Shown: one piece after another, positions 1 to 64,000 of the stretch
How positions within the stretch are numbered: position 1 is the first letter of the stretch
How the letters are laid out: each line of letters opens with the position of its first letter
DNA from: Paracoccus nototheniae
Lineage (GTDB): Bacteria; Pseudomonadota; Alphaproteobacteria; Rhodobacterales; Rhodobacteraceae
Length of the DNA: 64,000 nucleotides
Direction of reading: 5' to 3'
Assembly: GCF_004335005.1 (NCBI RefSeq)
Contig: NZ_RQRT01000016.1
Coordinates: forward strand, 1 to 64,000
Program-made: the position numbers and the translations under genes
The notes under the pieces: generated by a model
What the model was told of the DNA's origin: nothing
Seen by the model: the letters and a program-made list of their open reading frames with translations, nothing else
Database searches by the model: none

Positions 1-57
1 AAAAAAGGGGGCCATGCGTGCCATCTGCGCGGCAGTCAGCCAGAAAAGGTCGCTCAT
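1..57 (-). CDS. IS5-family transposase, N-terminal fragment cut by the window edge
   Basis: Reading leftward from the ATG at 57-55, the 19 visible codons give MSDLFWLTAAQMARMAPFF. This matches from memory the conserved beginning of IS5-group transposases of sphingomonads and rhodobacters (MSDLFWLT..QM..L.PFFP). The rest lies outside the window, so integrity cannot be judged. It marks the left end of the window as mobile-element territory. Confidence 0.6.
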   Translation of the reverse strand, partial: MSDLFWLTAAQMARMAPFF

Positions 58-640
58 GTCACCGCTCCGTTTCTGGGCCGTGAATCACGCCGCGAAACGG
101 AAATCAATGCATCCTGACCCTAGCAAGCCTGAGAGGCAGACCGTCTGACAGAAGAGGCAAATCTATTTGCCGCAGAACACTGCCCATGGACAAACTTCGT
201 GCTGGTGAGGGACAAAGTAAGGCCGCGTAGGACAAAGTCCCTGCAGCGCTACAGTAAACAATTCCTGGCAGGGATCAGATAGTCCTGCCTTTTGCGATTG
301 AAAAGATTACGTGAAAACAGTGGGGCTTACTCCGGCTGCGAAGGCGGGCCTGCCTTTTCTGTCAGAAAGGTTTGCCTCTGATGGGCCGCAGCCCAATCTC
401 TGCCCCGTGTTCTGATCCGATCCGACATGTCGTGGTGCTCCTTCCGGCGATTTGAATGTACCTGACCGTCGGTATTCCCTAATCCGAGCGGCGCGACAAC
501 GGCGTACTTGGTTAGCATTGTTCGATCACACTGCAAGTGCAGCGAGATGTATCCTGCCTATTGCGTCAGGATTTTTCCTCTCCAGTCGAAAAGGGCCGAC
601 GCATTGCCGACCCTCACGCTGCACTTCGAGCCCATGGATG
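58..640. other. Non-coding stretch, no gene recognised
   Basis: I see no convincing gene in these 583 bases. The stretch holds two copies, in opposite orientation, of a short degenerate repeat (123-182 and about 343-380), and a repeated GGACAAAGT octamer-plus at 210-218 and 230-238. Short open frames here have no start signals or recognisable composition. Confidence 0.5.
123..182 (+). repeat. Short dispersed repeat, copy 1
   Basis: About 60 bases align without gaps to 36882-36943, next to tRNA-Pro, with roughly three quarters identity by eye (shared core CTGACAGAA, then TGCC.CAGAACA). A shorter inverted relative with the same CTGACAGAA core and GAGGCA flanks lies at about 343-380. The meaning is unknown: it could be a dispersed intergenic repeat or worn ends of a mobile element. 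Confidence 0.5.
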
Positions 641-1762
641 TCAGTTGTCGCGCGTCGTTTCTGCAACTCTCCATCTTCTCCCCTTGAGGAAATCTTTGGC
701 TTGGCTTTCTTCCAGCTTAACTTCCATCTGCAACGCAGAAGCCACAATACTAGAGATATCCAGTTCGCCGAAAACCTTTGCTATCCTCGCATTGAGTACA
801 CGCTCTTGAAGGTTGAGGCTATCGCGCCAGTATCGTGTGCGTGTGATGTCTGCGTGCGTGTCGACGTATCGAGCAAGTGGTCCACCGCTGCTTGAGACCA
901 AAAATCCGGGGCAGGCGCTACAAAACTCGAACAGTTTTTCGTCGCTGGTTGCGATCCAAACGTCCATATTTACCGTTCCAAATGAAAAAATTTCCCGCGA
1001 GTTATCGATCATGTCTGCTGATGATATCAACTTCAAATCGTTCGCCCCGTTCAATGCGATTCTTTTGATGCGCTCGAATTCTTGAAGCCCCTTACCGGCG
1101 CCCTTCTTCAGCTTTAGGAAATTACTTCTTATCGCCGAAACCCTTTTCCTAGCGTCATCGGTGATGCCATCCTGCGGAGCGAATGCATAACGAGCTATCG
1201 AAAGCTCTTTTAAACTGACGAGGTCCAGAACATCGGCACAATAATCGATGTACAACTCGAACTTCTCGTCCGCGGTGAGATCTTCGCAAGTGTCAATAGT
1301 ATTCAGCGCCAACAGTGAGGCATAGGAGATGGCTATCACCATCTGCCTTTCAAAAGAAATATCCTTGAATTTTTCATGAACCGCTTCTCCGTCCGGGAAG
1401 GGAACTTTTGTGGAATTCGGATCATCCGAAAACTTAGGAAGATAGTCTTTAGTGAACCTCTCGAAGGCGGCCTCAACGCTTTTCCGCCGAAATGGTGGTA
1501 GTTCTTGATATGCTGGCCCAGGGGATAGAAAAACCCCCGCTTTTCGGCTCGAACCAATTGCTTTAACAAAATCCAACAGTCCAGCACCCTTCAGGGCTCT
1601 ATGTCTGTAGCTCGTGCGGTAAGCGCTCTCAATTGATATCATGATATTAGTGTCAATCACAATATTCGTTTGGCGCCCCGCTACATTGTTGGCTGCGATC
1701 GCATCCGCATTTAGCTCAACCAAAGTTGGCGAACCCGATGAAGACTTAAACACACGGATCAA
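641..1762 (-). CDS. Hypothetical protein, PIN-like N-terminal motif
   Basis: 373 residues. A TTG start at 1762 is chosen because AGAGGAG lies seven bases upstream on the coding strand; no ATG is placed as well. Residues 36-41 read VIDTNI, the typical first strand and aspartate of PIN-domain nucleases, and near residue 275 NMDVWIATSDEKL resembles the later D..IAT.D..L part of PIN folds. The middle is rich in charged helices. PIN proteins are usually metal-dependent RNases, often toxins, but no antitoxin gene is adjacent. GC content is visibly lower than in the core region, suggesting transfer. The PIN assignment is an inference from motifs; the protein is otherwise unrecognised. Confidence 0.6.
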   Translation of the reverse strand: MIRVFKSSSGSPTLVELNADAIAANNVAGRQTNIVIDTNIMISIESAYRTSYRHRALKGAGLLDFVKAIGSSRKAGVFLSPGPAYQELPPFRRKSVEAAFERFTKDYLPKFSDDPNSTKVPFPDGEAVHEKFKDISFERQMVIAISYASLLALNTIDTCEDLTADEKFELYIDYCADVLDLVSLKELSIARYAFAPQDGITDDARKRVSAIRSNFLKLKKGAGKGLQEFERIKRIALNGANDLKLISSADMIDNSREIFSFGTVNMDVWIATSDEKLFEFCSACPGFLVSSSGGPLARYVDTHADITRTRYWRDSLNLQERVLNARIAKVFGELDISSIVASALQMEVKLEESQAKDFLKGRRWRVAETTRDN

Positions 1763-2006
1763 ATGAACGCTCCTCTAATATTTTTGCGTCTTAGGCAAAC
1801 GTGACATATTTTAAAGACAAAACTTGCAGGAAAAAAGATAGCGAATCCCCGTTTCCTACGTTAAGAACACGCATGTCCACGAGGACAGAAGGCGGCTACG
1901 CCGCTCGATACAGAAGCTTCTCTTCTCGGAGATTGTCAACTGTATGGCCTTGCTTCCATAGAATTTGACCCAGCCATGTTGGCAGTTTGCGCCAAGCAGT
2001 AGCTAC
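1763..2006. other. Intergenic, no gene seen
   Basis: About 240 AT-richer bases between the PIN-like gene and the TniQ remnant. One end of the Tn7-like element could lie here or further left, but I could not find a convincing terminal inverted repeat or TnsB-type repeated sites by eye. Confidence 0.3.
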
Positions 2007-2258
2007 TTATTTCTTTAGTTCTTTCCGACGAAATACGGTGTTGCATCGTGCATCGAGAGCAGCTGGCTGCATACCACTATCCGTCTGTACAATGGCCTTG
2101 ACGCCAAGCATGCGGCCAGATCGTGCAGCCAAATCGACAACAGTGATGTATCCATTGGCGAACTCCTTAATCGAGACGTAGCGCCGCACGCTTGCGCTGT
2201 GCTGTTCACAGAGAAACGGGGGCCAGTTCAGCCTAAAACGAGCAACTTTGAGCAGCAC
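2007..2258 (-). pseudogene. Remnant of a second TniQ C-terminus
   Basis: The 83-residue frame parallels the last ~75 residues of the intact TniQ just upstream. Both run RRYV, then a short acidic/aromatic helix, IT..(E/D)LAA, G..(V), G....(P)LD..C.T.FRR.(D/E)L and stop within a few residues. The remnant lacks everything before this segment and has no start signal. It lies 28 bases downstream of the intact tniQ in the same orientation, so it is best read as a leftover of a tandem or recombined tniQ, not as an independent gene. Confidence 0.55.
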
Positions 2259-2286
2259 AAATATGCAAGTACCAGTTTGAAGTTGT

Positions 2287-4086
2287 TCAGAGTTCTAGGT
2301 CATGTCGTCGAAAGATAGTCGTACACCAATAATCCAAGGGAAGTGGCATGACTTGCCCACCATTGCGTGTGACACATGTCGAACCTTGAAGATGACCGAC
2401 TTGAGCAGCCAATTCGGCAGACGTGATGTGATCTACCTGGAACTGTTGAAGCGAGTCAAAACAGACATAGCGCCGCAGCTGACATGTTGCAGGATCTATA
2501 ACAGTCTTGGAATTTAACAGCCCCTGCTTCAACAGGATACGTACTGTACGACGGTTGACCTGCAGGATTTCGGCGGCAACGTCAAATTTGACAGCTCCGT
2601 CATGTTCACTGGCGAGTGCGTCTCGAAGGTGCCGCAGGGAGACTTCGAAATCTCGGAAACTGGCTGCTTCCGGACTTCTTGTCCTTAAAGGCACCCGCAA
2701 TCGCAAGATGAGTTCTGTCACCCTTTCCATGGGGACACTGATGCGGCGCGCGGCAGTGGGTATATCTACATCGTCGGTTGAGGCTGTGGCCCGCACTGCC
2801 AATGCACGCAGCCTGTCCATGAGCCTGCACAACTCGTCGGGGTGGTAGAGGGGCGAGGAACTTACACCCTCATAATATCGAGCAATCAGACCTTGTTTCG
2901 TCATCATCGCGATGGATATGCGGTCAATGCCAAGTTGTCTTCCAGCGTCTGTGGCGTTGAGAAGAGCATTGATTTCTGTGACAATGTTTTGGACGATCTG
3001 GGCAGGAATATACTTGTCTAAGGTGTAGACTTGCCCTGAAGTGCTGCGCCTTGCGAGGCCGATTGTTTCCAGGCGTCTTCCGAGCTGCCAGCTCGAAATG
3101 CCATAGATCCTTCTCGCGGTAGCCATGGAATGTACCATCTGCTCCGGGCAAGGATGACCCAGCACTATCTGCCCTTCCGCTATCGGGAAATTCTCGAATA
3201 CGAATTTTCTGACAATGTCGCGGATGACGTCGAAATCAGGATCGTCGTCGCGGTACCGCAGCCATTCAAAGAACACACGAAGCCGCGCACGGTACGAGCC
3301 GTTCTCCATTGGCTGCGCCGACTGAACGTCTTTAAGCTTGGCCGAGAAGGCGTCGGGGCCGCCCTGAAGGACCGTTAAACCCGCAGCACCGGCGGCCGCC
3401 CATTCGCCCGTAGTTATACCCTTGCGCTGTGCGTCAGGACCCACCGTGAGGAGCAGCCCAAACATTTCACATGTCTGGCTTGCGACATGAAAAGGCAACT
3501 GATCAACCCAGCTGCTTCCCCTGCCCCGCAGAACACGGTCACGCAGGTACTGCGTCAACGTCTCCACGCCCGCCGCCACCTCGACCGGCGCAGTAGCAGC
3601 ATAGCCACCAATTAAGGCCGCAAAGTCGAACGTATCGTTGACCGTGCTTGGCTTTGGCAGGGCAGCAAGTAAGCACCCATGTATTGCGCAGGTTCTGATG
3701 GAGGTAAGCTGCCAAAGCCCAGGCTGCGCGACGTCGCCAGAATTTTGCGCTTCTGAAAGGCAAGCCGGGCAGCATCGAAGTGTTGTTCTGCTAAACGCGG
3801 TGAATTTGATTCGCTCGTTGGCTAACTGAAACCAGCCGGGTTCAAGAAGCTGCGGCGTCCCTTGCTGCAATAGTGCACTGTCGACCCCTCCCAAAGCCGC
3901 TAACCGCTCGACCTCAATCGCGTCTCCGTTGACCAGCGCGAAGTAGTTAATACCAAGGTCAGAGCAGAACGTAATCAGCCGCGGGACGCCGTTTCGCCGT
4001 GCGAGGCGAGATGCATATGATGTGGCGCACTCGCCTGACACCAAGTTGACCGTCAGAGGGAGGCTCCTTAGGCTCATGAACATCAC
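2287..4086 (-). CDS. tniQ: TniQ/TnsD-type target-selection protein
   Basis: 599 residues from a GTG at 4086, or 598 from the ATG directly after it (4083), whose A overlaps the tniB stop (TGATG), which implies translational coupling. The N-terminal ~150 residues carry the TniQ domain: SGE..TSYASRLARRNG at about 18-32, a zinc-binding pair CCPACL near residue 105, and CAIHGCLL near 135. The C-terminal two thirds are long and contain probable helix-turn-helix segments (for example KFDVAAEILQVNRRTVRILL). In Tn7 and Tn5053 relatives this protein binds the target DNA or links a target selector to the AAA ATPase. It closes the tnsA-tniA-tniB-tniQ operon. Its target specificity cannot be read from sequence. 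Confidence 0.9.
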   Translation of the reverse strand: MMFMSLRSLPLTVNLVSGECATSYASRLARRNGVPRLITFCSDLGINYFALVNGDAIEVERLAALGGVDSALLQQGTPQLLEPGWFQLANERIKFTAFSRTTLRCCPACLSEAQNSGDVAQPGLWQLTSIRTCAIHGCLLAALPKPSTVNDTFDFAALIGGYAATAPVEVAAGVETLTQYLRDRVLRGRGSSWVDQLPFHVASQTCEMFGLLLTVGPDAQRKGITTGEWAAAGAAGLTVLQGGPDAFSAKLKDVQSAQPMENGSYRARLRVFFEWLRYRDDDPDFDVIRDIVRKFVFENFPIAEGQIVLGHPCPEQMVHSMATARRIYGISSWQLGRRLETIGLARRSTSGQVYTLDKYIPAQIVQNIVTEINALLNATDAGRQLGIDRISIAMMTKQGLIARYYEGVSSSPLYHPDELCRLMDRLRALAVRATASTDDVDIPTAARRISVPMERVTELILRLRVPLRTRSPEAASFRDFEVSLRHLRDALASEHDGAVKFDVAAEILQVNRRTVRILLKQGLLNSKTVIDPATCQLRRYVCFDSLQQFQVDHITSAELAAQVGHLQGSTCVTRNGGQVMPLPLDYWCTTIFRRHDLEL

Positions 4087-5033
4087 CGTCTTTCCCTCGC
4101 AAAAACCTGCCGCGCATCAATGCGGTGGAAATCCGGAATGACGAAAGGATTGAACATGTCTGTGCAGGACGTGCGCAGGTGATAGGCCTGGGAGAAATGG
4201 CTACGGGTCAATCGCGATACATCAGCAAGGTAAGCTTGTTCGATGGCGGCAAGGGTTAGCTCGATGACCAACCCGAACTGATTTGCAGCCCCGTGGATCA
4301 ACCGCTCCCCATGCGCAAGTTCGAGAATGTCCGGGCCAGGCTCCAGCTTAGCCTTGCTGCAGTAGTTTTCGATCAGGTCAAGGACATCATTGCCATGCGC
4401 CACCGGTGACAAGCTTTCAAAGTGGACTGTGTCCATACGACGGGCAAGCTGAGGATCATGGTTCAGAATGTCTTCCAACTCAGGCGTGCCCGAGAGAATG
4501 ATGCCGACAGGCCATTCCGGGTCTGTCATGAGCGTCTTGAGCATGGAGGCAACGGAATTCAGTTCATGCCGCGTTCCGCGGGACGCCAGATCCTGAGCTT
4601 CGTCCAGATGGACGAACAGAACCTTGCGCTCCTTTAAATGGTGCCGGACGAGATCCCAGATGTACCACGCCTGGCGTTCTGAACTGATCTGGTAGCCCAA
4701 CGCCCGTAACAGGGTCTGCCCGACGAACTTCAGCGTCGCCGGTGACGGTACCCGGATGCTGAAGTTTGAGAAACTCTGATGGCCAGAGCGATCAAGCCGC
4801 TGACGGCCCCGCATCATGAGCTGATCCATTGCCGACGTCTTGCCGGTGCCAGACAGGCCTGAAAGTGCCAGACCATGAGCCTCGCTTGTCCGACCCGCCT
4901 CGCAATCAGCCAGTCGTTTTTCGATCAGGAGGGAAAAACGGTTTTCTAGTGGTTCGAAGCGGTCATGGTGGATGAAGTGGTCGCGCAGGAGCGCGATCTT
5001 CTGGGCGGTCTGTTTGATCCTGTTACTGGTCAT
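4083..5033 (-). CDS. tniB: TniB/TnsC-type AAA ATPase transposition regulator
   Basis: 316 residues. The start is the ATG at 5033 (MTSNRIKQ), which overlaps the tniA stop by 11 bases; the open frame continues upstream but only as a tniA shadow. Walker A is GLSGTGKT at 59-66 and Walker B VLFVHLDEAQ at 138-147, followed by a sensor-type ILSGTPELE. In this family the ATPase forms filaments on target DNA, recruits the transposase and receives the signal from TniQ. Length and motifs are normal, with no sign of damage. Confidence 0.93.
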   Translation of the reverse strand: MTSNRIKQTAQKIALLRDHFIHHDRFEPLENRFSLLIEKRLADCEAGRTSEAHGLALSGLSGTGKTSAMDQLMMRGRQRLDRSGHQSFSNFSIRVPSPATLKFVGQTLLRALGYQISSERQAWYIWDLVRHHLKERKVLFVHLDEAQDLASRGTRHELNSVASMLKTLMTDPEWPVGIILSGTPELEDILNHDPQLARRMDTVHFESLSPVAHGNDVLDLIENYCSKAKLEPGPDILELAHGERLIHGAANQFGLVIELTLAAIEQAYLADVSRLTRSHFSQAYHLRTSCTDMFNPFVIPDFHRIDARQVFARERR

Positions 5034-7158
5034 CGTCAAACCTCCAACGGTTCCGACGCACGCGACCCTGCGCCTGTTGCTCAGGCTCATCTTTGGGCAT
5101 GTATGGCGGCATGGGCGTGGATGGCGTGATCTGCATGCCGTCCGCCAAGGGGTCCGCAGACGCGGCCCTGTTCCCGAGGCGCTCCGCATCGGATCGAACC
5201 GGGTAGTGCAGGGCAGCTTGGTTGCGCTCCACATCCACATCCTTCGTATGGAACGGGGTCAGTTCCTGAAGCTCGAACGCCTGACGAGTGGTGTCCGAGA
5301 TGCGCTCGATACCCCTGCGAACCTTCGGTGCATCCAACTCGGCTTCCCGACGATTCTTGATGCGCAGCGTTCGGGTCGCTTCCTGCATCAGATCGTAGCT
5401 GACGCCGTCGAAGCCGCCCTGGTTTGCTAGAGCAGGGTGCCAGGTGGCACCGACCTTCACAGCAATCCAGCCGATGTCCCGCAGGTCCGCCCGGATTTCC
5501 ACGCTCCGTTGCGGGGAATGCAGAAACGCCTCGCGAAGGGCCCCGCAATTATAGCTTAAACCCGAGAACAGAACGCCGTCACCGCGAAGCGTGCGTTGAA
5601 GGGGCCTGCCGAATGCACGGCGCAGGGTTAAGCCATCCGGAACTGGAGGCGTTCCATGCTTGGCGACCAACCGCGCCCAAGCCTGATTGGGGCTTTCCCC
5701 GCCTAGCGAGCCATGACCCTCATTATGGTAGATGTCGACGACATAGGTCAGCAGGATGGTGATCAGATCGGCGTCGCAAAGGCAGGCCAATTTCTCCGAG
5801 GGGTAGTCGCCCCGCTGGATCATGTCGAAGAAAGTTCTGCCGACCAGAAGTGGCATCAACTTGTGTCCGAACGTCCGGAAAAATGTTTCGATGTGCGCCC
5901 GAAGCCAAGGCTTCCCCGCGGGCGGCAGGAGGGCAGTGATGCCAAGCGACAGGACAGTCCCTTGGAAATCATCGGAAGTGAATGCTGTCCCCTGATCGGT
6001 GACAATAGCCTGCACTCCGCCGTGGTGGTGCCAAGTACTTTCGCACCCGGCCGCACGCGCCATTGGCGTTTTATCGATGAAGATCTCCCGCAGCGCCCTG
6101 ACCGCATCACCAGCGTTCGGTGTCTCAGCCAAGCGCATGGACAGTATACATCTCGTGGCGCAGTCGATGGCGACATAGAGCCAGCGACGCCCGGACTCGA
6201 ACCGTTCCTGCCTTTCCGGAGGAAGGTGATCCCAGATGCCACTGAGCGTCAGGAGCGAGATCACATCGAGGCGGTTCTCATCCATCTCGACCCGCTCGAG
6301 AGGCTGCTGAACATCCACGCCATTTTCATACAGCGTGAATCTGGCGTTCGCGGCTGCGGTGCCATGCCGCTTGGCATAAACATAATACGGGTCTGCCAGG
6401 CTCAGGCGCCGGTCGATACTGGAAGCTGAGGGCACGACCAGCTGTGCGGCTCCAGCTGCCAATCTCCGTTCGTTCTCGCGGAAGAACAGGCGCCGCGTCC
6501 CCGCAACAGCCAGTGCTTTGGTAGGACGCTGAGTGTCCGCATAAATCTCGATGACCTGGTTCATCAAGGCTTCGGTATGATACGACCATCGCAACGAGCG
6601 ATTACCGCAGCGATGCGTTTCCGGTATCAGCGCGACGACGGAGTACCCCGCCCGCTCATATTCGCGCATCCACTCAAACGCGGTGCGGCTGCCTGGAAGC
6701 TGGCGTGTGACGACGTCCGCGCCAGGTCGGGGGAGTTTCCCCGCAGACATACCTTCGCCTACACGTCGCTCCACCTCAGCGGCCAATTGCGCGCTGCCCC
6801 TAAGATAGCCCTCATGGGTCCGGTTGATTTTCTCAGATGCCTCGAGGGAGAGAAAGGCGTCACAGACCGCCTTTCGCCAGATCACAAGGCGCCGGATCGG
6901 ATCGGCAAGGATGTTGATGACATCAGACGGTTTCCGGCCGCGGAGATCTTGCACAGCGCGATCGAAATAGCCCGCCACATAGGACGTATCCGGCCGACTG
7001 AGCAGGTTCGATAGCTCCTCATGCGACAGCCTCTCGGTAATGCCGGGTTGGCCTAAGCGCTCAAACAGCCCGCCCTTGTCGTCGATTTCCAGTGGGCGCA
7101 TGGCGACGCCGGCCGCGGTGATCAGGTCAGATTTCGAGAAACGGATGTTGGTGTTCAT
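5023..7158 (-). CDS. tniA: TniA/TnsB-type DDE transposase (Mu C-terminal domain)
   Basis: 711 residues. It starts at the ATG at 7158, whose first bases overlap the tnsA-like stop (ATGA). The integrase core shows the three acidic residues: D293 in VEMDENRLDV, D388 in IVTDQGTAF and E424 in AHIETFFRT. The region before it (about 150-260) is the helix-turn-helix DNA-binding part, and the region after about residue 540 matches the Mu-type beta-barrel domain. It joins the 3' ends of the element to target DNA. All catalytic residues are present, so the transposase looks functional. Confidence 0.93.
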   Translation of the reverse strand: MNTNIRFSKSDLITAAGVAMRPLEIDDKGGLFERLGQPGITERLSHEELSNLLSRPDTSYVAGYFDRAVQDLRGRKPSDVINILADPIRRLVIWRKAVCDAFLSLEASEKINRTHEGYLRGSAQLAAEVERRVGEGMSAGKLPRPGADVVTRQLPGSRTAFEWMREYERAGYSVVALIPETHRCGNRSLRWSYHTEALMNQVIEIYADTQRPTKALAVAGTRRLFFRENERRLAAGAAQLVVPSASSIDRRLSLADPYYVYAKRHGTAAANARFTLYENGVDVQQPLERVEMDENRLDVISLLTLSGIWDHLPPERQERFESGRRWLYVAIDCATRCILSMRLAETPNAGDAVRALREIFIDKTPMARAAGCESTWHHHGGVQAIVTDQGTAFTSDDFQGTVLSLGITALLPPAGKPWLRAHIETFFRTFGHKLMPLLVGRTFFDMIQRGDYPSEKLACLCDADLITILLTYVVDIYHNEGHGSLGGESPNQAWARLVAKHGTPPVPDGLTLRRAFGRPLQRTLRGDGVLFSGLSYNCGALREAFLHSPQRSVEIRADLRDIGWIAVKVGATWHPALANQGGFDGVSYDLMQEATRTLRIKNRREAELDAPKVRRGIERISDTTRQAFELQELTPFHTKDVDVERNQAALHYPVRSDAERLGNRAASADPLADGMQITPSTPMPPYMPKDEPEQQAQGRVRRNRWRFDDDQ

Positions 7159-7655
7159 GCCGCCACCTCCGTGAGAGCAGGACGCGACCGAGCCAGCTGA
7201 CGTGCAGCCTCGGCAGCAGCACGACGATCAAGATGCCGATCCGTGATCAGCATGACCCGGTCCGCAAAATGCTTCGGCGTTGCCGCGGCCACCCGCTCCA
7301 ACTCAGAGACGAAATTCCGCCCGATCACACGCTCCATCGGCTTGATGGCCACCGCGATGCGCTCTCCGCATGCCTTCGTCACGAGGAAGTCGAATACATG
7401 CGACACCGGCTGCCCGCCGGCATCGATGTACGGCACGGCCGTCGGCTGCTCCCAGATGTGATGCACATCCTCGCGCACCAACATCAGGCACAAAAATGCG
7501 TACTCGAGAGCACTCTCGAACTGGATGATGCGCGGGCGCTCAAAACCTGGCAGCATCGCCATGAGCGCGCCACGCAGGCTGGCCTTTGATCGGCGCGAGA
7601 TCATACGCGTCGCGTGACTCGCTTCCGGGCCACGGTAGATTAGGTTTGTTTTCAT
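7155..7655 (-). CDS. TnsA-like 5'-end endonuclease, one catalytic position altered
   Basis: 166 residues from the ATG at 7655 (MKTNLIYRGPEA). The frame stays open further upstream, but that part overlaps hairpins and lacks a start. The TnsA nuclease order is visible: E in FESALEYAF (about 46), D in HVFDFLV (about 88), and the strand AVAIKP with the catalytic lysine. In TnsA and most PD-(D/E)XK enzymes the residue two before the lysine is Glu or Gln; here it is Ala. TnsA cuts the 5' ends so that transposition is cut-and-paste. If this copy is inactive, the element would move by cointegrates. It overlaps tniA by four bases. Confidence 0.75.
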   Translation of the reverse strand: MKTNLIYRGPEASHATRMISRRSKASLRGALMAMLPGFERPRIIQFESALEYAFLCLMLVREDVHHIWEQPTAVPYIDAGGQPVSHVFDFLVTKACGERIAVAIKPMERVIGRNFVSELERVAAATPKHFADRVMLITDRHLDRRAAAEAARQLARSRPALTEVAA

Positions 7656-7689
7656 GATGTCTGGAGGGCACCACCAGCGCACCGAAGGT

Positions 7690-7862
7690 TCGGAGTTACG
7701 GGCGGGGCCAACTCCCCCTTGTTCTAAATGTGTTGAACGGCCCCGCCGGATTAGGATCCGGCGGGTTGACTTTTCGTTCGACTCGGGGGATGAAATAAGG
7801 GTCGGTAGCAAACGACGTCTTATTTCAAAGGCCTTCCTGTTAGCGCAGGAGGGCCTTTTCCG
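7690..7862 (+). ncRNA. Candidate structured RNA in front of the tnsA-like gene
   Basis: Reading on the plus strand there is a run of hairpins. They are a 4-bp stem 7721-7724/7735-7738; a perfect 10-bp stem 7742-7751/7756-7765 with loop TAGG; a nested hairpin 7791-7827 with outer arms TGAAATAAG/CTTATTTCA and inner GTCG/CGAC; and an intrinsic terminator at 7827-7859. No open frame explains them. It could be an independent small RNA running away from tnsA, the folded 5' leader of the tnsA operon read on the other strand, or DNA sites at the transposon end. I could not fit it to tRNA. Confidence 0.35.
7827..7859 (+). terminator. Intrinsic terminator
   Basis: Arms AAAGGCCTTCCTG (7827-7839) and 7846-7858 pair over 13 positions with one T-G wobble, around a six-base loop, followed by a short T run. 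On the other strand the hairpin lies just past the stop of the Ner-like gene, so it may serve both sides. Confidence 0.65.
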
Positions 7863-7874
7863 TTGTCGAGAGGA

Positions 7875-8108
7875 TCAGTGCGAAATGCCCTCCCTTTCTG
7901 CATAACGTTCAGGAAAAATGTCAGCTGGCGTCGTCTGAAGCTCGGTCGCAATCGCCTCTTGTATCCGATGCGACCGCCGGTAGCCTTGACTGACAACGGT
8001 CACGCTGGACTGAAGCACGCTAAGACTTTTGGCGATCTGCGCAAACGAGCTTCCCTTCGACCGAAGCCGAAGTTTCAACAGTTGGTGGCGCTGCAGATCA
8101 ACAGACAT
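7875..8108 (-). CDS. Ner/Nlp-family helix-turn-helix regulator
   Basis: 77 residues from the ATG at 8108 with GGGACG just upstream. The frame LRLRSKGSSFAQIAKSL followed by SVTVVSQGYRR...RIQEAIATEL and ending near DIFPERY is the Nlp/SfsB/Ner pattern (S..A.L...S.S.V...L.R...R.E..IA..LG..P..IWPERY). Ner of phage Mu represses its transposition operon. Here the gene lies directly upstream of the tnsA-tniABQ operon in the same orientation, separated by the hairpin region, so a role in controlling transposition is likely by context. Confidence 0.8.
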   Translation of the reverse strand: MSVDLQRHQLLKLRLRSKGSSFAQIAKSLSVLQSSVTVVSQGYRRSHRIQEAIATELQTTPADIFPERYAEREGISH

Positions 8109-8220
8109 TTACGTCCCGCAAAATAGTGGTCCAACGTACTTCCTATAGACTCTGGGTGATTCGATCCGTCAATTGGATATTGGAAGATCAATGGTTTTTT
8201 TCACTTCACGTAAAACGCCC

Positions 8221-8300
8221 GGACAACAATAAATATATCATTCAAACAATTCATTTATGTTCACAATTGTTGAGGAATGAAATCTTTCATTTATATTATA
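8221..8300. promoter_or_regulatory. AT-rich palindromic region upstream of the Ner-like gene
   Basis: An unusually AT-rich block lies between the regulator and the recombinase. It contains an interrupted inverted repeat (CATTC..ACAATT at 8239-8251 against AATTGT....GAATG at 8265-8279) and, overlapping its end, a tight perfect inverted repeat AATGAAA-TC-TTTCATT (8276-8291). Such palindromes suit an operator for the Ner-like protein, or end sites of the mobile element. No promoter boxes stand out. Confidence 0.4.
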
Positions 8301-8367
8301 AAAAAAGGGGTGTCGTTTCTGAGGATAATGGCTTGGCGCCTGGCTTCTTTGCCTACCCCTCTTGATG

Positions 8368-8967
8368 TTACCAAAGTCCTTCGAACCGCGTTGCTGCCGT
8401 TCTCGTATAGCGTGCCGTATGCCGGGGATCGCGATGGCCGAGATAATCCTGGATCAGGCGCAGGTCGCGCCCGGCATGGGCCAAGGCATGTCCGCAGGAA
8501 TGTCGCAGCATGTGCGGATGGACAGCGTCGAGCCCCGCCCGCGCCGCAATGACCGTCACGAGATAGTTGATGGCCTGCCGCGTCATCGGCTGACCGCGCT
8601 CGGACAGGAACAGCCAGGACAGGCCATCCTGCCGTCCGACCAGAAGGCGCCGGATCGCGCGCAGCTCATCGCCTGCCAGGGGGTGGCTGGTGGAGAGACC
8701 ACGCTTCAACCGATGAACCCAAAGATGTCCTGCTTTCAGATCAAGATCACTGCGGCGCAGCGCAATCAATTCGCTCACCCGCAGGCCATGCCGATACATG
8801 AGGAGCAGCATGGCATGATCGCGCGGGCCGTGCCGCCCGGACCGGGCCGCGACCAGCAGCCGCCTCATCTCATCCGGCGTCAGGTAATCGCGCGGGCGCT
8901 GATGGGCATCGACGGGCGCGATCCCGTCACTCTTGACAAAACGCCGGTTGGCGCGCGGCTCAGACAT
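8368..8967 (-). CDS. Tyrosine recombinase (short, catalytic-domain type), copy A
   Basis: 199 residues from the ATG at 8967, preceded by GGGGGAGGA. It consists almost only of the catalytic domain. The residues are R63 (GLRVSEL), K88 (HRLKRG), H152 and R155 (HPHMLRHSCG), H178 (YLGHRD) and nucleophile Y187 (ARYTRT). The full set is present, so it should be active. It resembles FimB/FimE- and XerD-like inversion or excision recombinases; the N-terminal core-binding domain of phage integrases is absent. It is 77 bases downstream of the small partner gene. A near twin is at 23895-24494. Confidence 0.9.
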   Translation of the reverse strand: MSEPRANRRFVKSDGIAPVDAHQRPRDYLTPDEMRRLLVAARSGRHGPRDHAMLLLMYRHGLRVSELIALRRSDLDLKAGHLWVHRLKRGLSTSHPLAGDELRAIRRLLVGRQDGLSWLFLSERGQPMTRQAINYLVTVIAARAGLDAVHPHMLRHSCGHALAHAGRDLRLIQDYLGHRDPRHTARYTRTAATRFEGLW

Positions 8968-9044
8968 GCGGTCCTCCCCCTGCCACTGCTGGCTCCGTCA
9001 TCCTCAACTCTTGACGAAACGCTCATTGTGTAAAGAGTCCCGCG

Positions 9045-9239
9045 TCACGACTTCCGACGTGCCTCCTCTAAGGCAAGCCGGTCCTTCAGCGCTTGGAGGA
9101 TCAGACCCTCGATCTCGCGGACCCGCAGTCCGTGATCCTGAGCGAGGCGATCCACGTGCCAACGAATCTCGGGATCCTTCGGCCCGTACAAACCCCAGTC
9201 ATCCAGTTCGTGACTGTCAGGATGATGTCGTGCTGTCAT
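9045..9239 (-). CDS. Small conserved protein upstream of the recombinase
   Basis: 64 residues, start at the ATG at 9239 (MTARHHPDSHELDDW). The same sequence, with changes, forms the C-terminal ~60 residues of the DUF429 protein at 24572-25609 (HPDSHELDDW..YGPKD.EI ... ILQALK.RL.LEEARRKS). It is acidic and helical, with heptad-like leucines in the second half. I do not recognise a function. Its conservation as a separate gene in one module and as a fusion in the other, each directly before a recombinase, suggests an accessory factor. Confidence 0.65.
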   Translation of the reverse strand: MTARHHPDSHELDDWGLYGPKDPEIRWHVDRLAQDHGLRVREIEGLILQALKDRLALEEARRKS

Positions 9240-9279
9240 CTGGGCTCTCCTCGATCCTGCATGGGATGGCGCCACGACG

Positions 9280-9894
9280 CTACGGCTGTCGAAGCTGCTG
9301 GCTGCGCGCGAAGGCCTCAAGCGCAATTTTCCGCCTTGCGGCGATGACACGGACGCGCGCCGCGACCTCCGCCTTGCCGAAATCAGTCGGGTGAAACGGA
9401 CCCCCGTACCAGCGTACCATCTCTTTGTGTTGCGGGTGGCGGCGGTTCGCGATCGCTTTGGTAAACTCCATAAAACCTGATGGCCCGCCGACATCTTCGG
9501 GTGGGGCGGTGCGTTCACCGGCTACAAATCGAGGATAATCGGTGGCAGGGTCGGCATCTTCGACATGTTCAACGACAATGCGGTGCTGCCAGTTGTCGCC
9601 GAAATCATAGGTGTAAAGAAGCTCGATGATACTGCGCTCGATGAGCTTACCGAGCTGCATGCCCTTGGCCTGATAAGTCTTGCGACCCCAAGCCGCATCT
9701 TCTGGATCAGGTTCGCCATAGGCCCGTTCGCCGATCGTGAACTCATACAGATGGTAACCCTCCCACGGCATGACAGCCTGGATCAGCTCGTGCAGCGACC
9801 GCAGATTGGTTTTCAGGCTGACTTCGACGCTCCGCCAGATGCACGGTTCGATGTGTAACAGCTCAAAGCGAAGGCGCGCGATCTTTTCGGTCAT
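9280..9894 (-). CDS. PRiA4b ORF-3-like protein
   Basis: 204 residues from the ATG at 9894. The sequence fits the plasmid pRiA4b ORF-3 family: RLRFELLHIEPCIWR near the start, LHELIQAVMPWEGYHLYEF at about 35-53, LLYTYDFGDNWQHRI.VE near 92-108, and a C-terminal ..YP.FVAGER.APPEDVGG followed by F.....HPQHKEMVRWYGG. The family is common in mobile regions; its molecular role is not established. It is followed by the small partner and the recombinase in the same direction with short gaps, so the three may form one transcript. Confidence 0.88.
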   Translation of the reverse strand: MTEKIARLRFELLHIEPCIWRSVEVSLKTNLRSLHELIQAVMPWEGYHLYEFTIGERAYGEPDPEDAAWGRKTYQAKGMQLGKLIERSIIELLYTYDFGDNWQHRIVVEHVEDADPATDYPRFVAGERTAPPEDVGGPSGFMEFTKAIANRRHPQHKEMVRWYGGPFHPTDFGKAEVAARVRVIAARRKIALEAFARSQQLRQP

Positions 9895-10273
9895 TCTGGG
9901 CCTGATCAGTTAGTTTGACTGCAAAGTAAGTGGCGTCGTCCGCAACGGCAATCTTGACCTCCTAACAGTCCAATGCGCCGGGCGGAGGCTGCTGTGAGGG
10001 CAGTGGGTTCGCAGGCAATAGGACAGGGTTGATCGTCACGGCGCGCCATACAGCATGCCATGCTCAGGACGCTGATCAATGGTTGTCAAGGCGCACAAGT
10101 TGCAGCCGGGGCGCCGTTCGAGAAGGTCGGCTCTGAGCCCTGAGCCGCCGAGGCTCGTTCTGCCACAAGCAGATCGCGCAACAAGCATTGGCTTTTGAGC
10201 ATTTGCAAAGAAATGGTCTAGATGCGAAACAGTTCTCGGCACGGACGATGGGGGGAGGCGCAGTAGTATTCAG
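9895..10273. other. Non-coding stretch before the ABC-3C genes
   Basis: About 380 bases with no gene I can support. It should contain divergent promoters for the PRiA4_ORF3 gene and the ABC-3C operon. A purine-rich GGGGGGAGG lies at about 10250-10258, 15 bases before the first ABC-3C start codon, rather far for a ribosome site. Confidence 0.4.
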
Positions 10274-11428
10274 ATGAGCAAGTATCCCTCCACGCCCAAC
10301 GACGGTGCGTTGGCGACTGTCCAGCACATCGCCCCTCTCGACGCTCCGACAAGTTGGCCGGGCGCCAACGCGCGCCTTCTCGGCTTAGGTCAAGGCCTGC
10401 CGGTCAATCCCCTCGACCGGCTGCGCCTCTTCAGTGCTGACGAGTTCGAACGCTTCATCCTTGAATGGGCCGAAGGCTACCTGAAGCAGGTAGTGCCCTG
10501 CGTTGACAATGTGCAGCAGCGTGGCGGAGCTGGAGACAAGGGCCGTGATATTGTTGTGTGGTTTGGTGCTCCGGGGGCACCAGAGCGTCACTGGAAGCTG
10601 TACCAAGCGAAGCGCTACGCATCCCCGATTGGCCCCAGCATCGCGGCCGCGGAGATCGCTAAGGTTCTGTTCTACGCATATAACGGCGACTACTCCCTCC
10701 CTTCGGAATACTGGTTTGTCACCTGGAAAGGTGTCACCGGCGACCTGCAAGATCTGATCGACGAGCCAGCCAAGCTGAAGGCTCACCTCATTAAGAACTG
10801 GGACGAGCAATGCGCGAAGAAAATCACGTTGAAGAAGACGATCGCGCTGTACGGAGCGTTCCGTGACTTTGTGGAGCAGCTGGACTACTCGTTCGTGCGA
10901 GTTAAGCAGCCACTGGAATTGATCGCCGAGCACGGGCTGACACGCTATCACCCTCTTGTCTTCGGGGCCCCGTTGATCGAGCGACCCAAACCTGCTGAGC
11001 CGCCATCGCAGGTGGCGGAGAAGGAACGCCCTTACGTACGACGTCTTTTTGAAGTTATCTCTGAGATGACCGGAGAAGTTATTGACGGCGAGGCTGATTT
11101 TGCAAGCACGCTAGCGCCACGCCGTCTCTTCGAGCGTTCACGTTTGTCGTTCTACAGCGCCGAAGGTCTCAAGGAGCTCGCCCGCGATAATATGGACCGG
11201 GTGGAGTTCTTCGAGGACCTGCTAACTGAGTTTCAGGACGGCCTCTACCATCACTACACCGGTGCTGCCGCAAGCGGCTACGTCCGTCTAACTGACACAA
11301 TCAAGGCTGCGCAGGCTCAGCAAATCACGGGTCATGTGCTTGAGCCTCATATGACGGCGCGTGACCGAGAAGGCGTGTGCCACCACTTGGCGAACGAGCG
11401 CGACGTGTCCTGGTGTGACGATGGCTGA
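10274..11428 (+). CDS. ABC-three-component system protein with nuclease N-domain and ABC-3C C-terminal domain
   Basis: 384 residues. Residues ~40-125 form a restriction-endonuclease-like unit: F.RFILEWAEGYLK, then VQQRGGAGDKGRDIVVW with the metal-binding Asp, then KLYQAKRY (Q.K catalytic strand). Residues ~250-384 match the C-terminal effector-linking domain described for ABC-3C systems (RPYVRRLFEVIS ... LARDN....FEDLLTEFQDGLYHHY). In these systems this component is thought to be the effector, released or positioned by the ATPase on detecting invasive DNA. The stop overlaps the next start by eight bases, so the three genes form one operon. Confidence 0.8.
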   Translation: MSKYPSTPNDGALATVQHIAPLDAPTSWPGANARLLGLGQGLPVNPLDRLRLFSADEFERFILEWAEGYLKQVVPCVDNVQQRGGAGDKGRDIVVWFGAPGAPERHWKLYQAKRYASPIGPSIAAAEIAKVLFYAYNGDYSLPSEYWFVTWKGVTGDLQDLIDEPAKLKAHLIKNWDEQCAKKITLKKTIALYGAFRDFVEQLDYSFVRVKQPLELIAEHGLTRYHPLVFGAPLIERPKPAEPPSQVAEKERPYVRRLFEVISEMTGEVIDGEADFASTLAPRRLFERSRLSFYSAEGLKELARDNMDRVEFFEDLLTEFQDGLYHHYTGAAASGYVRLTDTIKAAQAQQITGHVLEPHMTARDREGVCHHLANERDVSWCDDG

Positions 11429-11939
11429 GCGTGCATCACGCCCACTGCGCAACGAGCTGCCGCGTCCGTTCAACACGCCGTTGGAATGCGGCCTTCGACT
11501 TCTGTTTATCCTTTCGGTGTGCCGGCCCTCGCCATGCGACCTACAAAGACTGATCAGCTACGACTATTTGCTAGTTCATTCCGGCGACGTGGAAGGCGGA
11601 CCAGCAAGCTTGCACCCGGCGGTGCCTGAACGGGGGTCGGAGTGGATTGTCAAGCGCGACCTTGTCCAAACGGGCATGGATTTGATGTACGCTCGTGAAC
11701 TTGTGACGAAGAAGCTCACGAGCGATGGCATCGCTTACGTAGGCTCTGAGATGACCACCGCATTCATCGGTCTTCTGAAGACTCCCTATGCGGCCGCGAT
11801 TCAGAAGAGGGCTCGGTGGATCGTTGACACCTTCGGGGCGCGGTCGGACGATGACTTGCAGGCTTTCATGGCGGAGCGGGTTGGGACGTGGGGCGCGGAG
11901 TTTGAGACTCTCGCGGCCCTCGGTGATCTGGAATTCTAA
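11421..11939 (+). CDS. ABC-three-component system middle component
   Basis: 172 residues from the ATG at 11421 (MAERASRPLRNELP), chosen over the upstream in-frame ATG because that part only shadows the previous gene. It shows the pattern of middle components: PFNTPLECGLRLLFILSVCRP, LISYDYLLVHSGDVEGGPASLHPAVPER, then LMYARELVTKKLTSDGIAYVG and TTAFIGLLKTPYA. The fold resembles winged-helix adaptor proteins linking effector and ATPase. It ends with TAATG shared with the next start. Confidence 0.8.
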   Translation: MAERASRPLRNELPRPFNTPLECGLRLLFILSVCRPSPCDLQRLISYDYLLVHSGDVEGGPASLHPAVPERGSEWIVKRDLVQTGMDLMYARELVTKKLTSDGIAYVGSEMTTAFIGLLKTPYAAAIQKRARWIVDTFGARSDDDLQAFMAERVGTWGAEFETLAALGDLEF

Positions 11940-13888
11940 TGGCGTATCTCGCAGAAATTCGACTTACAGGCGCCGGCATCGAAGACGCGCTCATCCGCTT
12001 TTTGCCCGGCCCCAACGTGGTGACAGGGGACTCGGACACCGGGAAAAGCTACCTGCTGCGCTTGGTCGACTACGTGCTCGGGGCAGACGAACTTACGAAG
12101 GTGATCAACGAAGCAGCCGATTATGAACTGGCATGGGTTGAGTTTCGCGAAGGTGACAACATTTTAACCCTTGAACGTCACCTCAGTGGCGGTGATGTCC
12201 ACGCTCATTCTACGTCCATCGCCAATCTTGTTCATACCGAGGAGGGGGCTGAGAGCGCGATGGAAGCAGCGGAAGAAGGCCACCTGGTGCCTCCCGCTTC
12301 AAGCGATCCCGAGGTGCTGGTTGCTCGACGCAGAGGGCAGCAGAAAGCCCCAGATGTGACTTCCCGCGTGCTTCCATTTTTCGGAATGGGCGGTGATGTC
12401 CAGCTGAGAAAGAACAACGACGGAAGCACTCAACGGCTTTCGATTCGGACGCTCATTCCAGCCTTCCTGGTGAACGAGGACGCCATCATCGCAGAAGGCT
12501 CTCCAATCATCTCCATTGGCTACGACACGACCCCGGCGAAGCGGATGTTCTCCTATCTTCTGACGGGCAAAGATGACGCAGGGATAATTGCGCACGAGCG
12601 CGCGGAACTGACCAAAGCGAAAATTAAAGCCAAGATTGGCTTAGTCGATGAGCTGCTCGCACCCATAGAGGAGCGGCTGTACTCCCACGACGAGGCCGAC
12701 GAAGCGGCGAGCGTCAAACGCCTCACCGCGACAATCAACGATTTGTCGAATACCTTAGAAATGAACGCTCAGGAACGAGCGGCCCTGCGCGACGAGCGTG
12801 CCGAACGAAACGAACAGCGTGTCCGGGCCGATACACAACTTCTTGCAATCCATGGCATGCTGGTTCGCTACCATCTACTCGACGAGCGCTATACGTCCGA
12901 CCTGCAGCGCCTCGACTTTCTGTCGGAGGGGGTGCACTATTTTGGCCACCTCCAAGATACCTCATGCCCCCTTTGCGGACAAAGGTTGGGCAGCGAACCC
13001 CATAGGCACCAAGATACGGATGGCGAAGTAGCGGACGCAGCCAAAGTCCGAGAGGCCACCGTCGCCGAGGCAGGTAAAATCCGGGGCCTGCAACACGACC
13101 TTGGAGCGGCGATCGCCGATCTTGAGGCTCGCCAAAACGCGGCTCGCACAAGCCGCGCGGAAGCGGCAACTCGGCTTGACGAGATCGATACACGTTTGGA
13201 TCAGGTTCTAGCCCCAGGGCGGCAGCGCACGCAGGCGACTTTAAACGATCTCGTTCGCCGCCGTCTTCACCTGCAGGCGTTAGAGGATGACAGGGGGCAA
13301 TACGCGCGGCTCGTAACGATGCGGCAGGAGTTGGAGGGGCAGCTTCCCCGGTCTAAATCTACGCAGACTTGGGCTCCGCTCGATCCCGCGGCGCTCACTC
13401 GGTTCTGTCGTGAAGTGGAAGCGGTACTAAAAGCATGGTCCTGGGCCGATGATGTTCGGGTAGAGTTCGAAGAAGATCGGGACCGCTACGACATCAAGGT
13501 TAATGGCAAGCCACGGCGGTCACATGGTAAGGGACTGCGCGCAGTGTTGCATGCAGCATTCTCTGTGGCACTACTATGCTACTGCCGCGATAGGCGCACT
13601 CCGCATCCGGGCTTCCTAGTCCTCGACTCTCCCCTAACCACAGTGAAGCAGCGCCTCGGCACCCCAAGAGAAACCCCCGCGGGGGAGGACGAGATTGATG
13701 GTCGGATCGAGCCGATGTTCTGGAACGCACTTTCCAGTTTGGACCCTGGCCTGCAGATTATCGTTTTGGAGAACAAAGAACCCGCCGAAAACCTTCACGA
13801 TGTGCTGAACCTGCAGCTCTTCGCAGGTGCAGATGCCGAAGCGTTCGAGCGAGCCGGATTTATTCCGGGTGTGGTAGCATCAACGTAG
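11939..13888 (+). CDS. ABC-three-component system ATPase (DUF3732, RecN/SMC-like)
   Basis: 649 residues. The N-terminal ATPase half has Walker A GDSDTGKSYLL at 30-40. A long central coiled coil (about 220-480) carries CPLCG near residue 343, a single zinc-hook-like motif as in Rad50 and SMC relatives. The C-terminal half has the signature stretch HGKGLRAVLHAAFSVALL and Walker B FLVLDSPL near 558-565. ABC-3C ATPases are proposed to sense DNA or nucleoprotein and gate the effector. Intact length and all three partners in order argue for a working defence module. Confidence 0.85.
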   Translation: MAYLAEIRLTGAGIEDALIRFLPGPNVVTGDSDTGKSYLLRLVDYVLGADELTKVINEAADYELAWVEFREGDNILTLERHLSGGDVHAHSTSIANLVHTEEGAESAMEAAEEGHLVPPASSDPEVLVARRRGQQKAPDVTSRVLPFFGMGGDVQLRKNNDGSTQRLSIRTLIPAFLVNEDAIIAEGSPIISIGYDTTPAKRMFSYLLTGKDDAGIIAHERAELTKAKIKAKIGLVDELLAPIEERLYSHDEADEAASVKRLTATINDLSNTLEMNAQERAALRDERAERNEQRVRADTQLLAIHGMLVRYHLLDERYTSDLQRLDFLSEGVHYFGHLQDTSCPLCGQRLGSEPHRHQDTDGEVADAAKVREATVAEAGKIRGLQHDLGAAIADLEARQNAARTSRAEAATRLDEIDTRLDQVLAPGRQRTQATLNDLVRRRLHLQALEDDRGQYARLVTMRQELEGQLPRSKSTQTWAPLDPAALTRFCREVEAVLKAWSWADDVRVEFEEDRDRYDIKVNGKPRRSHGKGLRAVLHAAFSVALLCYCRDRRTPHPGFLVLDSPLTTVKQRLGTPRETPAGEDEIDGRIEPMFWNALSSLDPGLQIIVLENKEPAENLHDVLNLQLFAGADAEAFERAGFIPGVVAST

Positions 13889-14287
13889 TGGTAATTGTAG
13901 CCACAAGCGGCCCCTTTGATTGTTGAGCGGCGCTGATGTCAGTTGTCGATCAAAGCGAACGACCGCTTTTCGCCCCTCAATGCGACTTCCGGGCTCGCGA
14001 AGGCGATGAAATTGCACCCGGAGGGAGTGACCGAAAGGTCCGCATAGCTGCCGCTCGCCTGCCGGTCTGATCCGTCTCCTATGCGGGACCAAACGGCCGT
14101 TCGCCGCACCTGCAGCTTTGCGGTTTAGGGCGGTGCGGAAACTGCCTCGATTGGCAAAGAGCGGCCTGTTGGTGCTGCAGCAATCCGCCGCCGTATGACG
14201 TTGAAGCGGCCGTTCATCCGCGGCGCAGAACCGTTGGCGCTAGGATCAACAGGTTGGACGGGGACGCTATTCGTTGTCGACCTGCCG
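13889..14287. other. Non-coding stretch between the ABC-3C operon and the hydrolase cluster
   Basis: About 400 bases, GC-rich, no gene recognised. It has repeated CGGCCGTTC (near 14093 and 14209) and GACC.C.TTT-type fragments. Both flanking gene sets end here (convergent), yet I see no strong hairpin with a T run. Confidence 0.4.
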
Positions 14288-15364
14288 TCAGTTGCTGTTG
14301 ATCCAGTCGATCAGGGCATCCGCAATCTGAAGATTGTTTTCCTCCATCATCAGCAGGTGGCTGTTTCCGGTAAAGCCCGCCTCTGGCAGGTGCATCATTT
14401 TTGCCTGTCCGCCCGCCGCATTGACCTTGGCCACGAACGTGACGCAATCGTCATAGGCGCTTTGCCAAGTGAAGCCCGGGACCGTGCCGGCGGCGTCCAG
14501 ATGGTCCGCGAACACGACAAGCAGGGGCTTGGAGGAAAAAATGCCCATCTGCTCTTCGGTCCAGTCGATCTCGTGGCAGGTGCCCGGTTCGATCAGCATC
14601 ATCTTGTCGACGCCGGCCGGGTTGGCAAGGGCCGCATGCAGTGGGAAAAGGCCGCTTTCCGAATGCCCCATGATCACCGCACCGCCCAGTTGCGCGCCAA
14701 GGTCCGCAAGTGCTCCATAGGTCGGGTTGGGTTGCGAAAGGGTTGCGTTGAAGTCGGCGAGTGATTGCGCCGCAAGCTGATCCAGCGCGTCCACAGGGAA
14801 CTGCGTGTCGCCGAACGGGTCGCCGTTGCGCACGCCGATGCGGAATTGCGCCAGACCATCTTCCTGCGAGATCCGGAAGGCGTTCGGCAGATCCTCGGGC
14901 GGCTGCGCCCCGGTGCGGACGTTGTTGTAGACGGAAATATCCACGCCCGACCGGGGGCGTGAGGCCTGATCGACGATATAGGTCGGAAAGCCCTGACGCA
15001 CAAAATACTCATACCAGCCCATCCGACCATCCGGAGTGGTGTCATAGGTCTTGCCGCTCAGCGTCGCACCATGGGTCATGATCACCGACTGGCCGGTGGC
15101 ATCCTGCGGTTCCATGAACTCGACATACATTTGGTTGACGGTGACATGCCCTGGTTCGGCAGGTGGCGTGGCGATGATGCTGGACAGCTGATCGGGGGTC
15201 TGGGGGATGCTGTCACCGCCGATGATCAGGCTGCCACGGTTCTGCAGGATCAGCGGGGCTTCGGGCGTGGCCAGATCGCCGAGCTGCTGCGCGAAGGCGG
15301 GAGATGTCCCCGCAGCGCTCAGCAGCAGGGCAGCTCTGATCATGCGTCTGATATTCGGTGACAT
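14288..15364 (-). CDS. Secreted alpha/beta hydrolase
   Basis: 358 residues from the ATG at 15364, with GGAGAGAG upstream. Residues 1-25 are a signal peptide ending in AFA-QQ. The hydrolase fold shows an oxyanion-type MTHGATLSG early and the nucleophile elbow GHSESG at about 240; the likely His is in the final FTGNSHLLMMEENN. Substrate is unknown; it belongs to the esterase group seen with lignin- or toxin-related clusters. It is the last gene of a leftward cluster under the LysR-type regulator at 20447. Periplasmic location is inferred from the signal. Confidence 0.8.
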   Translation of the reverse strand: MSPNIRRMIRAALLLSAAGTSPAFAQQLGDLATPEAPLILQNRGSLIIGGDSIPQTPDQLSSIIATPPAEPGHVTVNQMYVEFMEPQDATGQSVIMTHGATLSGKTYDTTPDGRMGWYEYFVRQGFPTYIVDQASRPRSGVDISVYNNVRTGAQPPEDLPNAFRISQEDGLAQFRIGVRNGDPFGDTQFPVDALDQLAAQSLADFNATLSQPNPTYGALADLGAQLGGAVIMGHSESGLFPLHAALANPAGVDKMMLIEPGTCHEIDWTEEQMGIFSSKPLLVVFADHLDAAGTVPGFTWQSAYDDCVTFVAKVNAAGGQAKMMHLPEAGFTGNSHLLMMEENNLQIADALIDWINSN

Positions 15365-15447
15365 TGCTCTCTCCGGGCTCGGGTAAGAATTAGGTCGGCA
15401 CGTGCAATGCCGACGGGCGCGGCGACGAATGTCGCCGCGCGTTCGAA

Positions 15448-16194
15448 TCACATCTGCTGGGCGGTGGGACGGAAGATGATTTCGTTCACGTCCACATCCT
15501 CGGGCTGGCTGATCACAAAGGCGGCCATGCGCGCAAAGCTGTCGGCGGGGATACCGACTTGCCCCACATAGTCGCTGTTCGCGGCCTTCACCGCCGCGTC
15601 CGAGATCTGCTCCAGCAGCTCGGTCCTGACCGCGCCGGGACACAGGATGGTGGAGCGGATGTTGTAGGGCTTCACCTCCTGGCGCAGACCCTCGCAGATG
15701 GCGCGGACCGCGTATTTGGTGCCGGAATAGACCGCCGAGGCCGGAAAGACCAAATGCCCCGCCACCGAGCAGGTGGTGATGAACTGCCCTGATTTCTGCG
15801 CCTTCATCTGCGGCAGGGCGGCGGCGATGCCGTGCAGGACGCCCCTGATGTTGACGTCGATCATCCGGTCCCATTCGTCGGTCTTCAGGCTCTCGATCGG
15901 CGACAGCGGCATGATGCCGGCATTGTTAATCATCACGTCGATGCGTCCGAACCGGGTAACGGCGGCATCGACCAGCGCCTGAACATCCTCCAGCTTGGTG
16001 ACATCCGTGGCCTTGGCGAGCGCCTCGCCGCCAGCCGCCTCGATCTGCGCCACCACGGCGTCCAGCCGGTCGGTGCGGCGCGCGCCCAGAACCACTTTGG
16101 CACCCGCTTGTGCCAAGTGCAGGGCTGCAGCCTCGCCCATGCCGCTGGAGGCGCCGGTGATCACGATCACCTTGCCGTCGATATTGTTGCTCAT
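15448..16194 (-). CDS. Short-chain dehydrogenase/reductase
   Basis: 248 residues from the ATG at 16194, preceded by GGAGACTGAAG. It is a classical SDR: nucleotide-binding TGASSGMG at about 13-20, NNAG at about 88, catalytic Ser in CSVAG near 140, and Y..TK (YSGTKYAV) near 153-160. It prefers NADP(H) if the RRTDR turn after strand two is read as usual. The best general match is to SDRs of the serine 3-dehydrogenase/YdfG type, but the substrate is not deducible. It is the cytoplasmic member of an otherwise exported enzyme cluster. Confidence 0.9.
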
Positions 16195-16267
16195 CTTCAG
16201 TCTCCAAATCATTCTCGGACCGGCCGGAATTATCCAGCCGTCCTGTTGTCGTGCCGGTTGTTCGGGT

Positions 16268-16678
16268 TCAGTCCACGGCCTCGATGCGCACCGTGACGGG
16301 GTCGGCATTGTCAAAGATCGACACGTCGTCCAGCACCTGACCCAGGATCACGATCCCCGGCGCGGGCACCCGCCCGGCAGCGTAGTAGATGACGAAATCG
16401 CCCGAACTCCACAGGCCCAACGTGCCGACAGAAAAATCGCGCTGACGATCGCCCGCCGGCAGGGCCTGCGGCAGGTCGCCGGTCTTCTCCTGACGTAGGT
16501 GGTCGGTCATCGGCAGGTCCAGCGGCAGCATTGCCAGCAGCGCCTGCGCGGTGGGGGTGTCGTTCAACCCGGCCATCACTGAGCCTTCGGGGCTGGTGAT
16601 GCGAATGCTGTTCTGGGCCATGGCGGGTATACTCGCGCAGAGGGTGAGGATCAGGGCAAGCGTGGTGCGGTGCAGCAT
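16268..16678 (-). CDS. Exported cyclophilin-like fold protein
   Basis: 136 residues from the ATG at 16678 behind GAAAGGA. The signal peptide ends at about residue 21 (AMAQ). The rest ([32 protein letters not shown], then [18 protein letters not shown]) fits the small cyclophilin-like family often found beside SDR and MFS genes in proteobacteria. The usual prolyl-isomerase residues cannot be identified with confidence, so enzymatic activity is uncertain. Confidence 0.75.
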
Positions 16679-16702
16679 CTGCGGTCCTTTCGGTGGTTGC
16701 CG

Positions 16703-17899
16703 TCAGCAGCCAGCGCCGGGCGGGATCTGATCGTCAGAGACAAGATCCATCCAGGTCGTGCCGACCCCGTTCAGGCTTTCCAGGATCGCAACATGCGCCA
16801 TGCCCTGATCCGACGCCGCACCGTGCCAGTGCCGGACCTCGGGCGGGATTTGGACGATATCGCCCGGCCCGGCCGTCAGGATGTCCTGACCCTCGGATTG
16901 CACCAGCGCGCAGCCTTGGGTGACATACAGCGTCTGGCCAAGCGGATGGCTGTGCCATGCCGTGCGTGCGCCTGGCTCGAACGTGACCAGCGCGCCGCTG
17001 AGACGGGCATCGCCCGGCGCCTCGAATGCGGGGCCGACGGCGACGCTGCCGGTAAACCGTTCGGCGGGACCCTGGGAGGTTTCGCTATCGGCGGGCACGA
17101 CGCTGATCGTGGTCGGCGTCTCTGCGGCATCATCCCCGGCCGGAATGTCGCCACGATCCTCGAAGACCTGCCGCATCGGTGTCAGCGCCGAAAAGCTGCG
17201 CGGCCAGCCAGCGTAATAGGCCAGCTGGTGAGGGATCTCACGGGCTTCCTCGAAGGTGAGTCCGTTATCCATCGCGCGGCTCAGGTGGAAGGGCAGCTGT
17301 TCGGCCTGACCATTGGCAATCAGCGCGGCGACGGTCACCAGCGACCGGTCGCGCGGTGCCAGCCCCGGCCGACGCCACAGATCGGCAAACAGCACCGCAT
17401 CGGTCGCGTCGGCCAGGCCCGGAGAGACCGGGCGGGCCGTCGCATCGACGCTGGCCAGCCGCGCGGCCTCGGCGTCTTCGTCATAGGGCAGCAGCTCCGG
17501 GTCCAGCGTCACATCGGCGGTCAGTCCGCGATCGTCCAGCACAGCCGCGATCCGGTCGATTGCCGGCAGTGCAACCGACCACCCGGCATAGAAGGCCAGA
17601 TGCGTGACGAGTTCCGACAGTTCCTCGGGCGTCACGCCGCTGTCCAGCGCGGTGCTGACAAACGGGTCCAGCTGATGCGTCCGACCCGTCGCGACCAGAG
17701 CCGAGACGGTCAGCAGAGAGCGGTCACGCGGCGACAGGCGATCCTGATCGGCCCAGAGACGGTCGGACAGGACATCCTGGGTGTAGCGCCCAAGCTGGGG
17801 CGCGACCTGTTCGACCGTGGCAGGGATGGTGGAGTCCTGCGCGTGCAAGGGCAGTGCATACAGTGTGGCGAGGGTCAGGGCATGAGGGAGACGGGACAT
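16703..17899 (-). CDS. Exported protein with two carboxymuconolactone-decarboxylase-like domains and a cupin
   Basis: 398 residues from the ATG at 17899 after AAAGGAAAG. A signal peptide covers about 20 residues (PLHAQDS). Two tandem CMD-like units follow: LSPRDRSLLTVSALVATGRTHQL...HLAFYAGW at about 55-110, and LAPRDRSLVTVAALIANGQ...HQLAYYAGW at about 178-235. A C-terminal cupin has TAWHSHPLGQTLYVTQG and GD.VQIPPEVRHWHGA. The CMD units lack the C..C peroxidase pair of AhpD, so simple peroxidase activity is unlikely. This three-part arrangement recurs in LysR-linked clusters like this one. Confidence 0.85.
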   Translation of the reverse strand: MSRLPHALTLATLYALPLHAQDSTIPATVEQVAPQLGRYTQDVLSDRLWADQDRLSPRDRSLLTVSALVATGRTHQLDPFVSTALDSGVTPEELSELVTHLAFYAGWSVALPAIDRIAAVLDDRGLTADVTLDPELLPYDEDAEAARLASVDATARPVSPGLADATDAVLFADLWRRPGLAPRDRSLVTVAALIANGQAEQLPFHLSRAMDNGLTFEEAREIPHQLAYYAGWPRSFSALTPMRQVFEDRGDIPAGDDAAETPTTISVVPADSETSQGPAERFTGSVAVGPAFEAPGDARLSGALVTFEPGARTAWHSHPLGQTLYVTQGCALVQSEGQDILTAGPGDIVQIPPEVRHWHGAASDQGMAHVAILESLNGVGTTWMDLVSDDQIPPGAGC

Positions 17900-17994
17900 A
17901 TCGGTCTTTCCTTTCCATGGGCAGGGGGTGTGGCCCCGGGGATGGTGCCAGCCCCGAAGACAGGGCCGGCAGCGTCCTTTTTAGGGTTCCGGCT

Positions 17995-19053
17995 TTAAGC
18001 CAGATGGCTGGAGAAGAACTCGGCCAGCCGGTCAAATGGAATGATGTCGGTCTGATCGTACAGATCGACGTGATCGGCGCCGGGGATGATCATCAGCTCT
18101 TTCGGCTCGGCGGCGGCGGCGTAGGCGTCCTCGCTGAAATACAGCGAATGGGCATTCTCGCCGGCGATCAGCAGCATCGGGCGCGGCGAGATCTCCGCGA
18201 TGTAGGTCAGGATCGGCATGTTCATGAAGGACAGCGGGTTCGTCACCGTCCAGCCGGTCGTCGAGTTCACCGAGCGTTCGTGAAAGCCGCGCGGCGTCTT
18301 GTAGTAATCGAAATACATCTGCGTGACGGGATCATCGATGCCGTCCAGCGTCTCGGGAAGGCCGCCTGCCAGCGCGGGTGTCCCCGCCTCGGCATCCGCC
18401 CACCGCTGGCGGCTCATATCCTCGAGGGACTGGCTACGCTCTTCTGGCGTCATCGCGTCATAATAGCCCCGCGCCATGACCCGGGTCATGTCATACATGC
18501 TGGTCGTAGCCACAGCCTTGACACGCTTGTCGGCGGCCACCGCGTTCAGGGCCATGCCGGCAAAGCCGCAGATGCCGATGATGCCGATGCGCTCGCGGTC
18601 GACCTCGGGGCGCAGGCCCAGATAATCGACGGCGGCCATGAAATCCTCGGTGTTGATGTCGGGGGAGGCGACCTGCCTGGGCGAGCCGCCGCTTTCGCCG
18701 ACAAAGGACGGATCGATGGCGATGGCCGCATAGCCACGTTCGGCCATGGTCTGGGCATAAAGGCCCGCCGACTGTTCCTTGACCGCGCCGAAGGGTCCGG
18801 CAATGGCCAGCGCGGGCAAGGGTTCGGCGCGGTCGCGCGGCAGATACAGATCGCCCGACAGGGTGATGCCATAGCGGTTGATGAAGCTGACCTTTTCATG
18901 GTCGACGCTGTCGCTTTGCGGGAACACCTTGTCCCAAGCGGCGCCGGATTGGGCCGAGGCCCGCCCCGGTGCCATCGAAACCGCCGTCAGCGCGGCAAGC
19001 CCCATTCCGGTCAGTTGCATGAGAGAGCGGCGGTCTATCGAATGATTGGACAT
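17995..19053 (-). CDS. Tat-exported alpha/beta hydrolase
   Basis: 352 residues from the ATG at 19053 with AAAGGA eight bases upstream; a TTG 15 bases earlier is in frame but lies within that signal. The twin-arginine signal is SIDRRSLMQLTGMG followed by a hydrophobic run and ASA-Q. The catalytic part has the oxyanion region AIAGPFGAVKEQS near 88, an elbow GICGFAG near 165 where Cys replaces the usual Ser, and a late GADHVDLYD. It resembles dienelactone-hydrolase-like or YcjY-type hydrolases, in which a Cys nucleophile is known. Substrate unknown. Confidence 0.82.
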   Translation of the reverse strand: MSNHSIDRRSLMQLTGMGLAALTAVSMAPGRASAQSGAAWDKVFPQSDSVDHEKVSFINRYGITLSGDLYLPRDRAEPLPALAIAGPFGAVKEQSAGLYAQTMAERGYAAIAIDPSFVGESGGSPRQVASPDINTEDFMAAVDYLGLRPEVDRERIGIIGICGFAGMALNAVAADKRVKAVATTSMYDMTRVMARGYYDAMTPEERSQSLEDMSRQRWADAEAGTPALAGGLPETLDGIDDPVTQMYFDYYKTPRGFHERSVNSTTGWTVTNPLSFMNMPILTYIAEISPRPMLLIAGENAHSLYFSEDAYAAAAEPKELMIIPGADHVDLYDQTDIIPFDRLAEFFSSHLA

Positions 19054-19131
19054 GGTGTTTCCTTTCAAAGGTGATGAATGTGATTTCGCATGCGTTGTAT
19101 GACGGGGGGCCGATCCGTGCTGCCTGCGGGA

Positions 19132-20316
19132 TCAGTGCGGCTTCAGAAGTTTGTGCCAGTCCAGGACCACCGCCAGCGCCGCGACAGCGAGCGCAATGCT
19201 TCCCGCAAGGGTGGCATAGATGGACATCCCGTCCAGCAGCAGTCCTCCCACGACTGCTCCCAGCATGATCGCGGCCTGAACTCCGGCCACCATCAGGCTG
19301 CCCCCAGCTTCTGGCGCATCATCGACATTGCGCGACATCCAGGTCATCCAGATGACCGACATGGCGGTATTCATCGTGCCCCAGACGGCCAGCAGAATGG
19401 CCGTGGCAACCACTGATCCACCGAGAAAAAGCAGCACCAGGGTGGTGCCCCCCATTACCAGCGCAGGCAGCTTGAGAAGCGGTCCGATCTTGTCGCCAAT
19501 CAGTCGCCCCGAGGCCCAGGTGCCCAGGAAACCGGCTCCGCCCAAGACCAGCAGCAGGATCGACAGCGTCGTTACATCGGCGTGAGTGACTTGCTCAAGG
19601 AACGGCCGAAGGTAGGTGAACATTGTAAATGCCGATCCCCAGGACAACGTGGCGGCCAGCAGCCCGCGCCCGAAGTAGGGACGGCGCAGGACCTCCCACA
19701 GCGATCGAAAGTTTCCCCGTTTTCCAGCAGGAAGCGAAGGTAACGAGACAGCTAACCAGATCAGGTTCAGCGCGACGATGGGGACAAGGGCCCAGAAAAC
19801 CTCCCGCCAACCGAACATGCCCCCCAGATAGCTGCCCAATGGAGCTGCAAAGGCCGCGGCGATCGCTTGGCCACCATACATCAGCGCCAGGCCGCGGGGC
19901 ACATCCTCCTTCGGCACCAGCCGCATGATGACCGCCGTTGCCAATGCCCAGAAACCGCCGATGCACAGCCCCAACAGGGCGCGCCCGATGATCAGCACCG
20001 CAAAGTTCGGCGCCATGGCGACCACGACCAGCGAGACCAGCATCATCGCCGCGATGCCCAGCAGCACCCCCTTGCGGTTCAGCGTACCGGCCACGGTGGT
20101 GATCAACAGGCTGGCGATGACCGCGAACAGCCCGCTGATCGAGATCGCTTGACCGGTCTGGCCGGTGGTTGCGCCGAGACCTTCGGCCATCGGCGTCAGC
20201 AGGCTGACCGGCATGAACTCGGACGCGATTAGCATCGCCACGCACAGCGACATGGCCAGAACGGCGCCCCAGGCAGCACCGCTTGCGGGTCGGGTTTCGG
20301 TGAAGGGGATATCCAT
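19132..20316 (-). CDS. MFS transporter (DHA1-type efflux)
   Basis: 394 residues with about twelve hydrophobic segments. The early EFMPVSLLTPMAEGLGATTGQTGQ and the loop GRALLGLCIGGFWALATA match the DHA1/NepI-like drug or nucleoside exporters. It is the first gene leftward from the divergent LysR-type regulator, so it probably heads the cluster transcript. Export of a toxic compound, with the secreted enzymes acting outside, is a reasonable but unproven reading. Confidence 0.88.
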   Translation of the reverse strand: MDIPFTETRPASGAAWGAVLAMSLCVAMLIASEFMPVSLLTPMAEGLGATTGQTGQAISISGLFAVIASLLITTVAGTLNRKGVLLGIAAMMLVSLVVVAMAPNFAVLIIGRALLGLCIGGFWALATAVIMRLVPKEDVPRGLALMYGGQAIAAAFAAPLGSYLGGMFGWREVFWALVPIVALNLIWLAVSLPSLPAGKRGNFRSLWEVLRRPYFGRGLLAATLSWGSAFTMFTYLRPFLEQVTHADVTTLSILLLVLGGAGFLGTWASGRLIGDKIGPLLKLPALVMGGTTLVLLFLGGSVVATAILLAVWGTMNTAMSVIWMTWMSRNVDDAPEAGGSLMVAGVQAAIMLGAVVGGLLLDGMSIYATLAGSIALAVAALAVVLDWHKLLKPH

Positions 20317-20446
20317 GGCAGCCTCGCATCGGATCGGGTTACTGCCAACCTAACACCAGCCGGTCTGCGGAATTAGTGAGGTGGTACCGAATGGACTTAT
20401 CGACTGAACCGATCAATCATGCCGGCCAGCGATGATGGGAGATCCG
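20317..20446. promoter_or_regulatory. Divergent promoter region of the LysR cluster
   Basis: These 130 bases separate the MFS gene (leftward) from the LysR-type gene (rightward). LysR proteins usually bind a T-N11-A palindrome in such a gap; the stretch around ATTAGTGAGGTGGTACCGAAT (about 20373-20393) is the most dyad-like part, but the match is weak. No clear -35/-10 pair was identified. Confidence 0.45.
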
Positions 20447-21340
20447 ATGCGCAAGCCCGACTTCAACGATCTGGTTTGGTTTCAGGCGGTCGCCGAACTG
20501 CGCAGCTTCACCAAGGCCGCGGCCAGGATCGGTGTGGCGCAATCCACGCTCAGCCAGACGATCCGGCAGCTGGAGGAGCGGATGGGGTTTCCCTTGCTGA
20601 CGCGCAACACGCGAAATGTGGCGCTGACGGTGGCGGGGGAACGCCTGCTAAACACCATCACGCCGCGCTTGGCCCAGATCGAGGACGTGATCGCCGAGCT
20701 GTCCGCCTTGCGCGATCTCCCATCCGGCTTGCTGCGGATCACGCTGTCGGATCATGCCTTTGACAGCCTGGTCTGGCCCAAGCTAAAGCCGGTGCTCGCC
20801 GCATATCCCGAGATCAGCGTTGAGTTCAGCCTCGACAGCAGCTTCCGCAACATCGTCGAGGAGGGCTTCGATGCCGGTGTCAGGCTGGGGGAGAGCATCG
20901 AGAAGGACATGATCGCCGTGCGGATCGGTCCTGATTGGCGGCTGGTGGCGGTGGCCTCGCCGGAGTATTTCGCGCGCCGCGGAATGCCCGACCATCCGCA
21001 GGATCTTCTGCGCCACAGCTGCATCAACATGCGCCACATCACGGCCGGCGGTCTCTATGCGTGGGAGTTCGAAAAGGATGGCCAGCCCCTGCGCGTGCGG
21101 GTCGACGGTCAGCTGACCTTCAATAATTCCTACGCGATGATCGACGCTGCCATGGTTGGCCTGGGCATCGCCTACGTTCCTGAAAACATCGTAGCGTCAC
21201 AGCTAAAGGCAGGGGCGCTCGTGCAGACCTTGGACGATTGGTCGCCCTTCTTCGAGGGATACTACCTCTATTATCCAAGCCGACGGCAGAACATGCCGGT
21301 GTTCAAAGCCCTAACGGATGCGCTGCGACACAAGAGATGA
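20447..21340 (+). CDS. LysR-family transcriptional regulator
   Basis: 297 residues from the ATG at 20447, with GGGAGA placed before it; an in-frame ATG 15 bases earlier lacks such a site. The N-terminal winged helix-turn-helix reads FNDLVWFQAVAELRSFTKAA...VAQSTLSQTIRQLEERMG.PLLTR. The remainder is a substrate-binding domain of normal length. It resembles regulators of quinone- or aldehyde-reductase clusters. Position suggests it controls the divergent six-gene set 14288-20316. Confidence 0.92.
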   Translation: MRKPDFNDLVWFQAVAELRSFTKAAARIGVAQSTLSQTIRQLEERMGFPLLTRNTRNVALTVAGERLLNTITPRLAQIEDVIAELSALRDLPSGLLRITLSDHAFDSLVWPKLKPVLAAYPEISVEFSLDSSFRNIVEEGFDAGVRLGESIEKDMIAVRIGPDWRLVAVASPEYFARRGMPDHPQDLLRHSCINMRHITAGGLYAWEFEKDGQPLRVRVDGQLTFNNSYAMIDAAMVGLGIAYVPENIVASQLKAGALVQTLDDWSPFFEGYYLYYPSRRQNMPVFKALTDALRHKR

Positions 21341-21991
21341 TGTGCCCAAATCAATGCTCACCGTGGACGGGCTATTGATGCAGCTCGCTACTTATTTTGA
21401 CCAACCCCATATGTTTGCCTCAGTCTAATGTAGCGTCACCCGCTGGATAATCCGACCGGTCGGACGATAGTAAGGCACGAACAAGTTGGACAGGGTGATC
21501 GCCCGATTCCGGAAACGCTGCGACGCAGTATGGATAAGCGTCGAGTGAGCGCTTAGGGCAGAACATGATGCCGCACCTGCAAAGGGAGGCTTTATGCTGC
21601 AGTCTGTCTGAATGTCGCTGATGGGCTCTTCAGGTAGCTATCGCCGCAGCTCGGTGGCGTCAGCTCTGCAGGACTTTTCAGTCATTCACGAGTGATCACT
21701 GGTCTCTGATTTGTCGTTTGAAATCATGCAAAACGCTTTGCCCCTGCAACGCAGGCCACGATGAGCAGCGTCAGCCGAAGCCGACACTTGAGAAGCTCGT
21801 GGTGTTCGAGATTGACCTTCATGGGCTGCTGCAAGTCCTTGGTCCGCGTAGTTGCTCTCTCCTCAGAGATTCGAAAAACGAATCACATGGCAACCATTTC
21901 CGTCATTCGGCTTGCACTTCATTCACTTTGGCCCGTGCGGGACCGGGCCAAAGTGAGAGGCGGGGGCCAAAGTCACGAAAAATCTTGGCGT
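21341..21991. other. Long stretch without a recognised gene
   Basis: About 650 bases. Apart from a small palindrome CGACCGGTCG near 21450 I see no supported structure. The translated frames before 21992 are rich in Ser, Arg, Cys and Trp, as expected of non-coding sequence. Confidence 0.4.
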
Positions 21992-22750
21992 ATGGTGAGA
22001 AGCAAGACACGATTGTGGAGCTTACAAGCAAGATGGACCAACGACGTGACCGCGGAGCAATTCCCCGAAAACGCTGCACCTGATCCGGTGATGGAAGATC
22101 GGGCCGAAGGCTCCTTAGCCGCATTGCCGCGGCACTCCTCTACCGATGCAGTGATCGATGAGACACAGGCGACACGTTCGGACAAAAGCGACTGCGGCCA
22201 AGTTTCGCCGCTGCAAGACCTAAGACGATGTCGGAGAGTTCTTTCAGCCGAAGAGCTGGCCAGTATTGCATCCGATTTTGAAAATGCGTGGCAGCAGGTA
22301 AGTTTCTCCAAGAAATCGCCGTGGCTTCATAGCAGCTTAACTATGCAGCAAAGAGGCCACGTCTCACGAGAAATTCCTGAGGCAGAGGAAGTCTGCAAGC
22401 TTTACAATGATCTGGGATCACTGGTGCAATTTGCAAACCTCTTTATCCTTGACCGCAATGGGGCAATAAAGGCGCTTTCGGCTGCCGGAATCGATATTTA
22501 TGAAGACGTAGGGCGTGACTGGGACGACCATCATTCATTCAGAGAACTCAGCAGACGGCACGGTGTAACGCGCGATACAATCTCTCGATGGATCAAAATA
22601 ACCGGCCGGGAAGTGCCACCCCGGAATAGCAAAAAGAAATATAAAATCGATCTGATCGTCAAAGCTTACGGCGAGAAGTCAACAACCAATTATGCCGCAA
22701 AGTCAGCCGGTGTTCACTGGCAAACTGCGCAACGTGCCTTAAAGAAGTAA
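21992..22750 (+). CDS. Hypothetical DNA-binding protein with C-terminal helix-turn-helix
   Basis: 252 residues if the ATG at 21992 is used; the frame is open from 21761, but the earlier part has non-coding composition, and an ATG at 22091 is another option. No start has a good ribosome site. The C-terminal 90 residues contain SFRELSRRHGVTRDTISRWIK (a clear helix-turn-helix) and a second similar unit YAAKSAGVHWQTAQRALKK, resembling transposase or integrase DNA-binding heads. Function unknown. Confidence 0.5.
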   Translation: MVRSKTRLWSLQARWTNDVTAEQFPENAAPDPVMEDRAEGSLAALPRHSSTDAVIDETQATRSDKSDCGQVSPLQDLRRCRRVLSAEELASIASDFENAWQQVSFSKKSPWLHSSLTMQQRGHVSREIPEAEEVCKLYNDLGSLVQFANLFILDRNGAIKALSAAGIDIYEDVGRDWDDHHSFRELSRRHGVTRDTISRWIKITGREVPPRNSKKKYKIDLIVKAYGEKSTTNYAAKSAGVHWQTAQRALKK

Positions 22751-22945
22751 CGGACTTGTTGAATAACCGCGCTTTGGACAAGATCCTTCCAAGGCATTGT
22801 TCTACACTAGTTGTGACGACGTTCAGTTAGGGCCACAGACAAATGGGTGTAAATAGGTCATGAGCCGTTTAGAATGTCGTAAACCATCGGCACAATCACC
22901 TGAACACCCTGATGATAGGCCCCTCGGCCGTAACTGGACATTGGC

Positions 22946-23845
22946 ATGTCAAGCCCGCGAGCTAACTTCCTGATTGAGATTACTGGAGAGAAAATCCCGG
23001 TCAGGGAAGGCTCTCTATTGCATGAGGGCTTCATTGCTCTGCGATCGTGCCACGGGAAACGCTATCAGGAGTTTCGTGATCAAGCGGGCGGAGCCAAAGG
23101 CTCTAAATCCCGCCGATACTCCCCGTCCGCGGTACTGAACAAGGCAGAGCAAACAGGCTTCGCGCGACTTCTCTCTCACGGCGGAGCAACACGCACAGAC
23201 AACCCTAACGCCTCTGCAGGTCGACTGCCCTCGGCAAGGCTGCACGAAGTGACTGCCGAGCATGTGCGCCAAGCCGTTTTTGATACCCTCGATCAGGGAT
23301 GGTCGTCACCCTTTACGGACTCACGCTCGTTCGACCTGATAACGGATGACGGCGAACGCCTCCCACCTAAGGTCGTTTTCGGGCGTGCCGCGACGCTAGC
23401 GCTAGGCTTTCCAGTATTGCCGAGCCACTTCTCGGGTGGAGAAGGCACTCCCTGTTTCAGAGTTCTTCGAAGGGCCGGTTATGCCGTTGTTCCGAAGGAT
23501 CAGGAACTGCCTGTTATTCTAGAATTCACGGCTGACGATCTGACGTGGTCGGAGGGAAGTCAGCAACTGGTCCATCACCTCCGCCGCGAGCGGGCACGGG
23601 GCGCGGCGCAGGCCAAACGTGACTCATTCCGACAAGAGCACGGAAGGCTCTTCTGCGAAAAATGTAACTTCGATCCGATGGACCATTATGGCGGACCGGA
23701 GGGTGAGGCTTGCATTGAGGTTCACCACAATGCCACCACCATTTCGGAAATGACAGCTGGCCATCGCACCAGACTTGCAGACCTTCAGTGCCTCTGCGCG
23801 AACTGTCATCGTGTTGTTCATAAGCTCATGAAGATGACGACCTGA
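22946..23845 (+). CDS. HNH endonuclease, McrA-like
   Basis: 299 residues from the ATG at 22946. Residues ~110-195 (FDLITDDGERLPPKVVFGRAA ... FSGGEGTPCFRVLRRAGY) match the head-type domain found at the N-terminus of ScoMcrA-like type IV restriction enzymes, as I recall it. The C-terminal HNH has CEKCNFDP, then EACIEVHHN and a closing CLCANCHRVVHK, so both zinc pairs and catalytic histidines are present. A type IV enzyme would cleave modified DNA. No sulfur-binding or SRA domain is obvious, so the recognised mark is unknown. It stands alone. Confidence 0.8.
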   Translation: MSSPRANFLIEITGEKIPVREGSLLHEGFIALRSCHGKRYQEFRDQAGGAKGSKSRRYSPSAVLNKAEQTGFARLLSHGGATRTDNPNASAGRLPSARLHEVTAEHVRQAVFDTLDQGWSSPFTDSRSFDLITDDGERLPPKVVFGRAATLALGFPVLPSHFSGGEGTPCFRVLRRAGYAVVPKDQELPVILEFTADDLTWSEGSQQLVHHLRRERARGAAQAKRDSFRQEHGRLFCEKCNFDPMDHYGGPEGEACIEVHHNATTISEMTAGHRTRLADLQCLCANCHRVVHKLMKMTT

Positions 23846-23892
23846 CCGCATCGAACCAACGGCTTATCCTCAGCATCACGATCGGACTGGAA

Positions 23893-24770
23893 TACTACCA
23901 ATGCCCTTCGAACCGCGTCGCTGCCGTTCTCGTATAGCGTGCCGTATGCCGGGGATCGCGATGGCCGAGATAATCCTGGATCAGGCGCAGGTCGCGCCCG
24001 GCATGGGCCAAGGCATGTCCGCAGGAATGGCGCAGCATGTGCGGATGGACAGCGTCGAGCCCCGCCCGCGCTGCAATGACCGTCATGAGATAGTTGATGG
24101 CCTGCCGCGTCATCGGCTGACCGCGCTCGGACAGGAACAGCCAGGACAGGCTGTCCTGCCGTCCGACCAGAAGGCGCCGGATCGCGCGCAACTCATCGCC
24201 TGCCAGCGGATGGCTGGTGGCAAGACCGCGCTTCAGGCGGTGAACCCAAAGATGTCCCGCTTTCGGATCAAGATCACTGCGGCGCAGCGCAATCAATTCG
24301 CTCACCCGCAGCCCATGCCGATACATGAGGAGCAGCATGGCATGATCGCGCGGGCCGTGCCGTCCGGACCGGGCTGCGATCAGCAGCCGCCTCATCTCAT
24401 CCGGCGTCAGGTAATCGCGCGGGCGCTGATGAGCATCGACGGGTGCGATCCCGTCACTCGTGACGAAACGCCGGTTGGCACGCCGCTCAGACATGCGATC
24501 CTCCCCCTGCAACTGCTGGCTCCGTCATCCTCAACTCTTGACGAAACGCACCTTGTGTAAAGAGTCCCGCGTCACGATTTCCGACGTGCCTCTTCCAGGA
24601 CAAGCCGGCCCTTCAGCGCCTGCAGGATCAGATCCTCGATCTCGCGGACCTGCAGTGCATGTTCCAGAGCGAGGCAACTGACGAGCCGGCTGATCTCGGC
24701 GTCCTTGGGGCCGTAGGTCGCCCAATCATCCAGTTCGTGACTGTCTGGATGATGAGCCACTGCAACAGCA
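23893..24770 (-). repeat. Recombinase module, direct repeat copy B
   Basis: This is the second copy of the block at 8366-9240, same orientation. Identity is very high over the recombinase and its ribosome site, then falls over the partner frame, which here is the 3' end of a larger gene. Confidence 0.8.
23895..24494 (-). CDS. Tyrosine recombinase, copy B
   Basis: 199 residues from the ATG at 24494, with GGGGGAGGA before it as in copy A. All catalytic residues are conserved (R63, K88, H152/R155, H178, Y187). Only about ten residues differ from copy A, including EPR to ERR near the start and a few conservative changes. Such similarity means recent duplication or co-acquisition. It follows the DUF429 fusion gene by 77 bases, the same spacing as in copy A. 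Confidence 0.9.
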   Translation of the reverse strand: MSERRANRRFVTSDGIAPVDAHQRPRDYLTPDEMRRLLIAARSGRHGPRDHAMLLLMYRHGLRVSELIALRRSDLDPKAGHLWVHRLKRGLATSHPLAGDELRAIRRLLVGRQDSLSWLFLSERGQPMTRQAINYLMTVIAARAGLDAVHPHMLRHSCGHALAHAGRDLRLIQDYLGHRDPRHTARYTRTAATRFEGHW

Positions 24771-25609
24771 GGCTGAAGATACTGGTGCGCAGGAGGACGA
24801 TCGGAAATGTGCGGATCGGCGATCCATCCTTCCAATGGGTCTACGACATCCGGCGCGCCAAACCTCGCATCACGCTGCCGCCAAGCCCAAGCAGCCTGAA
24901 CGGCGCAGAGGAGAGCGTCGAGATGGTCGGCGCCCGGATCGTCGCACAGGTTATCGGGGGCGATGATGTCGAAGCCGTATCGCGCTGGCGCCTCTTCACG
25001 AAGAGCATGCAGCAAACTATGGCGAGCCTGCCGCTGATCGGCATTTTGCTTGCTGCGCGTATCGTTCTTGTAGCTACGGCGACCGATGAATTGGCGGGCT
25101 AGAACGCCAGGATAGGCCTCCACGACGACACGCTGCGCATCACCGGCATGGAGGTGAGGGATGGTCACGCCTGAAGCAAGAAGACGGGGAGCACCCTCGA
25201 AGAACATCAGACCGACAGGCACGCCGTAAAGCTTCTGTGGACTAATCGAGCTCGCCTTCTTGTCGGTTGCACGACGATGCTCTTTATCACCCGCAGCCCG
25301 GTTTTCCTTGTACACTTCCAAGGCTTCGCGAAAGCCGTCGCGGCCAAGCTGGCCCGCGTGTCGAACATATCCCTCCCAGGTCGATGGCCAGCCGGCAGTC
25401 TCGACAAAGCGGCGGGCCTGACCGAAGGGAAAATCAATTCCCGCAATCCACGGCCCGGGCTGCGCCAATGCTGCGTTGAACGCGCCAAAGTCGGACCATT
25501 CCTCAAGGGACCGCGTGAGCAGATGATCTCCCTCCAGTGTGCACCAAAGACAAGTGATAGGCTTGCGCCGAGAGGGGCTGCTTGTGAAATCAATGCCGAG
25601 AATGTTCAT
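24572..25609 (-). CDS. DUF429 protein fused to the recombinase-partner module
   Basis: 345 residues from the ATG at 25609. Residues 1-280 fit DUF429, a predicted RNase H-fold nuclease family: MNILGIDFTSSP at the start, WIAGIDFPFG near 55, VEAYPGVLARQF near 170 and D.LDALLCAVQAAWAWRQ near 238. The last ~60 residues are homologous to the free small protein at 9045-9239. The junction is in frame without a stop. The fusion may have arisen when the module inserted next to a DUF429 gene, or the free form may be a remnant. No DUF429 biochemical function is established. Confidence 0.75.
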   Translation of the reverse strand: MNILGIDFTSSPSRRKPITCLWCTLEGDHLLTRSLEEWSDFGAFNAALAQPGPWIAGIDFPFGQARRFVETAGWPSTWEGYVRHAGQLGRDGFREALEVYKENRAAGDKEHRRATDKKASSISPQKLYGVPVGLMFFEGAPRLLASGVTIPHLHAGDAQRVVVEAYPGVLARQFIGRRSYKNDTRSKQNADQRQARHSLLHALREEAPARYGFDIIAPDNLCDDPGADHLDALLCAVQAAWAWRQRDARFGAPDVVDPLEGWIADPHISDRPPAHQYLQPAVAVAHHPDSHELDDWATYGPKDAEISRLVSCLALEHALQVREIEDLILQALKGRLVLEEARRKS

Positions 25610-25783
25610 GCAGAGACAGTAGCAAGGACGTGAGCCAAGATCGAACTTCCTCTATCGGGCAGACAGTCAGAATCATCCTGTAACGCGAGAAACAGCCCGT
25701 AATCTTTCGGTCTGGAATACCCCACTCTGTGTAAAAGGCTAGTTTGAATAGAGCGATGCCTGCAGGTCTCGGAATGCGCCCCG

Positions 25784-25865
25784 TAGACGCATTCATACTT
25801 CAGGGACCGCCAGAGGCGTTCGATGAAGATGTTGTCGATGCACCGGCCCTTGCCATCCATCGAGC
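25784..25865 (-). pseudogene. IS3-family transposase (OrfB) fragment
   Basis: About 27 codons encode SMDGKGRCIDNIFIERLWRS and then LKYECVY, the unmistakable core around the third catalytic residue of IS3-family OrfB. Nothing matching precedes or follows. It is a remnant left by deletion or recombination. Confidence 0.8.
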
Positions 25866-25919
25866 TCCGGGTGCCGGCCTGCGGCCGGACGGTGATCCGC
25901 ACACGGGGCCGGAGCGGTG

Positions 25920-26245
25920 AAATTGGGAGGGACCCACGCCTTGGCGTGGGAGGAACCGGATTTCTCCGTGGAGGCTGACGCGCAGCGGCACTAGAGCCCG
26001 TGTTCGGATCGCCAGCCGGATGGCAGGCGGAAAAACGAAATGAAAGATCGTCAGCGGTGCCAGAGCGAAACGGAGGCGCGGCTGTCCTCTGGATCAGCGA
26101 TCGCGGTGCCCGCGATCACCATATCTCTAAAAGGCAGCCTCTCGGCGGCCTGGTCGCATCGACGCGAAGAGCCCAAAGCTGACGGTCAAGATTGGGTCTT
26201 ATCCTTCCATCGCCTTTATCGCCTAAGGCGCGCAGGGAAGACCCC
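25920..26245. other. Hairpin-rich non-coding region
   Basis: No gene is seen. Tight palindromes are present: CCCACGCC-TT-GGCGTGGG near 25931-25948 and GATCGCGG-TGC-CCGCGATC at 26099-26117, with a weaker GCCA....TGGC near 26013-26026. The block ends at the strong terminator at 26254. A structured RNA on the plus strand is possible. I tried group II intron, RNase P RNA and tmRNA signatures from memory and none fits. Confidence 0.35.
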
Positions 26246-26253
26246 CAGAAATC

Positions 26254-26285
26254 AAAAAGCCCCTCGGTTTCCCAAGGGGCTTTTT
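26254..26285. terminator. Strong bidirectional intrinsic terminator
   Basis: Perfect 11-bp arms AAAAAGCCCCT (26254-26264) and AGGGGCTTTTT (26275-26285) surround a ten-base loop, with A and T runs at both ends, so it can stop transcripts from either side. It lies just past the inverted-repeat cassette and would end the small-peptide transcript (minus). Confidence 0.9.
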
Positions 26286-26302
26286 GGTGGGCGGATCTCT
26301 CC

Positions 26303-26613
26303 GCTGAGTGCTTAGCTCGACAGTGCCGTGCTGGTGATGATGGCCGTTCCGAAATTATTCAAGTTCTCTATGACTGCCTTTTCAGTCCGTTGAAGTTTAG
26401 TTGGAGTAATAAGTTCTTGTTCCGTCTCGATATTCATCTCTGTTTCAGTAAGTTCTGCTACCATAATGGTCTCCTTCTTGTTGAGCTTCTTCTTGCGTGG
26501 CCGGTCCTTGAAGTAGGACAGGAGGCACATCAGAAAGAAGCCGACTGCGATTAGAACCATCATCGTAAAGCTCGGCACCGGTAACCCGACGACTGTCGAG
26601 CGAAGCACTCAGC
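26303..26613. repeat. 311-bp cassette bounded by 22-bp inverted repeats
   Basis: Positions 26303-26324 and 26592-26613 are inverted copies identical at 21 of 22 positions. The single difference makes the stop codon TAA in the left copy. The repeats do not extend outward or inward and I see no target duplication. The cassette contains the small-peptide gene, a promoter-like pair lies just outside the right repeat, and a terminator lies outside the left one. It could be an invertible segment or a miniature element. Confidence 0.7.
26312..26464 (-). CDS. Small acidic peptide with strong ribosome site
   Basis: 50 residues from the ATG at 26464, preceded seven bases upstream by GAAGGAGA, one of the best ribosome sites in the island. 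The first part is acidic (MVAELTETEMNIETEQEL), the second uncharged and ends TAIITSTALSS. The stop codon lies in the left inverted repeat. The frame is open upstream, where an ATG at 26563 would add a membrane segment (MMVLIAVGFFLMCLLSYF) and a basic patch, so a longer membrane-anchored form is possible. The acidic leader plus short tail recalls secreted or modified peptide precursors, but no maturation gene is adjacent. Unrecognised. Confidence 0.5.
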   Translation of the reverse strand: MVAELTETEMNIETEQELITPTKLQRTEKAVIENLNNFGTAIITSTALSS

Positions 26614-26619
26614 TTCACC

Positions 26620-26648
26620 CATATCCCACATCGGCCCGCATCTGTCAA
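26620..26648 (-). promoter_or_regulatory. Candidate promoter reading into the cassette
   Basis: On the minus strand TTGACA (26643-26648) is followed after 17 bases by GATATG (26620-26625). The -35 match is perfect, the -10 fair. It lies immediately outside the right inverted repeat and points at the small-peptide gene. Confidence 0.45.
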
Positions 26649-26927
26649 GTTAGTTAATAATTTCAAGTAATTGGAGGGTATAGGTCATCTTCGGTCCTTA
26701 GCGTTCTGTGAAGTGATGTGCCCTGTTGCGTCAGGCAGCTCTCCGTCCTCAGCGTCTGCGATGCTGCATCGGCAAAGGGTCAGAGCATGAACGGCACGAG
26801 CGGCAGCTCCGTCCCGCATAGCCGCTGCCAGGGCGGCGCTCGGGCATAGGCGCAAGGAGCCCCAAGCGGTCATTCCACCCTAAATTCAGAAAATCACTTT
26901 GCGGCATCAGCGGAACATTCAAACGGC

Positions 26928-26960
26928 TTGACTGTGATGGGCGATAGCGACACTTCTCTA
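26928..26960 (+). promoter_or_regulatory. Possible promoter of the argC leader
   Basis: TTGACT at 26928-26933 could be a -35 box. Around 26951-26960 only a poor -10 (TTCTCTA) is present. If used, the transcript would begin at or near the leader ATG at 26964, which would make the leader peptide mRNA leaderless, as known for trpL of rhizobia. Weak support from sequence alone. Confidence 0.3.
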
Positions 26961-26963
26961 GGC

Positions 26964-27059
26964 ATGTTCAGGAGCCAGACCCTTTTTGATCGACGCCGAC
27001 GCCGCGCCCCCTTGCGGCGGCTCTTTGGGCTGCGCGTCGATCAGCGTCCTGTGGTGTAG
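26964..27059 (+). CDS. Putative arginine leader peptide of argC
   Basis: 31 codons from ATG to TAG. Ten encode arginine: codon 3, codons 10-14 in a row (CGA CGC CGA CGC CGC), 18-19, 24 and 28. The ATG lacks a clear ribosome site; an in-frame ATG at 26937 would add nine residues. The Arg run sits in the 5' arm of a hairpin and a terminator follows before argC. In classical attenuators, scarce charged tRNA stalls the ribosome on such codons and prevents the terminator. The reading is inference, but the combination of codon run, target gene and terminator is specific. Confidence 0.6.
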   Translation: MFRSQTLFDRRRRRAPLRRLFGLRVDQRPVV

Positions 27060-27148
27060 TAGCGGACTCGCTATATAGCCCACTCCCCCAAAGAGCAGAT
27101 CCGACCCGCTTTCCTGAGCCCCCGCAGCCTTCGGCTCCGGGGGCTTTT
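26988..27148 (+). promoter_or_regulatory. Putative argC attenuator RNA
   Basis: Pairings visible in the leader are: GATCGACGC (26988-26996) with GCGTCGATC (27034-27042), enclosing GCCGC/GCGGC (27001-27005/27014-27018), so the Arg codons lie in this hairpin; GCTCTTTGGG (27020-27029) with CCCAAAGAGC (27087-27096), perfect over ten; and GGCTGCG (27028-27034) with CGCAGCC (27123-27129), which would open the 5' arm of the terminator. A ribosome stalled at 26991-27005 would free 27020-27034 for the last pairings. This would be antitermination when arginine is short. Confidence 0.5.
27117..27148 (+). terminator. Intrinsic terminator inside the argC leader
   Basis: Outer arms AGCCCCCG (27117-27124) and CGGGGGCT (27138-27145) enclose AGCC/GGCT with a TTC loop, then TTTT and, after GC, TTTC. 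It is oriented toward argC and ends 29 bases before its ATG, too close for a promoter in between, so argC must be transcribed through it. Confidence 0.8.
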
Positions 27149-27177
27149 GCTTTCTCAAGCCTGAAGAGGACACCACC

Positions 27178-28155
27178 ATGAGCATTCGCGTCGGCATTGT
27201 CGGCATCAGCGGTTTTGGCGGCGGCGAAGCGCTGCGCTTGATCGCTAGCCACCCCTCGTTCGAGCTGGTCTACGCCGCAGGCGAGGGCAGCGCCGGTAGT
27301 CGGTTGATGGACCGCTTCCCTGGTGTGCCGGACAAGCTTGCCGATTTGGTGATCGCGAAGTGGGACCCTGCTGCCCTGCCGAAACTCGACGTGCTCTTTG
27401 CCTCGCTGCCCACGGGCACCTCGGCCGAGGCGCTGGCGCGTGTTCCTGAGCAGGTGAAGATCGTCGATATTGGCGGCGACCACCGCTATGTCGAGGGTTG
27501 GGGTTACGGCTTGGCTGACGTCTGGCCTGACCAGATCAAGGACCGGAGCCGCATTGCGAACCCTGGGTGCTTTCCCGCCGCGACACTGAATGCGCTGGCC
27601 CCGCTGCTCACCCACAAGCTCATCGAGTCTGGGAACATCATCATCGACGCCAAGACCGGCATCTCTGGGGCAGGCCGGGGCGGCGGTGACAGCAAATTTG
27701 GTTATGCAGAAAGCAACGAGAACCTACAGCCCTACGGCCTGCTGAAGCACGTCCACATGCCCGAGATTGCCAAGACCATTGAGCAACTCAGCGGCGGCAG
27801 CGCAGCCGGTCTAGTGTTCACACCGCATCTTGTGCCGATGACCCGAGGCGTTCTCGCCACCATCTACTGCCGGGGCACTGCGACCACTGAGCAGTGCATG
27901 GATGCGGCCCGGAGTTTTTATGCGGACAGGCCGTTCGTCCGAGTGACCGACAGGCCGCCACAGACCAAATGGGCCACTGGTTCAAACCTCTCTTTCGTCA
28001 GCTATGTAGCCGACCCGGAGCGAAACTTGGTCATTGCGATGGGCGTGGTCGACAACCTCGGTAAGGGAGCCGCTGGACACGCGGTGCAGAATGCGAACCT
28101 GATTTGTGGGCTTGCTGAGACGGCAGGATTGGACGGGGCACCTATCTGGCCGTGA
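27178..28155 (+). CDS. argC: N-acetyl-gamma-glutamyl-phosphate reductase
   Basis: 325 residues from the ATG at 27178, with GAGGA nine bases upstream. It reduces N-acetylglutamyl phosphate to the semialdehyde with NADPH in arginine synthesis. Seen: Rossmann start VGIVGISGFGGGEALRLI, the active-site segment ANPGCFPAATLNALAPL with the catalytic Cys near 126, GISGAGRGG near 162, and HVHMPEIAKTI near 196 with the catalytic His. It is shorter and quite different from the ArgC I expect of this family, and no other arginine gene is near. A second, acquired argC is likely. Its leader suggests arginine control. Confidence 0.92.
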   Translation: MSIRVGIVGISGFGGGEALRLIASHPSFELVYAAGEGSAGSRLMDRFPGVPDKLADLVIAKWDPAALPKLDVLFASLPTGTSAEALARVPEQVKIVDIGGDHRYVEGWGYGLADVWPDQIKDRSRIANPGCFPAATLNALAPLLTHKLIESGNIIIDAKTGISGAGRGGGDSKFGYAESNENLQPYGLLKHVHMPEIAKTIEQLSGGSAAGLVFTPHLVPMTRGVLATIYCRGTATTEQCMDAARSFYADRPFVRVTDRPPQTKWATGSNLSFVSYVADPERNLVIAMGVVDNLGKGAAGHAVQNANLICGLAETAGLDGAPIWP

Positions 28156-28180
28156 CGCTAAGGTGAGGTTGCACCTGCGT

Positions 28181-28206
28181 AGCCGTTCGCATCCTTGCGA
28201 GCGGCT
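28181..28206 (+). terminator. Hairpin after argC
   Basis: Arms AGCCGTTCGCA (28181-28191) and TGCGAGCGGCT (28196-28206) pair over 11 positions with one T-G wobble and a four-base loop. No T run follows, so termination is uncertain. From here to about 28597 I see no gene. Confidence 0.4.
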
Positions 28207-28597
28207 GCTTCATCCCGCAAAGCTGACGGATACCCGTCACGTCTGTGCGTCTCCTTTGTGCGACACCTTTCGGGAAGTTTTTCCTGACAGCCCGAGTTCT
28301 TTCCGCGCCTGCGCAATGTCCCGCAAAGCAGACCGTCAATCGCCACCCTGGTTCGTCCGCTATGCGGGACAAAGCTAACATTCACGATACGAAAACTTTT
28401 CACGCGCATAATGAATGTGGAACGGCTTGGTTTCTTGCCCATCTTGAGAAGCCTGGATCGCAAGTTTGGCCACAATGTAGACAGGCCGGACATCCAGAAT
28501 AATCAGCCCAATATCGCCTGCTGGAGATGAAACGCCTAAGCTTCGAAAACTCGATACCTAGCCAGATTTCCTCAAACTCGACTGTCGTAGGATTGGC

Positions 28598-29019
28598 CTG
28601 GTCTGCCCCCAGCACGATGGCCTGGCGGCTTACGTTGAGCTTTGCTGAAGGATCGATCATCTTTTTACGCTCGGCAACAGATCCGCCTTTCCGAACACGC
28701 CGGACATCGCAGCAGGGACCGTGGCCCCAGTGGGGCCGCGTAAGCCCTGCGGAGAATCGTTCTCCAGCGCCAACTCTCCGATCTTGGCATGCAATGTCCT
28801 TATGTCGATTATAGGGACCAGTTCAGCCTTTGGCGTGTCGCCGAAAACACCTGTCGCACCTTGCAGGAACTGGTCACGCCACTGTTTGATCTGGTTCTGG
28901 CGGGCATCAAAATCCCGTGCCAGCTCGATCAATGTTCGCACACCCTTGATCGCGGCTACCGCCACCTTCGCCTTGAAGGCCGGGCTGTGGTTCCGGCACG
29001 GTCGTCTCGTCATGGTCAT
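28598..29019 (-). pseudogene. IS3-family element remnant (orfA with insertion, start of orfB)
   Basis: The frame 29019-28657 is an OrfA: PAFKAKVAVAAIKGVRTLIELA then NQIKQWRDQFLQGATGVFG. After LALEND an in-frame run of about 16 foreign residues interrupts the normal end before GKADLLPSVKR; the inserted bases contain a GGCCCC/GGGGCC palindrome. OrfB starts at 28660 (MIDPSAKLNVSRQAIVLG), but similarity stops after about 20 residues. The element is dead. The catalytic part of an OrfB in opposite orientation survives separately at 32150-32301. Confidence 0.8.
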
Positions 29020-29076
29020 CTCCTCGCATGCAGCATCATGCTGCTGGTGCGCGGAAAATCCACTTATCCCGGCTGT

Positions 29077-29943
29077 TCAGTTTTCCCGAGCTACCTCTGG
29101 AACCTGCTTAGTGGCTATCCTGTGCAGCTTGGCAAGGTCAGACAGGTGTCCGGGCAACTTCGTCTGGGTAAGGAGGATAGTGCGAACCGGGGCATCCCTG
29201 CGCGCATCCATCGCTGCGGCGACGGCCTGATACTTGATGCACTGGTAGAGCCCACGTTCTAGATCGGCCAAATTAGAGGTATAGGATTTTACCTCAACGC
29301 ACACCGTTTCCTCGGGTCCGCGTAGGACGACATCGACACGATCACCCGACAAAAGAGGTACTTCGGTAAAGGCCTTGTAGCCCGCGTAACGTGGATCGAT
29401 CGCGCCAGGGTTAGCTGTCGCCCAGAGGCGGAGCCTCTTGTGAGGTTCGCCTTCGCCGCCAGCCGATCCGTCACGCTCTTGCGGCACCACTGGTGCTGGC
29501 ATTGCGCCGGGGCCGAAAACGTCGTTGATAATTTTGTCCCAGTCCTCAAAGGAATAGACTTCGGTGATTGCACGGTCGCAATACTTGCTCCAGAACTTTG
29601 GCCTATCCTTCCATACATCTTTGTTGGCAAGAGCTTCCTTGCCAAACCATTGAGCAAGGAAGCCACCGGCTCCGTTACCAGGGTAACGTGTATCCTGACG
29701 GACGAGGAGGACGTTCAGGAGCGGCACATGTGGGTAGTGCTCATGGATACGATTCATGAGATTTCCTGCAGGAACACCCATCTCTGTTGAAAAAATTTTT
29801 GTGAATGGGGCTCCGGCTTCGAGCGCCGTGGCGGCTCGTCCATAGGTTAGTGCAGATCGCTCCGCAGCTGCTTGGGCGAGTAGGCGGGCAAGCAACGATG
29901 TGCCATAGGACCTGAGATTGTCGTGAGTAGGGCTGTAGATCAT
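29077..29943 (-). CDS. Predicted PD-(D/E)XK nuclease-domain protein
   Basis: 288 residues from the ATG at 29943, preceded by GGAGAG. The C-terminal third has the nuclease order: EVPLLSGDRVDVVL with the metal-binding Asp, VCVEVKSYTS (E.K strand), and a following helix YQCIKYQAVAAA with the Q...Y pattern seen in RecB-like members. The N-terminal ~170 residues are unrecognised; they include LLARLLAQAAAERSALTYGRAA. A stand-alone DNA-processing or defence protein is plausible in this island, but no partner gene is evident. Confidence 0.65.
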   Translation of the reverse strand: MIYSPTHDNLRSYGTSLLARLLAQAAAERSALTYGRAATALEAGAPFTKIFSTEMGVPAGNLMNRIHEHYPHVPLLNVLLVRQDTRYPGNGAGGFLAQWFGKEALANKDVWKDRPKFWSKYCDRAITEVYSFEDWDKIINDVFGPGAMPAPVVPQERDGSAGGEGEPHKRLRLWATANPGAIDPRYAGYKAFTEVPLLSGDRVDVVLRGPEETVCVEVKSYTSNLADLERGLYQCIKYQAVAAAMDARRDAPVRTILLTQTKLPGHLSDLAKLHRIATKQVPEVAREN

Positions 29944-30224
29944 AATCTCTCCATCAATCTTAAAATTATGCGGTAAATACCGGAGCCTAACGTCGAAAAC
30001 GTGCACGACTGACACAAGTCATTAAAGTAGCGCAGGTTCGACATTTTAATGTATGCGCCATGAAAGGGACCTTCACTTTAGTGCAGCGAAGATCAGGTCT
30101 GTCTGCATAGAGCCGGTGGTATAAGTCACTGCTGCGACTGCTATGCAGCATGTGCTCGCGGGTAGCGAGACTGCGCCCAGTTCCTAGATCACCGGGCGAG
30201 ACCGCTTGAACGATAGCTTCATGC

Positions 30225-30812
30225 CTAGCGCTGTGTGGTTGGCAGAACATCCCCCTTCGATATCCTTAGCAGGTCGTCGAAAGCGTCTGTGAACGCAATT
30301 CTCAAGTCGTGTGCTTCATTTGGAGGGTCGTGATCAAAGTCAGATGCGACAATGGCTTCTCTCAAGGTCGCTATCCTTGAGACAAAGCTCTCAGACAGAA
30401 CTAGCCGATCTTCGTTGAGGATTCTGCGCGCTTCCCACCAATGTTTTAATGCGTCGTTACGCCAGTCCTTATAAGTATCAGTCCGATAGAAGAATTCAAC
30501 ATCCCGTCCAGCTTCAGAAAACCCGTCATCGATATGGCTCCAGAGGTCGCGCGCGTCGTTAAGGTTCGTAAGAACGGCAGCGTATGCTCGCCTCCGTTCT
30601 TCCCAAATACGTTGAGCAATGAAGCGCTCTCGCTCTACGTGCGACAGCTGGCTAGCAACGGATAGCGTGGCTGCTTGATTTGCCTTGGCCCCAACTTTCG
30701 TCCCGAGTATCGCACCACCAATGCCAACGGCACCACTTATGACCGCCCCAACCGCAGTGATGATTGCCGCCCATACTTCGGGGCTCCAAACCGTTGAAAC
30801 AGTCTCCATCAT
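30225..30812 (-). CDS. Hypothetical single-span membrane protein
   Basis: 195 residues from the first of two adjacent ATGs at 30812, with AAAGGA about 12 bases upstream. Residues 10-35 (AAIITAVGAVISGAVGIGGAILGTK) are a glycine-rich membrane segment, followed by an amphipathic and then charged helical domain (RIWEERRRAYAAVLTNLNDARDLW...). This build, a short anchor and a cytosolic helical domain, is common for unannotated island proteins. Function unknown. Confidence 0.65.
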   Translation of the reverse strand: MMETVSTVWSPEVWAAIITAVGAVISGAVGIGGAILGTKVGAKANQAATLSVASQLSHVERERFIAQRIWEERRRAYAAVLTNLNDARDLWSHIDDGFSEAGRDVEFFYRTDTYKDWRNDALKHWWEARRILNEDRLVLSESFVSRIATLREAIVASDFDHDPPNEAHDLRIAFTDAFDDLLRISKGDVLPTTQR

Positions 30813-31019
30813 GTTTTCATTTTTCCTTTCGCGCTCTATCGACTGAGGTTGTCTCACTGGGGTCTGTACAGCTGACGCAGGCTCACGGCCTCCGTGCATC
30901 TATTAATCATTTAAAGACGAGGCATCTTTTGAAAGAAAATCCTTAGTAGATTGAGGCTGTCGAATTATGGTCTAAACAAATTTCCTTATCATGTTCCTCT
31001 TATACTGAGCATCTTAAAA

Positions 31020-32054
31020 ATGAACCGTTTCGAGCGCATAACTTCCGGCTACCACGCACGATCTTCCGCTGCAGCTGGCTGCACGTCGCGCGGCGCGGCG
31101 CGTCTTGGGTGGCTGGTCATCGCCGCGGCGGCCGCCCTGCTTCCCATGCAAGCGAGAGCCGCCTCTTGGGCGGAGGCTATCGCGGCGGTCGAGGCGCAGG
31201 AAGAGAAGCTCTGGCAGCTTGCCCACCGCCGCGGTCAGGAAGGCCGCCACATCGGAACGCTCTACAACGAGTTCCACGCCAACGAGCACAGCTGCTCGAT
31301 CCTTGGTAGGATGCTCGGCAAGGCCGACTTTATAGTCGAACTTGAGCAATCGACGCAGATCGACATTTCAACCACCGACGGCCACGCTACTGGCGTTGCC
31401 GCTCATTCTCTCGGGAACTGGGCGGCGAGTGCACGTCGGCTGCTCGATCTCGACGAGCCTCGGCGTATTCGGGAGTGGAACTTGGACTGCGTCGGCGAAT
31501 TCGGCATTCCCGGCACGGCATGGATCGGCGAAAATGGCGCGCCAACCTTCTTCGACATCGACGGCACGACGCTAAAGGTGATTGGGAACGTAGAAGAGGG
31601 CTTTTCCCAAAGACTGATCGCGGTCATCGAGGAGAACCCGCATATCACCCATGTCGCCCTCGGCAGCGCCGGCGGAAGCGTGCACGAGGCCATCATGGCC
31701 GGTGTCTTCATCCGTCAGAGGAACCTGGAGACGCTCCTCTGGAACAACTGCTTCTCTGCCTGCACGATCGTCTTTGCTGGCGGGGTCAAGCGACAGATCT
31801 GGTCGCCATATCCTGATCTCGCCTTCCATCAGGTCAGCATCGGTGGTGTGGCCGTGCCCTCCGACGATCCTGTCTATGACCGGCTCGGGTCCTACGCTAG
31901 GCTAATGGGCATTCACCCCAAGCCATTCCTCGCGCTCTTCCGGAGCGCGCCGCCGAGCGACTTCACTCGGCCAAAGTCGGATCTGCTCTGCGCTGCAAAC
32001 ATTGCAACTTGGGTACAGCGGGCCTGCGATGCTAAGGACTACTCCTGGAACTAA
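31020..32054 (+). CDS. Exported ClpP-like (COG3904-type) protein
   Basis: 344 residues from the ATG at 31020; the frame is open to a TTG at 30951, but the ATG gives a more usual signal anchor (LGWLVIAAAAALLPMQARAAS). The second half follows the periplasmic ClpP/crotonase-like pattern: ITHVALGSAGGSVHEAIMAGVFIR as the oxyanion strand, then NNCFSACTIVFAGG with the predicted nucleophile Ser, and a His in LAFHQVS. Members are predicted serine proteases with no known substrates. The stretch between the signal and this domain is unrecognised. Confidence 0.7.
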   Translation: MNRFERITSGYHARSSAAAGCTSRGAARLGWLVIAAAAALLPMQARAASWAEAIAAVEAQEEKLWQLAHRRGQEGRHIGTLYNEFHANEHSCSILGRMLGKADFIVELEQSTQIDISTTDGHATGVAAHSLGNWAASARRLLDLDEPRRIREWNLDCVGEFGIPGTAWIGENGAPTFFDIDGTTLKVIGNVEEGFSQRLIAVIEENPHITHVALGSAGGSVHEAIMAGVFIRQRNLETLLWNNCFSACTIVFAGGVKRQIWSPYPDLAFHQVSIGGVAVPSDDPVYDRLGSYARLMGIHPKPFLALFRSAPPSDFTRPKSDLLCAANIATWVQRACDAKDYSWN

Positions 32055-32149
32055 TAAGCTCTTGGCTGCGGCGTGTTGGCTAGACACCGAAACGTGGCTA
32101 GCGAGCTAGATCGAACACTGTTTTGGGGCGCACACCCTTAAACTGACTT

Positions 32150-32301
32150 CGACACAACCCCAACTCTTCGCATCGTATGCGCAAGAAAAACTGGAGACTT
32201 GGCGTAGGCACTACAACGAGGACCGACCTCATCGTGCGATCGGATATAACGTCCCGATCGCCCTGCATTATCCCGGCGGCGCAGCCAGCCCGTCGCCATG
32301 A
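32150..32301 (+). pseudogene. IS3-family OrfB C-terminal fragment
   Basis: In frame up to TGA at 32299-32301 the text reads EKLETWRRHYNEDRPHRAIG followed by YNVPIALHYPGGAASPSP, the normal end of an IS3-family transposase. The upstream part is missing. No gene is otherwise seen in 32055-32470. Confidence 0.8.
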
Positions 32302-32470
32302 CCGAGCCGGAAAACTCCAGCATCCGGCGGTCCAAGGTTGGGAAGCAGCGCACAAACCGAAAGACTCTCATTATGAACAAGGGACGATCGGGGGGCAGAT
32401 CACCACATGTACACTATGGCCAGAGGACTGAAGTTCAGGCCGGGGAGGACCATTGGTCTGAAGCCATTAC

Positions 32471-33793
32471 TTAACTCATTCCCTCCGGTCTGTCCGGCCA
32501 ATATTTTCTAGACTGATGGTATTCAAGAGACTCTCCTAACTCCGAGAACTCAAGAAGGCTTCCGACCTTCTCCATTAGGACATCGCGAACCTCGGCAGGT
32601 TTCGCAAAGAAGAATTCCTTGCGAGCATTCACCGCGTTCAGAGCTCTGTCCCGAAAATGAGTGTGAAGCTCATTCTCCAATGACACGGCGTCTTCGGAAA
32701 AGAAAAGGGCGTGAACATCGAAACGAAAAGGAACGGATGCGCCACCTAGCTCCGTTATGCGATCATTTGGATCAAGCCGTCTCGTCAATCCAATCTTAAC
32801 AACGTTCGTGCCGAACGCCCCCCGGTTTGAGATGACGTAAACATATCCCGATCTAATGTTTGCTAGGCGGAATTCGTTCTGCTTGATGGCATCCTCCAGC
32901 GCTAAAAGGTTCGCCTCCAAGTCGGGGTTTCTCTCTCCTCTCTCCCAAAGTGCCTTGATGGCGTTCTCAAGGTGGTGCTTCTCTTTCGCCAGCCGCTCAC
33001 GCTCCTCAGCGAACTCCTTTTCGATGCGCTTCTCCTCGCGAATTCTCGCCCGATTTTCTCTCTCTGCTTCCTTTTCTTCCTGCTTCTTCATTAGCCAGTC
33101 GGCCGTGAGCTCGACCTCTCGCACCCGGAGATCATGGTACCGCTCGCTGATCTGCATCTCCATGATTTTGCCCAGATTCGTGATAGCCTTGCGTGACGCT
33201 TCGAGCCGCTTCTTGGCTACAGCTGGATTTCCGGTGCGAAGTGAACGGATGCAGTTATCGCATTCGGCGTTGTAGGCACGGAGCATCAGCCTCCCCAGGT
33301 CGCTCGACAGCTTTCGCCCTGCGGCCAAGGAGTTCTCGAAGGTGAATGTCGATGAAACCTCAATGGCCCCTTGCTCCCTCACGATCTTGGCCACCTCAAC
33401 CTCGATACGCTCGAGTTCGGCTCTGTATCCTGCGGCATTCTCGAGTGGATGGTGGTATCGGTAAATACCGATGTCCTGTAGGATTTTCTGGTCGTCGAAG
33501 GAGATGGTTTTCTCCGCAGCTGTTGAGCTGTCGGCCAGCTGCGCCTGCAGCCTCGCCACCTCGGCCTTCAACGCGAAAAGCTCGGTGAGCGAAACCTCCG
33601 GGACCGTCGAATTGCTATCTATCTCAATCGCTGGCGCTGCTTGAGGCATGTCGCCGGCGTCCGCTACCCAGAGCTCCCACCCCTCGGGCATGGCAGGCCA
33701 GTTCGGGTCGGGCTTCCAGTCCTTAGGGGGCGTCCACCCCTTAGGTGGCTTGGGCCACCCAGGAGGCGGATTGAACGTCCGTCCTTTCGTCAC
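32471..33793 (-). CDS. DUF4041 / T5orf172 GIY-YIG protein
   Basis: 440 residues from the ATG at 33793. The first 45 residues are Trp-Pro repeats (PPPGWPKPPKGWTPPKDW, then PDPNWPAMPEGWELW). Residues ~75-320 are a long coiled coil of the DUF4041 type. The C-terminal ~100 residues hold the GIY-YIG variant: SGYVYVISN, VVKIGLTRR, DRITELG, and LENELHTHF with the catalytic Glu, then NARKEFF. A nuclease or DNA-binding role is expected. Its start overlaps the stop of the upstream coiled-coil gene (ATGA), so the two act together. Confidence 0.8.
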   Translation of the reverse strand: MTKGRTFNPPPGWPKPPKGWTPPKDWKPDPNWPAMPEGWELWVADAGDMPQAAPAIEIDSNSTVPEVSLTELFALKAEVARLQAQLADSSTAAEKTISFDDQKILQDIGIYRYHHPLENAAGYRAELERIEVEVAKIVREQGAIEVSSTFTFENSLAAGRKLSSDLGRLMLRAYNAECDNCIRSLRTGNPAVAKKRLEASRKAITNLGKIMEMQISERYHDLRVREVELTADWLMKKQEEKEAERENRARIREEKRIEKEFAEERERLAKEKHHLENAIKALWERGERNPDLEANLLALEDAIKQNEFRLANIRSGYVYVISNRGAFGTNVVKIGLTRRLDPNDRITELGGASVPFRFDVHALFFSEDAVSLENELHTHFRDRALNAVNARKEFFFAKPAEVRDVLMEKVGSLLEFSELGESLEYHQSRKYWPDRPEGMS

Positions 33794-35022
33794 GACTTGC
33801 GTACTCCTGTCACGTCGACGGCGACGAGGCCGACGGGGTCTTTGGAGATCGCGGCGCCGAGATGCTTCAACGTTGCCAGCGGCACAAGGCCGGAGAGATC
33901 AAATTCCATGAAACTATCACGCTCGGCGCTGACACCTACAAAAGGAAGGAAATCAAGCCGCCCCGTGGCAGGGTGCTGCGCCTTCGTGCCGACCTCGAGC
34001 GAGATCGTCCGGATCAGCCCGCGCCTGTCCGCTTCGAACACTTCGTGGAGCGACCTGATCGCAACTTGATGCAGGACGCTGGCATACCGTTTCTTGATCT
34101 CCATCTGGGACAGTGGGACGTCGCGTATCTCGTCGGACGTCTTTATGTATTTGTACTCCTTGGTCGCCGGAAATTTGTCTGGGGACGGGATCGTCACGCT
34201 CATCCGCAGCTCGGCTGTTTCAGGTGCGAATGAGAATTCATGCGTGACTTTGAAGTGATCGGGGTAAGTTGAATTCTCCACTATAAGCGAGATGTACTCC
34301 TGAACCGCCTCGGCGTCGCCATATGAAAGGTTTGTAATGAATTGGTCGATAGAGCGGTTGTGATCGTCCAGTTCCTGCCGGAACCGATCTTTCTCTGCGG
34401 CTAGCGTTTCAATCCTTTCGGCTTCTGCCTTATCATAGGCAGCCAATTGAATTTTATACTCTTCACTTAAAGCAGAAACACTACTGGCCCACTCCGCCTT
34501 TTGCGTCTCGTGAATTTGCCGCGCTATGGCACGCGCTTCCTCAAGCTTCCGCTTCTTACCAAAGAAACCTTTGGGCTTGTCTGGTTCGAGATATGTTGGT
34601 TCAGGTGGAAACGTTGGTCGTTTGGGAGCGACCAAGGAAATCTCCAAATCAGGCATGTCGAATGGTGTCGTATCAAACGGCTTTCGAAGAGTCTCAAGGT
34701 CTATATGGTCATCGACGTCGATCGTGGCGGCCAGTAACCCTTCGAGATCATCCAAGACCGCATCAATTTCCGAACTCATTCGTTCGACCTCGGATTGCTG
34801 GGCTGCGGCATGCGCGGCTTTTACTGCCTTCTCGTAAGCCGTCCGATCGCGCTCATCCGCGATCACTGCTTTCCGGACCTTGGCTTCATAAGCCTTCGCC
34901 TGCTGAGCTGCCTCTCTCCGCTCGGCGAGGCTACGACGTTCCGCAGCCTTTGCACGACGTACACGATCTTTTTCCGCGGCTTTCATAGCCTTCAGCGTGA
35001 CGCTCAGTAAACTTTTGGCCAA
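33790..35022 (-). CDS. Coiled-coil hypothetical protein, partner of the GIY-YIG protein
   Basis: 410 residues. The first ~80 are strongly basic and helical (AAEKDRVRRAKAAERRSLAE). Residues ~85-150 contain Pro-rich PKRPTFPPEPTYLEPDKPKG, then another coiled coil to ~215. The C-terminal ~190 form a compact domain with IKKRYASVLHQVAIRSLHEVFEAD, FMEFDLSGLVPLATLKHLGA and AISKDPVGLVAV. The last segment resembles, from memory, a domain common in actinobacterial proteins of unknown role. Translational coupling to the downstream gene suggests a two-protein system, possibly defence. No catalytic motif was identified. Confidence 0.65.
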   Translation of the reverse strand: MAKSLLSVTLKAMKAAEKDRVRRAKAAERRSLAERREAAQQAKAYEAKVRKAVIADERDRTAYEKAVKAAHAAAQQSEVERMSSEIDAVLDDLEGLLAATIDVDDHIDLETLRKPFDTTPFDMPDLEISLVAPKRPTFPPEPTYLEPDKPKGFFGKKRKLEEARAIARQIHETQKAEWASSVSALSEEYKIQLAAYDKAEAERIETLAAEKDRFRQELDDHNRSIDQFITNLSYGDAEAVQEYISLIVENSTYPDHFKVTHEFSFAPETAELRMSVTIPSPDKFPATKEYKYIKTSDEIRDVPLSQMEIKKRYASVLHQVAIRSLHEVFEADRRGLIRTISLEVGTKAQHPATGRLDFLPFVGVSAERDSFMEFDLSGLVPLATLKHLGAAISKDPVGLVAVDVTGVRKS

Positions 35023-35223
35023 TGGTTACCACCCCTTATTCGACAATTTTGTTCAAGCTTATCTCACCACGTCCTATTGTCTACGACCTGGCTTGCCATA
35101 AGTTGGCACCGCAAAGCATTGGTGTGGTGTAGGAGCCGTGAGGTACGGCACTTGTCACCAAGATCCGATGTGGGGGAGCCGCTCCGCAGCGATGCCCTGT
35201 TTGATGAACGGCAGGTATGGGCT

Positions 35224-36826
35224 TAGGCTGTGTGGAAACGTCAGCGCATGCCGGCATCCAAGGGCATTAAGAGCGAAGATCTAGCTCGCGTTTGCTGAAT
35301 TGCAGACAGACCACAAGGAGCGGCGCCTTTCAGGCCTTCAGAGCGCTCATCAGCCCTTGGACCCCGATCAGCGCTACCATTCGCTTGATATTGTAGGCGA
35401 GGACGTTCAGCGCGATCTCTGTTTTCACATTCCTCAGTCGTTGGGTCAGAAAGTGGGACGTGCCCATCCACGCCTTGATGGTGCCAAACGGGTGCTCGAC
35501 CGTGCCTCGGCGGATTGTCATCGGTTCGGTCGGTCCGATCAGCCTCGCCCGCGCCGCCTCGACCAGATGCTCGTGCGCCCACCTTGTGATCCGGCGCTCC
35601 TTGCCGGTCGTGCATCGCGATTTCATCAGGCACGTGCCGCACTCGCTGGTCCAGTAGCGGCGGAGTTCCAAGCCGTCTTCCTCGGTCGTGTAGCGATACG
35701 GTAGCGCTTCCCCTGCGGGACAACGATAGATATCCGCGTTGGCCTCATAGGCGAAGTCCGCCTTTTCATACATGCCCTTGAGGCGGTTGCCCGACGTCTC
35801 GGGGCGCGGGATCGTCGTGGTGATTCCAGCTTTGTGACAGGCCAGGATCTGCCGCCCGCTGAAGTAGCCTTTGTCGGCCAGCACATGCATCTCGTCGCGG
35901 CGAAGCGCATCCTTGGCCGCTTTTGCCATCGGCACCAGAAGATCACGGTCATGACCCTGGTTGGTGACTTCATGCGCGACGATCAGGTGGGTCTCGGTGT
36001 CGACGGCGGTCTGGACATTGTAGCCGACCATTCCGCTGTTCCGGGCGCTGGTCGCCATGGCGCGGGCATCGGGGTCCGTCAGCGATATCTGCCCATCCGG
36101 CGCATCGGCCAAGGCCCGCCCCATGGCTTGCAGGTGTTGGATATGCTGCCGGACACGCCCGTAACGCTTGGCCAGATGCGCGACCTTCTCAGCCCGAACC
36201 TCGCCCTCCTCCTGTCGATCGACCCGCACCATCTCCGCGATGTAGCGCTCGACGTCCGCCTCCAGGTGGGCGATGCGGCTGGCGATCTTGCCCTTGGTAA
36301 AGTTGCGATCCCGGCTGTTGACGGCCCGGAACTTGCTCCCGTCGATGGCAACGCAGGCGCCTTTCAGCACGCCGATCCGGCGGCTCAACTCCACGAATTG
36401 GGCGCAGCTGCGGCGGATACCAGGGCCGTTGTCACGTCGGAAGTCAGCGATGGTCTTGTGGTCTGGGACAAGGCGGCCGGTCAGCCACATCAGCTCGACG
36501 TTCCGCCCGGCTTCGCGTTCCAATCTGCGGCTAGACGGGATCCGGTTCAGATAGCCGTAGATGAACAGCTTAAGCAGCACGGCAGGATGATATCCGGGTC
36601 GCCCCGTCCGCGCCGGCGCCGATCGCGCAAATCCAAGCGCAGGCAGATCGAGTTCATCGACGAACAGATCAACCACCCGAACCAGGTGATCCTCGCCAAT
36701 TCAATCCTCAAGACGATCTGGAAAAAGAGCCGTCTGTCCCCGCGCAGTCCCTTCGATGAAACCCGACATGCCGATCTCCCGCCACCATGTCGAAGTCTAC
36801 CATAAGGCCGAGTTTCCACACAGCCT
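35224..36826 (-). mobile_element. IS1182-family insertion sequence
   Basis: A 1603-bp element bounded by perfect 15-bp inverted ends (35224-35238 AGGCTGTGTGGAAAC and its complement at 36812-36826). It contains one transposase gene (minus). No clear target duplication is visible at the edges. It lies between the coiled-coil gene and tRNA-Pro, at the extreme right of the island. Confidence 0.85.
35330..36769 (-). pseudogene. IS1182-family transposase with in-frame stop
   Basis: The natural start is ATG 36769 (MSGFIEGTARGQTALFPD), giving 479 codons, but codon 23 is TGA (36703-36701) where the context RLED_IGEDHLVRVVDL expects Trp, so TGG became TGA. The remainder is intact: ACVAIDGSKFRAVNS with the first Asp, HVLADKGYFSG with the second, and a C-terminal RRGTVEHPFGTIKAWMG with the Glu. 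An internal start at 36676 could give a product lacking about 31 residues. Probably inactive. Confidence 0.85.
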
Positions 36827-36881
36827 CGGCTCTTCGCGTCGATGCTGCGCCGACCGCTGACCGTCCGATTTTGTGAAGCAG

Positions 36882-36943
36882 CCAAGCCCGAAAAGCAGAC
36901 TGCCTGACAGAAAAAGCAGAACTATGTGCCACAGAACATTCCG
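36882..36943 (+). repeat. Short dispersed repeat, copy 2
   Basis: Homologous to 123-182 at about three quarters identity by eye, same orientation. It ends five bases before the 3' end of tRNA-Pro, between the IS1182 element and the tRNA. Confidence 0.5.
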
Positions 36944-36947
36944 ATAC

Positions 36948-37024
36948 TGGTCGGAGCGAGAGGATTCGAACCTCCGACCCCCTGCTCCCGAAGCAGGTGC
37001 GCTACCAGGCTGCGCTACGCTCCG
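36948..37024 (-). tRNA. tRNA-Pro (anticodon CGG)
   Basis: Minus strand, 77 nt including an encoded CCA. Acceptor CGGAGCG/CGCTCCG, D-arm with AGCCTGGTAGC, anticodon stem CCTGC/GCAGG around TTCGGGA (anticodon CGG, codon CCG), and T-arm GGTTCGAATCC. Discriminator A. The 3' end faces the accessory region, as expected if it served as the integration site of the island. Confidence 0.95.
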
Positions 37025-37071
37025 ACCGTAGGCGGGCAGGTAGCGTGAGCCCTCAGCAAATGCAAGCCCTC

Positions 37072-38034
37072 TCAGCGGCGAGGGGACCACAATCTTTGAA
37101 GGATCGTGGATTTGGGGGCGGTCACCACCTCAGCCCTCAGGCGGGCGGTGGTGGCGGGGCGGTTGGCCGAGACGCCGCCGCGCGCCTCGCGGGCGACGAT
37201 ATAGATGCCCGATCCGATGATCACCGCAGCCCCCAGCAGCGTGGCCGGATCGATCCCCTCGCCGAACAGGAACCAGCCATAGCCGGTCGCCCACAGGATC
37301 TGCGAATACTGCATGGGTGCGACGATCGTTGCCTCGCCGGTGCGATAGGCCATGATGACCAGAAAGCTGCCCATCAGGCCCAGCCCGGCGATGATGCCGG
37401 TCATCGCCAGATGGATCAGCTCCATCGGCTGATAACCCAATGACAGCGCCCCGCCGGTGGCCACGAAATTGCCCAGCATCGGCCACATCATCAAAACCAT
37501 CGGACGCTCGGTCCGGCCCAGACGGCGGATGATCACGGCGGCCAGCGCGCTGGCCACGGCCCCCGCCATCGCCGCCGCATGGCCCGCCTGCAGATCCTGC
37601 CCGGCGCCCGGCCGCAGCACGATCAGCACCCCTGACAGGCCGACCACGACGGCGGCCCAGCGATGCAGCCCGACCTTTTCGCCCAGCAGCGGGATGGACA
37701 GGATGGTGATCAGCAAGGGTGTGGTGAACAGGATCGCATAGACCTGCGTCAGCGGCAGGGTGGAAAAGGCAAAGAACCCCGCCATCCCCGCCACCACGGC
37801 ACAGCCGGTGCGCAGGATCACCCAGCCCATGCTGTTGGGGCGCAGCGTGCCCGGCTGCGGGTCGCGCATCAGCACGATGGACACTAGCGGGAATGACAGA
37901 AGCGAAGCAAAGAACAGGATCTGCATCGCCGGATAGGTTTCACCCAGCGCCTTGATGATCACGTCATGCGTGGCGTAAAGGCCCATCGCCGCAAGCTGCA
38001 GCAGGGCCCCCCGGACATTGGCGGTCAGCGCCAA
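37072..38034 (-). CDS. EamA/DMT-family transporter
   Basis: 320 residues from a TTG at 38034 that overlaps the leuB stop region (TGATTG), so translation is probably coupled; an ATG at residue 18 is the alternative. Ten hydrophobic segments in two EamA repeats are seen, with motifs such as ALGETYPAMQILFFASLLSFP and a second-half LGLMGSFLVIMAYRTGEATIVAP. It is a drug/metabolite exporter of unknown substrate. The position directly after leuB suggests, but does not prove, amino-acid-related export. Confidence 0.85.
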   Translation of the reverse strand: MALTANVRGALLQLAAMGLYATHDVIIKALGETYPAMQILFFASLLSFPLVSIVLMRDPQPGTLRPNSMGWVILRTGCAVVAGMAGFFAFSTLPLTQVYAILFTTPLLITILSIPLLGEKVGLHRWAAVVVGLSGVLIVLRPGAGQDLQAGHAAAMAGAVASALAAVIIRRLGRTERPMVLMMWPMLGNFVATGGALSLGYQPMELIHLAMTGIIAGLGLMGSFLVIMAYRTGEATIVAPMQYSQILWATGYGWFLFGEGIDPATLLGAAVIIGSGIYIVAREARGGVSANRPATTARLRAEVVTAPKSTILQRLWSPRR

Positions 38035-39156
38035 TCAGGCCTCCAGCGCGGCGATGATCTTGTCGCCCATCTCGGCGGTGCTGACCGGATGACCGCCCTC
38101 GGGGCCCATCAGATCGGCGGTGCGGACGCCGTCGGACAGCACGCGTTCGACCGCAGCCTCCAGCGCGTCGGCGGCCGCCAGTTCGCCAAAGGAATAGCGC
38201 AGCGCCATCGCAAAGGACAGGATGCAGGCGATCGGATTGGCCAGCGCCTTGCCGGCAATGTCGGGGGCCGAGCCGTGCACGGGTTCATACAGCGCCTTGG
38301 GGCGGCCATTGGCCATCGGCGCACCGAGGCTGGCCGAGGGCAGCATCCCCAAAGACCCGGTCAGCATCGCCGCCGCATCCGACAGGATGTCGCCGAACAG
38401 GTTGTCGGTGACGATCACGTCGAACTGGCGCGGGTTGCGGACCAGCTGCATGGCGCCGTTATCGGCATACATATGGGACAGTTCGACATCGGGATATTCG
38501 TTCTGGTGAACCCATGTCACCTCTTCGCGCCACAGGATGCCCGATTCCATGACATTGGCCTTTTCCATCGAACAGACCCGGTTGCCGCGCTTCCTGGCCA
38601 GTTCAAAGGCCGAACGGGCGACGCGGCGGATCTCTCCGCTGGTATAGCGTTGGGTGTTGATGCCGACGCGACCGCCCTCGTTGTCGGGGTTGTTGTCGTC
38701 GGAATGGATGCCGCGCGGTTCACCGAAATAGATGCCGCTGGTCAGTTCGCGCACGATCAGCAGGTCCAGACCGGCCACGATCTCTCGCTTGAGGCTGCTG
38801 AAATCGGCCAGCGCCTCAAAGCATTGGGCGGGGCGCAGGTTGGCGAACAGGTCCATTTCCTTGCGCAGCCGCAACAGGCCGCGTTCGGGCTTGAGGCTGA
38901 AATCCAGCGCGTCGTATTTCGGGCCGCCGACCGCCCCCAGCAGCACCGCATCCACGGCCTGCGCGCGGGCCATCGTGGCATCCGACAGGGGCGCGCCATG
39001 CGCGTCATAGGCCGCACCGCCGACCAGATCATGGCTGACGTCAAAGGCCATGCCCCGGTGCGCCTGAAACCAGTCGATGACCTTGACCACCTCGGCCATG
39101 ACCTCGGGGCCGATCCCGTCGCCGGGCAGGATAAGAAGCGAATAGCGGTCGGTCAT
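38035..39156 (-). CDS. leuB: 3-isopropylmalate dehydrogenase
   Basis: 373 residues from the ATG at 39156 ([20 protein letters not shown]); earlier in-frame codons are unsupported. It oxidises and decarboxylates 3-isopropylmalate with NAD in leucine synthesis. Motifs are [12 protein letters not shown] near 76, [17 protein letters not shown] near 95, [10 protein letters not shown] near 140, and the NAD-binding [14 protein letters not shown] near 288-301. Length is normal. The upstream gap to 39349 holds the promoters of leuB and of the divergent secreted protein gene. Confidence 0.97.
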
Positions 39157-39348
39157 GATCCCTCCATCAGATGCCCGCGCGCCGTCTGGATGCCTGCAAG
39201 GGCGGGGCGGGCTGTGGTTTCGGGTTAGACCCCGCCTTTGCCCCGGGGTCAAGATCGGCGCTCACGACAGTTTGCCTTGCGCCCGGCTGGCGGCTGAGGG
39301 ACGGTTCGCCCCGATCACGGGGACGCAAGACGACGAAAGAGGAATGCG

Positions 39349-39891
39349 ATGAAACGCTGGATGGTCATGGTGATGTCGGCTGCGGTCACAGGGGCGCTGA
39401 TGGCGCCCGCTGGCGCGCAGGGGGTGAATGGGGTGCCGGGCGACCGGCTGGTGGTGCCCCTGCCCGACGTATCGGGTCTGGATGACGCTCAGGCGCAGGA
39501 TCTGATGCGCGAGCTGGCGCAGATGAACGTCATCACCTCGGAATGTCCCGATCATGACGTGTCCGATCCCGAATGGCAGCTGATGACCGACACGACGGAC
39601 GCGCTGATGGCGCGCTTGGGCATCGATGCGATCACCTATGACCGCGAATATTTCCGCCCGGCCTTCAGCCTGATGGACGATCCTGCCAGCTGCGACACGC
39701 TTGGGCCTCAGGCCCCCGCCCTGATCGAGCGGCTGGAGGCGATGGGCGGCAGCGCCCAGCCGGTGACGCCCCCGCCCGAACCGCCTCTGGAGGTTCCGGC
39801 AGCGGATGCCGGGGCCGCACCTGCAGAAGCGGCGCCCGCGGAAACCCTGCCTGCCGAGACGGCACCCGCCGAGATTGTGCCCGCCGAATAA
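39349..39891 (+). CDS. Secreted hypothetical protein with Pro/Ala/Glu tail
   Basis: 180 residues from the ATG at 39349. The signal peptide (about 1-23) ends in APAGA-Q. The middle has two Cys (MNVITSECPDHDVS and DPASCDTLG) likely to form one disulfide. The last ~45 residues are a low-complexity repeat of APAE, LPAE and VPAE units rich in Pro, Ala and Glu, as in cell-wall-spanning linkers. Unrecognised function. Confidence 0.75.
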   Translation: MKRWMVMVMSAAVTGALMAPAGAQGVNGVPGDRLVVPLPDVSGLDDAQAQDLMRELAQMNVITSECPDHDVSDPEWQLMTDTTDALMARLGIDAITYDREYFRPAFSLMDDPASCDTLGPQAPALIERLEAMGGSAQPVTPPPEPPLEVPAADAGAAPAEAAPAETLPAETAPAEIVPAE

Positions 39892-39958
39892 GCAATTTGC
39901 ACATCTTGCAGCTTTCGTTCCCTTGGCCCAGCTTGGCCCCGGGGAATGGAGAACCTTG

Positions 39959-41161
39959 ATGCGCATCTTTACGGCCAGTCTGGTCAGCCTTGTGCTGGCC
40001 TATATGCTGTCGCAATTCTATCGCGCCTTTCTGGCGGTTCTGTCGCCGGTGCTGCAGGATCAGATCGGCGCCTCGCCCGGCGATCTGGCGCTGTCCTCGG
40101 GGCTGTGGTTCGTGGCCTTTGCACTGATGCAGATGCCGGTGGGCGCGGCGCTGGACCGCTTTGGCCCGCGCCGCACGGTCGCCTGGCTGCTGGCCCTGGG
40201 CGGGGCCGGAGGGGCGCTGATCTTTGCCCAAGCCAGCGCGCCCTGGCATCTGCATCTGGCGATGACGGCGCTTGGGATCGGCTGTTCGCCCGCGCTGATG
40301 GGGCCGTATTACATTTTTGCACGGGACTATCCGCCCGCCTCGTTCGGGATGCTGGCGGGGCTGCTGGTCGGCTTCGGGTCTTTGGGCAATATCCTTGGCG
40401 CCTCGCCTCTGGTCTGGGTGATCGACGCGGCGGGCTGGCGCGAAACCCTCTGGGGGCTGGCGGCGGTGACGCTGATGGTCGCGGCGCTGGTGCTGGCCTG
40501 CGTGCGCGACCCGGCGCGGCTTGGGTCCGAACATCCGCAGGGTTCCGTCGGGCAGATCCTGCGGCTGCGCGCGCTGTGGTTCATCCTGCCATTGTTTGCA
40601 GTGAACTATGCGGTGACGGCGGCGATCCGGGGGCTGTGGGCGGCACCCTATCTGGAACAGGTCCACGGGGCCGATGCGACCCAGATCGGGCGGGTGACGC
40701 TGGCCATGGGTCTGGCGATGGTCGCAGGCAGCTTTGCCGTCGGCCCCGCCGCACGGCTGGCGGGCAGCGCGCGCCGGGCGGTCATCGTCTTTTCGGCCAT
40801 CATGATCGCCGTGATGACCGCCATGTGGCTGAACCCCGCCTTGCCCTTGGGCGTCATCACCGCCTGTCTGGTCGTCCTGGGCTTTTTCGGCTCGGCCTAT
40901 CCTCTGCTGATGGCGCATGGCCGGACCTTTTTGCCCCCGCATCTGGTAGGGAGGGGGGTCACCTTCCTCAACATGTTCTCGATCGGAGGGGTGGGGATCA
41001 TGCAATTCGCCTCGCGCCCCGTCTATCGCGCGGCCGAGGCCGCCTATCCCCCGGCCGAGGCCTTCGCTATGCTATGGCTGTTCTTCCTGATCCCGCTGGC
41101 GGTCGGGTTCCTGCTGTATTTTCTGACGCCCGAGGCGCATCCGCATGAGGCCCCCGCATGA
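39959..41161 (+). CDS. MFS transporter
   Basis: 400 residues from the ATG at 39959, with GGAGA eight bases before it. It has twelve hydrophobic stretches, the loop DRFGPRRTVAWLLALGG typical of MFS after helix 2, and a second-half AGSARRAVIVFSAIM. The stop overlaps the start of the following glycosyltransferase (ATGA), so it heads a three-gene operon with GT4 and GT29 proteins. Substrate unknown. Confidence 0.88.
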   Translation: MRIFTASLVSLVLAYMLSQFYRAFLAVLSPVLQDQIGASPGDLALSSGLWFVAFALMQMPVGAALDRFGPRRTVAWLLALGGAGGALIFAQASAPWHLHLAMTALGIGCSPALMGPYYIFARDYPPASFGMLAGLLVGFGSLGNILGASPLVWVIDAAGWRETLWGLAAVTLMVAALVLACVRDPARLGSEHPQGSVGQILRLRALWFILPLFAVNYAVTAAIRGLWAAPYLEQVHGADATQIGRVTLAMGLAMVAGSFAVGPAARLAGSARRAVIVFSAIMIAVMTAMWLNPALPLGVITACLVVLGFFGSAYPLLMAHGRTFLPPHLVGRGVTFLNMFSIGGVGIMQFASRPVYRAAEAAYPPAEAFAMLWLFFLIPLAVGFLLYFLTPEAHPHEAPA

Positions 41162-42198
41162 CTGACACGCCGCTGGTCGTGGCCCCCAACCTGAAACGCC
41201 GCCTGTCGGGCGTGACCGCGACCGTGGTGCGGCTGATCCCGGTTCAGGCGACGATGATCGACATCGCCGCGACCGGCCCCGGCCTGCCGCCGGACATCCC
41301 CCACATTACGCTGATCCGCGCGGCCACCCTGCCCCGCGACCGCTGGCGCGTCTGGCATGCGCGGCGCAATACGGAAATGGCGCTTGGCCTGATCCTGCGC
41401 CATGTCCTGCGGCGCAAATACCGGCTGCTGTTCACCTCGGCCGCGCAGCGCCACCACAAGGCGCTGACCCGCTGGCTGATCCGCCAGCAGGACGCGCTGG
41501 TCGCGACCTCGCCGCAGGCGGCCAGCTATCTGGAACGCCCCGCCACCGTGATCCTGCATGGCGTGGACACGCAGACCTTTCGCCCCGCCGATGACCGTGC
41601 CGCGCTGCGCCGCGATCTGGGGCTGGACCCCGATGCGCTGCTGATCGGCTGCTTTGGCCGCGTGCGCGCGCAAAAGGGCGTCGATCTGCTGGTGCAGGCG
41701 GGGCTTGATCTGCTGCCCGACCGTCCCCGCGCCCAGATCCTGTTCACGGGCCGCATCACCCCCGACAACCGCGCCTTTGCCGACGATCTGCAGGCGCGGA
41801 TCGGTGCCGCAGGCCTGTCCGACCGCATCCGCTTTCTGGGGGAATTGCCGTGGGATCAGGTCATCGCGCATTATCAGGCGCTGGATCTGTTCGCAGCCCC
41901 CGCCCGGTGGGAGGGGTTCGGCCTGACCCCGCTGGAGGCCGCAGCCTGCGCCGTGCCCACCGTCGCCGCCCGCGTCGGCGCCTATGAGACGCTGATCCGC
42001 GAGGGCGAGACCGGCAGCCTTGTGCCCATCGGCGATGCCCCGGCCCTGACGGCGGCGCTGGCCCGCTGGCTGGACGATGACGCGGGCCGCATCCGCGCCG
42101 GTCAGGCCGCCCGCGCCCATGTAAGCCGGAACCACGCCATCGAGGGCGAGGCACGGGCGCTGGTGCAGGTCTATAACGACCTGCTGGCCCGGACATGA
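41158..42198 (+). CDS. Family 4 glycosyltransferase, LpcC-like
   Basis: 346 residues. GT-B fold of family GT4: LLIGCFGRVRAQKGVDLLV near 161-179 (nucleotide-sugar domain start), FTGRITPDNRAF near 197, and the E-x7-E region PARWEGFGLTPLEAAACAVPTVA near 248-270. It resembles LpcC-type mannosyltransferases of the lipopolysaccharide core. It likely adds a sugar to a cell-surface glycan at the cytoplasmic face. It overlaps both neighbours by four bases. Confidence 0.88.
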   Translation: MTDTPLVVAPNLKRRLSGVTATVVRLIPVQATMIDIAATGPGLPPDIPHITLIRAATLPRDRWRVWHARRNTEMALGLILRHVLRRKYRLLFTSAAQRHHKALTRWLIRQQDALVATSPQAASYLERPATVILHGVDTQTFRPADDRAALRRDLGLDPDALLIGCFGRVRAQKGVDLLVQAGLDLLPDRPRAQILFTGRITPDNRAFADDLQARIGAAGLSDRIRFLGELPWDQVIAHYQALDLFAAPARWEGFGLTPLEAAACAVPTVAARVGAYETLIREGETGSLVPIGDAPALTAALARWLDDDAGRIRAGQAARAHVSRNHAIEGEARALVQVYNDLLART

Positions 42199-42833
42199 GG
42201 CTGCCGGTGCTGATCCCGCCGCGCCTTGGCTTTGCCACCGCCCGGCTGCTTCGTGCCGAAAGCCCGCTGGCCGATCTGTCGGCCCCGCAGGCAGACCTAT
42301 TGGGCGACCTGCGGGGCCGCCATGTCGCGCTGATCGGCAATGCCCGCGCCTTGGGGAACAGCGACCACGGCCCCCGGATCGACGCCGCCGATCTGGTCAT
42401 CCGCATCAACCGCGCGCCCATGCCCGATGCGCGCAGCCACGGCACCCGCACCGATTGGCTGGCGCTGGCCGTGCGGCTTGGCGATGCCGACCGTGCCCGG
42501 CTGAACCCCACCCGCATCCTGTGGATGTCGCCCAAGCGCAAGCGGCTGGACTGGCAATCGGCGCGCAGCCCCGGCTTCTATCTGCACCCGCCGGGCGACG
42601 TGCAGGCGCTGCGCGACCGGCTGGCCGCGCCTCCCACCACCGGGGCGATGATGATCGATCTGGCGTTGCGGTCGGATCTGGCATCCCTGACGCTGTATGG
42701 GTTCGATTTCTTTGCCAGCCTCAGCCTGTCGGGCCGCCGCGCGGCAGGCGACGTGCCCCATGACTTCAACGCCGAGGCCGCATGGGTCGGGGATCTCTGC
42801 CGCAGCGATCCCCGCCTGACGCTGATCGCCTGA
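42195..42833 (+). CDS. Family 29 glycosyltransferase (sialyltransferase-like)
   Basis: 212 residues. The L-type sialyl motif is clear: VALIGNARALGNSDHGPRID (about 44-63), then ADLVIRINRAP and GTRTDWLA. The S-type region is TTGAMMIDLAL and LTLYGFDFF near 155-178, and the VS-type His/Glu pair may be HDFNAEAAW. Bacterial GT29 proteins are short like this one. The donor could be a nonulosonic acid; no synthesis genes for one are visible. Operon with the GT4 gene. Confidence 0.82.
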   Translation: MRLPVLIPPRLGFATARLLRAESPLADLSAPQADLLGDLRGRHVALIGNARALGNSDHGPRIDAADLVIRINRAPMPDARSHGTRTDWLALAVRLGDADRARLNPTRILWMSPKRKRLDWQSARSPGFYLHPPGDVQALRDRLAAPPTTGAMMIDLALRSDLASLTLYGFDFFASLSLSGRRAAGDVPHDFNAEAAWVGDLCRSDPRLTLIA

Positions 42834-42940
42834 ACCCGGCCCCGACCCCGCCCCGACCGGCCCGGATGGGCCAAGACCCTTCCCATGCGGGGCGGTTTGG
42901 GTTAGACGCCTTCGACCGCAGACATAGGAGTTCCCCCGAA

Positions 42941-43963
42941 ATGGGTTACAAAGTCGTCGTCGCCGGCGCCACGGGCAATGTGGGCCGCGAAATGCTGAAC
43001 ATTCTGGCCGAGCGCCAGTTCCCCGTGGACGAGATCGCCGTTCTGGCCTCGCGCCGCAGCCAGGGGACCGAGGTCAGCTTTGGCGACAAGACTTTGAAGA
43101 TCAAGGATATCGAGCAGTTCGACTGGACCGGATGGGACATGGCGCTGTTCGCCATCGGCTCGGACGCGACCAAGATCCACGCCCCCAAGGCTGCGGCGGC
43201 GGGCTGCGTGGTGATCGATAACAGCTCGCTCTATCGCTATGATCCCCAGATCCCGCTGATCGTCCCCGAGGTGAACCCCGAGGCGATCCACGACTACAAG
43301 AACAAGATGATCATCGCGAACCCCAACTGCTCGACCGCGCAGATGGTCGTGGCGCTGAAGCCCCTGCATGACCGGGCGCGGATCAAGCGCGTGGTCGTGT
43401 CGACCTATCAGTCGGTGTCCGGCGCGGGCAAGGACGGCATGGACGAGCTGTGGGACCAGACCAAGGGCATGTATGTGCCGGGTCAGGAAAAGGCCCCCAA
43501 CAAGTTCCAGAAGCAGATCGCCTTCAACGTCATTCCCCAGATCGACGTCTTCATGGAAGACGGCTCGACCAAAGAGGAATGGAAGATGGTGGTCGAGACC
43601 AAGAAGATCATCGACAAATCCATCAAGGTTTCCGCAACCTGCGTGCGCGTGCCGGTCTTTGTCGGCCATTCGGAATCGATCAATATCGAGTTCGAGGATT
43701 TTCTGGACGAGGACGAAGCGCGCGAGATCCTGCGCGAGGCCCCCGGCATCCTGGTGATCGACAAGCGCGAACCCGGCGGCTACATGACGCCGATCGAATG
43801 CGTGGGCGATTACGCCACCTTCATCAGCCGCATCCGTCAGGACGGCACGGTGGAAAACGGCCTGAACCTGTGGTGCGTCAGCGACAACCTGCGCAAGGGC
43901 GCCGCCCTGAACGCGGTGCAGATCGCGGAACTGCTGGGCAATCGCTGCCTGAAAAAGGGCTGA
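42941..43963 (+). CDS. asd: Aspartate-semialdehyde dehydrogenase
   Basis: 340 residues from the ATG at 42941 (MGYKVVVAGATGNVGREML), with TAGGAG 11 bases upstream. It reduces aspartyl phosphate to the semialdehyde for lysine, threonine and methionine synthesis. The active-site Cys lies in IIANPNCSTAQM near 125-136; SVSGAGKDGMDEL near 158 and the catalytic His in RVPVFVGHSE near 237 are intact. Followed three bases later by the DedA gene. Confidence 0.97.
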   Translation: MGYKVVVAGATGNVGREMLNILAERQFPVDEIAVLASRRSQGTEVSFGDKTLKIKDIEQFDWTGWDMALFAIGSDATKIHAPKAAAAGCVVIDNSSLYRYDPQIPLIVPEVNPEAIHDYKNKMIIANPNCSTAQMVVALKPLHDRARIKRVVVSTYQSVSGAGKDGMDELWDQTKGMYVPGQEKAPNKFQKQIAFNVIPQIDVFMEDGSTKEEWKMVVETKKIIDKSIKVSATCVRVPVFVGHSESINIEFEDFLDEDEAREILREAPGILVIDKREPGGYMTPIECVGDYATFISRIRQDGTVENGLNLWCVSDNLRKGAALNAVQIAELLGNRCLKKG

Positions 43964-43966
43964 TCC

Positions 43967-44572
43967 TTGTTCGACTGGATCACCGGATTGCTGGAGGGCG
44001 GCGGGGCATGGGCCATCGCCGCCCTCATGCTGCTGGAAAACATCTTCCCGCCCATCCCGTCCGAACTGATCATGCCGCTGGCGGGCTTCAACGCCGCGCG
44101 GGGCGGCACGCCCCTGTGGCTGGCCATTCTGGCGGGCGGGGTCGGATCGACGCTTGGGGCGTGGTTCTGGTACGCCCTGGGCCGCGCCTATGGCCCCGCC
44201 CGCCTGCATCTGCTGGTGGCCCGCTATGGCCGCTGGCTGACCCTGACCCCGTCCGAACTGACCCGCGCAGAGGGCTGGTTCGCCCGCCACGGCGGGGCTG
44301 CGGTGTTCTTCGGGCGCTTCCTGCCCACCATCCGCACGCTGATCTCGGTCCCGGCGGGGCTGGCACAAATGCCCACCGGGCGGTTCCTGATCTATACCGC
44401 CATCGGCAGCTTCATCTGGTCGGGCGGGCTGGCGCTGGCCGGTTATGCGCTGGAAAACGGCTATGATTCCGTCAGCCACTGGATCGACCCGCTGTCGACC
44501 GCCATCGTTCTGGCGATCGTCGCGGTCTATGTGTGGCGCGTCATCCGCTGGCGCCCCGATCCGTCGGACTGA
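43967..44572 (+). CDS. DedA-family membrane protein
   Basis: 201 residues from a TTG at 43967, the only start that keeps the conserved N-terminus (MFDWITGLLEGGGAWAIAALMLLENIFPPIPSE). The DedA signature FPPIPSELIMPLAGF and the later FFGRFLPTIRTLISVPAGLA are present, with about four to five membrane segments. DedA proteins are thought to act as lipid scramblases or proton-linked transporters needed for envelope integrity. Tight coupling to asd is probably only economical packing. Confidence 0.9.
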   Translation: MFDWITGLLEGGGAWAIAALMLLENIFPPIPSELIMPLAGFNAARGGTPLWLAILAGGVGSTLGAWFWYALGRAYGPARLHLLVARYGRWLTLTPSELTRAEGWFARHGGAAVFFGRFLPTIRTLISVPAGLAQMPTGRFLIYTAIGSFIWSGGLALAGYALENGYDSVSHWIDPLSTAIVLAIVAVYVWRVIRWRPDPSD

Positions 44573-44588
44573 TCTTACGACCCCCCCG

Positions 44589-45236
44589 TCAGACTGAAAC
44601 CCACCGCTTGCCGCCATCCTCGGCCTGAACCAGCGTGCCCTCGGTGATGTCATGCACGATGCCGTGCAGCGACATCTCTCCGGCTTCGACCGCCGAGCGG
44701 ACAAAGGGAAACGTCATCAGGTTCTCCAACGAGACCAGCACCGCCTCGCGTTCCAGCGCGGGCACCTGATCGTCCTCGGGCAGATCCTTCACCCGGTCAT
44801 ATCCGGGGCGCAGGATGTCCATCCAGCGGCCCACGAAGCTGGTCTTTTCCTCCAGCTCGGGCGCGGCACCCGAACACATGGCGTGACAGCCCGCGACGCC
44901 ACCGCAACTGGTGTGCCCGACCACGATCAGATGCGCGACCTTCAGCGCCGCCACCGCATATTCCACCGCCGCCGAGGTGCCGTGCTGCAACCCGTCGGGC
45001 GCATAGGCGGGCACCAGATTGGCGATGTTGCGGTGAATGAAGAACTCGCCCGAATCGGCGCCAAAGATGCTGGTCACATGCACCCGACTGTCGCAGCAGG
45101 AAATGACCATGGCGCGCGGGCGCTGCCCCTCGGTCGCCAGACGCCGGAACCAGGCGCGGTTTTCGTTATAGGATGTGGCTTTCCAGCCATGATAACGCTT
45201 GATCAGATATTGCGGCAACGGAGACAGGTTATGCAT
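44589..45236 (-). CDS. Beta-class carbonic anhydrase
   Basis: 215 residues from the ATG at 45236. Zinc ligands are the Cys of CCDSR (about 46-50) together with the His and Cys of VVGHTSCGGVAG (about 104-115); the Asp/Arg dyad is in CDSR. It interconverts CO2 and bicarbonate in the cytoplasm. Length fits the plant-like bacterial type (Can/CynT). Convergent with dedA, and no operon partner. Confidence 0.95.
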   Translation of the reverse strand: MHNLSPLPQYLIKRYHGWKATSYNENRAWFRRLATEGQRPRAMVISCCDSRVHVTSIFGADSGEFFIHRNIANLVPAYAPDGLQHGTSAAVEYAVAALKVAHLIVVGHTSCGGVAGCHAMCSGAAPELEEKTSFVGRWMDILRPGYDRVKDLPEDDQVPALEREAVLVSLENLMTFPFVRSAVEAGEMSLHGIVHDITEGTLVQAEDGGKRWVSV

Positions 45237-45375
45237 CGCGAACCTCGCTTTCTGACCTGCCTGATAGGCCCTGATTGAAACAAATTCGAGCCTTTTCTTA
45301 GCCGCCCATCAAGCCTTTCTTCATCGGTTCCCGCCATCGTCGCACCGATCGGGACAGATCCCTGCGGAGGTATGA

Positions 45376-45753
45376 ATGGCACAGATTGCGGCCTTGGCGG
45401 TGTCCGAAGTGGTGCGCGTGGACAGCCGCCGCGTGGCAGAGATCATTGCCGAACTGGGCGAAACCGCGGCCCAGCACGTCATCGGGCTGGCGCTGGAACA
45501 GCTGGCCGCGGCACTGGTCGCGGTTCAGGCGGCCTTGCAGGCCAATGATCTGACGCTGGCCGCGACCCAGTCCGAACGGCTGTCGCGGCTGGCATGGCAG
45601 ATCGGGCTTTTGTCGCTGGCAGGCGTGGCGATGGATCTGGGCAGCATCGCGCTGCGCGACGACCCCGCCGCCCTGTCGGCCATCGCCGGGCGTCTGGACC
45701 GGGTCGGCAACCGCTCGCTGACCGCGATCTGGGACCGCACGGCCTTGCCCTAG
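45376..45753 (+). CDS. Hypothetical alpha-helical protein
   Basis: 125 residues from the ATG at 45376, with GCGGAGGT seven bases upstream. It is almost entirely helical and rich in Ala and Leu (VIGLALEQLAAALVAVQAAL, then LSRLAWQIGLLSLAGVAMDLG). The four-helix impression recalls Hpt-like proteins, but the phosphorylated His motif is absent. Unrecognised. Confidence 0.65.
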   Translation: MAQIAALAVSEVVRVDSRRVAEIIAELGETAAQHVIGLALEQLAAALVAVQAALQANDLTLAATQSERLSRLAWQIGLLSLAGVAMDLGSIALRDDPAALSAIAGRLDRVGNRSLTAIWDRTALP

Positions 45754-45899
45754 CGCCGCGCGGCGCATCGCTCAGGCATTTGGGGGCCGGGCGTGTCGCG
45801 CCGGGGGCATTATCCGTCCCGCCGTGGGGCATTCGGGGCCGGGGTTGCAGGCACGGGCCGGGCGTGTAGGCTGGCCGCCGATCTGCCAAGGATACCGAC

Positions 45900-47264
45900 A
45901 TGACCCTCGAATTCGCGCCTGCCTCCGACACCGCCTTGCCGCTCTGGCTGGTCTGGGCAGGCGATCCGCTGCCGCCAGCGGCGGGCCCATGGCCGCAGGC
46001 CTGCGGCTTTGCCGGACGCGCGGGCCAGATCTGTCTGCTGCCCGATGCCTCGGGCGGGCTGTCCGGCGCGATCATGGGCCTGGGCGATCCGGCACAGGCC
46101 GGACGCGACCGCTTTGCCCTGGCCCGCGCCCAATCCCTGCCGCCCGGCGACTGGCAGCTGGCCGACCTGCCACAGGGGCTGGACGCCGACCAGCTGGCGC
46201 TTGGCTGGCTGCTGGGTCAGTACCGCTTCACCCGCTACAAGGGCGCGACCGTGCCCGGCCCGCGTCTGGTCTGCCCCGCAGGCGTGGACGCCGACCGCAT
46301 GCTGGCCATCGCCGCCGGAGAGTTCCTGACCCGCGATCTGATCAACACCCCCGCCAGTGATCTGGGCCCCGACCAGATGGAGGCCGCCGCCCGCGCGCTG
46401 GCCAACAGCCTTGGCGCCCGGATCGAGGTGATCAGCGGCACGGCGCTGCTGAAACAGAACTTTCCGCTGATCCACGCCGTGGGCCGCGCCGCCGCCTCTG
46501 ATCCGCGCCTGATCGATATCCGGCTTGGCGATCAGGGGCCGATGCTGACGATCGTCGGCAAGGGCGTCTGCTTCGACACCGGCGGGCTGAACCTGAAACC
46601 CGGCGCCTCGATGGGGCTGATGAAAAAGGACATGGGCGGCGCCGCCACCGCGCTTGGCCTGTTGAAGATGCTGGCCGGAACCGGGGCGGCTGCGGGGCTG
46701 CGCGTGCGGGTGCTGATCCCGGCGGTCGAAAACAGCGTCGCGGGCAATGCCTTTCGTCCCGGCGATGTCCTTTCCAGCCGCAAGGGCCCGACGGTCGAGG
46801 TCAACAACACCGATGCAGAAGGCCGGCTGGTTCTGGCCGATGCGATGACCTATGGGGCCGAGGAAAGCCCCGATCTGATGATCTCTCTGGCGACGCTGAC
46901 CGGCGCGGCGCGGGTGGCGCTCGGCCCCGATCTGCCGCCGCTCTATTGCGACGACGATGCCACCGCACAGGCCCTGCAACAGGCCGCGATGCAGGTGGGC
47001 GACCCGATCTGGCGCATGCCCTTCTGGGATCCGTACGAGGCTCTGATCGAACCCGCGATCGCCGATCTGGACAACGCCCCCTCGGGCGGCATGGCGGGAT
47101 CGATCACCGCCGCCCTGTTCCTGCGCCGCTTTGCCGAAGGCGCGGGGCGCTATGCGCATCTGGACATCTATGGCTGGCAGCCGGTGGCCGCGCCGGGCCG
47201 TCCCAAAGGGGGCGTGGGCCAGGGCGCCCGCGCCATTCTGGCCGCCCTGCCGCGGCTCTTCTGA
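45900..47264 (+). CDS. Leucyl aminopeptidase family (M17) protein
   Basis: 454 residues. The C-terminal M17 domain has all metal ligands and catalytic residues: GKGVCFDTGGLNLKPGASMG near 221-240, KKDMGGAA near 246, and NNTDAEGRLVLADA near 302-315. The N-terminal domain is shorter than in PepA (about 500 residues), so PepA versus the shorter alphaproteobacterial paralogue is unsettled. It removes N-terminal residues from peptides. The next gene, an NlpC/P60 peptidase, starts three bases after its stop, hinting at joint peptide turnover. Confidence 0.9.
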   Translation: MTLEFAPASDTALPLWLVWAGDPLPPAAGPWPQACGFAGRAGQICLLPDASGGLSGAIMGLGDPAQAGRDRFALARAQSLPPGDWQLADLPQGLDADQLALGWLLGQYRFTRYKGATVPGPRLVCPAGVDADRMLAIAAGEFLTRDLINTPASDLGPDQMEAAARALANSLGARIEVISGTALLKQNFPLIHAVGRAAASDPRLIDIRLGDQGPMLTIVGKGVCFDTGGLNLKPGASMGLMKKDMGGAATALGLLKMLAGTGAAAGLRVRVLIPAVENSVAGNAFRPGDVLSSRKGPTVEVNNTDAEGRLVLADAMTYGAEESPDLMISLATLTGAARVALGPDLPPLYCDDDATAQALQQAAMQVGDPIWRMPFWDPYEALIEPAIADLDNAPSGGMAGSITAALFLRRFAEGAGRYAHLDIYGWQPVAAPGRPKGGVGQGARAILAALPRLF

Positions 47265-47266
47265 TC

Positions 47267-48079
47267 ATGGACAGCCGCCTGACCCCCGCCACCGACCGCG
47301 TGGCGCTGCAATCGCTGCGCGGCCAGCTGGACCGCCCGGCCTTCACACCGGGCCGCCCGGCACGGCTGGCCGTGCCGCTGGCCGATCTGCTGAACGCACC
47401 CGACGGGCGGCGCGACCGCCAGATCAATTTCGGCGCTGATCTGACGGTGATCGAGGATCGCGGCGCGATGAGCTTCGTGCAGGCCGCGCTGGACGGCTAT
47501 TGCGGCTGGCTGCCCGGCGCGGCGCTAAGCTTCGATCTGCCGCCCCTGACCCATCGGGTCACGGCGCCTGCCACGCATCTCTACCCCGGCCCCGACATGA
47601 AACTGGCCCAGACCGCCGCCCTGTCGATCGGCGCCCGCCTGTCCGTCACGGGGACCGAGGGGAACTTCGCCCGCCTCGCCTCGGGCGATTGCGTGCCCTT
47701 GCCCCATATCGGCGACACCCCCGCCCCCGATCCCGCCGCCGTGGCCGAGACGCTGCTGGGCACGCCCTATCTCTGGGGCGGAAACAGCCGGGCGGGCATA
47801 GACTGCTCGGGCCTCGTGCAGGCGGCGCTGACGGCCTCAGGCATCCCCTGCCCCGGCGACAGCGACCTGCAACGCGCGGCCTTTCCGGCTACGGAGGCAA
47901 TCCGGCGCGGCGATCTCATGTTCTGGCCCGGCCATGTCGCGATGGCCCTGTCCCCGGACATCATGATCCACGCCACCGCCTGGACCATGTCCGTCATCAC
48001 CGAACCGATTCCCCAAGCCCTCGCCCGGATCGACGCCGCAGGCGACGGCCCCTTCCTCGGCGCCCGCCGCCCCACCTGA
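47267..48079 (+). CDS. NlpC/P60-family peptidase
   Basis: 270 residues from the ATG at 47267. N-terminal SH3-like region (about 40-140), then the NlpC/P60 domain: GTPYLWGGNSRAGIDCSGLVQ near 160-180 with the catalytic Cys, GDLMFWPGHVAMAL near 210 with the His, and IHATA near 232. Such enzymes cut gamma-D-glutamyl bonds of murein peptides. No signal peptide is visible, so it may act on cytoplasmic murein peptides like its neighbour aminopeptidase. Confidence 0.88.
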   Translation: MDSRLTPATDRVALQSLRGQLDRPAFTPGRPARLAVPLADLLNAPDGRRDRQINFGADLTVIEDRGAMSFVQAALDGYCGWLPGAALSFDLPPLTHRVTAPATHLYPGPDMKLAQTAALSIGARLSVTGTEGNFARLASGDCVPLPHIGDTPAPDPAAVAETLLGTPYLWGGNSRAGIDCSGLVQAALTASGIPCPGDSDLQRAAFPATEAIRRGDLMFWPGHVAMALSPDIMIHATAWTMSVITEPIPQALARIDAAGDGPFLGARRPT

Positions 48080-48089
48080 GGCCCCCAGT

Positions 48090-48150
48090 TCATCTTGGTC
48101 CAAATATCCCGGGGGGAGTCCGTCAGGACGGGGGGCAGCGCCCCCCTTCC
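48090..48150 (-). terminator. GC-rich hairpin after truB, dispersed repeat type
   Basis: On the minus strand a stem GGGGGGCGC/GCCCCCC is followed by a second C-rich block and CCCGGGATATTTGGACC. The same layout (hairpin, C run, GGATATTT) occurs on the plus strand at 62338-62385. It lies just downstream of truB and convergent with the NlpC gene, so it likely ends transcripts. Confidence 0.5.
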
Positions 48151-48154
48151 GGCA

Positions 48155-49048
48155 TCACAGATTGAACACCCGTTCGGGCTGGACCATGCCACCCTGATAG
48201 CGGCCGATGCAGACCGGCCCCTGCGCATCCATGACCCAGACCAGTTCGCCCCATTCCGCCCCGCCGGTCACCTCGCCGGGATTGCCGTTCCGGATGCGGA
48301 TGCCGCCCTCGGGCGTGGCGCGCAGCATGGGCAGGTCGGTCAACCCCGTCTCCAGCGGCAGGATCTGGCTGTCCAGCCACTCCTGCGCGTCCCGGTCCAC
48401 CCGGTCGAAGGGCACGGCGTGCTCGACCTCGAATGGCCCGGACCAGGTGCGGCGCAGATGGGCGACATGGCCCAGACAGCCCAAAGCCCGGCCCAGATCG
48501 CGGGCGATGGACCGGACATAGCCGCCCTTGCCGCAGACCATCTCCAGCCGGGCAGACCCCTCGTTCGCCTCCAGCAGGGTCAGGCTGTCGACCCATAGTG
48601 GGCGGGCGGCCAATTCCATCTCGATCCCCTCGCGGGCCAGATCATAGGCGCGCTCGCCCTCGACCTTGACGGCGGAAAAGGCGGGGGGGATCTGCATGAT
48701 GTCGCCGGTAAACGCGGCCAGCCCCGCCTGCACTTCGGCCGCCGTGGGCCGCGCCTCCGACGTCCGCACGACCGCGCCCGAGGCATCGTCGGTCGCCGTC
48801 TCGGCCCCCCATGTCACCACGAAGTCATAGCATTTCAGCGCATCGGTGACGATCGGCACGGTCTTGGTGGCCTCGCCCAGGGCGATGGCCAGAACGCCGG
48901 TCGCATCGGGGTCCAGCGTGCCCGCATGGCCCGCCTTCTTCGCGTCCAGCGCCCATCGCACCTTGGCCACGACGGTGGTCGAACCGACCCCTGCGGGCTT
49001 GTCAACGATCAGCCAGCCGCTGATGTCCCGGCCCTTCTTGCGCGCCAT
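48155..49048 (-). CDS. truB: tRNA pseudouridine-55 synthase
   Basis: 297 residues from the ATG at 49048 ([20 protein letters not shown]); the frame extends upstream without support. It isomerises U55 in the T-loop of tRNAs. The catalytic Asp is in [17 protein letters not shown] near 36-52; [19 protein letters not shown] near 180-198 and the RRTWSGPF segment fit the family. It is the last gene of the leftward rbfA - phosphodiester glycosidase - truB set. Confidence 0.96.
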
Positions 49049-49102
49049 GCGATCACTCCTGCAAAACCAAGCGCCGGGGCATAGCCCCCGCATCCGGGGC
49101 GG

Positions 49103-49861
49103 TCAACCGCCCGGCTGGACCAGTCCGATGATCGGCCCCATGCTGCGCCCGAAATCCGCCCGCCGGACCGAGGGCGCATAGAGCCGCGAGATCGAGCCGT
49201 CGAAATACAGCGCATCCCGCACCCCCAGCCCGTCGCGGAAGAACCGCCCGAATTCGTGGAAGGTCACCGGACGGCTGGAGATGGCGAACCACGCCGTCTG
49301 CCCGTCGGGCGCCACACCCACGCCGTTCCGGATATAGCGGCTGTCGCTATCGACCAGAAAGCGGGGGTGCAATTCGCCATCGATCACCAGCATCGGCCCG
49401 GATTGGCTGGCCAGACGGCAATCGGGGCGGGTGTCGGCGAATTCCAGCGTCTCGATCACCGCAAAGGGCCGGGCACCGCCGGTGCAGAAGACGCCATTGG
49501 GCAGCATCCCGAAATTGTCGCGGCTGCCTCCGGTGACGATGGGCGACAGCTCGGTCCCGTCGATGATCAGCAGACCCACGGCACGGTAATCGTCATGAAA
49601 CATGCCCGCATTCATGGCGAAGGACAGATCCTCGCCCGACTGCAGGCTGCGGCGGACATTGGCGAAGTTGCGCAGGGGCGCCCCATCCGGGCCGTCCTGC
49701 CACAGCCGCAGCGCCGGCTCCTGCGCGGCGGGCACCTCGCACAGGACATAGCCCTGCCCGTCATGATCCACCCGTTCGCAGGTGGCAGCGCCCGACGGCA
49801 AGGCCAGCGCCATCAGCATCCCGCAGGCCACCGCAAGGCGGCGCGGCAGGTCAGCGCGCAT
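49103..49861 (-). CDS. Exported phosphodiester glycosidase-family protein
   Basis: 252 residues from the ATG at 49861, supported by GAGG eight bases upstream; an in-frame ATG six bases earlier lacks that spacing. Signal peptide to about residue 25 (LPSGAATC). The NAGPA-like domain is seen in [19 protein letters not shown] near 77, [11 protein letters not shown] near 115, [19 protein letters not shown] near 178 and [12 protein letters not shown] near 217. The family hydrolyses sugar phosphodiesters. The start overlaps the end of rbfA by 11 bases. Confidence 0.85.
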
Positions 49862-50291
49862 CGTCATCCTCGGACGCGTCATCGGGACGGTCCGGCGCCT
49901 CGACATCGCGGCGCACGCGCTCATCCTCGAACAGGCGGCGGGTGTCGTCCATCATGTCGAAGGTCTCGTCCAGCTGGAACCGCAGCTCGGGCGCGTATTT
50001 CAGCGTCAGGCCCTTGGCGACAAGATGGCGCAGCTCGGGCGCATTGCGGCGCAGGGCCAGCAGCGCCTCGTCGGCCTCGCGCCCGCCCAAAGGCAGCACG
50101 AAGGCCGTCGCCACCTTGAGGTCGGTCGAGGTGCGCACCTCGCCCACGGTGATCGAATGACGGTTCAGTTCGGGGTCGTGGACATCGCCGCGTGCAAGCA
50201 CTTCGGCAAGGGTACGACGGATCAGTTCGCCCACACGCAGCTGACGCTGCGCCTTCGAGCCCTGACCATGAGAATTGCGGTTCTGTGCCAT
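49851..50291 (-). CDS. rbfA: Ribosome-binding factor A
   Basis: 146 residues from the ATG at 50291 ([26 protein letters not shown]). It is a KH-fold maturation factor for the 30S subunit 5' region of 16S rRNA. Characteristic parts are [34 protein letters not shown] and [24 protein letters not shown]. The tail is strongly acidic (EDDDAR). It is the first gene of the leftward set and divergent from dapB, with an 81-base gap for both promoters. Confidence 0.95.
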
Positions 50292-50372
50292 GATCCCCGA
50301 TGTAGGGGGTCGCGGGCCGCGCCGCAACGGGGTAAAACGCCCCCCGACAAGCCCCGGACAGGAAGACACGCC

Positions 50373-51206
50373 ATGAGCGATTTGCAGAACACCGACCAGC
50401 CACAGCTGCCGGGCGTGGTCGTGACCGGCGCCTCGGGGCGGATGGGGCAGATGCTGGTGCGGCTGGTGCTGGAAAACCCTGAATTGCGGCTGGTCGGCGC
50501 GTTGGTGCGCCCGGGACATGACTGGATCGGGCAGGATATCGGCATGGCGATGGGCGGCGCGGCGGTGGGCGTGATCGTCAGCGACGATGCGGTGACGGCC
50601 ATCGCGCAGGCGCAGGCGGTGATCGACTTCACCACCCCCGAAGCCACGCTGGCCTTTGCCGAACTGACCGCGCAGGCCCGCGCCGTGCATGTGATCGGCA
50701 CCACCGGGCTGGGCCCCGACCATCTGGCGGCGCTGGCGGCCAGCGCCCGCCACGCCCCGATCATCCGGGCCGGAAACATGTCGCTTGGGGTCAATCTGCT
50801 GGTCGGTCTGACCCGCAAGGTTGCCGCCGCTTTGGGTGAGGACTGGGATATCGAGGTGGTCGAGGCCCATCACCGCCACAAGGTCGATGCGCCCTCGGGC
50901 ACCGCGCTGATGCTGGGCGAGGCCGCAGCCGAGGGGCGCGGCGCCACGCTGGACGATCTGCGCACGCCAGCACGCGACGGGATCACCGGGCCGCGCGCGC
51001 CCGGCTCGATCGGTTTTGCAGCCATCCGGGGCGGCGATGTGGTGGGCGAACATGACGTGATCTTTGCGACCAGTGGCGAACGCATCGTGCTGCGCCATCT
51101 GGCGACCGACCGGGCGATCTTTGCGCGCGGCGCGATCCGAGCGGCGATCTGGGGTCAGGACAAGGGGCCGGGCGAATACGACATGCATGACGTGCTGGGG
51201 CTGTAA
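50373..51206 (+). CDS. dapB: 4-hydroxy-tetrahydrodipicolinate reductase
   Basis: 277 residues from the ATG at 50373, with AGGAAG upstream. It reduces the dipicolinate precursor with NAD(P)H in lysine and meso-DAP synthesis. Cofactor loop [14 protein letters not shown] near 16-29, IGTTGLG near 110, catalytic [19 protein letters not shown] near 163-181, and [19 protein letters not shown] near 210-228. Normal length. Downstream is the convergent SH3 protein gene. Confidence 0.97.
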
Positions 51207-51213
51207 GGCCCCG

Positions 51214-51819
51214 TCAAGGCTGGACCGAACAGCAACCGCCCAGCATCCTGGCCGGATCGTCATGGATCACCAGCAGCGCGCGCAACCCGAACAGCCGGTC
51301 CGACATCCCGTCCGAACAGTGCTGCGGCATGGCAGTCAGGGTCATCCCCTGCGCCACCACCGCGCGGGTCGGATCGCGAAAGACCCCGGTCGACAGCACG
51401 TCCTGCACCGGGGCCGCGCGGTCCGGCAGCCCGGCCTGTTCCAGCACCAGCGCGCCGTCCCTGGCGCTGACGGCCCAAAACGGCTCGGTCCCATAGCACA
51501 AGAACCCCTCGGGCAGCGCGCCCTCGTCCCAGACATCCGTGCGATAATCCAGATAGCGGGCCGACACCCAGCCCGATTCCTCGCCCGTATTGACCCTTGC
51601 CCAGCCCCGGGTCTCCTCGACCACCTCGATGCCGGTGGCATCAGAGGCCAGCGTGCCGATGATTGCCGCATTCGCGTCGGGGTCGGCGCGGATGTTCAGC
51701 ACGTCGTCCGGGGCCACGCGGGCCACGTCGAACAGCGTCGGCAGGATATATTCCTGCGTGGCAAAGGCGGGACCGGCCAGGATCAGGGTCAGGGCAAGGG
51801 CAAGTGTGGTGCGCAGCAT
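51214..51819 (-). CDS. Exported SH3-domain protein
   Basis: 201 residues from the ATG at 51819, with GGAGG seven bases before it. Signal peptide to about residue 20 (GPAFA-TQ). Residues ~30-90 are an SH3b-like unit: [19 protein letters not shown] and [17 protein letters not shown]. The remainder ([21 protein letters not shown] and a Cys-containing tail ending [10 protein letters not shown]) matches the COG3650-type envelope proteins. Role unknown. The frame remains open far upstream, but only antisense to tsaE-amgK. Confidence 0.82.
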
Positions 51820-51927
51820 GGGGCCTCCGGGATGGGTCGCCGTCAGTTTAGCGCGTCGGGGCCGCCCGCGCATCTCACGGTTTCGCGGATGGTTCCCCCC
51901 GGCGCGGCAAGCGGCTAGAACCACCCC

Positions 51928-53322
51928 ATGACCGTGCATCTGACCGCATCCGAAACCCTGACCGCAGCGCTGGCGCGGATGCTGGCCGCCGATCTGGCGC
52001 CGGGCGACACGGTGCTGCTGGACGGCCCGGTGGGCGCGGGCAAGACGCATTTCGCCCGCGCCTTCATCCGCGCGCGGCAGGGCGATCAGGCCGAGGATGT
52101 GCCCAGCCCGACCTTCACGCTGGTCCAGACCTATGACGATCCGATGGGCACCCAGATCTGGCATGCCGATCTGTACCGCCTGACCGATCCGTCCGAGCTG
52201 GACGAGCTGGGGCTGGACGAGGCGATGGCCAACGCGATCTGTCTGATCGAGTGGCCCGACCGGCTGGCGGCCTTTCCGCCGGGCGCGCGGATCATTGCGC
52301 TGACCCCCGATGCCGATCCCGACCTGCGCCGCATCGCCATGGATTTCCCCGGCGCCGACCGGCTGGCCGCGCGCGCGGCCTTTGTCACGCAGGCGGGCTG
52401 GGCCGAGGCGCGGGTGCGCCCCTTGGCGGGCGATGCCTCGGCCCGGCGGTATTTCCGGCTGACGGGTGACGGGGGCGGGGCGGTGCTGATGGACGACCCT
52501 TCGGGCGCGGTGGGGCCTTTCGGGACGATGACCGGCTGGCTGCGGGATCGCGGCTTTGGCGCGCCGCAAATTCTGGCACAGGATCAGGCGCAGGGTCTGT
52601 TGCTGCTGCAGGATCTGGGCGACGATCTGGTCGCGCGGGTTCTGGCGGACCAGCCCGCGCTGGCCCCCCTGATCCATGACCGCATCACCGATCTGCTGGT
52701 CGATCTGCACCGCCAGCCGCTGCCGGACTTCGTGGCGCCGCTGGACGGGGCGGCAATGGGCGATCTGGTGGGGCTGTTCACCGATTATTATCCCGGCGCG
52801 CCCGATCTTGGGCACCTGATCGCGGACCTGCATGACCGGCTGTGCACCGATCTGCCGCCCCGCATCAGCCTGCGCGATTTCCATGCCGAGAACCTGATCT
52901 GGCGCGGTGAGGTGCCCTTGGGCCTGCTGGATTATCAGGACGCGGTGGCGGCCCATCCCGCCTATGATCTGGTCTCCTGCCTGCAGGATGCGCGGCGCGA
53001 TGTGGACCCGCAGACCGAACAGGCGCAGATCGCGCGCTATCTGGCCGCCACCGGGGCTGCGGCGGACCCGTTCCGCGCCGCCTATGCGCTGATCGGCGCA
53101 CAGCGGGCGTTGCGGATTCTGGGGGTCTTCGTGCGGCTGGCGGTGCGGGACGGCAAGCCGCGCTATCTGGATTTCATCCCCCGGGTCTGGGGCCATCTGC
53201 AACGCAATTTGCATCACCCCGCGCTGGCGCCCCTGCGCGCGGCGCTGGCGGATGTCCCCGAACCCGACGCCGCCCTCGACGCCGCCCTGCGCGAAAGGAT
53301 CACCGCCCGATGCCGCCCCTGA
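51928..53322 (+). CDS. tsaE: TsaE fused to an AmgK-like sugar kinase
   Basis: 464 residues. Residues 1-~150 are TsaE, the ATPase of the t6A37 tRNA-modification complex: Walker A LLDGPVGAGKTHFARAF near 31-47, SPTFTLVQTYDD near 63, HADLYRLTDPSELDELGLDE near 81, and LIEWPDRL near 108. From ~165 to the end it is an aminoglycoside-phosphotransferase-fold kinase: ARRYFRLTGD, catalytic loop SLRDFHAENLIW near 313-324 and metal-binding GLLDYQDAVAAHPAYDL near 331. The kinase resembles AmgK, which phosphorylates MurNAc at the anomeric carbon. The next gene, murU, is its known partner. Confidence 0.9.
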   Translation: MTVHLTASETLTAALARMLAADLAPGDTVLLDGPVGAGKTHFARAFIRARQGDQAEDVPSPTFTLVQTYDDPMGTQIWHADLYRLTDPSELDELGLDEAMANAICLIEWPDRLAAFPPGARIIALTPDADPDLRRIAMDFPGADRLAARAAFVTQAGWAEARVRPLAGDASARRYFRLTGDGGGAVLMDDPSGAVGPFGTMTGWLRDRGFGAPQILAQDQAQGLLLLQDLGDDLVARVLADQPALAPLIHDRITDLLVDLHRQPLPDFVAPLDGAAMGDLVGLFTDYYPGAPDLGHLIADLHDRLCTDLPPRISLRDFHAENLIWRGEVPLGLLDYQDAVAAHPAYDLVSCLQDARRDVDPQTEQAQIARYLAATGAAADPFRAAYALIGAQRALRILGVFVRLAVRDGKPRYLDFIPRVWGHLQRNLHHPALAPLRAALADVPEPDAALDAALRERITARCRP

Positions 53323-53984
53323 TGATCTTTGCCGCGGGCCTTGGCACCCGGATGCGGCCCCTGACCGACCTGCGCCCCAAGCCGCTGATCGAGGTCGCGG
53401 GCCGCAGCCTGCTGGACCGCGCGCTGGATCTGGCCCGCGCGGCGGGGGCGGCCCCCATCGTGGTGAACACCCATTATCTGGGCGCGCAGATCGAACGCCA
53501 CCTGCACGGGCAGGACGTCGCGATCAGCGCCGAGGCCGGGTTGATTCTGGAGACCGGCGGCGGGCTGCGCCACGCGCTGCCTGTGCTGGCTCCTCGGGGG
53601 GGGCCGGTGATGACGCTGAACCCCGATGTGGTCTGGACCGGACCGAATGTGCTGACGGCTTTGGCCGGGGCGTGGCGCGATGACATGGACGCGCTGCTGG
53701 CGCTGGTGCCTCTGGCGCAGGCAACGGGGCGGCAGGGCGGGGGGGATTTCAGCCTTGGCCCGGACAACCGCCTGATCCGGCAGGGCGATTACGTTTATGC
53801 GGGCGCGCAGATGATCCGCCCCGACCGGCTGGCCAACATTCCCGATGCCGCCTTTTCGCTGAACCGCCTGTGGGATCTGCTGATCGCCGGGGGCCGGGTT
53901 CACGGAATGATCCATCCGGGCGGCTGGTGCGATGTGGGCCGCCCCGACGCGATCCCGCTGGCCGAGGCGATGCTGGATGGCTGA
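53310..53984 (+). CDS. murU: N-acetylmuramate alpha-1-phosphate uridylyltransferase
   Basis: 224 residues, overlapping the previous gene by 13 bases. Nucleotidyltransferase start IFAAGLGTRMRPLTDLRPKPLIEV near 6-29 with the phosphate-binding loop and Lys; NTHYLGAQIERHL near 53; LETGGGLRHALP near 80; NPDVVW near 104. It converts MurNAc-1-phosphate to UDP-MurNAc, bypassing de novo synthesis and fosfomycin-sensitive MurA. The tight coupling with the AmgK domain supports this role over other sugar-1-phosphate transferases. Confidence 0.88.
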   Translation: MPPLMIFAAGLGTRMRPLTDLRPKPLIEVAGRSLLDRALDLARAAGAAPIVVNTHYLGAQIERHLHGQDVAISAEAGLILETGGGLRHALPVLAPRGGPVMTLNPDVVWTGPNVLTALAGAWRDDMDALLALVPLAQATGRQGGGDFSLGPDNRLIRQGDYVYAGAQMIRPDRLANIPDAAFSLNRLWDLLIAGGRVHGMIHPGGWCDVGRPDAIPLAEAMLDG

Positions 53985-56919
53985 GATGCGCGGCCTTTAC
54001 GCCCTGCCCCCCGGCGTCGATTTCGCCGAATGCTTCGTGCAGGGCCTGCTGGCGCGGATGGCGGATCAGCCGCCCGAGGCGCTGGCCCGCGTCACCATCC
54101 TGACCAATGCCGCCCCCACGCGGGGCGCGCTGTCGCGGGCCTTCGACCGGGCCGGGCCGCTGCTGATGCCGCAGATACGTTCGATCACCGGGATCGACCC
54201 CGGCCCGCTGCTGATGCCCGACCCGCCCGAGGCGCCCTTGGCCCGCCGCCTGCAACTGGCGCGGCTGATCGCGCAGATGATGGCCCTGCGCCCCGATCTG
54301 GGGGCGGGCCATTCCATCCCGGTGCTGGCGCAATCGCTGTCCCAGCTGATGGTCGAAATGCAAACCGAGGGCCGCGACATCACCGCGCTGGAGGCGATCG
54401 ACACAGGCGATCACGCCCGCCACTGGCAGAACGCGCTGGCCTTCCTGCGCATCGCCGCCGGGTTCCATCTGGACGAGCCGTGGCGCGACCGCCCCGCCCG
54501 CCAGCGCGCCGCAGCCGAGGCCGCCTTGCGGGACTGGCCGCAGGGCGTGAACCTGCCGCAGGGACCGGTGATCGTCGCAGGCTCGACCGGATCGCATGGG
54601 GCGACGCGGCTCTACATGCAGGCGGTGGCGGCGCTGCCCAATGGCTCGGTCGTGCTGCCGGGGTTCGATTTCGACCAGCCGCCCTTGGTCTGGGACGGGC
54701 TGGAACAGGCCGACGACCATCCGCAGGCCCGATTTGCACCTCTGATCGCCGCGGCAGGCTATCCCCGCCGCTGGTCGGATGCGCGGCCCCCGTCAATCGA
54801 TCGCAACCGCCTGATCTCGCTGGCCCTGCGGCCCGCACCGGTCACCGATCAATGGATTGCCGAAGGGCCCGGCCTGCCCGATCTGGGCCCCGCCACCGCC
54901 GCCCTGACCCTGATCGAGGCCGACCAGTCCGGCACCGAGGCCGAGGCCATCGCCCTGATCATGCGCGACGCCGCCGAACGCCGCGAACGCATCACCCTGA
55001 TCGCCGCCGATAGCGGGCTGATCCGCCGCGTCACCGCCGCGCTGGACCGCTGGCATATCCGCCCCGATGACAGCGCCGGACGGCCCTTGCCGCTGACCGC
55101 GCCGGGGTTGTTCCTGCGGCAGGTGGCGGCGCTGTTTGGTCAGGCGCTGACCATCGACCGGCTGCTGATCCTGCTGAAACACCCGCTGACCGCCACCGGG
55201 TCCGACCTGATCGGCCGCAACGAGATGCTGCGCGAAACCCGCGAGCTGGAGCTGGAGCTGCGCCGCAACGGCCCGGCCTTTCCCGATGCCGACACGCTGG
55301 CGGACTGGGCCACCAAGGGCGACGAGACCCGCAAGATCTGGGCGGAATGGCTGGCCGCGATGCTGGCCCGCATCACCGCGATCGCCCGCGACCGCGCGCC
55401 CCGCCCGCTGCCCGACCGGCTGTCGGACATGATGGATCTGGCGCAGGCCCTGGCCGCCGGGCCGGGCGGCAACTCCGAGAAATCGCGGCTGTGGCAGGAC
55501 AAGGCGGGGCAGATGGCACGGGCCGTGCTGGACCATCTGGCCGAACACGCCCATCTGGGCCCCGATATCGGCCCCGCCGATTTCAGCGCCCTTCTGGTCA
55601 CCGAATTGCAGGCCAAGGCCCTGCGCGAGGATGTGGCGGGCCATCCCTGCCTGCGCATCCGCGGCCCGCGAGAGGCGCGGCTTTACGGCCATGGCACCGT
55701 CATTCTGTCCGGCCTGAACGAGGGCGGCTGGCCCCAGCCCTTGTCACCCGATCCGTGGCTGTCGCGGCAGATGCGCGCGGCGGCAGGCCTGCCGCTGCCC
55801 GAACGCCAGATCGGGTTGGCCGCGCATGATTTTCAGCAGGCCATCGCCGCCGACCGGGTGTTTTTAACCCGCGCGAAACGCGATGCCGAGGCGGAAACCA
55901 TCCCCTCGCGCTGGCTGAACCGGATGCTGAACCTGATGGGCGGGCTGCCCGACCGGGGTGGCCCGCAGGCGCTGGCCGACATGCGGGCGCGGGGCGCGGA
56001 CTGGCTGGCGATGGCGCAGGCTTTGGCCCGCCCGCCCGCCGCCGTGGCACCGGCGCCGCGCCCCTCGCCCCTGCCGCCGAATCCGCCCTTTGCGGAACTG
56101 CCGGTCACCGATGTCTCGCTGCTGATCCGCGACCCCTATGCGGTCTATGCCAAACGGGTGCTGGGTCTGCGCCCCCTGCCACCGCTGCGGCCCCAGCCCG
56201 ATGCGGCGCTGCGCGGCCAGACCCTGCATGCCATCGTCGAGGCGCTGCTGAAATCGCGCCCTCATCCCGACACACCGCCCGAGGCTCTGCGCGCCGATTT
56301 CCTGCGCCTGACCGCTCTGGTGCTGACGGACGAAGTGCCCTGGCCCGCCGCCCGCGCTTTCTGGGCGGCCCGGATTGCGGGGATCGCCGACCGCATCGTT
56401 GCGGATGAGCTGGCCCGGCTGGCCGAAGGCGCGCCCATGGTGATCGAGAACCGGGGCCGCGTCGCGCTGCAGGGGATGGACTTCACCCTGACCGCGAAAC
56501 CCGACCGGATCGACCTGCTGAAGGACGGTCAGGTCGTCGTCTATGACTATAAATCCGGCACGCCGCCCACCGATGCGATGATCCGCCATTTCGACAAACA
56601 GCTGATGCTGGAGGCCGCGATGGCCCGGCGCGGCGGTTTCGACGCACTTGGGCCGGTGGATGTGGCGGGCCTGCGCTATATCCAGCTGGGTGGCGAGGGC
56701 CGGACCTTTTCGCGCGAGCATTCCGACCAGATCGAGGGCGAGACATGGGACGGTTTCGTGCGCCTGATTGCCGCCTATCTGGCCGGAGAGGCCGGGTTCA
56801 CCTCCATGCGCGCGCCGCAAAAGACATCCTATGCCGGGGATTATGACCATCTGGCGCGGTTCGGCGAATGGGCGCTGACCGACAGCGCGGTGCCGCAAAA
56901 GGTGGGCGATCATGGATGA
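53977..56919 (+). CDS. addB: AddB, helicase-nuclease subunit for double-strand break repair
   Basis: 980 residues from the ATG at 53977 (MAEMRGLYALPPGVDFAE), overlapping murU by eight bases. The N-terminal helicase-like part lacks a Walker A motif (VTILTNAAPTRG instead), as known for alphaproteobacterial AddB. The C-terminal RecB-type nuclease domain has GQTLHAIVEALL near 748 and the catalytic strands TAKPDRIDLLKDGQVVVYDY ending in KSG near 850, then QLMLEAAMA. The iron-sulfur cysteines of Firmicutes AddB are not evident. With AddA it resects ends for RecA. Confidence 0.95.
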   Translation: MAEMRGLYALPPGVDFAECFVQGLLARMADQPPEALARVTILTNAAPTRGALSRAFDRAGPLLMPQIRSITGIDPGPLLMPDPPEAPLARRLQLARLIAQMMALRPDLGAGHSIPVLAQSLSQLMVEMQTEGRDITALEAIDTGDHARHWQNALAFLRIAAGFHLDEPWRDRPARQRAAAEAALRDWPQGVNLPQGPVIVAGSTGSHGATRLYMQAVAALPNGSVVLPGFDFDQPPLVWDGLEQADDHPQARFAPLIAAAGYPRRWSDARPPSIDRNRLISLALRPAPVTDQWIAEGPGLPDLGPATAALTLIEADQSGTEAEAIALIMRDAAERRERITLIAADSGLIRRVTAALDRWHIRPDDSAGRPLPLTAPGLFLRQVAALFGQALTIDRLLILLKHPLTATGSDLIGRNEMLRETRELELELRRNGPAFPDADTLADWATKGDETRKIWAEWLAAMLARITAIARDRAPRPLPDRLSDMMDLAQALAAGPGGNSEKSRLWQDKAGQMARAVLDHLAEHAHLGPDIGPADFSALLVTELQAKALREDVAGHPCLRIRGPREARLYGHGTVILSGLNEGGWPQPLSPDPWLSRQMRAAAGLPLPERQIGLAAHDFQQAIAADRVFLTRAKRDAEAETIPSRWLNRMLNLMGGLPDRGGPQALADMRARGADWLAMAQALARPPAAVAPAPRPSPLPPNPPFAELPVTDVSLLIRDPYAVYAKRVLGLRPLPPLRPQPDAALRGQTLHAIVEALLKSRPHPDTPPEALRADFLRLTALVLTDEVPWPAARAFWAARIAGIADRIVADELARLAEGAPMVIENRGRVALQGMDFTLTAKPDRIDLLKDGQVVVYDYKSGTPPTDAMIRHFDKQLMLEAAMARRGGFDALGPVDVAGLRYIQLGGEGRTFSREHSDQIEGETWDGFVRLIAAYLAGEAGFTSMRAPQKTSYAGDYDHLARFGEWALTDSAVPQKVGDHG

Positions 56920-59900
56920 GGCGACCCGGAACCAGATCGCCGCCGCCGACCCGCTGCGATCGACATGGCTGACCGCCAATGCCGGATCGGGCAAGACGCG
57001 GGTGCTGACCGACCGCGTGGCGCGGCTGCTGCTGGCTGGCACGCCGCCCGAACGCATCCTGTGCCTGACCTATACCAAGGCCGCCGCGACCGAGATGCAG
57101 AACCGCCTGCTGGCGCGGCTTGGCCGGTGGGCGATGCTGCCCGAACCCGCCCTGCGCGCCGAGCTGGCCGAACTGGGCGAGGGGCGGGATGCAGCCCCCG
57201 ATCAGCCCCAACCCGATCAGCCCCAACCCGATCTGGCCCCTCCCGATCTGGCCGCCGCCCGGCGCCTGTTCGCCCGGGCGATCGAAACGCCCGGCGGGCT
57301 GAAGGTCCAGACCATCCACAGCTTTTGCGCGGCCCTGCTGCGGCGCTTTCCGCTGGAGGCCGGGGTGCCGATGGGATTTGCGGAACTGGACGACCGCAGC
57401 GCCCGCGCCCTGCGATCCGAGATCATCGAGGAGATGGCCGAAGGATCCGATCCCGCCATCACCGATCTGACCCGGCTGCATTCGGGCGACGATCTGGACC
57501 GCTTTCTGGCGGGCCTGTCGCTGGCCGATTACGAGGCCGCACCCGACCCCGCCGCACTGGCCGCAATGCTGGACGTGCCGCCCGGCCTGACGGTGGACGG
57601 CCTGCTGGCGCAGGTCATGACCGGCACGGATGCCGATCTGGCCGATGCGCTGATCCCGGCGCTGCGGCGCGGATCGGTCACCGATGTCAAGCTGGCCGAT
57701 GCCCTGGCGCAGGTGCGCTGGCGCGATCCGTCCCTGGCCGATCTGGCACGGCTTTCGGGTTGCCTGCTGTTCGGGGCCAAGGCCGCCGTTCCCTTCGGCG
57801 CCAAGATCGGCAAGATCCCGACCAAGGCGATGGCCAACGGTCCCTGCGCCCCCTTCATGGACGATCTGAACGCGCTGATGGAACGGGTCGAACTGGCCCG
57901 GCCTCAGGCTTTGGCGCTGGCGGCGATGGACAGGACGCTGGCGCTGCACCGTTTCGGCCATGCCTTTGCCACCCGCATGAATGCCGCCAAGACCGCGCAG
58001 GGCTGGCTGGATTTTGACGACCTGATCCGCCGCACCGCCCAGTTGCTGGAGGAATCCAGCATGGCGCAATGGGTGCTGTGGCGGCTGGATGGCGGGATCG
58101 ACCATATTCTGGTGGACGAGGCGCAGGATACCAGCCCCGGCCAGTGGCGGGTGATCCGCCGCCTGACCGACGAATTCACCAGCGGCGCGGGCACGCATGA
58201 TCGGCCCCGCACGCTGTTCGTGGTGGGCGATCCCAAGCAGTCGATCTATTCCTTCCAAGGCGCCGACATCGCGGTGTTCGAGGCGATGCGCGACCTGTTC
58301 GACCGCGATTTTCAGGCCGCAAGGCAGCCGATGCAGCGGCGCGGGCTGGCGCACAGCTTCCGCTCCTCTCCGGCGATCCTGCGGCTGGTCGATGCGGTCT
58401 TTCAGGGCGAGGCTGCGGCGGGTCTGGGCGATCCGCCCCGCCATCTGGCCTTTCGCGACACGCTGCCCGGCCGCGTGGACATCTGGCCCGCTTTGCCCAA
58501 ACCCGACAAGACCGACCCCGAGGACTGGACCCGCCCGGTCGATGCGCCCTCGGAAAACGATGCGGACACGCAGCTGGCCCGCCATATCGCCGCCCGGATC
58601 GGCGCGATGATCGGCACGCCCATCCTGGACGCGAAATCGGGCCTGCCGCGCCCCATCGCGGCGGGTGACATCCAGATCCTTGTCCAGCGCCGGGCCGACC
58701 TGTTCGCCGCCCTGATCGCCGAGCTGAAATCGGCGGGCCTGCCGGTGGCGGGCGCCGACCGGCTGCGGCTGGCGGGGGAACTGGCCGTGCGCGACATCAC
58801 CGCCACCCTGTCGGTGCTGGCCACGCCCGAGGATGATCTGGCGCTGGCCTCGGCCCTGCGCTCGCCGCTGTTCGGGCTGTCCGAGGATGATCTCTACCGG
58901 CTGGCGCGGGGACGCGGGCGGCGGGAATATCTGTGGATGCGGCTGCGTCAGTCGGATCACCGCCACGCCCATGATGTGCTGAACGATCTGGCCGATCATG
59001 CCGATTACCTGCGCCCCCATGACCTGATCGCCCGCCTGCTGACGCGTCATGGCGGACGTGCCGCCCTGCTGGCGCGCCTTGGCCCCGAGGCCGAGGATGG
59101 CATCGACGAGCTGATGTCGCAGGCTTTGGCCTATGAGCAGGTGGAAACGCCCTCGCTGACCGGTTTTCTGGTCTGGCTGGCCAGCGACGAGGTCGAGGTC
59201 AAACGCCAGCTGCCCGGCGGCGCGGGCGGGCTGATCCGGGTGATGACGGTCCACGGGTCCAAGGGGCTGGAAAGCCCCATCGTGATCCTGCCCGAAACGC
59301 AAAGCCGCAAGGCGAACAACCGCCAGCCTCTGGTCCGGCTGGATCAGGTTCCGGTCTGGCGCGGCGCGGCGCCAGATCGCTGCGACGCGGTGGCCATGGC
59401 GGTGGCCGATAACGAGCGTCGGCAGGACGAGGAACGCCGCCGCCTGTTGTATGTCGCGATGACCCGCGCCGAAAGCTGGCTGATCGTGGCGGCGGCGGGC
59501 GAGACGGGCGAGGGGCTGGACAGCTGGCACGCGATGATTGCCGAAGGTGCGGCGCGCAGCGGTCTGGACCGCAGCGATCTGGTCATCGACGGCATCGGCA
59601 CCGGCCTGCGCCTGTCCTGGGGCGACTGGCCTGCCGAGGCCGAGGGCACGGCCCCTGCGCCCGCCCCGCTGCGCGCCCTGCCCGATTGGGCGGGACGCCT
59701 TCCGCCCCCGGCGCCCGATTTTTCGGCCCCCGTCACCGCCAGCGGGCTGGGCGGCGCCAAGGTGCTGGCCGCGACCAGCGAAGGTGACCGCGACGCCGCG
59801 ATGCTGCGCGGCACGCGGCTGCATCTGCTGCTGGAACATCTGCCCGCCCATGCCGCCCCCGACTGGCCCCGCCTTGCCCGCGCCATCCTGTCGGGGGCCG

Positions 59901-60355
59901 AGGGCGGACTGCCCGATGCCGAGGATCTGGCCGATCTGCTGGCCGAGGCGGGCGCCGTCCTGACCGCCCCGGCGCTGGCCGAGGTGCTGCAACCCGGCCC
60001 CGACGCGCAGATCCTGTCCGAGGTGGCGCTGACCGCCCCGCTGCCGGGGCTTGGCATTCTGAACGGGGTGATCGACCGGCTTGTGATCACGCCCGACCTG
60101 ATCACCGCCGTCGATTACAAGACGAATGCCGATCTGCCCGCGACGCCCGATGCCGTGCCCTTGGGCATTCTGCGGCAGATGGCGGCTTACCGTGCCGCGC
60201 TGCAGGGCATCTGGCCGGGGCGTCCCTTGCGCATGGCGATCCTGTGGACGGCCAGCCGCAGCCTGATGACCCTGCCCGATCCGGTGCTAGATCCGGTCAT
60301 GGCGGGGCTGATCGCGGACCCTCTGCCCCTTGACCCGGGGGTCTCTGGTTCCTAG
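56912..60355 (+). CDS. addA: AddA, UvrD-type helicase and nuclease subunit
   Basis: 1147 residues, start overlapping addB by eight bases. Superfamily 1 motifs: I ANAGSGKTRVL near 21-31, Ia LTYTKAAATEM near 52, II HILVDEAQDTSPGQW near 396, III FVVGDPKQSIYSFQGAD near 436-452, and V/VI LLYVAMTRAESWLIV near 847. The C-terminal nuclease has GVIDRLVITPDLITAVDYKT near 1053 and QMAAYRAAL near 1089. Residues 96-115 are a tandem PDQPQ/PDLAP repeat not usual for the family. It provides the ATP-driven motor of the complex. Confidence 0.97.
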   Translation: MDEATRNQIAAADPLRSTWLTANAGSGKTRVLTDRVARLLLAGTPPERILCLTYTKAAATEMQNRLLARLGRWAMLPEPALRAELAELGEGRDAAPDQPQPDQPQPDLAPPDLAAARRLFARAIETPGGLKVQTIHSFCAALLRRFPLEAGVPMGFAELDDRSARALRSEIIEEMAEGSDPAITDLTRLHSGDDLDRFLAGLSLADYEAAPDPAALAAMLDVPPGLTVDGLLAQVMTGTDADLADALIPALRRGSVTDVKLADALAQVRWRDPSLADLARLSGCLLFGAKAAVPFGAKIGKIPTKAMANGPCAPFMDDLNALMERVELARPQALALAAMDRTLALHRFGHAFATRMNAAKTAQGWLDFDDLIRRTAQLLEESSMAQWVLWRLDGGIDHILVDEAQDTSPGQWRVIRRLTDEFTSGAGTHDRPRTLFVVGDPKQSIYSFQGADIAVFEAMRDLFDRDFQAARQPMQRRGLAHSFRSSPAILRLVDAVFQGEAAAGLGDPPRHLAFRDTLPGRVDIWPALPKPDKTDPEDWTRPVDAPSENDADTQLARHIAARIGAMIGTPILDAKSGLPRPIAAGDIQILVQRRADLFAALIAELKSAGLPVAGADRLRLAGELAVRDITATLSVLATPEDDLALASALRSPLFGLSEDDLYRLARGRGRREYLWMRLRQSDHRHAHDVLNDLADHADYLRPHDLIARLLTRHGGRAALLARLGPEAEDGIDELMSQALAYEQVETPSLTGFLVWLASDEVEVKRQLPGGAGGLIRVMTVHGSKGLESPIVILPETQSRKANNRQPLVRLDQVPVWRGAAPDRCDAVAMAVADNERRQDEERRRLLYVAMTRAESWLIVAAAGETGEGLDSWHAMIAEGAARSGLDRSDLVIDGIGTGLRLSWGDWPAEAEGTAPAPAPLRALPDWAGRLPPPAPDFSAPVTASGLGGAKVLAATSEGDRDAAMLRGTRLHLLLEHLPAHAAPDWPRLARAILSGAEGGLPDAEDLADLLAEAGAVLTAPALAEVLQPGPDAQILSEVALTAPLPGLGILNGVIDRLVITPDLITAVDYKTNADLPATPDAVPLGILRQMAAYRAALQGIWPGRPLRMAILWTASRSLMTLPDPVLDPVMAGLIADPLPLDPGVSGS
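57197..57256 (+). repeat. Four 15-bp tandem repeats inside addA
   Basis: Two identical units CCCGATCAGCCCCAA (57197-57211, 57212-57226) are followed by two diverged ones (57227-57241, 57242-57256), encoding PDQPQ twice then PDLAP and PDLAA. The unit is a multiple of three, so copy number can change without a frameshift. Lies in a linker between helicase motifs. Confidence 0.85.
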
Positions 60356-60418
60356 CTGTTAACGTGAACCCCGCCCCGCCGGTCATCGCCGGCCCCCCCT
60401 TGATCAGGAGCCCCAGCC

Positions 60419-60739
60419 ATGGCCACCGTGCATGTGAACGACACCGAATTCGACGCCGAAGTGCGTCAGGCCGATACCCCCGTCATCGTCGATTTCTGGG
60501 CGGAATGGTGCGGCCCCTGCAAGCAGATCGGCCCGGCTCTGGAAGAGCTGTCCGACGAATATGCGGGCAAGATCAAGATCGTGAAGATCAATGTCGACGA
60601 GAACCCCGAACAGGCGGCAGCCCTTGGCGTGCGCGGCATTCCGGCCCTGTTCATGTTCAAAAACGGCGAGGTCGTGTCGAACCGCATGGGCGCGGCCCCC
60701 AAGGCGGCGCTGAAAAGCTGGATCGACGAATCGGTCTGA
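60419..60739 (+). CDS. trxA: Thioredoxin
   Basis: 106 residues from the ATG at 60419, with AGGAG 12 bases upstream. It has the redox site [13 protein letters not shown] near 27-39, [20 protein letters not shown] near 57-76 with the cis-Pro after it ([11 protein letters not shown]). It is a general cytoplasmic protein-disulfide reductant. Separate transcription from addA is likely since 63 bases intervene, though the addA-trxA order is common in alphaproteobacteria. A strong terminator follows. Confidence 0.97.
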
Positions 60740-60759
60740 TCTTCCGCAAATGACGGATC

Positions 60760-60797
60760 AAGGCGGCGGCCCCTCAGACGGGCCAGCCGCCTTTTTT
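60760..60797 (+). terminator. trxA terminator
   Basis: Arms AAGGCGGC (60760-60767) and GCCGCCTT (60786-60793) with an inner GGCCC/GGGCC pair, followed by six T. The 3' end of the opposing gene (60774-) runs through the hairpin: its last codons are part of the stem. Confidence 0.85.
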
Positions 60798-61676
60798 CAT
60801 GGCCGACAACAGGCGCGCATCGGCATCGGGGGCCATCATGTCCAAAGCGGTGCGGCGCAGGAACCAGTCGAGGAACCTGTCCACCGGCGGGGTGTGATCC
60901 GGGGCACGGGCCAGCGCCTCGGCCGCGCCAAGCCGCCCGGCATCCAGCGTGACATGGTGATAATCGCTGAGGGCGAACAGGACCACCGGCTTGCCGAGGA
61001 TCAGCCCGTCGAACCCGACCGAGCTGTTCTGCGTCACCACGAAGGCGCAATCGCGCAGCCGCGCCATCGTATCCCCGCCAAGCGTGATGTTGGGGTGGCT
61101 GGCGATCAGACGGTCCAGCGCGGCCCGGTCGGCCTCGTCATAGACCTCTTTGGGGTGCAGCGTGACGATGCAGGGGCGGCCCGTGCGCGCGGCGGCCTGC
61201 ACCATCCTGACCGGCGATGTGGACTGAAAGCTGCGCTGGCGGCGGATATGGCCCTGCAGCGGGATCAGGATGTGATCGCCCTGCACCGGATCGGCGCCGG
61301 GCAGCACCCGCCCGCGCAGGCGGCGCAGGAAGTTGCGCGCGGCATCGGGTTCGATGCTGGACGGATCGAACGCCGCCTGCGCGATGGGCCAGCGCCAGCG
61401 TTCGGCCTGCCGCTCCAGCCGCCAATAGGGGAAATGATAGGCGCGGCGGAAGGTCAGGGCGCGGTCATGGGTCGGACGCTCCATATTGAACAGCGCATAG
61501 CCGGGGCGGGTCGGCGCGGCCTCTCGGGCCGACAGGCCGGACTGCAGGATCTCGATCTGCCAGCCCTGCGGTTCAAGAATCGTCCGGATCCGGTTCAGAA
61601 AGCCCAGCTTGCCCGCACGGGCGGTGTGCAGGATCGGGGGGTGAAGATAGACGGATAGCAGCAGATCGGCGCTCAT
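60774..61676 (-). CDS. Putative capsule-type glycosyltransferase
   Basis: 300 residues from the ATG at 61676. The second half looks like capsule polysaccharide export/synthesis (GT-B) proteins: DHILIPLQGHIRRQRSFQST near 145, CIVTLHPKEVYDEADRAAL near 180, DCAFVVTQNSSVGFDGLILGKPVVLF near 222-247. The NSSVGFDGLILGKPVV stretch is the classic (T/N)S..G.EAL..G.PVV sugar-donor site. No other capsule genes are close. Donor and acceptor unknown. Its stop codon lies inside the trxA terminator. Confidence 0.65.
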   Translation of the reverse strand: MSADLLLSVYLHPPILHTARAGKLGFLNRIRTILEPQGWQIEILQSGLSAREAAPTRPGYALFNMERPTHDRALTFRRAYHFPYWRLERQAERWRWPIAQAAFDPSSIEPDAARNFLRRLRGRVLPGADPVQGDHILIPLQGHIRRQRSFQSTSPVRMVQAAARTGRPCIVTLHPKEVYDEADRAALDRLIASHPNITLGGDTMARLRDCAFVVTQNSSVGFDGLILGKPVVLFALSDYHHVTLDAGRLGAAEALARAPDHTPPVDRFLDWFLRRTALDMMAPDADARLLSAMKKGGWPV

Positions 61677-61758
61677 GGCGGCAGGCTAGGGCGGGGCGGG
61701 GCGGTTTTCAACGGGTTGCAAGCCGGGCCCGGCCTTCATATCTGCCGCAGGAACCAGA

Positions 61759-62334
61759 ATGATGAACGGAGCGCCCCAGATGGCAGAGGACAGATTTCCC
61801 GGCTGGCACGGCACCACGATCCTGGCGGTCCGCCGGGGTGGCAAGGTCGTCGTGGCCGGTGACGGGCAGGTCAGCGTCGGCCAGACCGTGATGAAGGGCA
61901 GTGCCCGCAAGGTCCGCCGCCTGACCCCCGGCGGTCGCGATGTGGTGGTGGGCTTTGCCGGTTCGACCGCCGACGCCTTTACCCTGCTGGAACGGCTGGA
62001 GAAAAAGCTGGAGGCCGCGCCCGGCCAGTTGCAGCGGGCCTGCGTGGATCTGGCCAAGGATTGGCGCATGGACAAGTATCTGCGCAATCTGGAGGCGATG
62101 CTGATCGTCACCGACGGGGTGGACCTGCTGGTCGTCACCGGCGCGGGCGATGTGCTGGAACCAGAACATGACGTCGCCGCCATCGGATCGGGCGGCAATT
62201 TCGCGCTGGCCGCCGCGCGGGGGTTGCTGGAAAGCGATCTGGACGCCGAGGCGATTGCCCGCAAGGCAATGGCGATCGCGGCGGATATCTGTGTTTACAC
62301 CAACGGACGGTTGACGGTCGAGACGATCGGGTGA
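61759..62334 (+). CDS. hslV: HslV protease subunit
   Basis: 191 residues if the ATG at 61759 is used (AGGA seven bases before); an ATG at 61780 ([11 protein letters not shown]), also behind a GGAG, agrees better with the family and would give 184. The propeptide ends before [20 protein letters not shown], whose first Thr is the catalytic nucleophile. [17 protein letters not shown] and [17 protein letters not shown] are typical. Twelve subunits form the proteolytic core for HslU. It precedes hslU by about 100 bases with a hairpin between. Confidence 0.95.
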
Positions 62335-62337
62335 GAA

Positions 62338-62385
62338 GGCCGGGGGCGCTTCGCCCCCCGGACCCCCCGAGGATATTTTCATGAA
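62338..62385 (+). repeat. GC-rich hairpin repeat between hslV and hslU
   Basis: The hairpin GGGGGCG-CTT-CGCCCCC is followed by a C run and GAGGATATTTTCATGAAG. It shares layout with the block downstream of truB (48090-48150, minus strand). I associate this motif with Rhodobacteraceae intergenic regions. Lacking a true T run directly after the stem, it may only attenuate transcription into hslU. Confidence 0.5.
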
Positions 62386-62437
62386 GAAGAGAGGGCGAGC
62401 GGTGTGCTGCGCCGGGCCTTTGATGGGAGACAAACCT

Positions 62438-63745
62438 ATGAGTGATCTGACCCCCCGCGAGATCGTGTCCGAGCTGGACCGGTTCATCATCGGGCAGAAT
62501 GATGCCAAGCGCGCCGTCTCGGTGGCGCTGCGCAACCGCTGGCGCCGCAAGCAGCTGGGCGACGATCTGCGCGATGAGGTCTATCCTAAAAACATCTTGA
62601 TGATCGGCCCGACAGGCGTCGGCAAGACCGAGATCAGCCGTCGTCTGGCCAAGCTGGCCAACGCGCCCTTCATCAAGGTCGAGGCGACCAAGTTCACAGA
62701 GGTCGGCTATGTCGGGCGCGATGTCGAACAGATCATCCGCGATCTGACCGATGCCGCCATGACCGACACCCGCGACCGGATGCGCGAGGATGTGAAGGCC
62801 CGCGCCCACAAGGCCGCCGAAGAACGCGTGATCGAAGCGCTGGCGGGCAAGGATGCCCGCGATGGCACGCGGCAGATGTTTCGCGACAAGCTGAAGCGCG
62901 GCGAGCTGGACGACACGATCATCGAGCTGGAGGTCCAGGACAACTCGAACCCGCTTGGCGGGATGGAAATGCCGGGCCAGCCCGGACAGCCGCTTGGCGG
63001 GATGATGGATCTGTCGGGGCTGATGAAGGCATTCGGCGGGCGGCGCGTGCGGCGCAAGATCGCCGTGTCGGAAAGCTATGAGCTGCTGATCGCGGAAGAG
63101 GCCGACAAGCTGCTGGATGACGATGCCGTCAAGGCGGCGGCGCTGGAGGCGGTGCAGGAAAACGGCATCGTCTTTATCGACGAAATCGACAAGGTCTGCG
63201 CGCGTTCGGACGCGCGCGGCGGCGATGTCAGCCGCGAGGGGGTGCAGCGCGATCTGCTGCCGCTGATCGAAGGCACCACCGTCAGCACCAAATACGGCGC
63301 GGTGCGGACCGATCACATCCTGTTCATCGCCTCGGGTGCGTTCCATGTCGCCAAGCCGTCCGACCTGCTGCCGGAATTGCAGGGCCGCCTGCCCATCCGG
63401 GTCGAGCTGCGAGCCCTGACCGAAGAGGATTTCATCCGCATCCTGACCGAGACGGACAATGCCCTGACCCGTCAATACAGCGCCCTGATGGCCACCGAGG
63501 GGGTCGAGGTGTCCTTTACCGCCGAGGGCATCGCCGCGCTGGCGCGGATCGCGGCCGAGGTGAATGCCTCGGTCGAGAATATCGGCGCGCGGCGGCTGTA
63601 CACCGTCATCGAGCGGGTGTTCGAGGAGCTGTCCTTCAATGCGCCCGATCGCAGCGGCCAATCGGTCAGCGTGGATGCGGCGTTCGTCGAACAGCATCTG
63701 GGCGATCTGTCGCGGTCGACCGATCTGTCGCGCTATGTCCTGTAG
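62438..63745 (+). CDS. hslU: HslU ATPase subunit
   Basis: 435 residues from the ATG at 62438 ([20 protein letters not shown]), preceded by GGGAGA. It is an AAA+ unfoldase for HslV. Walker A is [14 protein letters not shown] near 57-70, [14 protein letters not shown] near 90, the intermediate I-domain spans about 105-225, Walker B is [11 protein letters not shown] near 245, and the sensor-2 region [15 protein letters not shown] near 385. The C-terminus SRYVL is the tail that docks into HslV. Intact. Confidence 0.97.
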
Positions 63746-63806
63746 GGTGGGAACTGTCAGCCGGGCCAGGGTGTTGGCTGGCTGACATCAACAGGGGACG
63801 GATCAC

Positions 63807-63986
63807 ATGGGTTGGCTTTTCGGCGTCATCATCTTTGCACTGGATGTCTGGGCCATCGCCTCGATCATCAACACCAATGCCAGCAACAAGACCAAGATCC
63901 TGTGGATTTTGCTGATCCTGATCCTGCCGGTCGTGGGCCTGATCATCTGGTATTTCGCCGGACCCAAGGCGAACTTCCGGGTCTGA
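63807..63986 (+). CDS. Small PLDc_N-type membrane protein
   Basis: 59 residues from the ATG at 63807, with AGGGGA ten bases upstream. Two membrane segments (GWLFGVIIFALDVWAIASII and ILWILLILILPVVGLIIWYF) are separated by a short polar NTNASNKTK, ending with FAGPKANFRV. The WILLILILPVVGLIIWYFAGP pattern is the PLDc_N domain, usually found in front of cardiolipin synthases but also alone. No phospholipase domain follows before the stop. Confidence 0.8.
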   Translation: MGWLFGVIIFALDVWAIASIINTNASNKTKILWILLILILPVVGLIIWYFAGPKANFRV

Positions 63987-64000
63987 CATACCGGACCACC

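Follow-up and report, generated by a model that had tools for sequence, protein, structure and literature searches.

An arginine-codon leader and terminator upstream of an accessory argC gene: a probable transcription attenuator with relatives across Alphaproteobacteria

Organization of the argC Locus

On the + strand of the 64,000-nt stretch of DNA analyzed here (the window), an argC gene encoding an N-acetyl-gamma-glutamyl-phosphate reductase (27178..28155) is preceded by a small frame of 31 codons and a TAG stop (26964..27059), whose translated product is MFRSQTLFDRRRRRAPLRRLFGLRVDQRPVV*. Ten of its codons specify arginine and five of these, CGA CGC CGA CGC CGC, are consecutive (26991..27005) and constitute the putative control codons; the ATG and the Arg run are conserved in relatives. 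Upstream, a -35-like hexamer, TTGACT (26928..26933, + strand), is a candidate leader promoter, its TTGAC lying 36 nt 5′ of the ATG. The 17-nt spacing and the alignment point to a weak -10 region, CACTTC (26951..26956, + strand), 7 nt before the ATG, which would place the start site at the ATG or within about 2 nt of it; a sigma-70 consensus scan of 26500-28500 found no promoter.

Several RNA structures can be drawn on this strand. The region 1:2 structure (26988..27042) comprises an outer stem (26988-26996/27034-27042) and an inner stem (27000-27005/27014-27019), the latter sitting on Arg codons. The proposed antiterminator (27014..27125) would have a core formed by 27014-27017/27122-27125 and 27019-27020/27119-27120, with an inner continuation (27021-27029/27087-27095) within the same span. 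An intrinsic terminator, made of a 3:4 hairpin and a U tract (27117..27148), was recognized by sequence reading, by its core in a pattern scan and by folding. Just 29 nt separate it from the argC ATG (27178), so that a transcription start 3′ of the terminator is unlikely. The terminator core (27126-27145) is the sole terminator-like site found by the pattern scan in 26500-28500, a result that alone is no evidence, because shuffled sequences give 1.9 sites on average; the fold of the leader RNA beats 200 of 200 shuffles (z -3.2). A first-pass annotation of this DNA had described the 31-codon frame, its ten Arg codons and the consecutive five, all of them exact to the base. The terminator that it placed at this same distance from argC is confirmed in sequence, with a helix conserved in relatives, and two of the pairings that it listed, 26988-26996 (GATCGACGC) with 27034-27042 (GCGTCGATC) and 27020-27029 (GCTCTTTGGG) with 27087-27096 (CCCAAAGAGC), are likewise exact in sequence.

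The window argC belongs to type 1, as judged from its score of 284.3 bits against NCBIfam TIGR01850 (curated cut-off, 233.6), and its dN/dS of 0.056-0.094 against five relatives indicates purifying selection. The same genome contains a second argC, of type 2 (G000:C166), in whose immediate upstream no Arg-run leader was seen. In all 29 genomes searched by way of their type-1 argC locus, 22 with the leader and seven without it, a further argC-like match scores 121-166 bits, which lies below the cut-off of that family and is read as type 2. Since every such genome has another argC-like match, the argC associated with the leader is considered an accessory isoform.

Conservation of the Leader Before Type-1 argC

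The relatives read were the best 80 of 196 genome-contig loci, six of nine matching plasmid records, and three same-genus loci taken, besides the window's own, from a search covering 36 genomes. After dropping L068 (no upstream sequence) and L089 (identical to L005), 88 judged loci remained, window included. The first-pass annotation had proposed searching for Arg-rich frames and stems upstream of homologous argC genes, and took their lack of conservation as an outcome that would speak against an attenuator. That outcome did not materialize: the leader was found in 54 of the 88 judged loci (best 80 of 196 relatives, plus plasmid and same-genus loci), and the layout conserved across argC relatives supports the attenuator reading. 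Fifty-one leaders lie immediately upstream of argC and fall into two types, Methylobacterium/Bosea/Reyranella (37) and Acetobacteraceae (14); the other three stand before a preceding gene: L038, L055 (GNAT-argC) and L063 (NTF2-argC). Pattern false positives (L008, L038, L054, L055, L070) were excluded from the direct-leader count.

The same argC occurs without a leader in 34 of the 88 loci, among them the closest Paracoccus relatives (L005, L006, L085), and leader and gene are thus not always together. In L091 argC is broken and the leader absent, and this locus was omitted from the argC tree. Leader presence needs at least 11 changes on that tree; ten of its 84 branches are starred and force only one change, gain and loss being indistinguishable. 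Clustering of the genes neighbouring argC, compared as unannotated clusters, gave no obvious common partner gene. As a control, + strand frames of at most 48 aa containing RRRR were found in 75 of 2187 stretches, each 340 nt long and drawn from these loci, so that an Arg frame alone is weak evidence; what excludes a chance Arg-rich frame is that relatives conserve it in a constant position.

Reading Frame, Codon Choice and Promoter Spacing

Frame counts refer to the 51 aligned direct leaders, L004 and L025 included, L025 being omitted from the 50 rows of alignment A1. The conserved ATG lies 27 nt 5′ of the aligned run-start column in 48 of the 51; in two leaders the different spacing is no more than an alignment shift caused by an in-frame deletion of 6 nt, and the 6-nt deletions of L056 and L065 take out whole codons. 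A run of 3-5 Arg in frame with the conserved ATG is present in 49/51, L025 having no ATG and L004 just two adjacent Arg codons left; L090 and the 14 leaders of Acetobacteraceae type have their run displaced 3′ by one codon. The distance from the run-start column to the second stem arm is 44 nt in 36 leaders, 43 in 11, 39 in two, 40 in one and 34 in one. Because the ATG-run spacing is near-fixed and the run-to-stem distance varies, the frame is held to the run and drifts beyond it, yielding peptides such as RRRRRAPLRRLFGLRVDQ and RRRRRCTQAAALRAARRSAS; drift 3′ of the run would fit a leader in which nothing but the Arg run counts.

The codons of the run are restricted to CGA, CGC and CGT (218/218 in 49 leaders: 110 CGC, 81 CGA, 27 CGT, and zero CGG, AGG or AGA), versus 630/953 in the argC genes at those loci (537 CGC, 245 CGG, 75 AGG, 70 CGT, 23 CGA, 3 AGA), and CGA accounts for 81/218 and 23/953, respectively. 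P-values for this bias are not independent tests, since the loci share ancestry and the run codons lie in stems. One inosine-bearing tRNA-Arg decodes CGA, CGC and CGU, and on the best reading of these sequences the species sensed would be, most directly, the tRNA-Arg that reads those three codons. As for the promoter, the distance from TTGAC to the aligned ATG column is 37 nt in 39 leaders, 36 nt in six and 38 nt in four (49/50). With TTGAC as a -35 element at 36-38 nt, transcription would start on or next to the AUG, and the leader mRNA is therefore probably leaderless.

These same features bear on whether the region is instead an untranslated, GC-rich structured RNA (e.g., metabolite- or protein-binding), with the Arg codons as a by-product and CGACGCCGACGCCGC kept for pairing. 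The Arg codons do occupy the 5′ arms of both stems, the primary sequence is very conserved, and codon choice could follow from pairing; nonetheless, ATG and run remain in frame at a near-fixed spacing, the deletions in L056 and L065 remove whole codons, and both the start codon and the TTGAC spacing are conserved, all of which makes such an RNA improbable.

RNA Structure and Predicted Switching

Structure statistics were obtained on the 50 rows of A1, with 500 shuffles. Paired cells amount to 99.3% in the inner 1:2 stem, 98.5% in the terminator helix and 78.7% in six outer-stem pairs, whose breaks fall mostly in Acetobacteraceae-type leaders; the overall share (93.8%) is above all 500 shuffles (mean 92.3). 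Covariation is no evidence here for the 1:2 and terminator stems, as the pairs changed on both sides (2, versus 1.4 in shuffles) do not exceed the shuffles, and it says nothing on the antiterminator core, whose six pairs are present yet invariant in 50/50 sequences. The stem 27020-27029/27087-27096, which extends the antiterminator helix, is paired in 88.4% of cells versus 45-63% when slid, and one of its pairs changes on both sides in 13 sequences; it is not above shuffles (143/500 as high), and three of its ten pairs are unique to the window.

In RNA released as if a ribosome occupied Arg codon 3, the commonest stalled-state partners are columns 31-34/164-167 (window 27014-27017/27122-27125), joined by 27019-27020/27119-27120, and these core partners are found in 42/50 sequences. 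With the ribosome stalled at codon 3 and the terminator 3′ arm not yet made, the terminator 5′ arm pairs upstream with a mean probability of 0.588. This value falls to 0.291 (lower in 48/50) if the RNA is freed only from column 70 (window 27053), a comparison in which the stalled state has, in addition, a longer stretch of RNA available for pairing, and to 0.515 (lower in 45/50) if region 2 is shuffled, a modest gain for the natural sequence. The third pairing listed in the first-pass annotation, 27028-27034 (GGCTGCG) with 27123-27129 (CGCAGCC), is exact as complementarity and is complementary in 97.7% of cells, but it hardly forms in folding: its mean probability is at most about 0.001 in every folded state, and it is the partner in 5/50 sequences. 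In folding, the terminator 5′ arm is taken mainly by 27014-27020 and part of the second stem.

In equilibrium folding of the whole leader, the mean probability of the terminator is 0.91 for the free RNA, 0.92 once the ribosome has passed the Arg codons and, for a ribosome placed at Arg codons 1, 3 and 5, 0.85, 0.58 and 0.76 in turn (0.25, 1.00 and 1.00 for the window's own terminator); in four sequences, probably owing to shifted columns, it is near 0 in every state. A stalled ribosome is thus predicted to weaken the terminator at equilibrium, not to abolish it; placing the ribosome moves the pairing the way an attenuator would require, but incompletely. Such a switch would have to be decided during RNA synthesis.

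From the sequence comparisons, we consider it very probable that a transcription attenuator mediated by the ribosome occupies 26928-27177, that it senses arginyl-tRNA supply and that it travels with the accessory argC. The anatomy, its conservation, the retention of the frame as far as the run, the codon choice, the pairing potential and the presence of another argC are directly observed. The start site, the translation of the leader and the direction of the response are what we infer in the following scheme. Transcription would begin at or beside the leader AUG. With plentiful Arg-tRNA, the ribosome would clear the Arg run and region 2 (27014-27042) would re-pair with the Arg codons or be covered, so that the terminator would form and argC would remain untranscribed. 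With scarce Arg-tRNA, the ribosome would stall on the Arg run and free region 2, which would pair with the terminator 5′ arm (27119-27125), and RNA polymerase would continue into argC. Since the leader serves a second argC of patchy distribution, promoter, leader and gene may be regarded as a self-regulated unit.

Other Genes Served by the Leader

A covariance model of the leader was run on three genome sets, and matched 4/385 genomes in a class sample (the window's own and one chance match included), 6/199 in the Methylobacterium family and 27/249 in the Neoroseomonas family (one chance match included). It yielded 39 places besides the window, whose own match (L094) is not among them, and 36 of these have the layout, keeping the Arg run and TTGAC; as the choice of start codon for the 36 favoured TTGAC at 34-39 nt and a long run, both counts are slightly circular. 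The genes served are argC (28 places), GNAT-argC (two; L139, L145), GNAT (four) and an NTF2-GNAT fusion (two), the Pfam names for the proteins other than ArgC being Acetyltransf_1 and SnoaL_2. At the GNAT-only places (L148, L151, L156, L160) no argC was found in the stretch examined; at the fusion places (L158, L161) the leader has diverged and the terminator sequence is different. The simple terminator pattern is present in 34/36 places, and two leaders (L148, L157) start with GTG. Five of the 36 come from organisms already in the model (L130, L142, L143, L144, L153), three have identical peptides (L127, L146, L147), and L145 repeats L055.

The remaining matches were discarded. L095 and L159 fall within a frame that, judged by eye, resembles a ribonucleotide reductase; they have no leader and are read as chance matches; L096 is a decayed leader with an argC remnant. 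A separate GNAT search matched 63/249 genomes, and six of the 30 loci read bear the leader, five before GNAT and one before the fusion, all of them already found by the model. Phage-borne copies were also sought: viral contigs contain 39 leader-pattern stretches, none of which matches the model at E<=0.01.

The natural trigger of the attenuator could be something other than low arginine, namely damage to one tRNA-Arg or its poor supply, or a general slowing of ribosomes, and the unit could protect against an inhibitor of arginine synthesis. In favour of this, every codon of the run is, by the usual rule, decoded by a single tRNA, and the leader serves an additional argC isoform, a gene for a GNAT acetyltransferase or one for an NTF2-like/GNAT protein, not the whole pathway. 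Against this, the unit has no known inhibitor or resistance phenotype, and the leaders described below fit plain feedback; we hold such a trigger to be unlikely, with some chance of being right.

Dissimilar Arginine Leaders Before Housekeeping argC

Type-2 argC genes were taken from a class sample (80/289 genomes match), the 29 type-1 genomes, three Reyranella-like loci and two families (matches in 23/119 and 112/119 genomes); the resulting 244 stretches, 238 of them with a start, gave 236 distinct upstreams to be scanned. A looser earlier scan had retrieved 10/109 upstreams versus 2/1090 shuffles and 1/109 reverse complements, and another looser one 12/53 upstreams; several of the frames thus obtained look spurious, and the criteria were then tightened to a frame beginning with ATG and 8-35 codons long, a cluster of 5 codons that includes at least 3 Arg, and a U-tailed hairpin within 90 nt. 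An Arg leader with a U-tailed terminator was then found in 35/236 upstreams, versus 0/1180 mononucleotide shuffles and 0/236 reverse complements, five of the 35 being doubtful by eye (L315, L317, L383, L393, L406). Predicted Arg leaders unlike that of the window in sequence hence precede housekeeping argC elsewhere in Alphaproteobacteria, with peptides such as MISFIRRRPVQAAPARPR (L278), MISGCTIVRRRRLARTARER (L314) and MNQSLLIIRRRMIAAPARVR (L353).

In 26/35 of these leaders the ATG follows TTGAC at a distance of 35-39 nt, and their clustered Arg codons are CGA, CGC or CGT in 107/116 cases. Their antiterminator complementarity is barely above that of shuffles (5.0 versus 4.5 nt, higher in 27/30, the five doubtful omitted). 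The window model misses them, its 6/199 Methylobacterium-family matches preceding type-1 argC. Furthermore, eight loci (L015, L033, L045, L247, L252, L263, L264, L269) have a third kind of leader, MKPFALLRSRRRRFEKR..., before type-2 argC, with a hairpin present and the U tract absent. Arg runs of other sequence in a similar layout argue against an untranslated structured RNA, and dissimilar leaders of the same layout serving the housekeeping gene argue against a trigger other than arginine.

Known Families and Comparison Systems

The leader-peptide attenuators of trp, his, leu, thr and phe, with their Rfam leader families, share with the argC unit a short frame rich in codons for the amino acid of the pathway, a terminator before the first gene and, as predicted for the argC unit, alternative hairpins; the argC unit differs in its likely arginine signal, in its gene and in the lack of an Rfam match. 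For model bacteria, the textbook account places arginine genes under repressor control. An accessory isoform under a starvation-responsive leader is known from the attenuator of the indolmycin-resistant TrpRS of Streptomyces, which differs from the argC unit in that Trp is the amino acid and resistance has been shown. In Rfam, nothing matched 26900-27200 at E<=1, the whole window gave only tRNA-Pro at gathering scores, and 0/20 related loci (16 of the housekeeping-leader and MKPFALLRSRRRRFEKR kinds, four of the window kind) matched at gathering scores. A known Rfam element (amino-acid leader, T-box or riboswitch) is ruled out by this lack of covariance-model matches, which also counts against the untranslated structured RNA considered above.

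SpeFL-type leaders sense ornithine through the nascent peptide, and arrest peptides usually require a conserved sequence. If the argC leader worked in this way, the peptide itself would sense a small molecule and arrest the ribosome. Residues outside the Arg run are unconserved from one leader type to another, and 3′ of the run the reading frames differ; moreover, the SpeFL/ORF34 (DUF2618) core around HIRRT (PMC6386406) is absent from the translated window peptide, which has no NCBIfam match, and we regard a nascent-peptide sensor as very improbable indeed. A parallel for it is Salmonella orf34, before speF, whose two consecutive Arg codons respond, in the available part of the source, to ornithine and arginine (PMC6386406). 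Both leader frames would thus sense arginine by consecutive Arg codons, whereas orf34 serves an ornithine decarboxylase gene, involves Rho, translation and RNase G, and has a conserved peptide domain, as stated in the same part of that source (PMC6386406).

In the literature searched, which included few subscription papers, no leader-peptide attenuator for argC was found, in agreement with the first-pass annotation, which knew of none in alphaproteobacteria. In the portions of the sources available, no arginine leader-peptide attenuator is reported for Actinobacteria, where a candidate attenuator lies 5′ of trpS2 in S. avermitilis (PMC1262725), and neither argC nor arginine occurs in another text (PMC2965389). 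A case within Alphaproteobacteria is uORFC-8-2, before cysS in Rhodobacterales, described in the available excerpt as a conserved uORF with tandem Cys codons and a proposed ribosome-mediated attenuation (PMC8632094); it resembles the argC leader in conservation, tandem control codons and alphaproteobacterial order, and differs in its Cys codons and its tRNA-synthetase gene.

Rhizobial rnTrpL is also alphaproteobacterial and, according to the accessible part of the source, is a leaderless attenuator RNA beginning with AUG, an RNA of dual function whose peptide is functional (PMC10117765). The likeness lies in the leaderless leader frame, a state that the argC leader would share only by inference from promoter spacing; the differences are the Trp codons and a dual-function RNA and functional peptide, described in that part for trpL only (PMC10117765). 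By analogy, the terminated argC leader might act mainly in trans as a small RNA. The layout indeed resembles rnTrpL (PMC10117765), and we consider this extension of the parallel improbable.

Implications

With high confidence, the unit is read as an arginine-specific leader-peptide attenuator, probably leaderless, that accompanies an accessory argC and is reused before other genes. More tentatively, and as a possibility that we would not favour at present, the promoter, leader and terminator may form a mobile cassette, tuned to the tRNA reading CGA/CGC/CGU, that has moved before a second argC, GNAT and NTF2-GNAT and provides each with an autonomous response to arginyl-tRNA shortage, possibly for protection against natural inhibitors of arginine synthesis or an attack on tRNA-Arg, while separate Arg attenuators of housekeeping argC would have arisen in several alphaproteobacterial lineages.

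On alphaproteobacterial argC, a probable leader-peptide switch that likely responds to arginine is found repeatedly, on the mobile isoform and, with dissimilar sequences, on the housekeeping gene. Leaderless translated small frames, easily missed by annotation, are predicted. If this reading is true, a textbook attenuation mechanism would gain a new amino acid, and the leader would represent a portable arginine-responsive control element.

Arginine Leaders Before Other Genes and Before Housekeeping argC

Genes for a GNAT acetyltransferase and for an NTF2-like protein are also preceded by the window-type leader, standing alone, fused, or in an operon with argC (loci L148, L151, L156, L160, L158, L161, L139, L145, L038, L055 and L063, L145 being a repeat of L055). 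Upstream of the housekeeping, type-2 argC, an Arg-rich leader frame with a U-tailed terminator was found in 35 of 236 regions, five of these matches being doubtful; the sequence of these leaders is dissimilar to that of the window's leader. The matches include L274, L276, L277, L278, L281, L309 and L314, and further L333, L334, L336, L342, L344, L345 and L353. A third Arg leader, the LLRSRRRRF type, lies before type-2 argC in Reyranella-like genomes (L015, L033, L045, L247, L252, L263, L264 and L269); its hairpin (AAGCCGCT..AGCGGCTT) lacks a U tract, and this leader may have a different route of action.

Genomic Context and Copies of the argC Unit

In the genome of Rhizobiales bacterium 2SD the leader-argC unit is present twice, on separate contigs (L041, L080), and the type-2 argC of this genome is also preceded by an Arg leader (L281). 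Genome G394 holds an argC fragment with a decayed leader (L096, about 1500-1670) as well as an intact leader-argC (L093), and in the same-genus genome G019 an argC copy without leader (L091) has a TAG inside the gene. Within the window, positions 19000-37024 contain a phage-integrase-family frame (23895-24512), transposase-like frames recognized by eye (28657-29019 and 35330-36676), a DUF429 gene, a T5orf172 gene and a tRNA-Pro gene (36948-37024). The argC unit is surrounded by these mobile-type genes, a setting consistent with an island.
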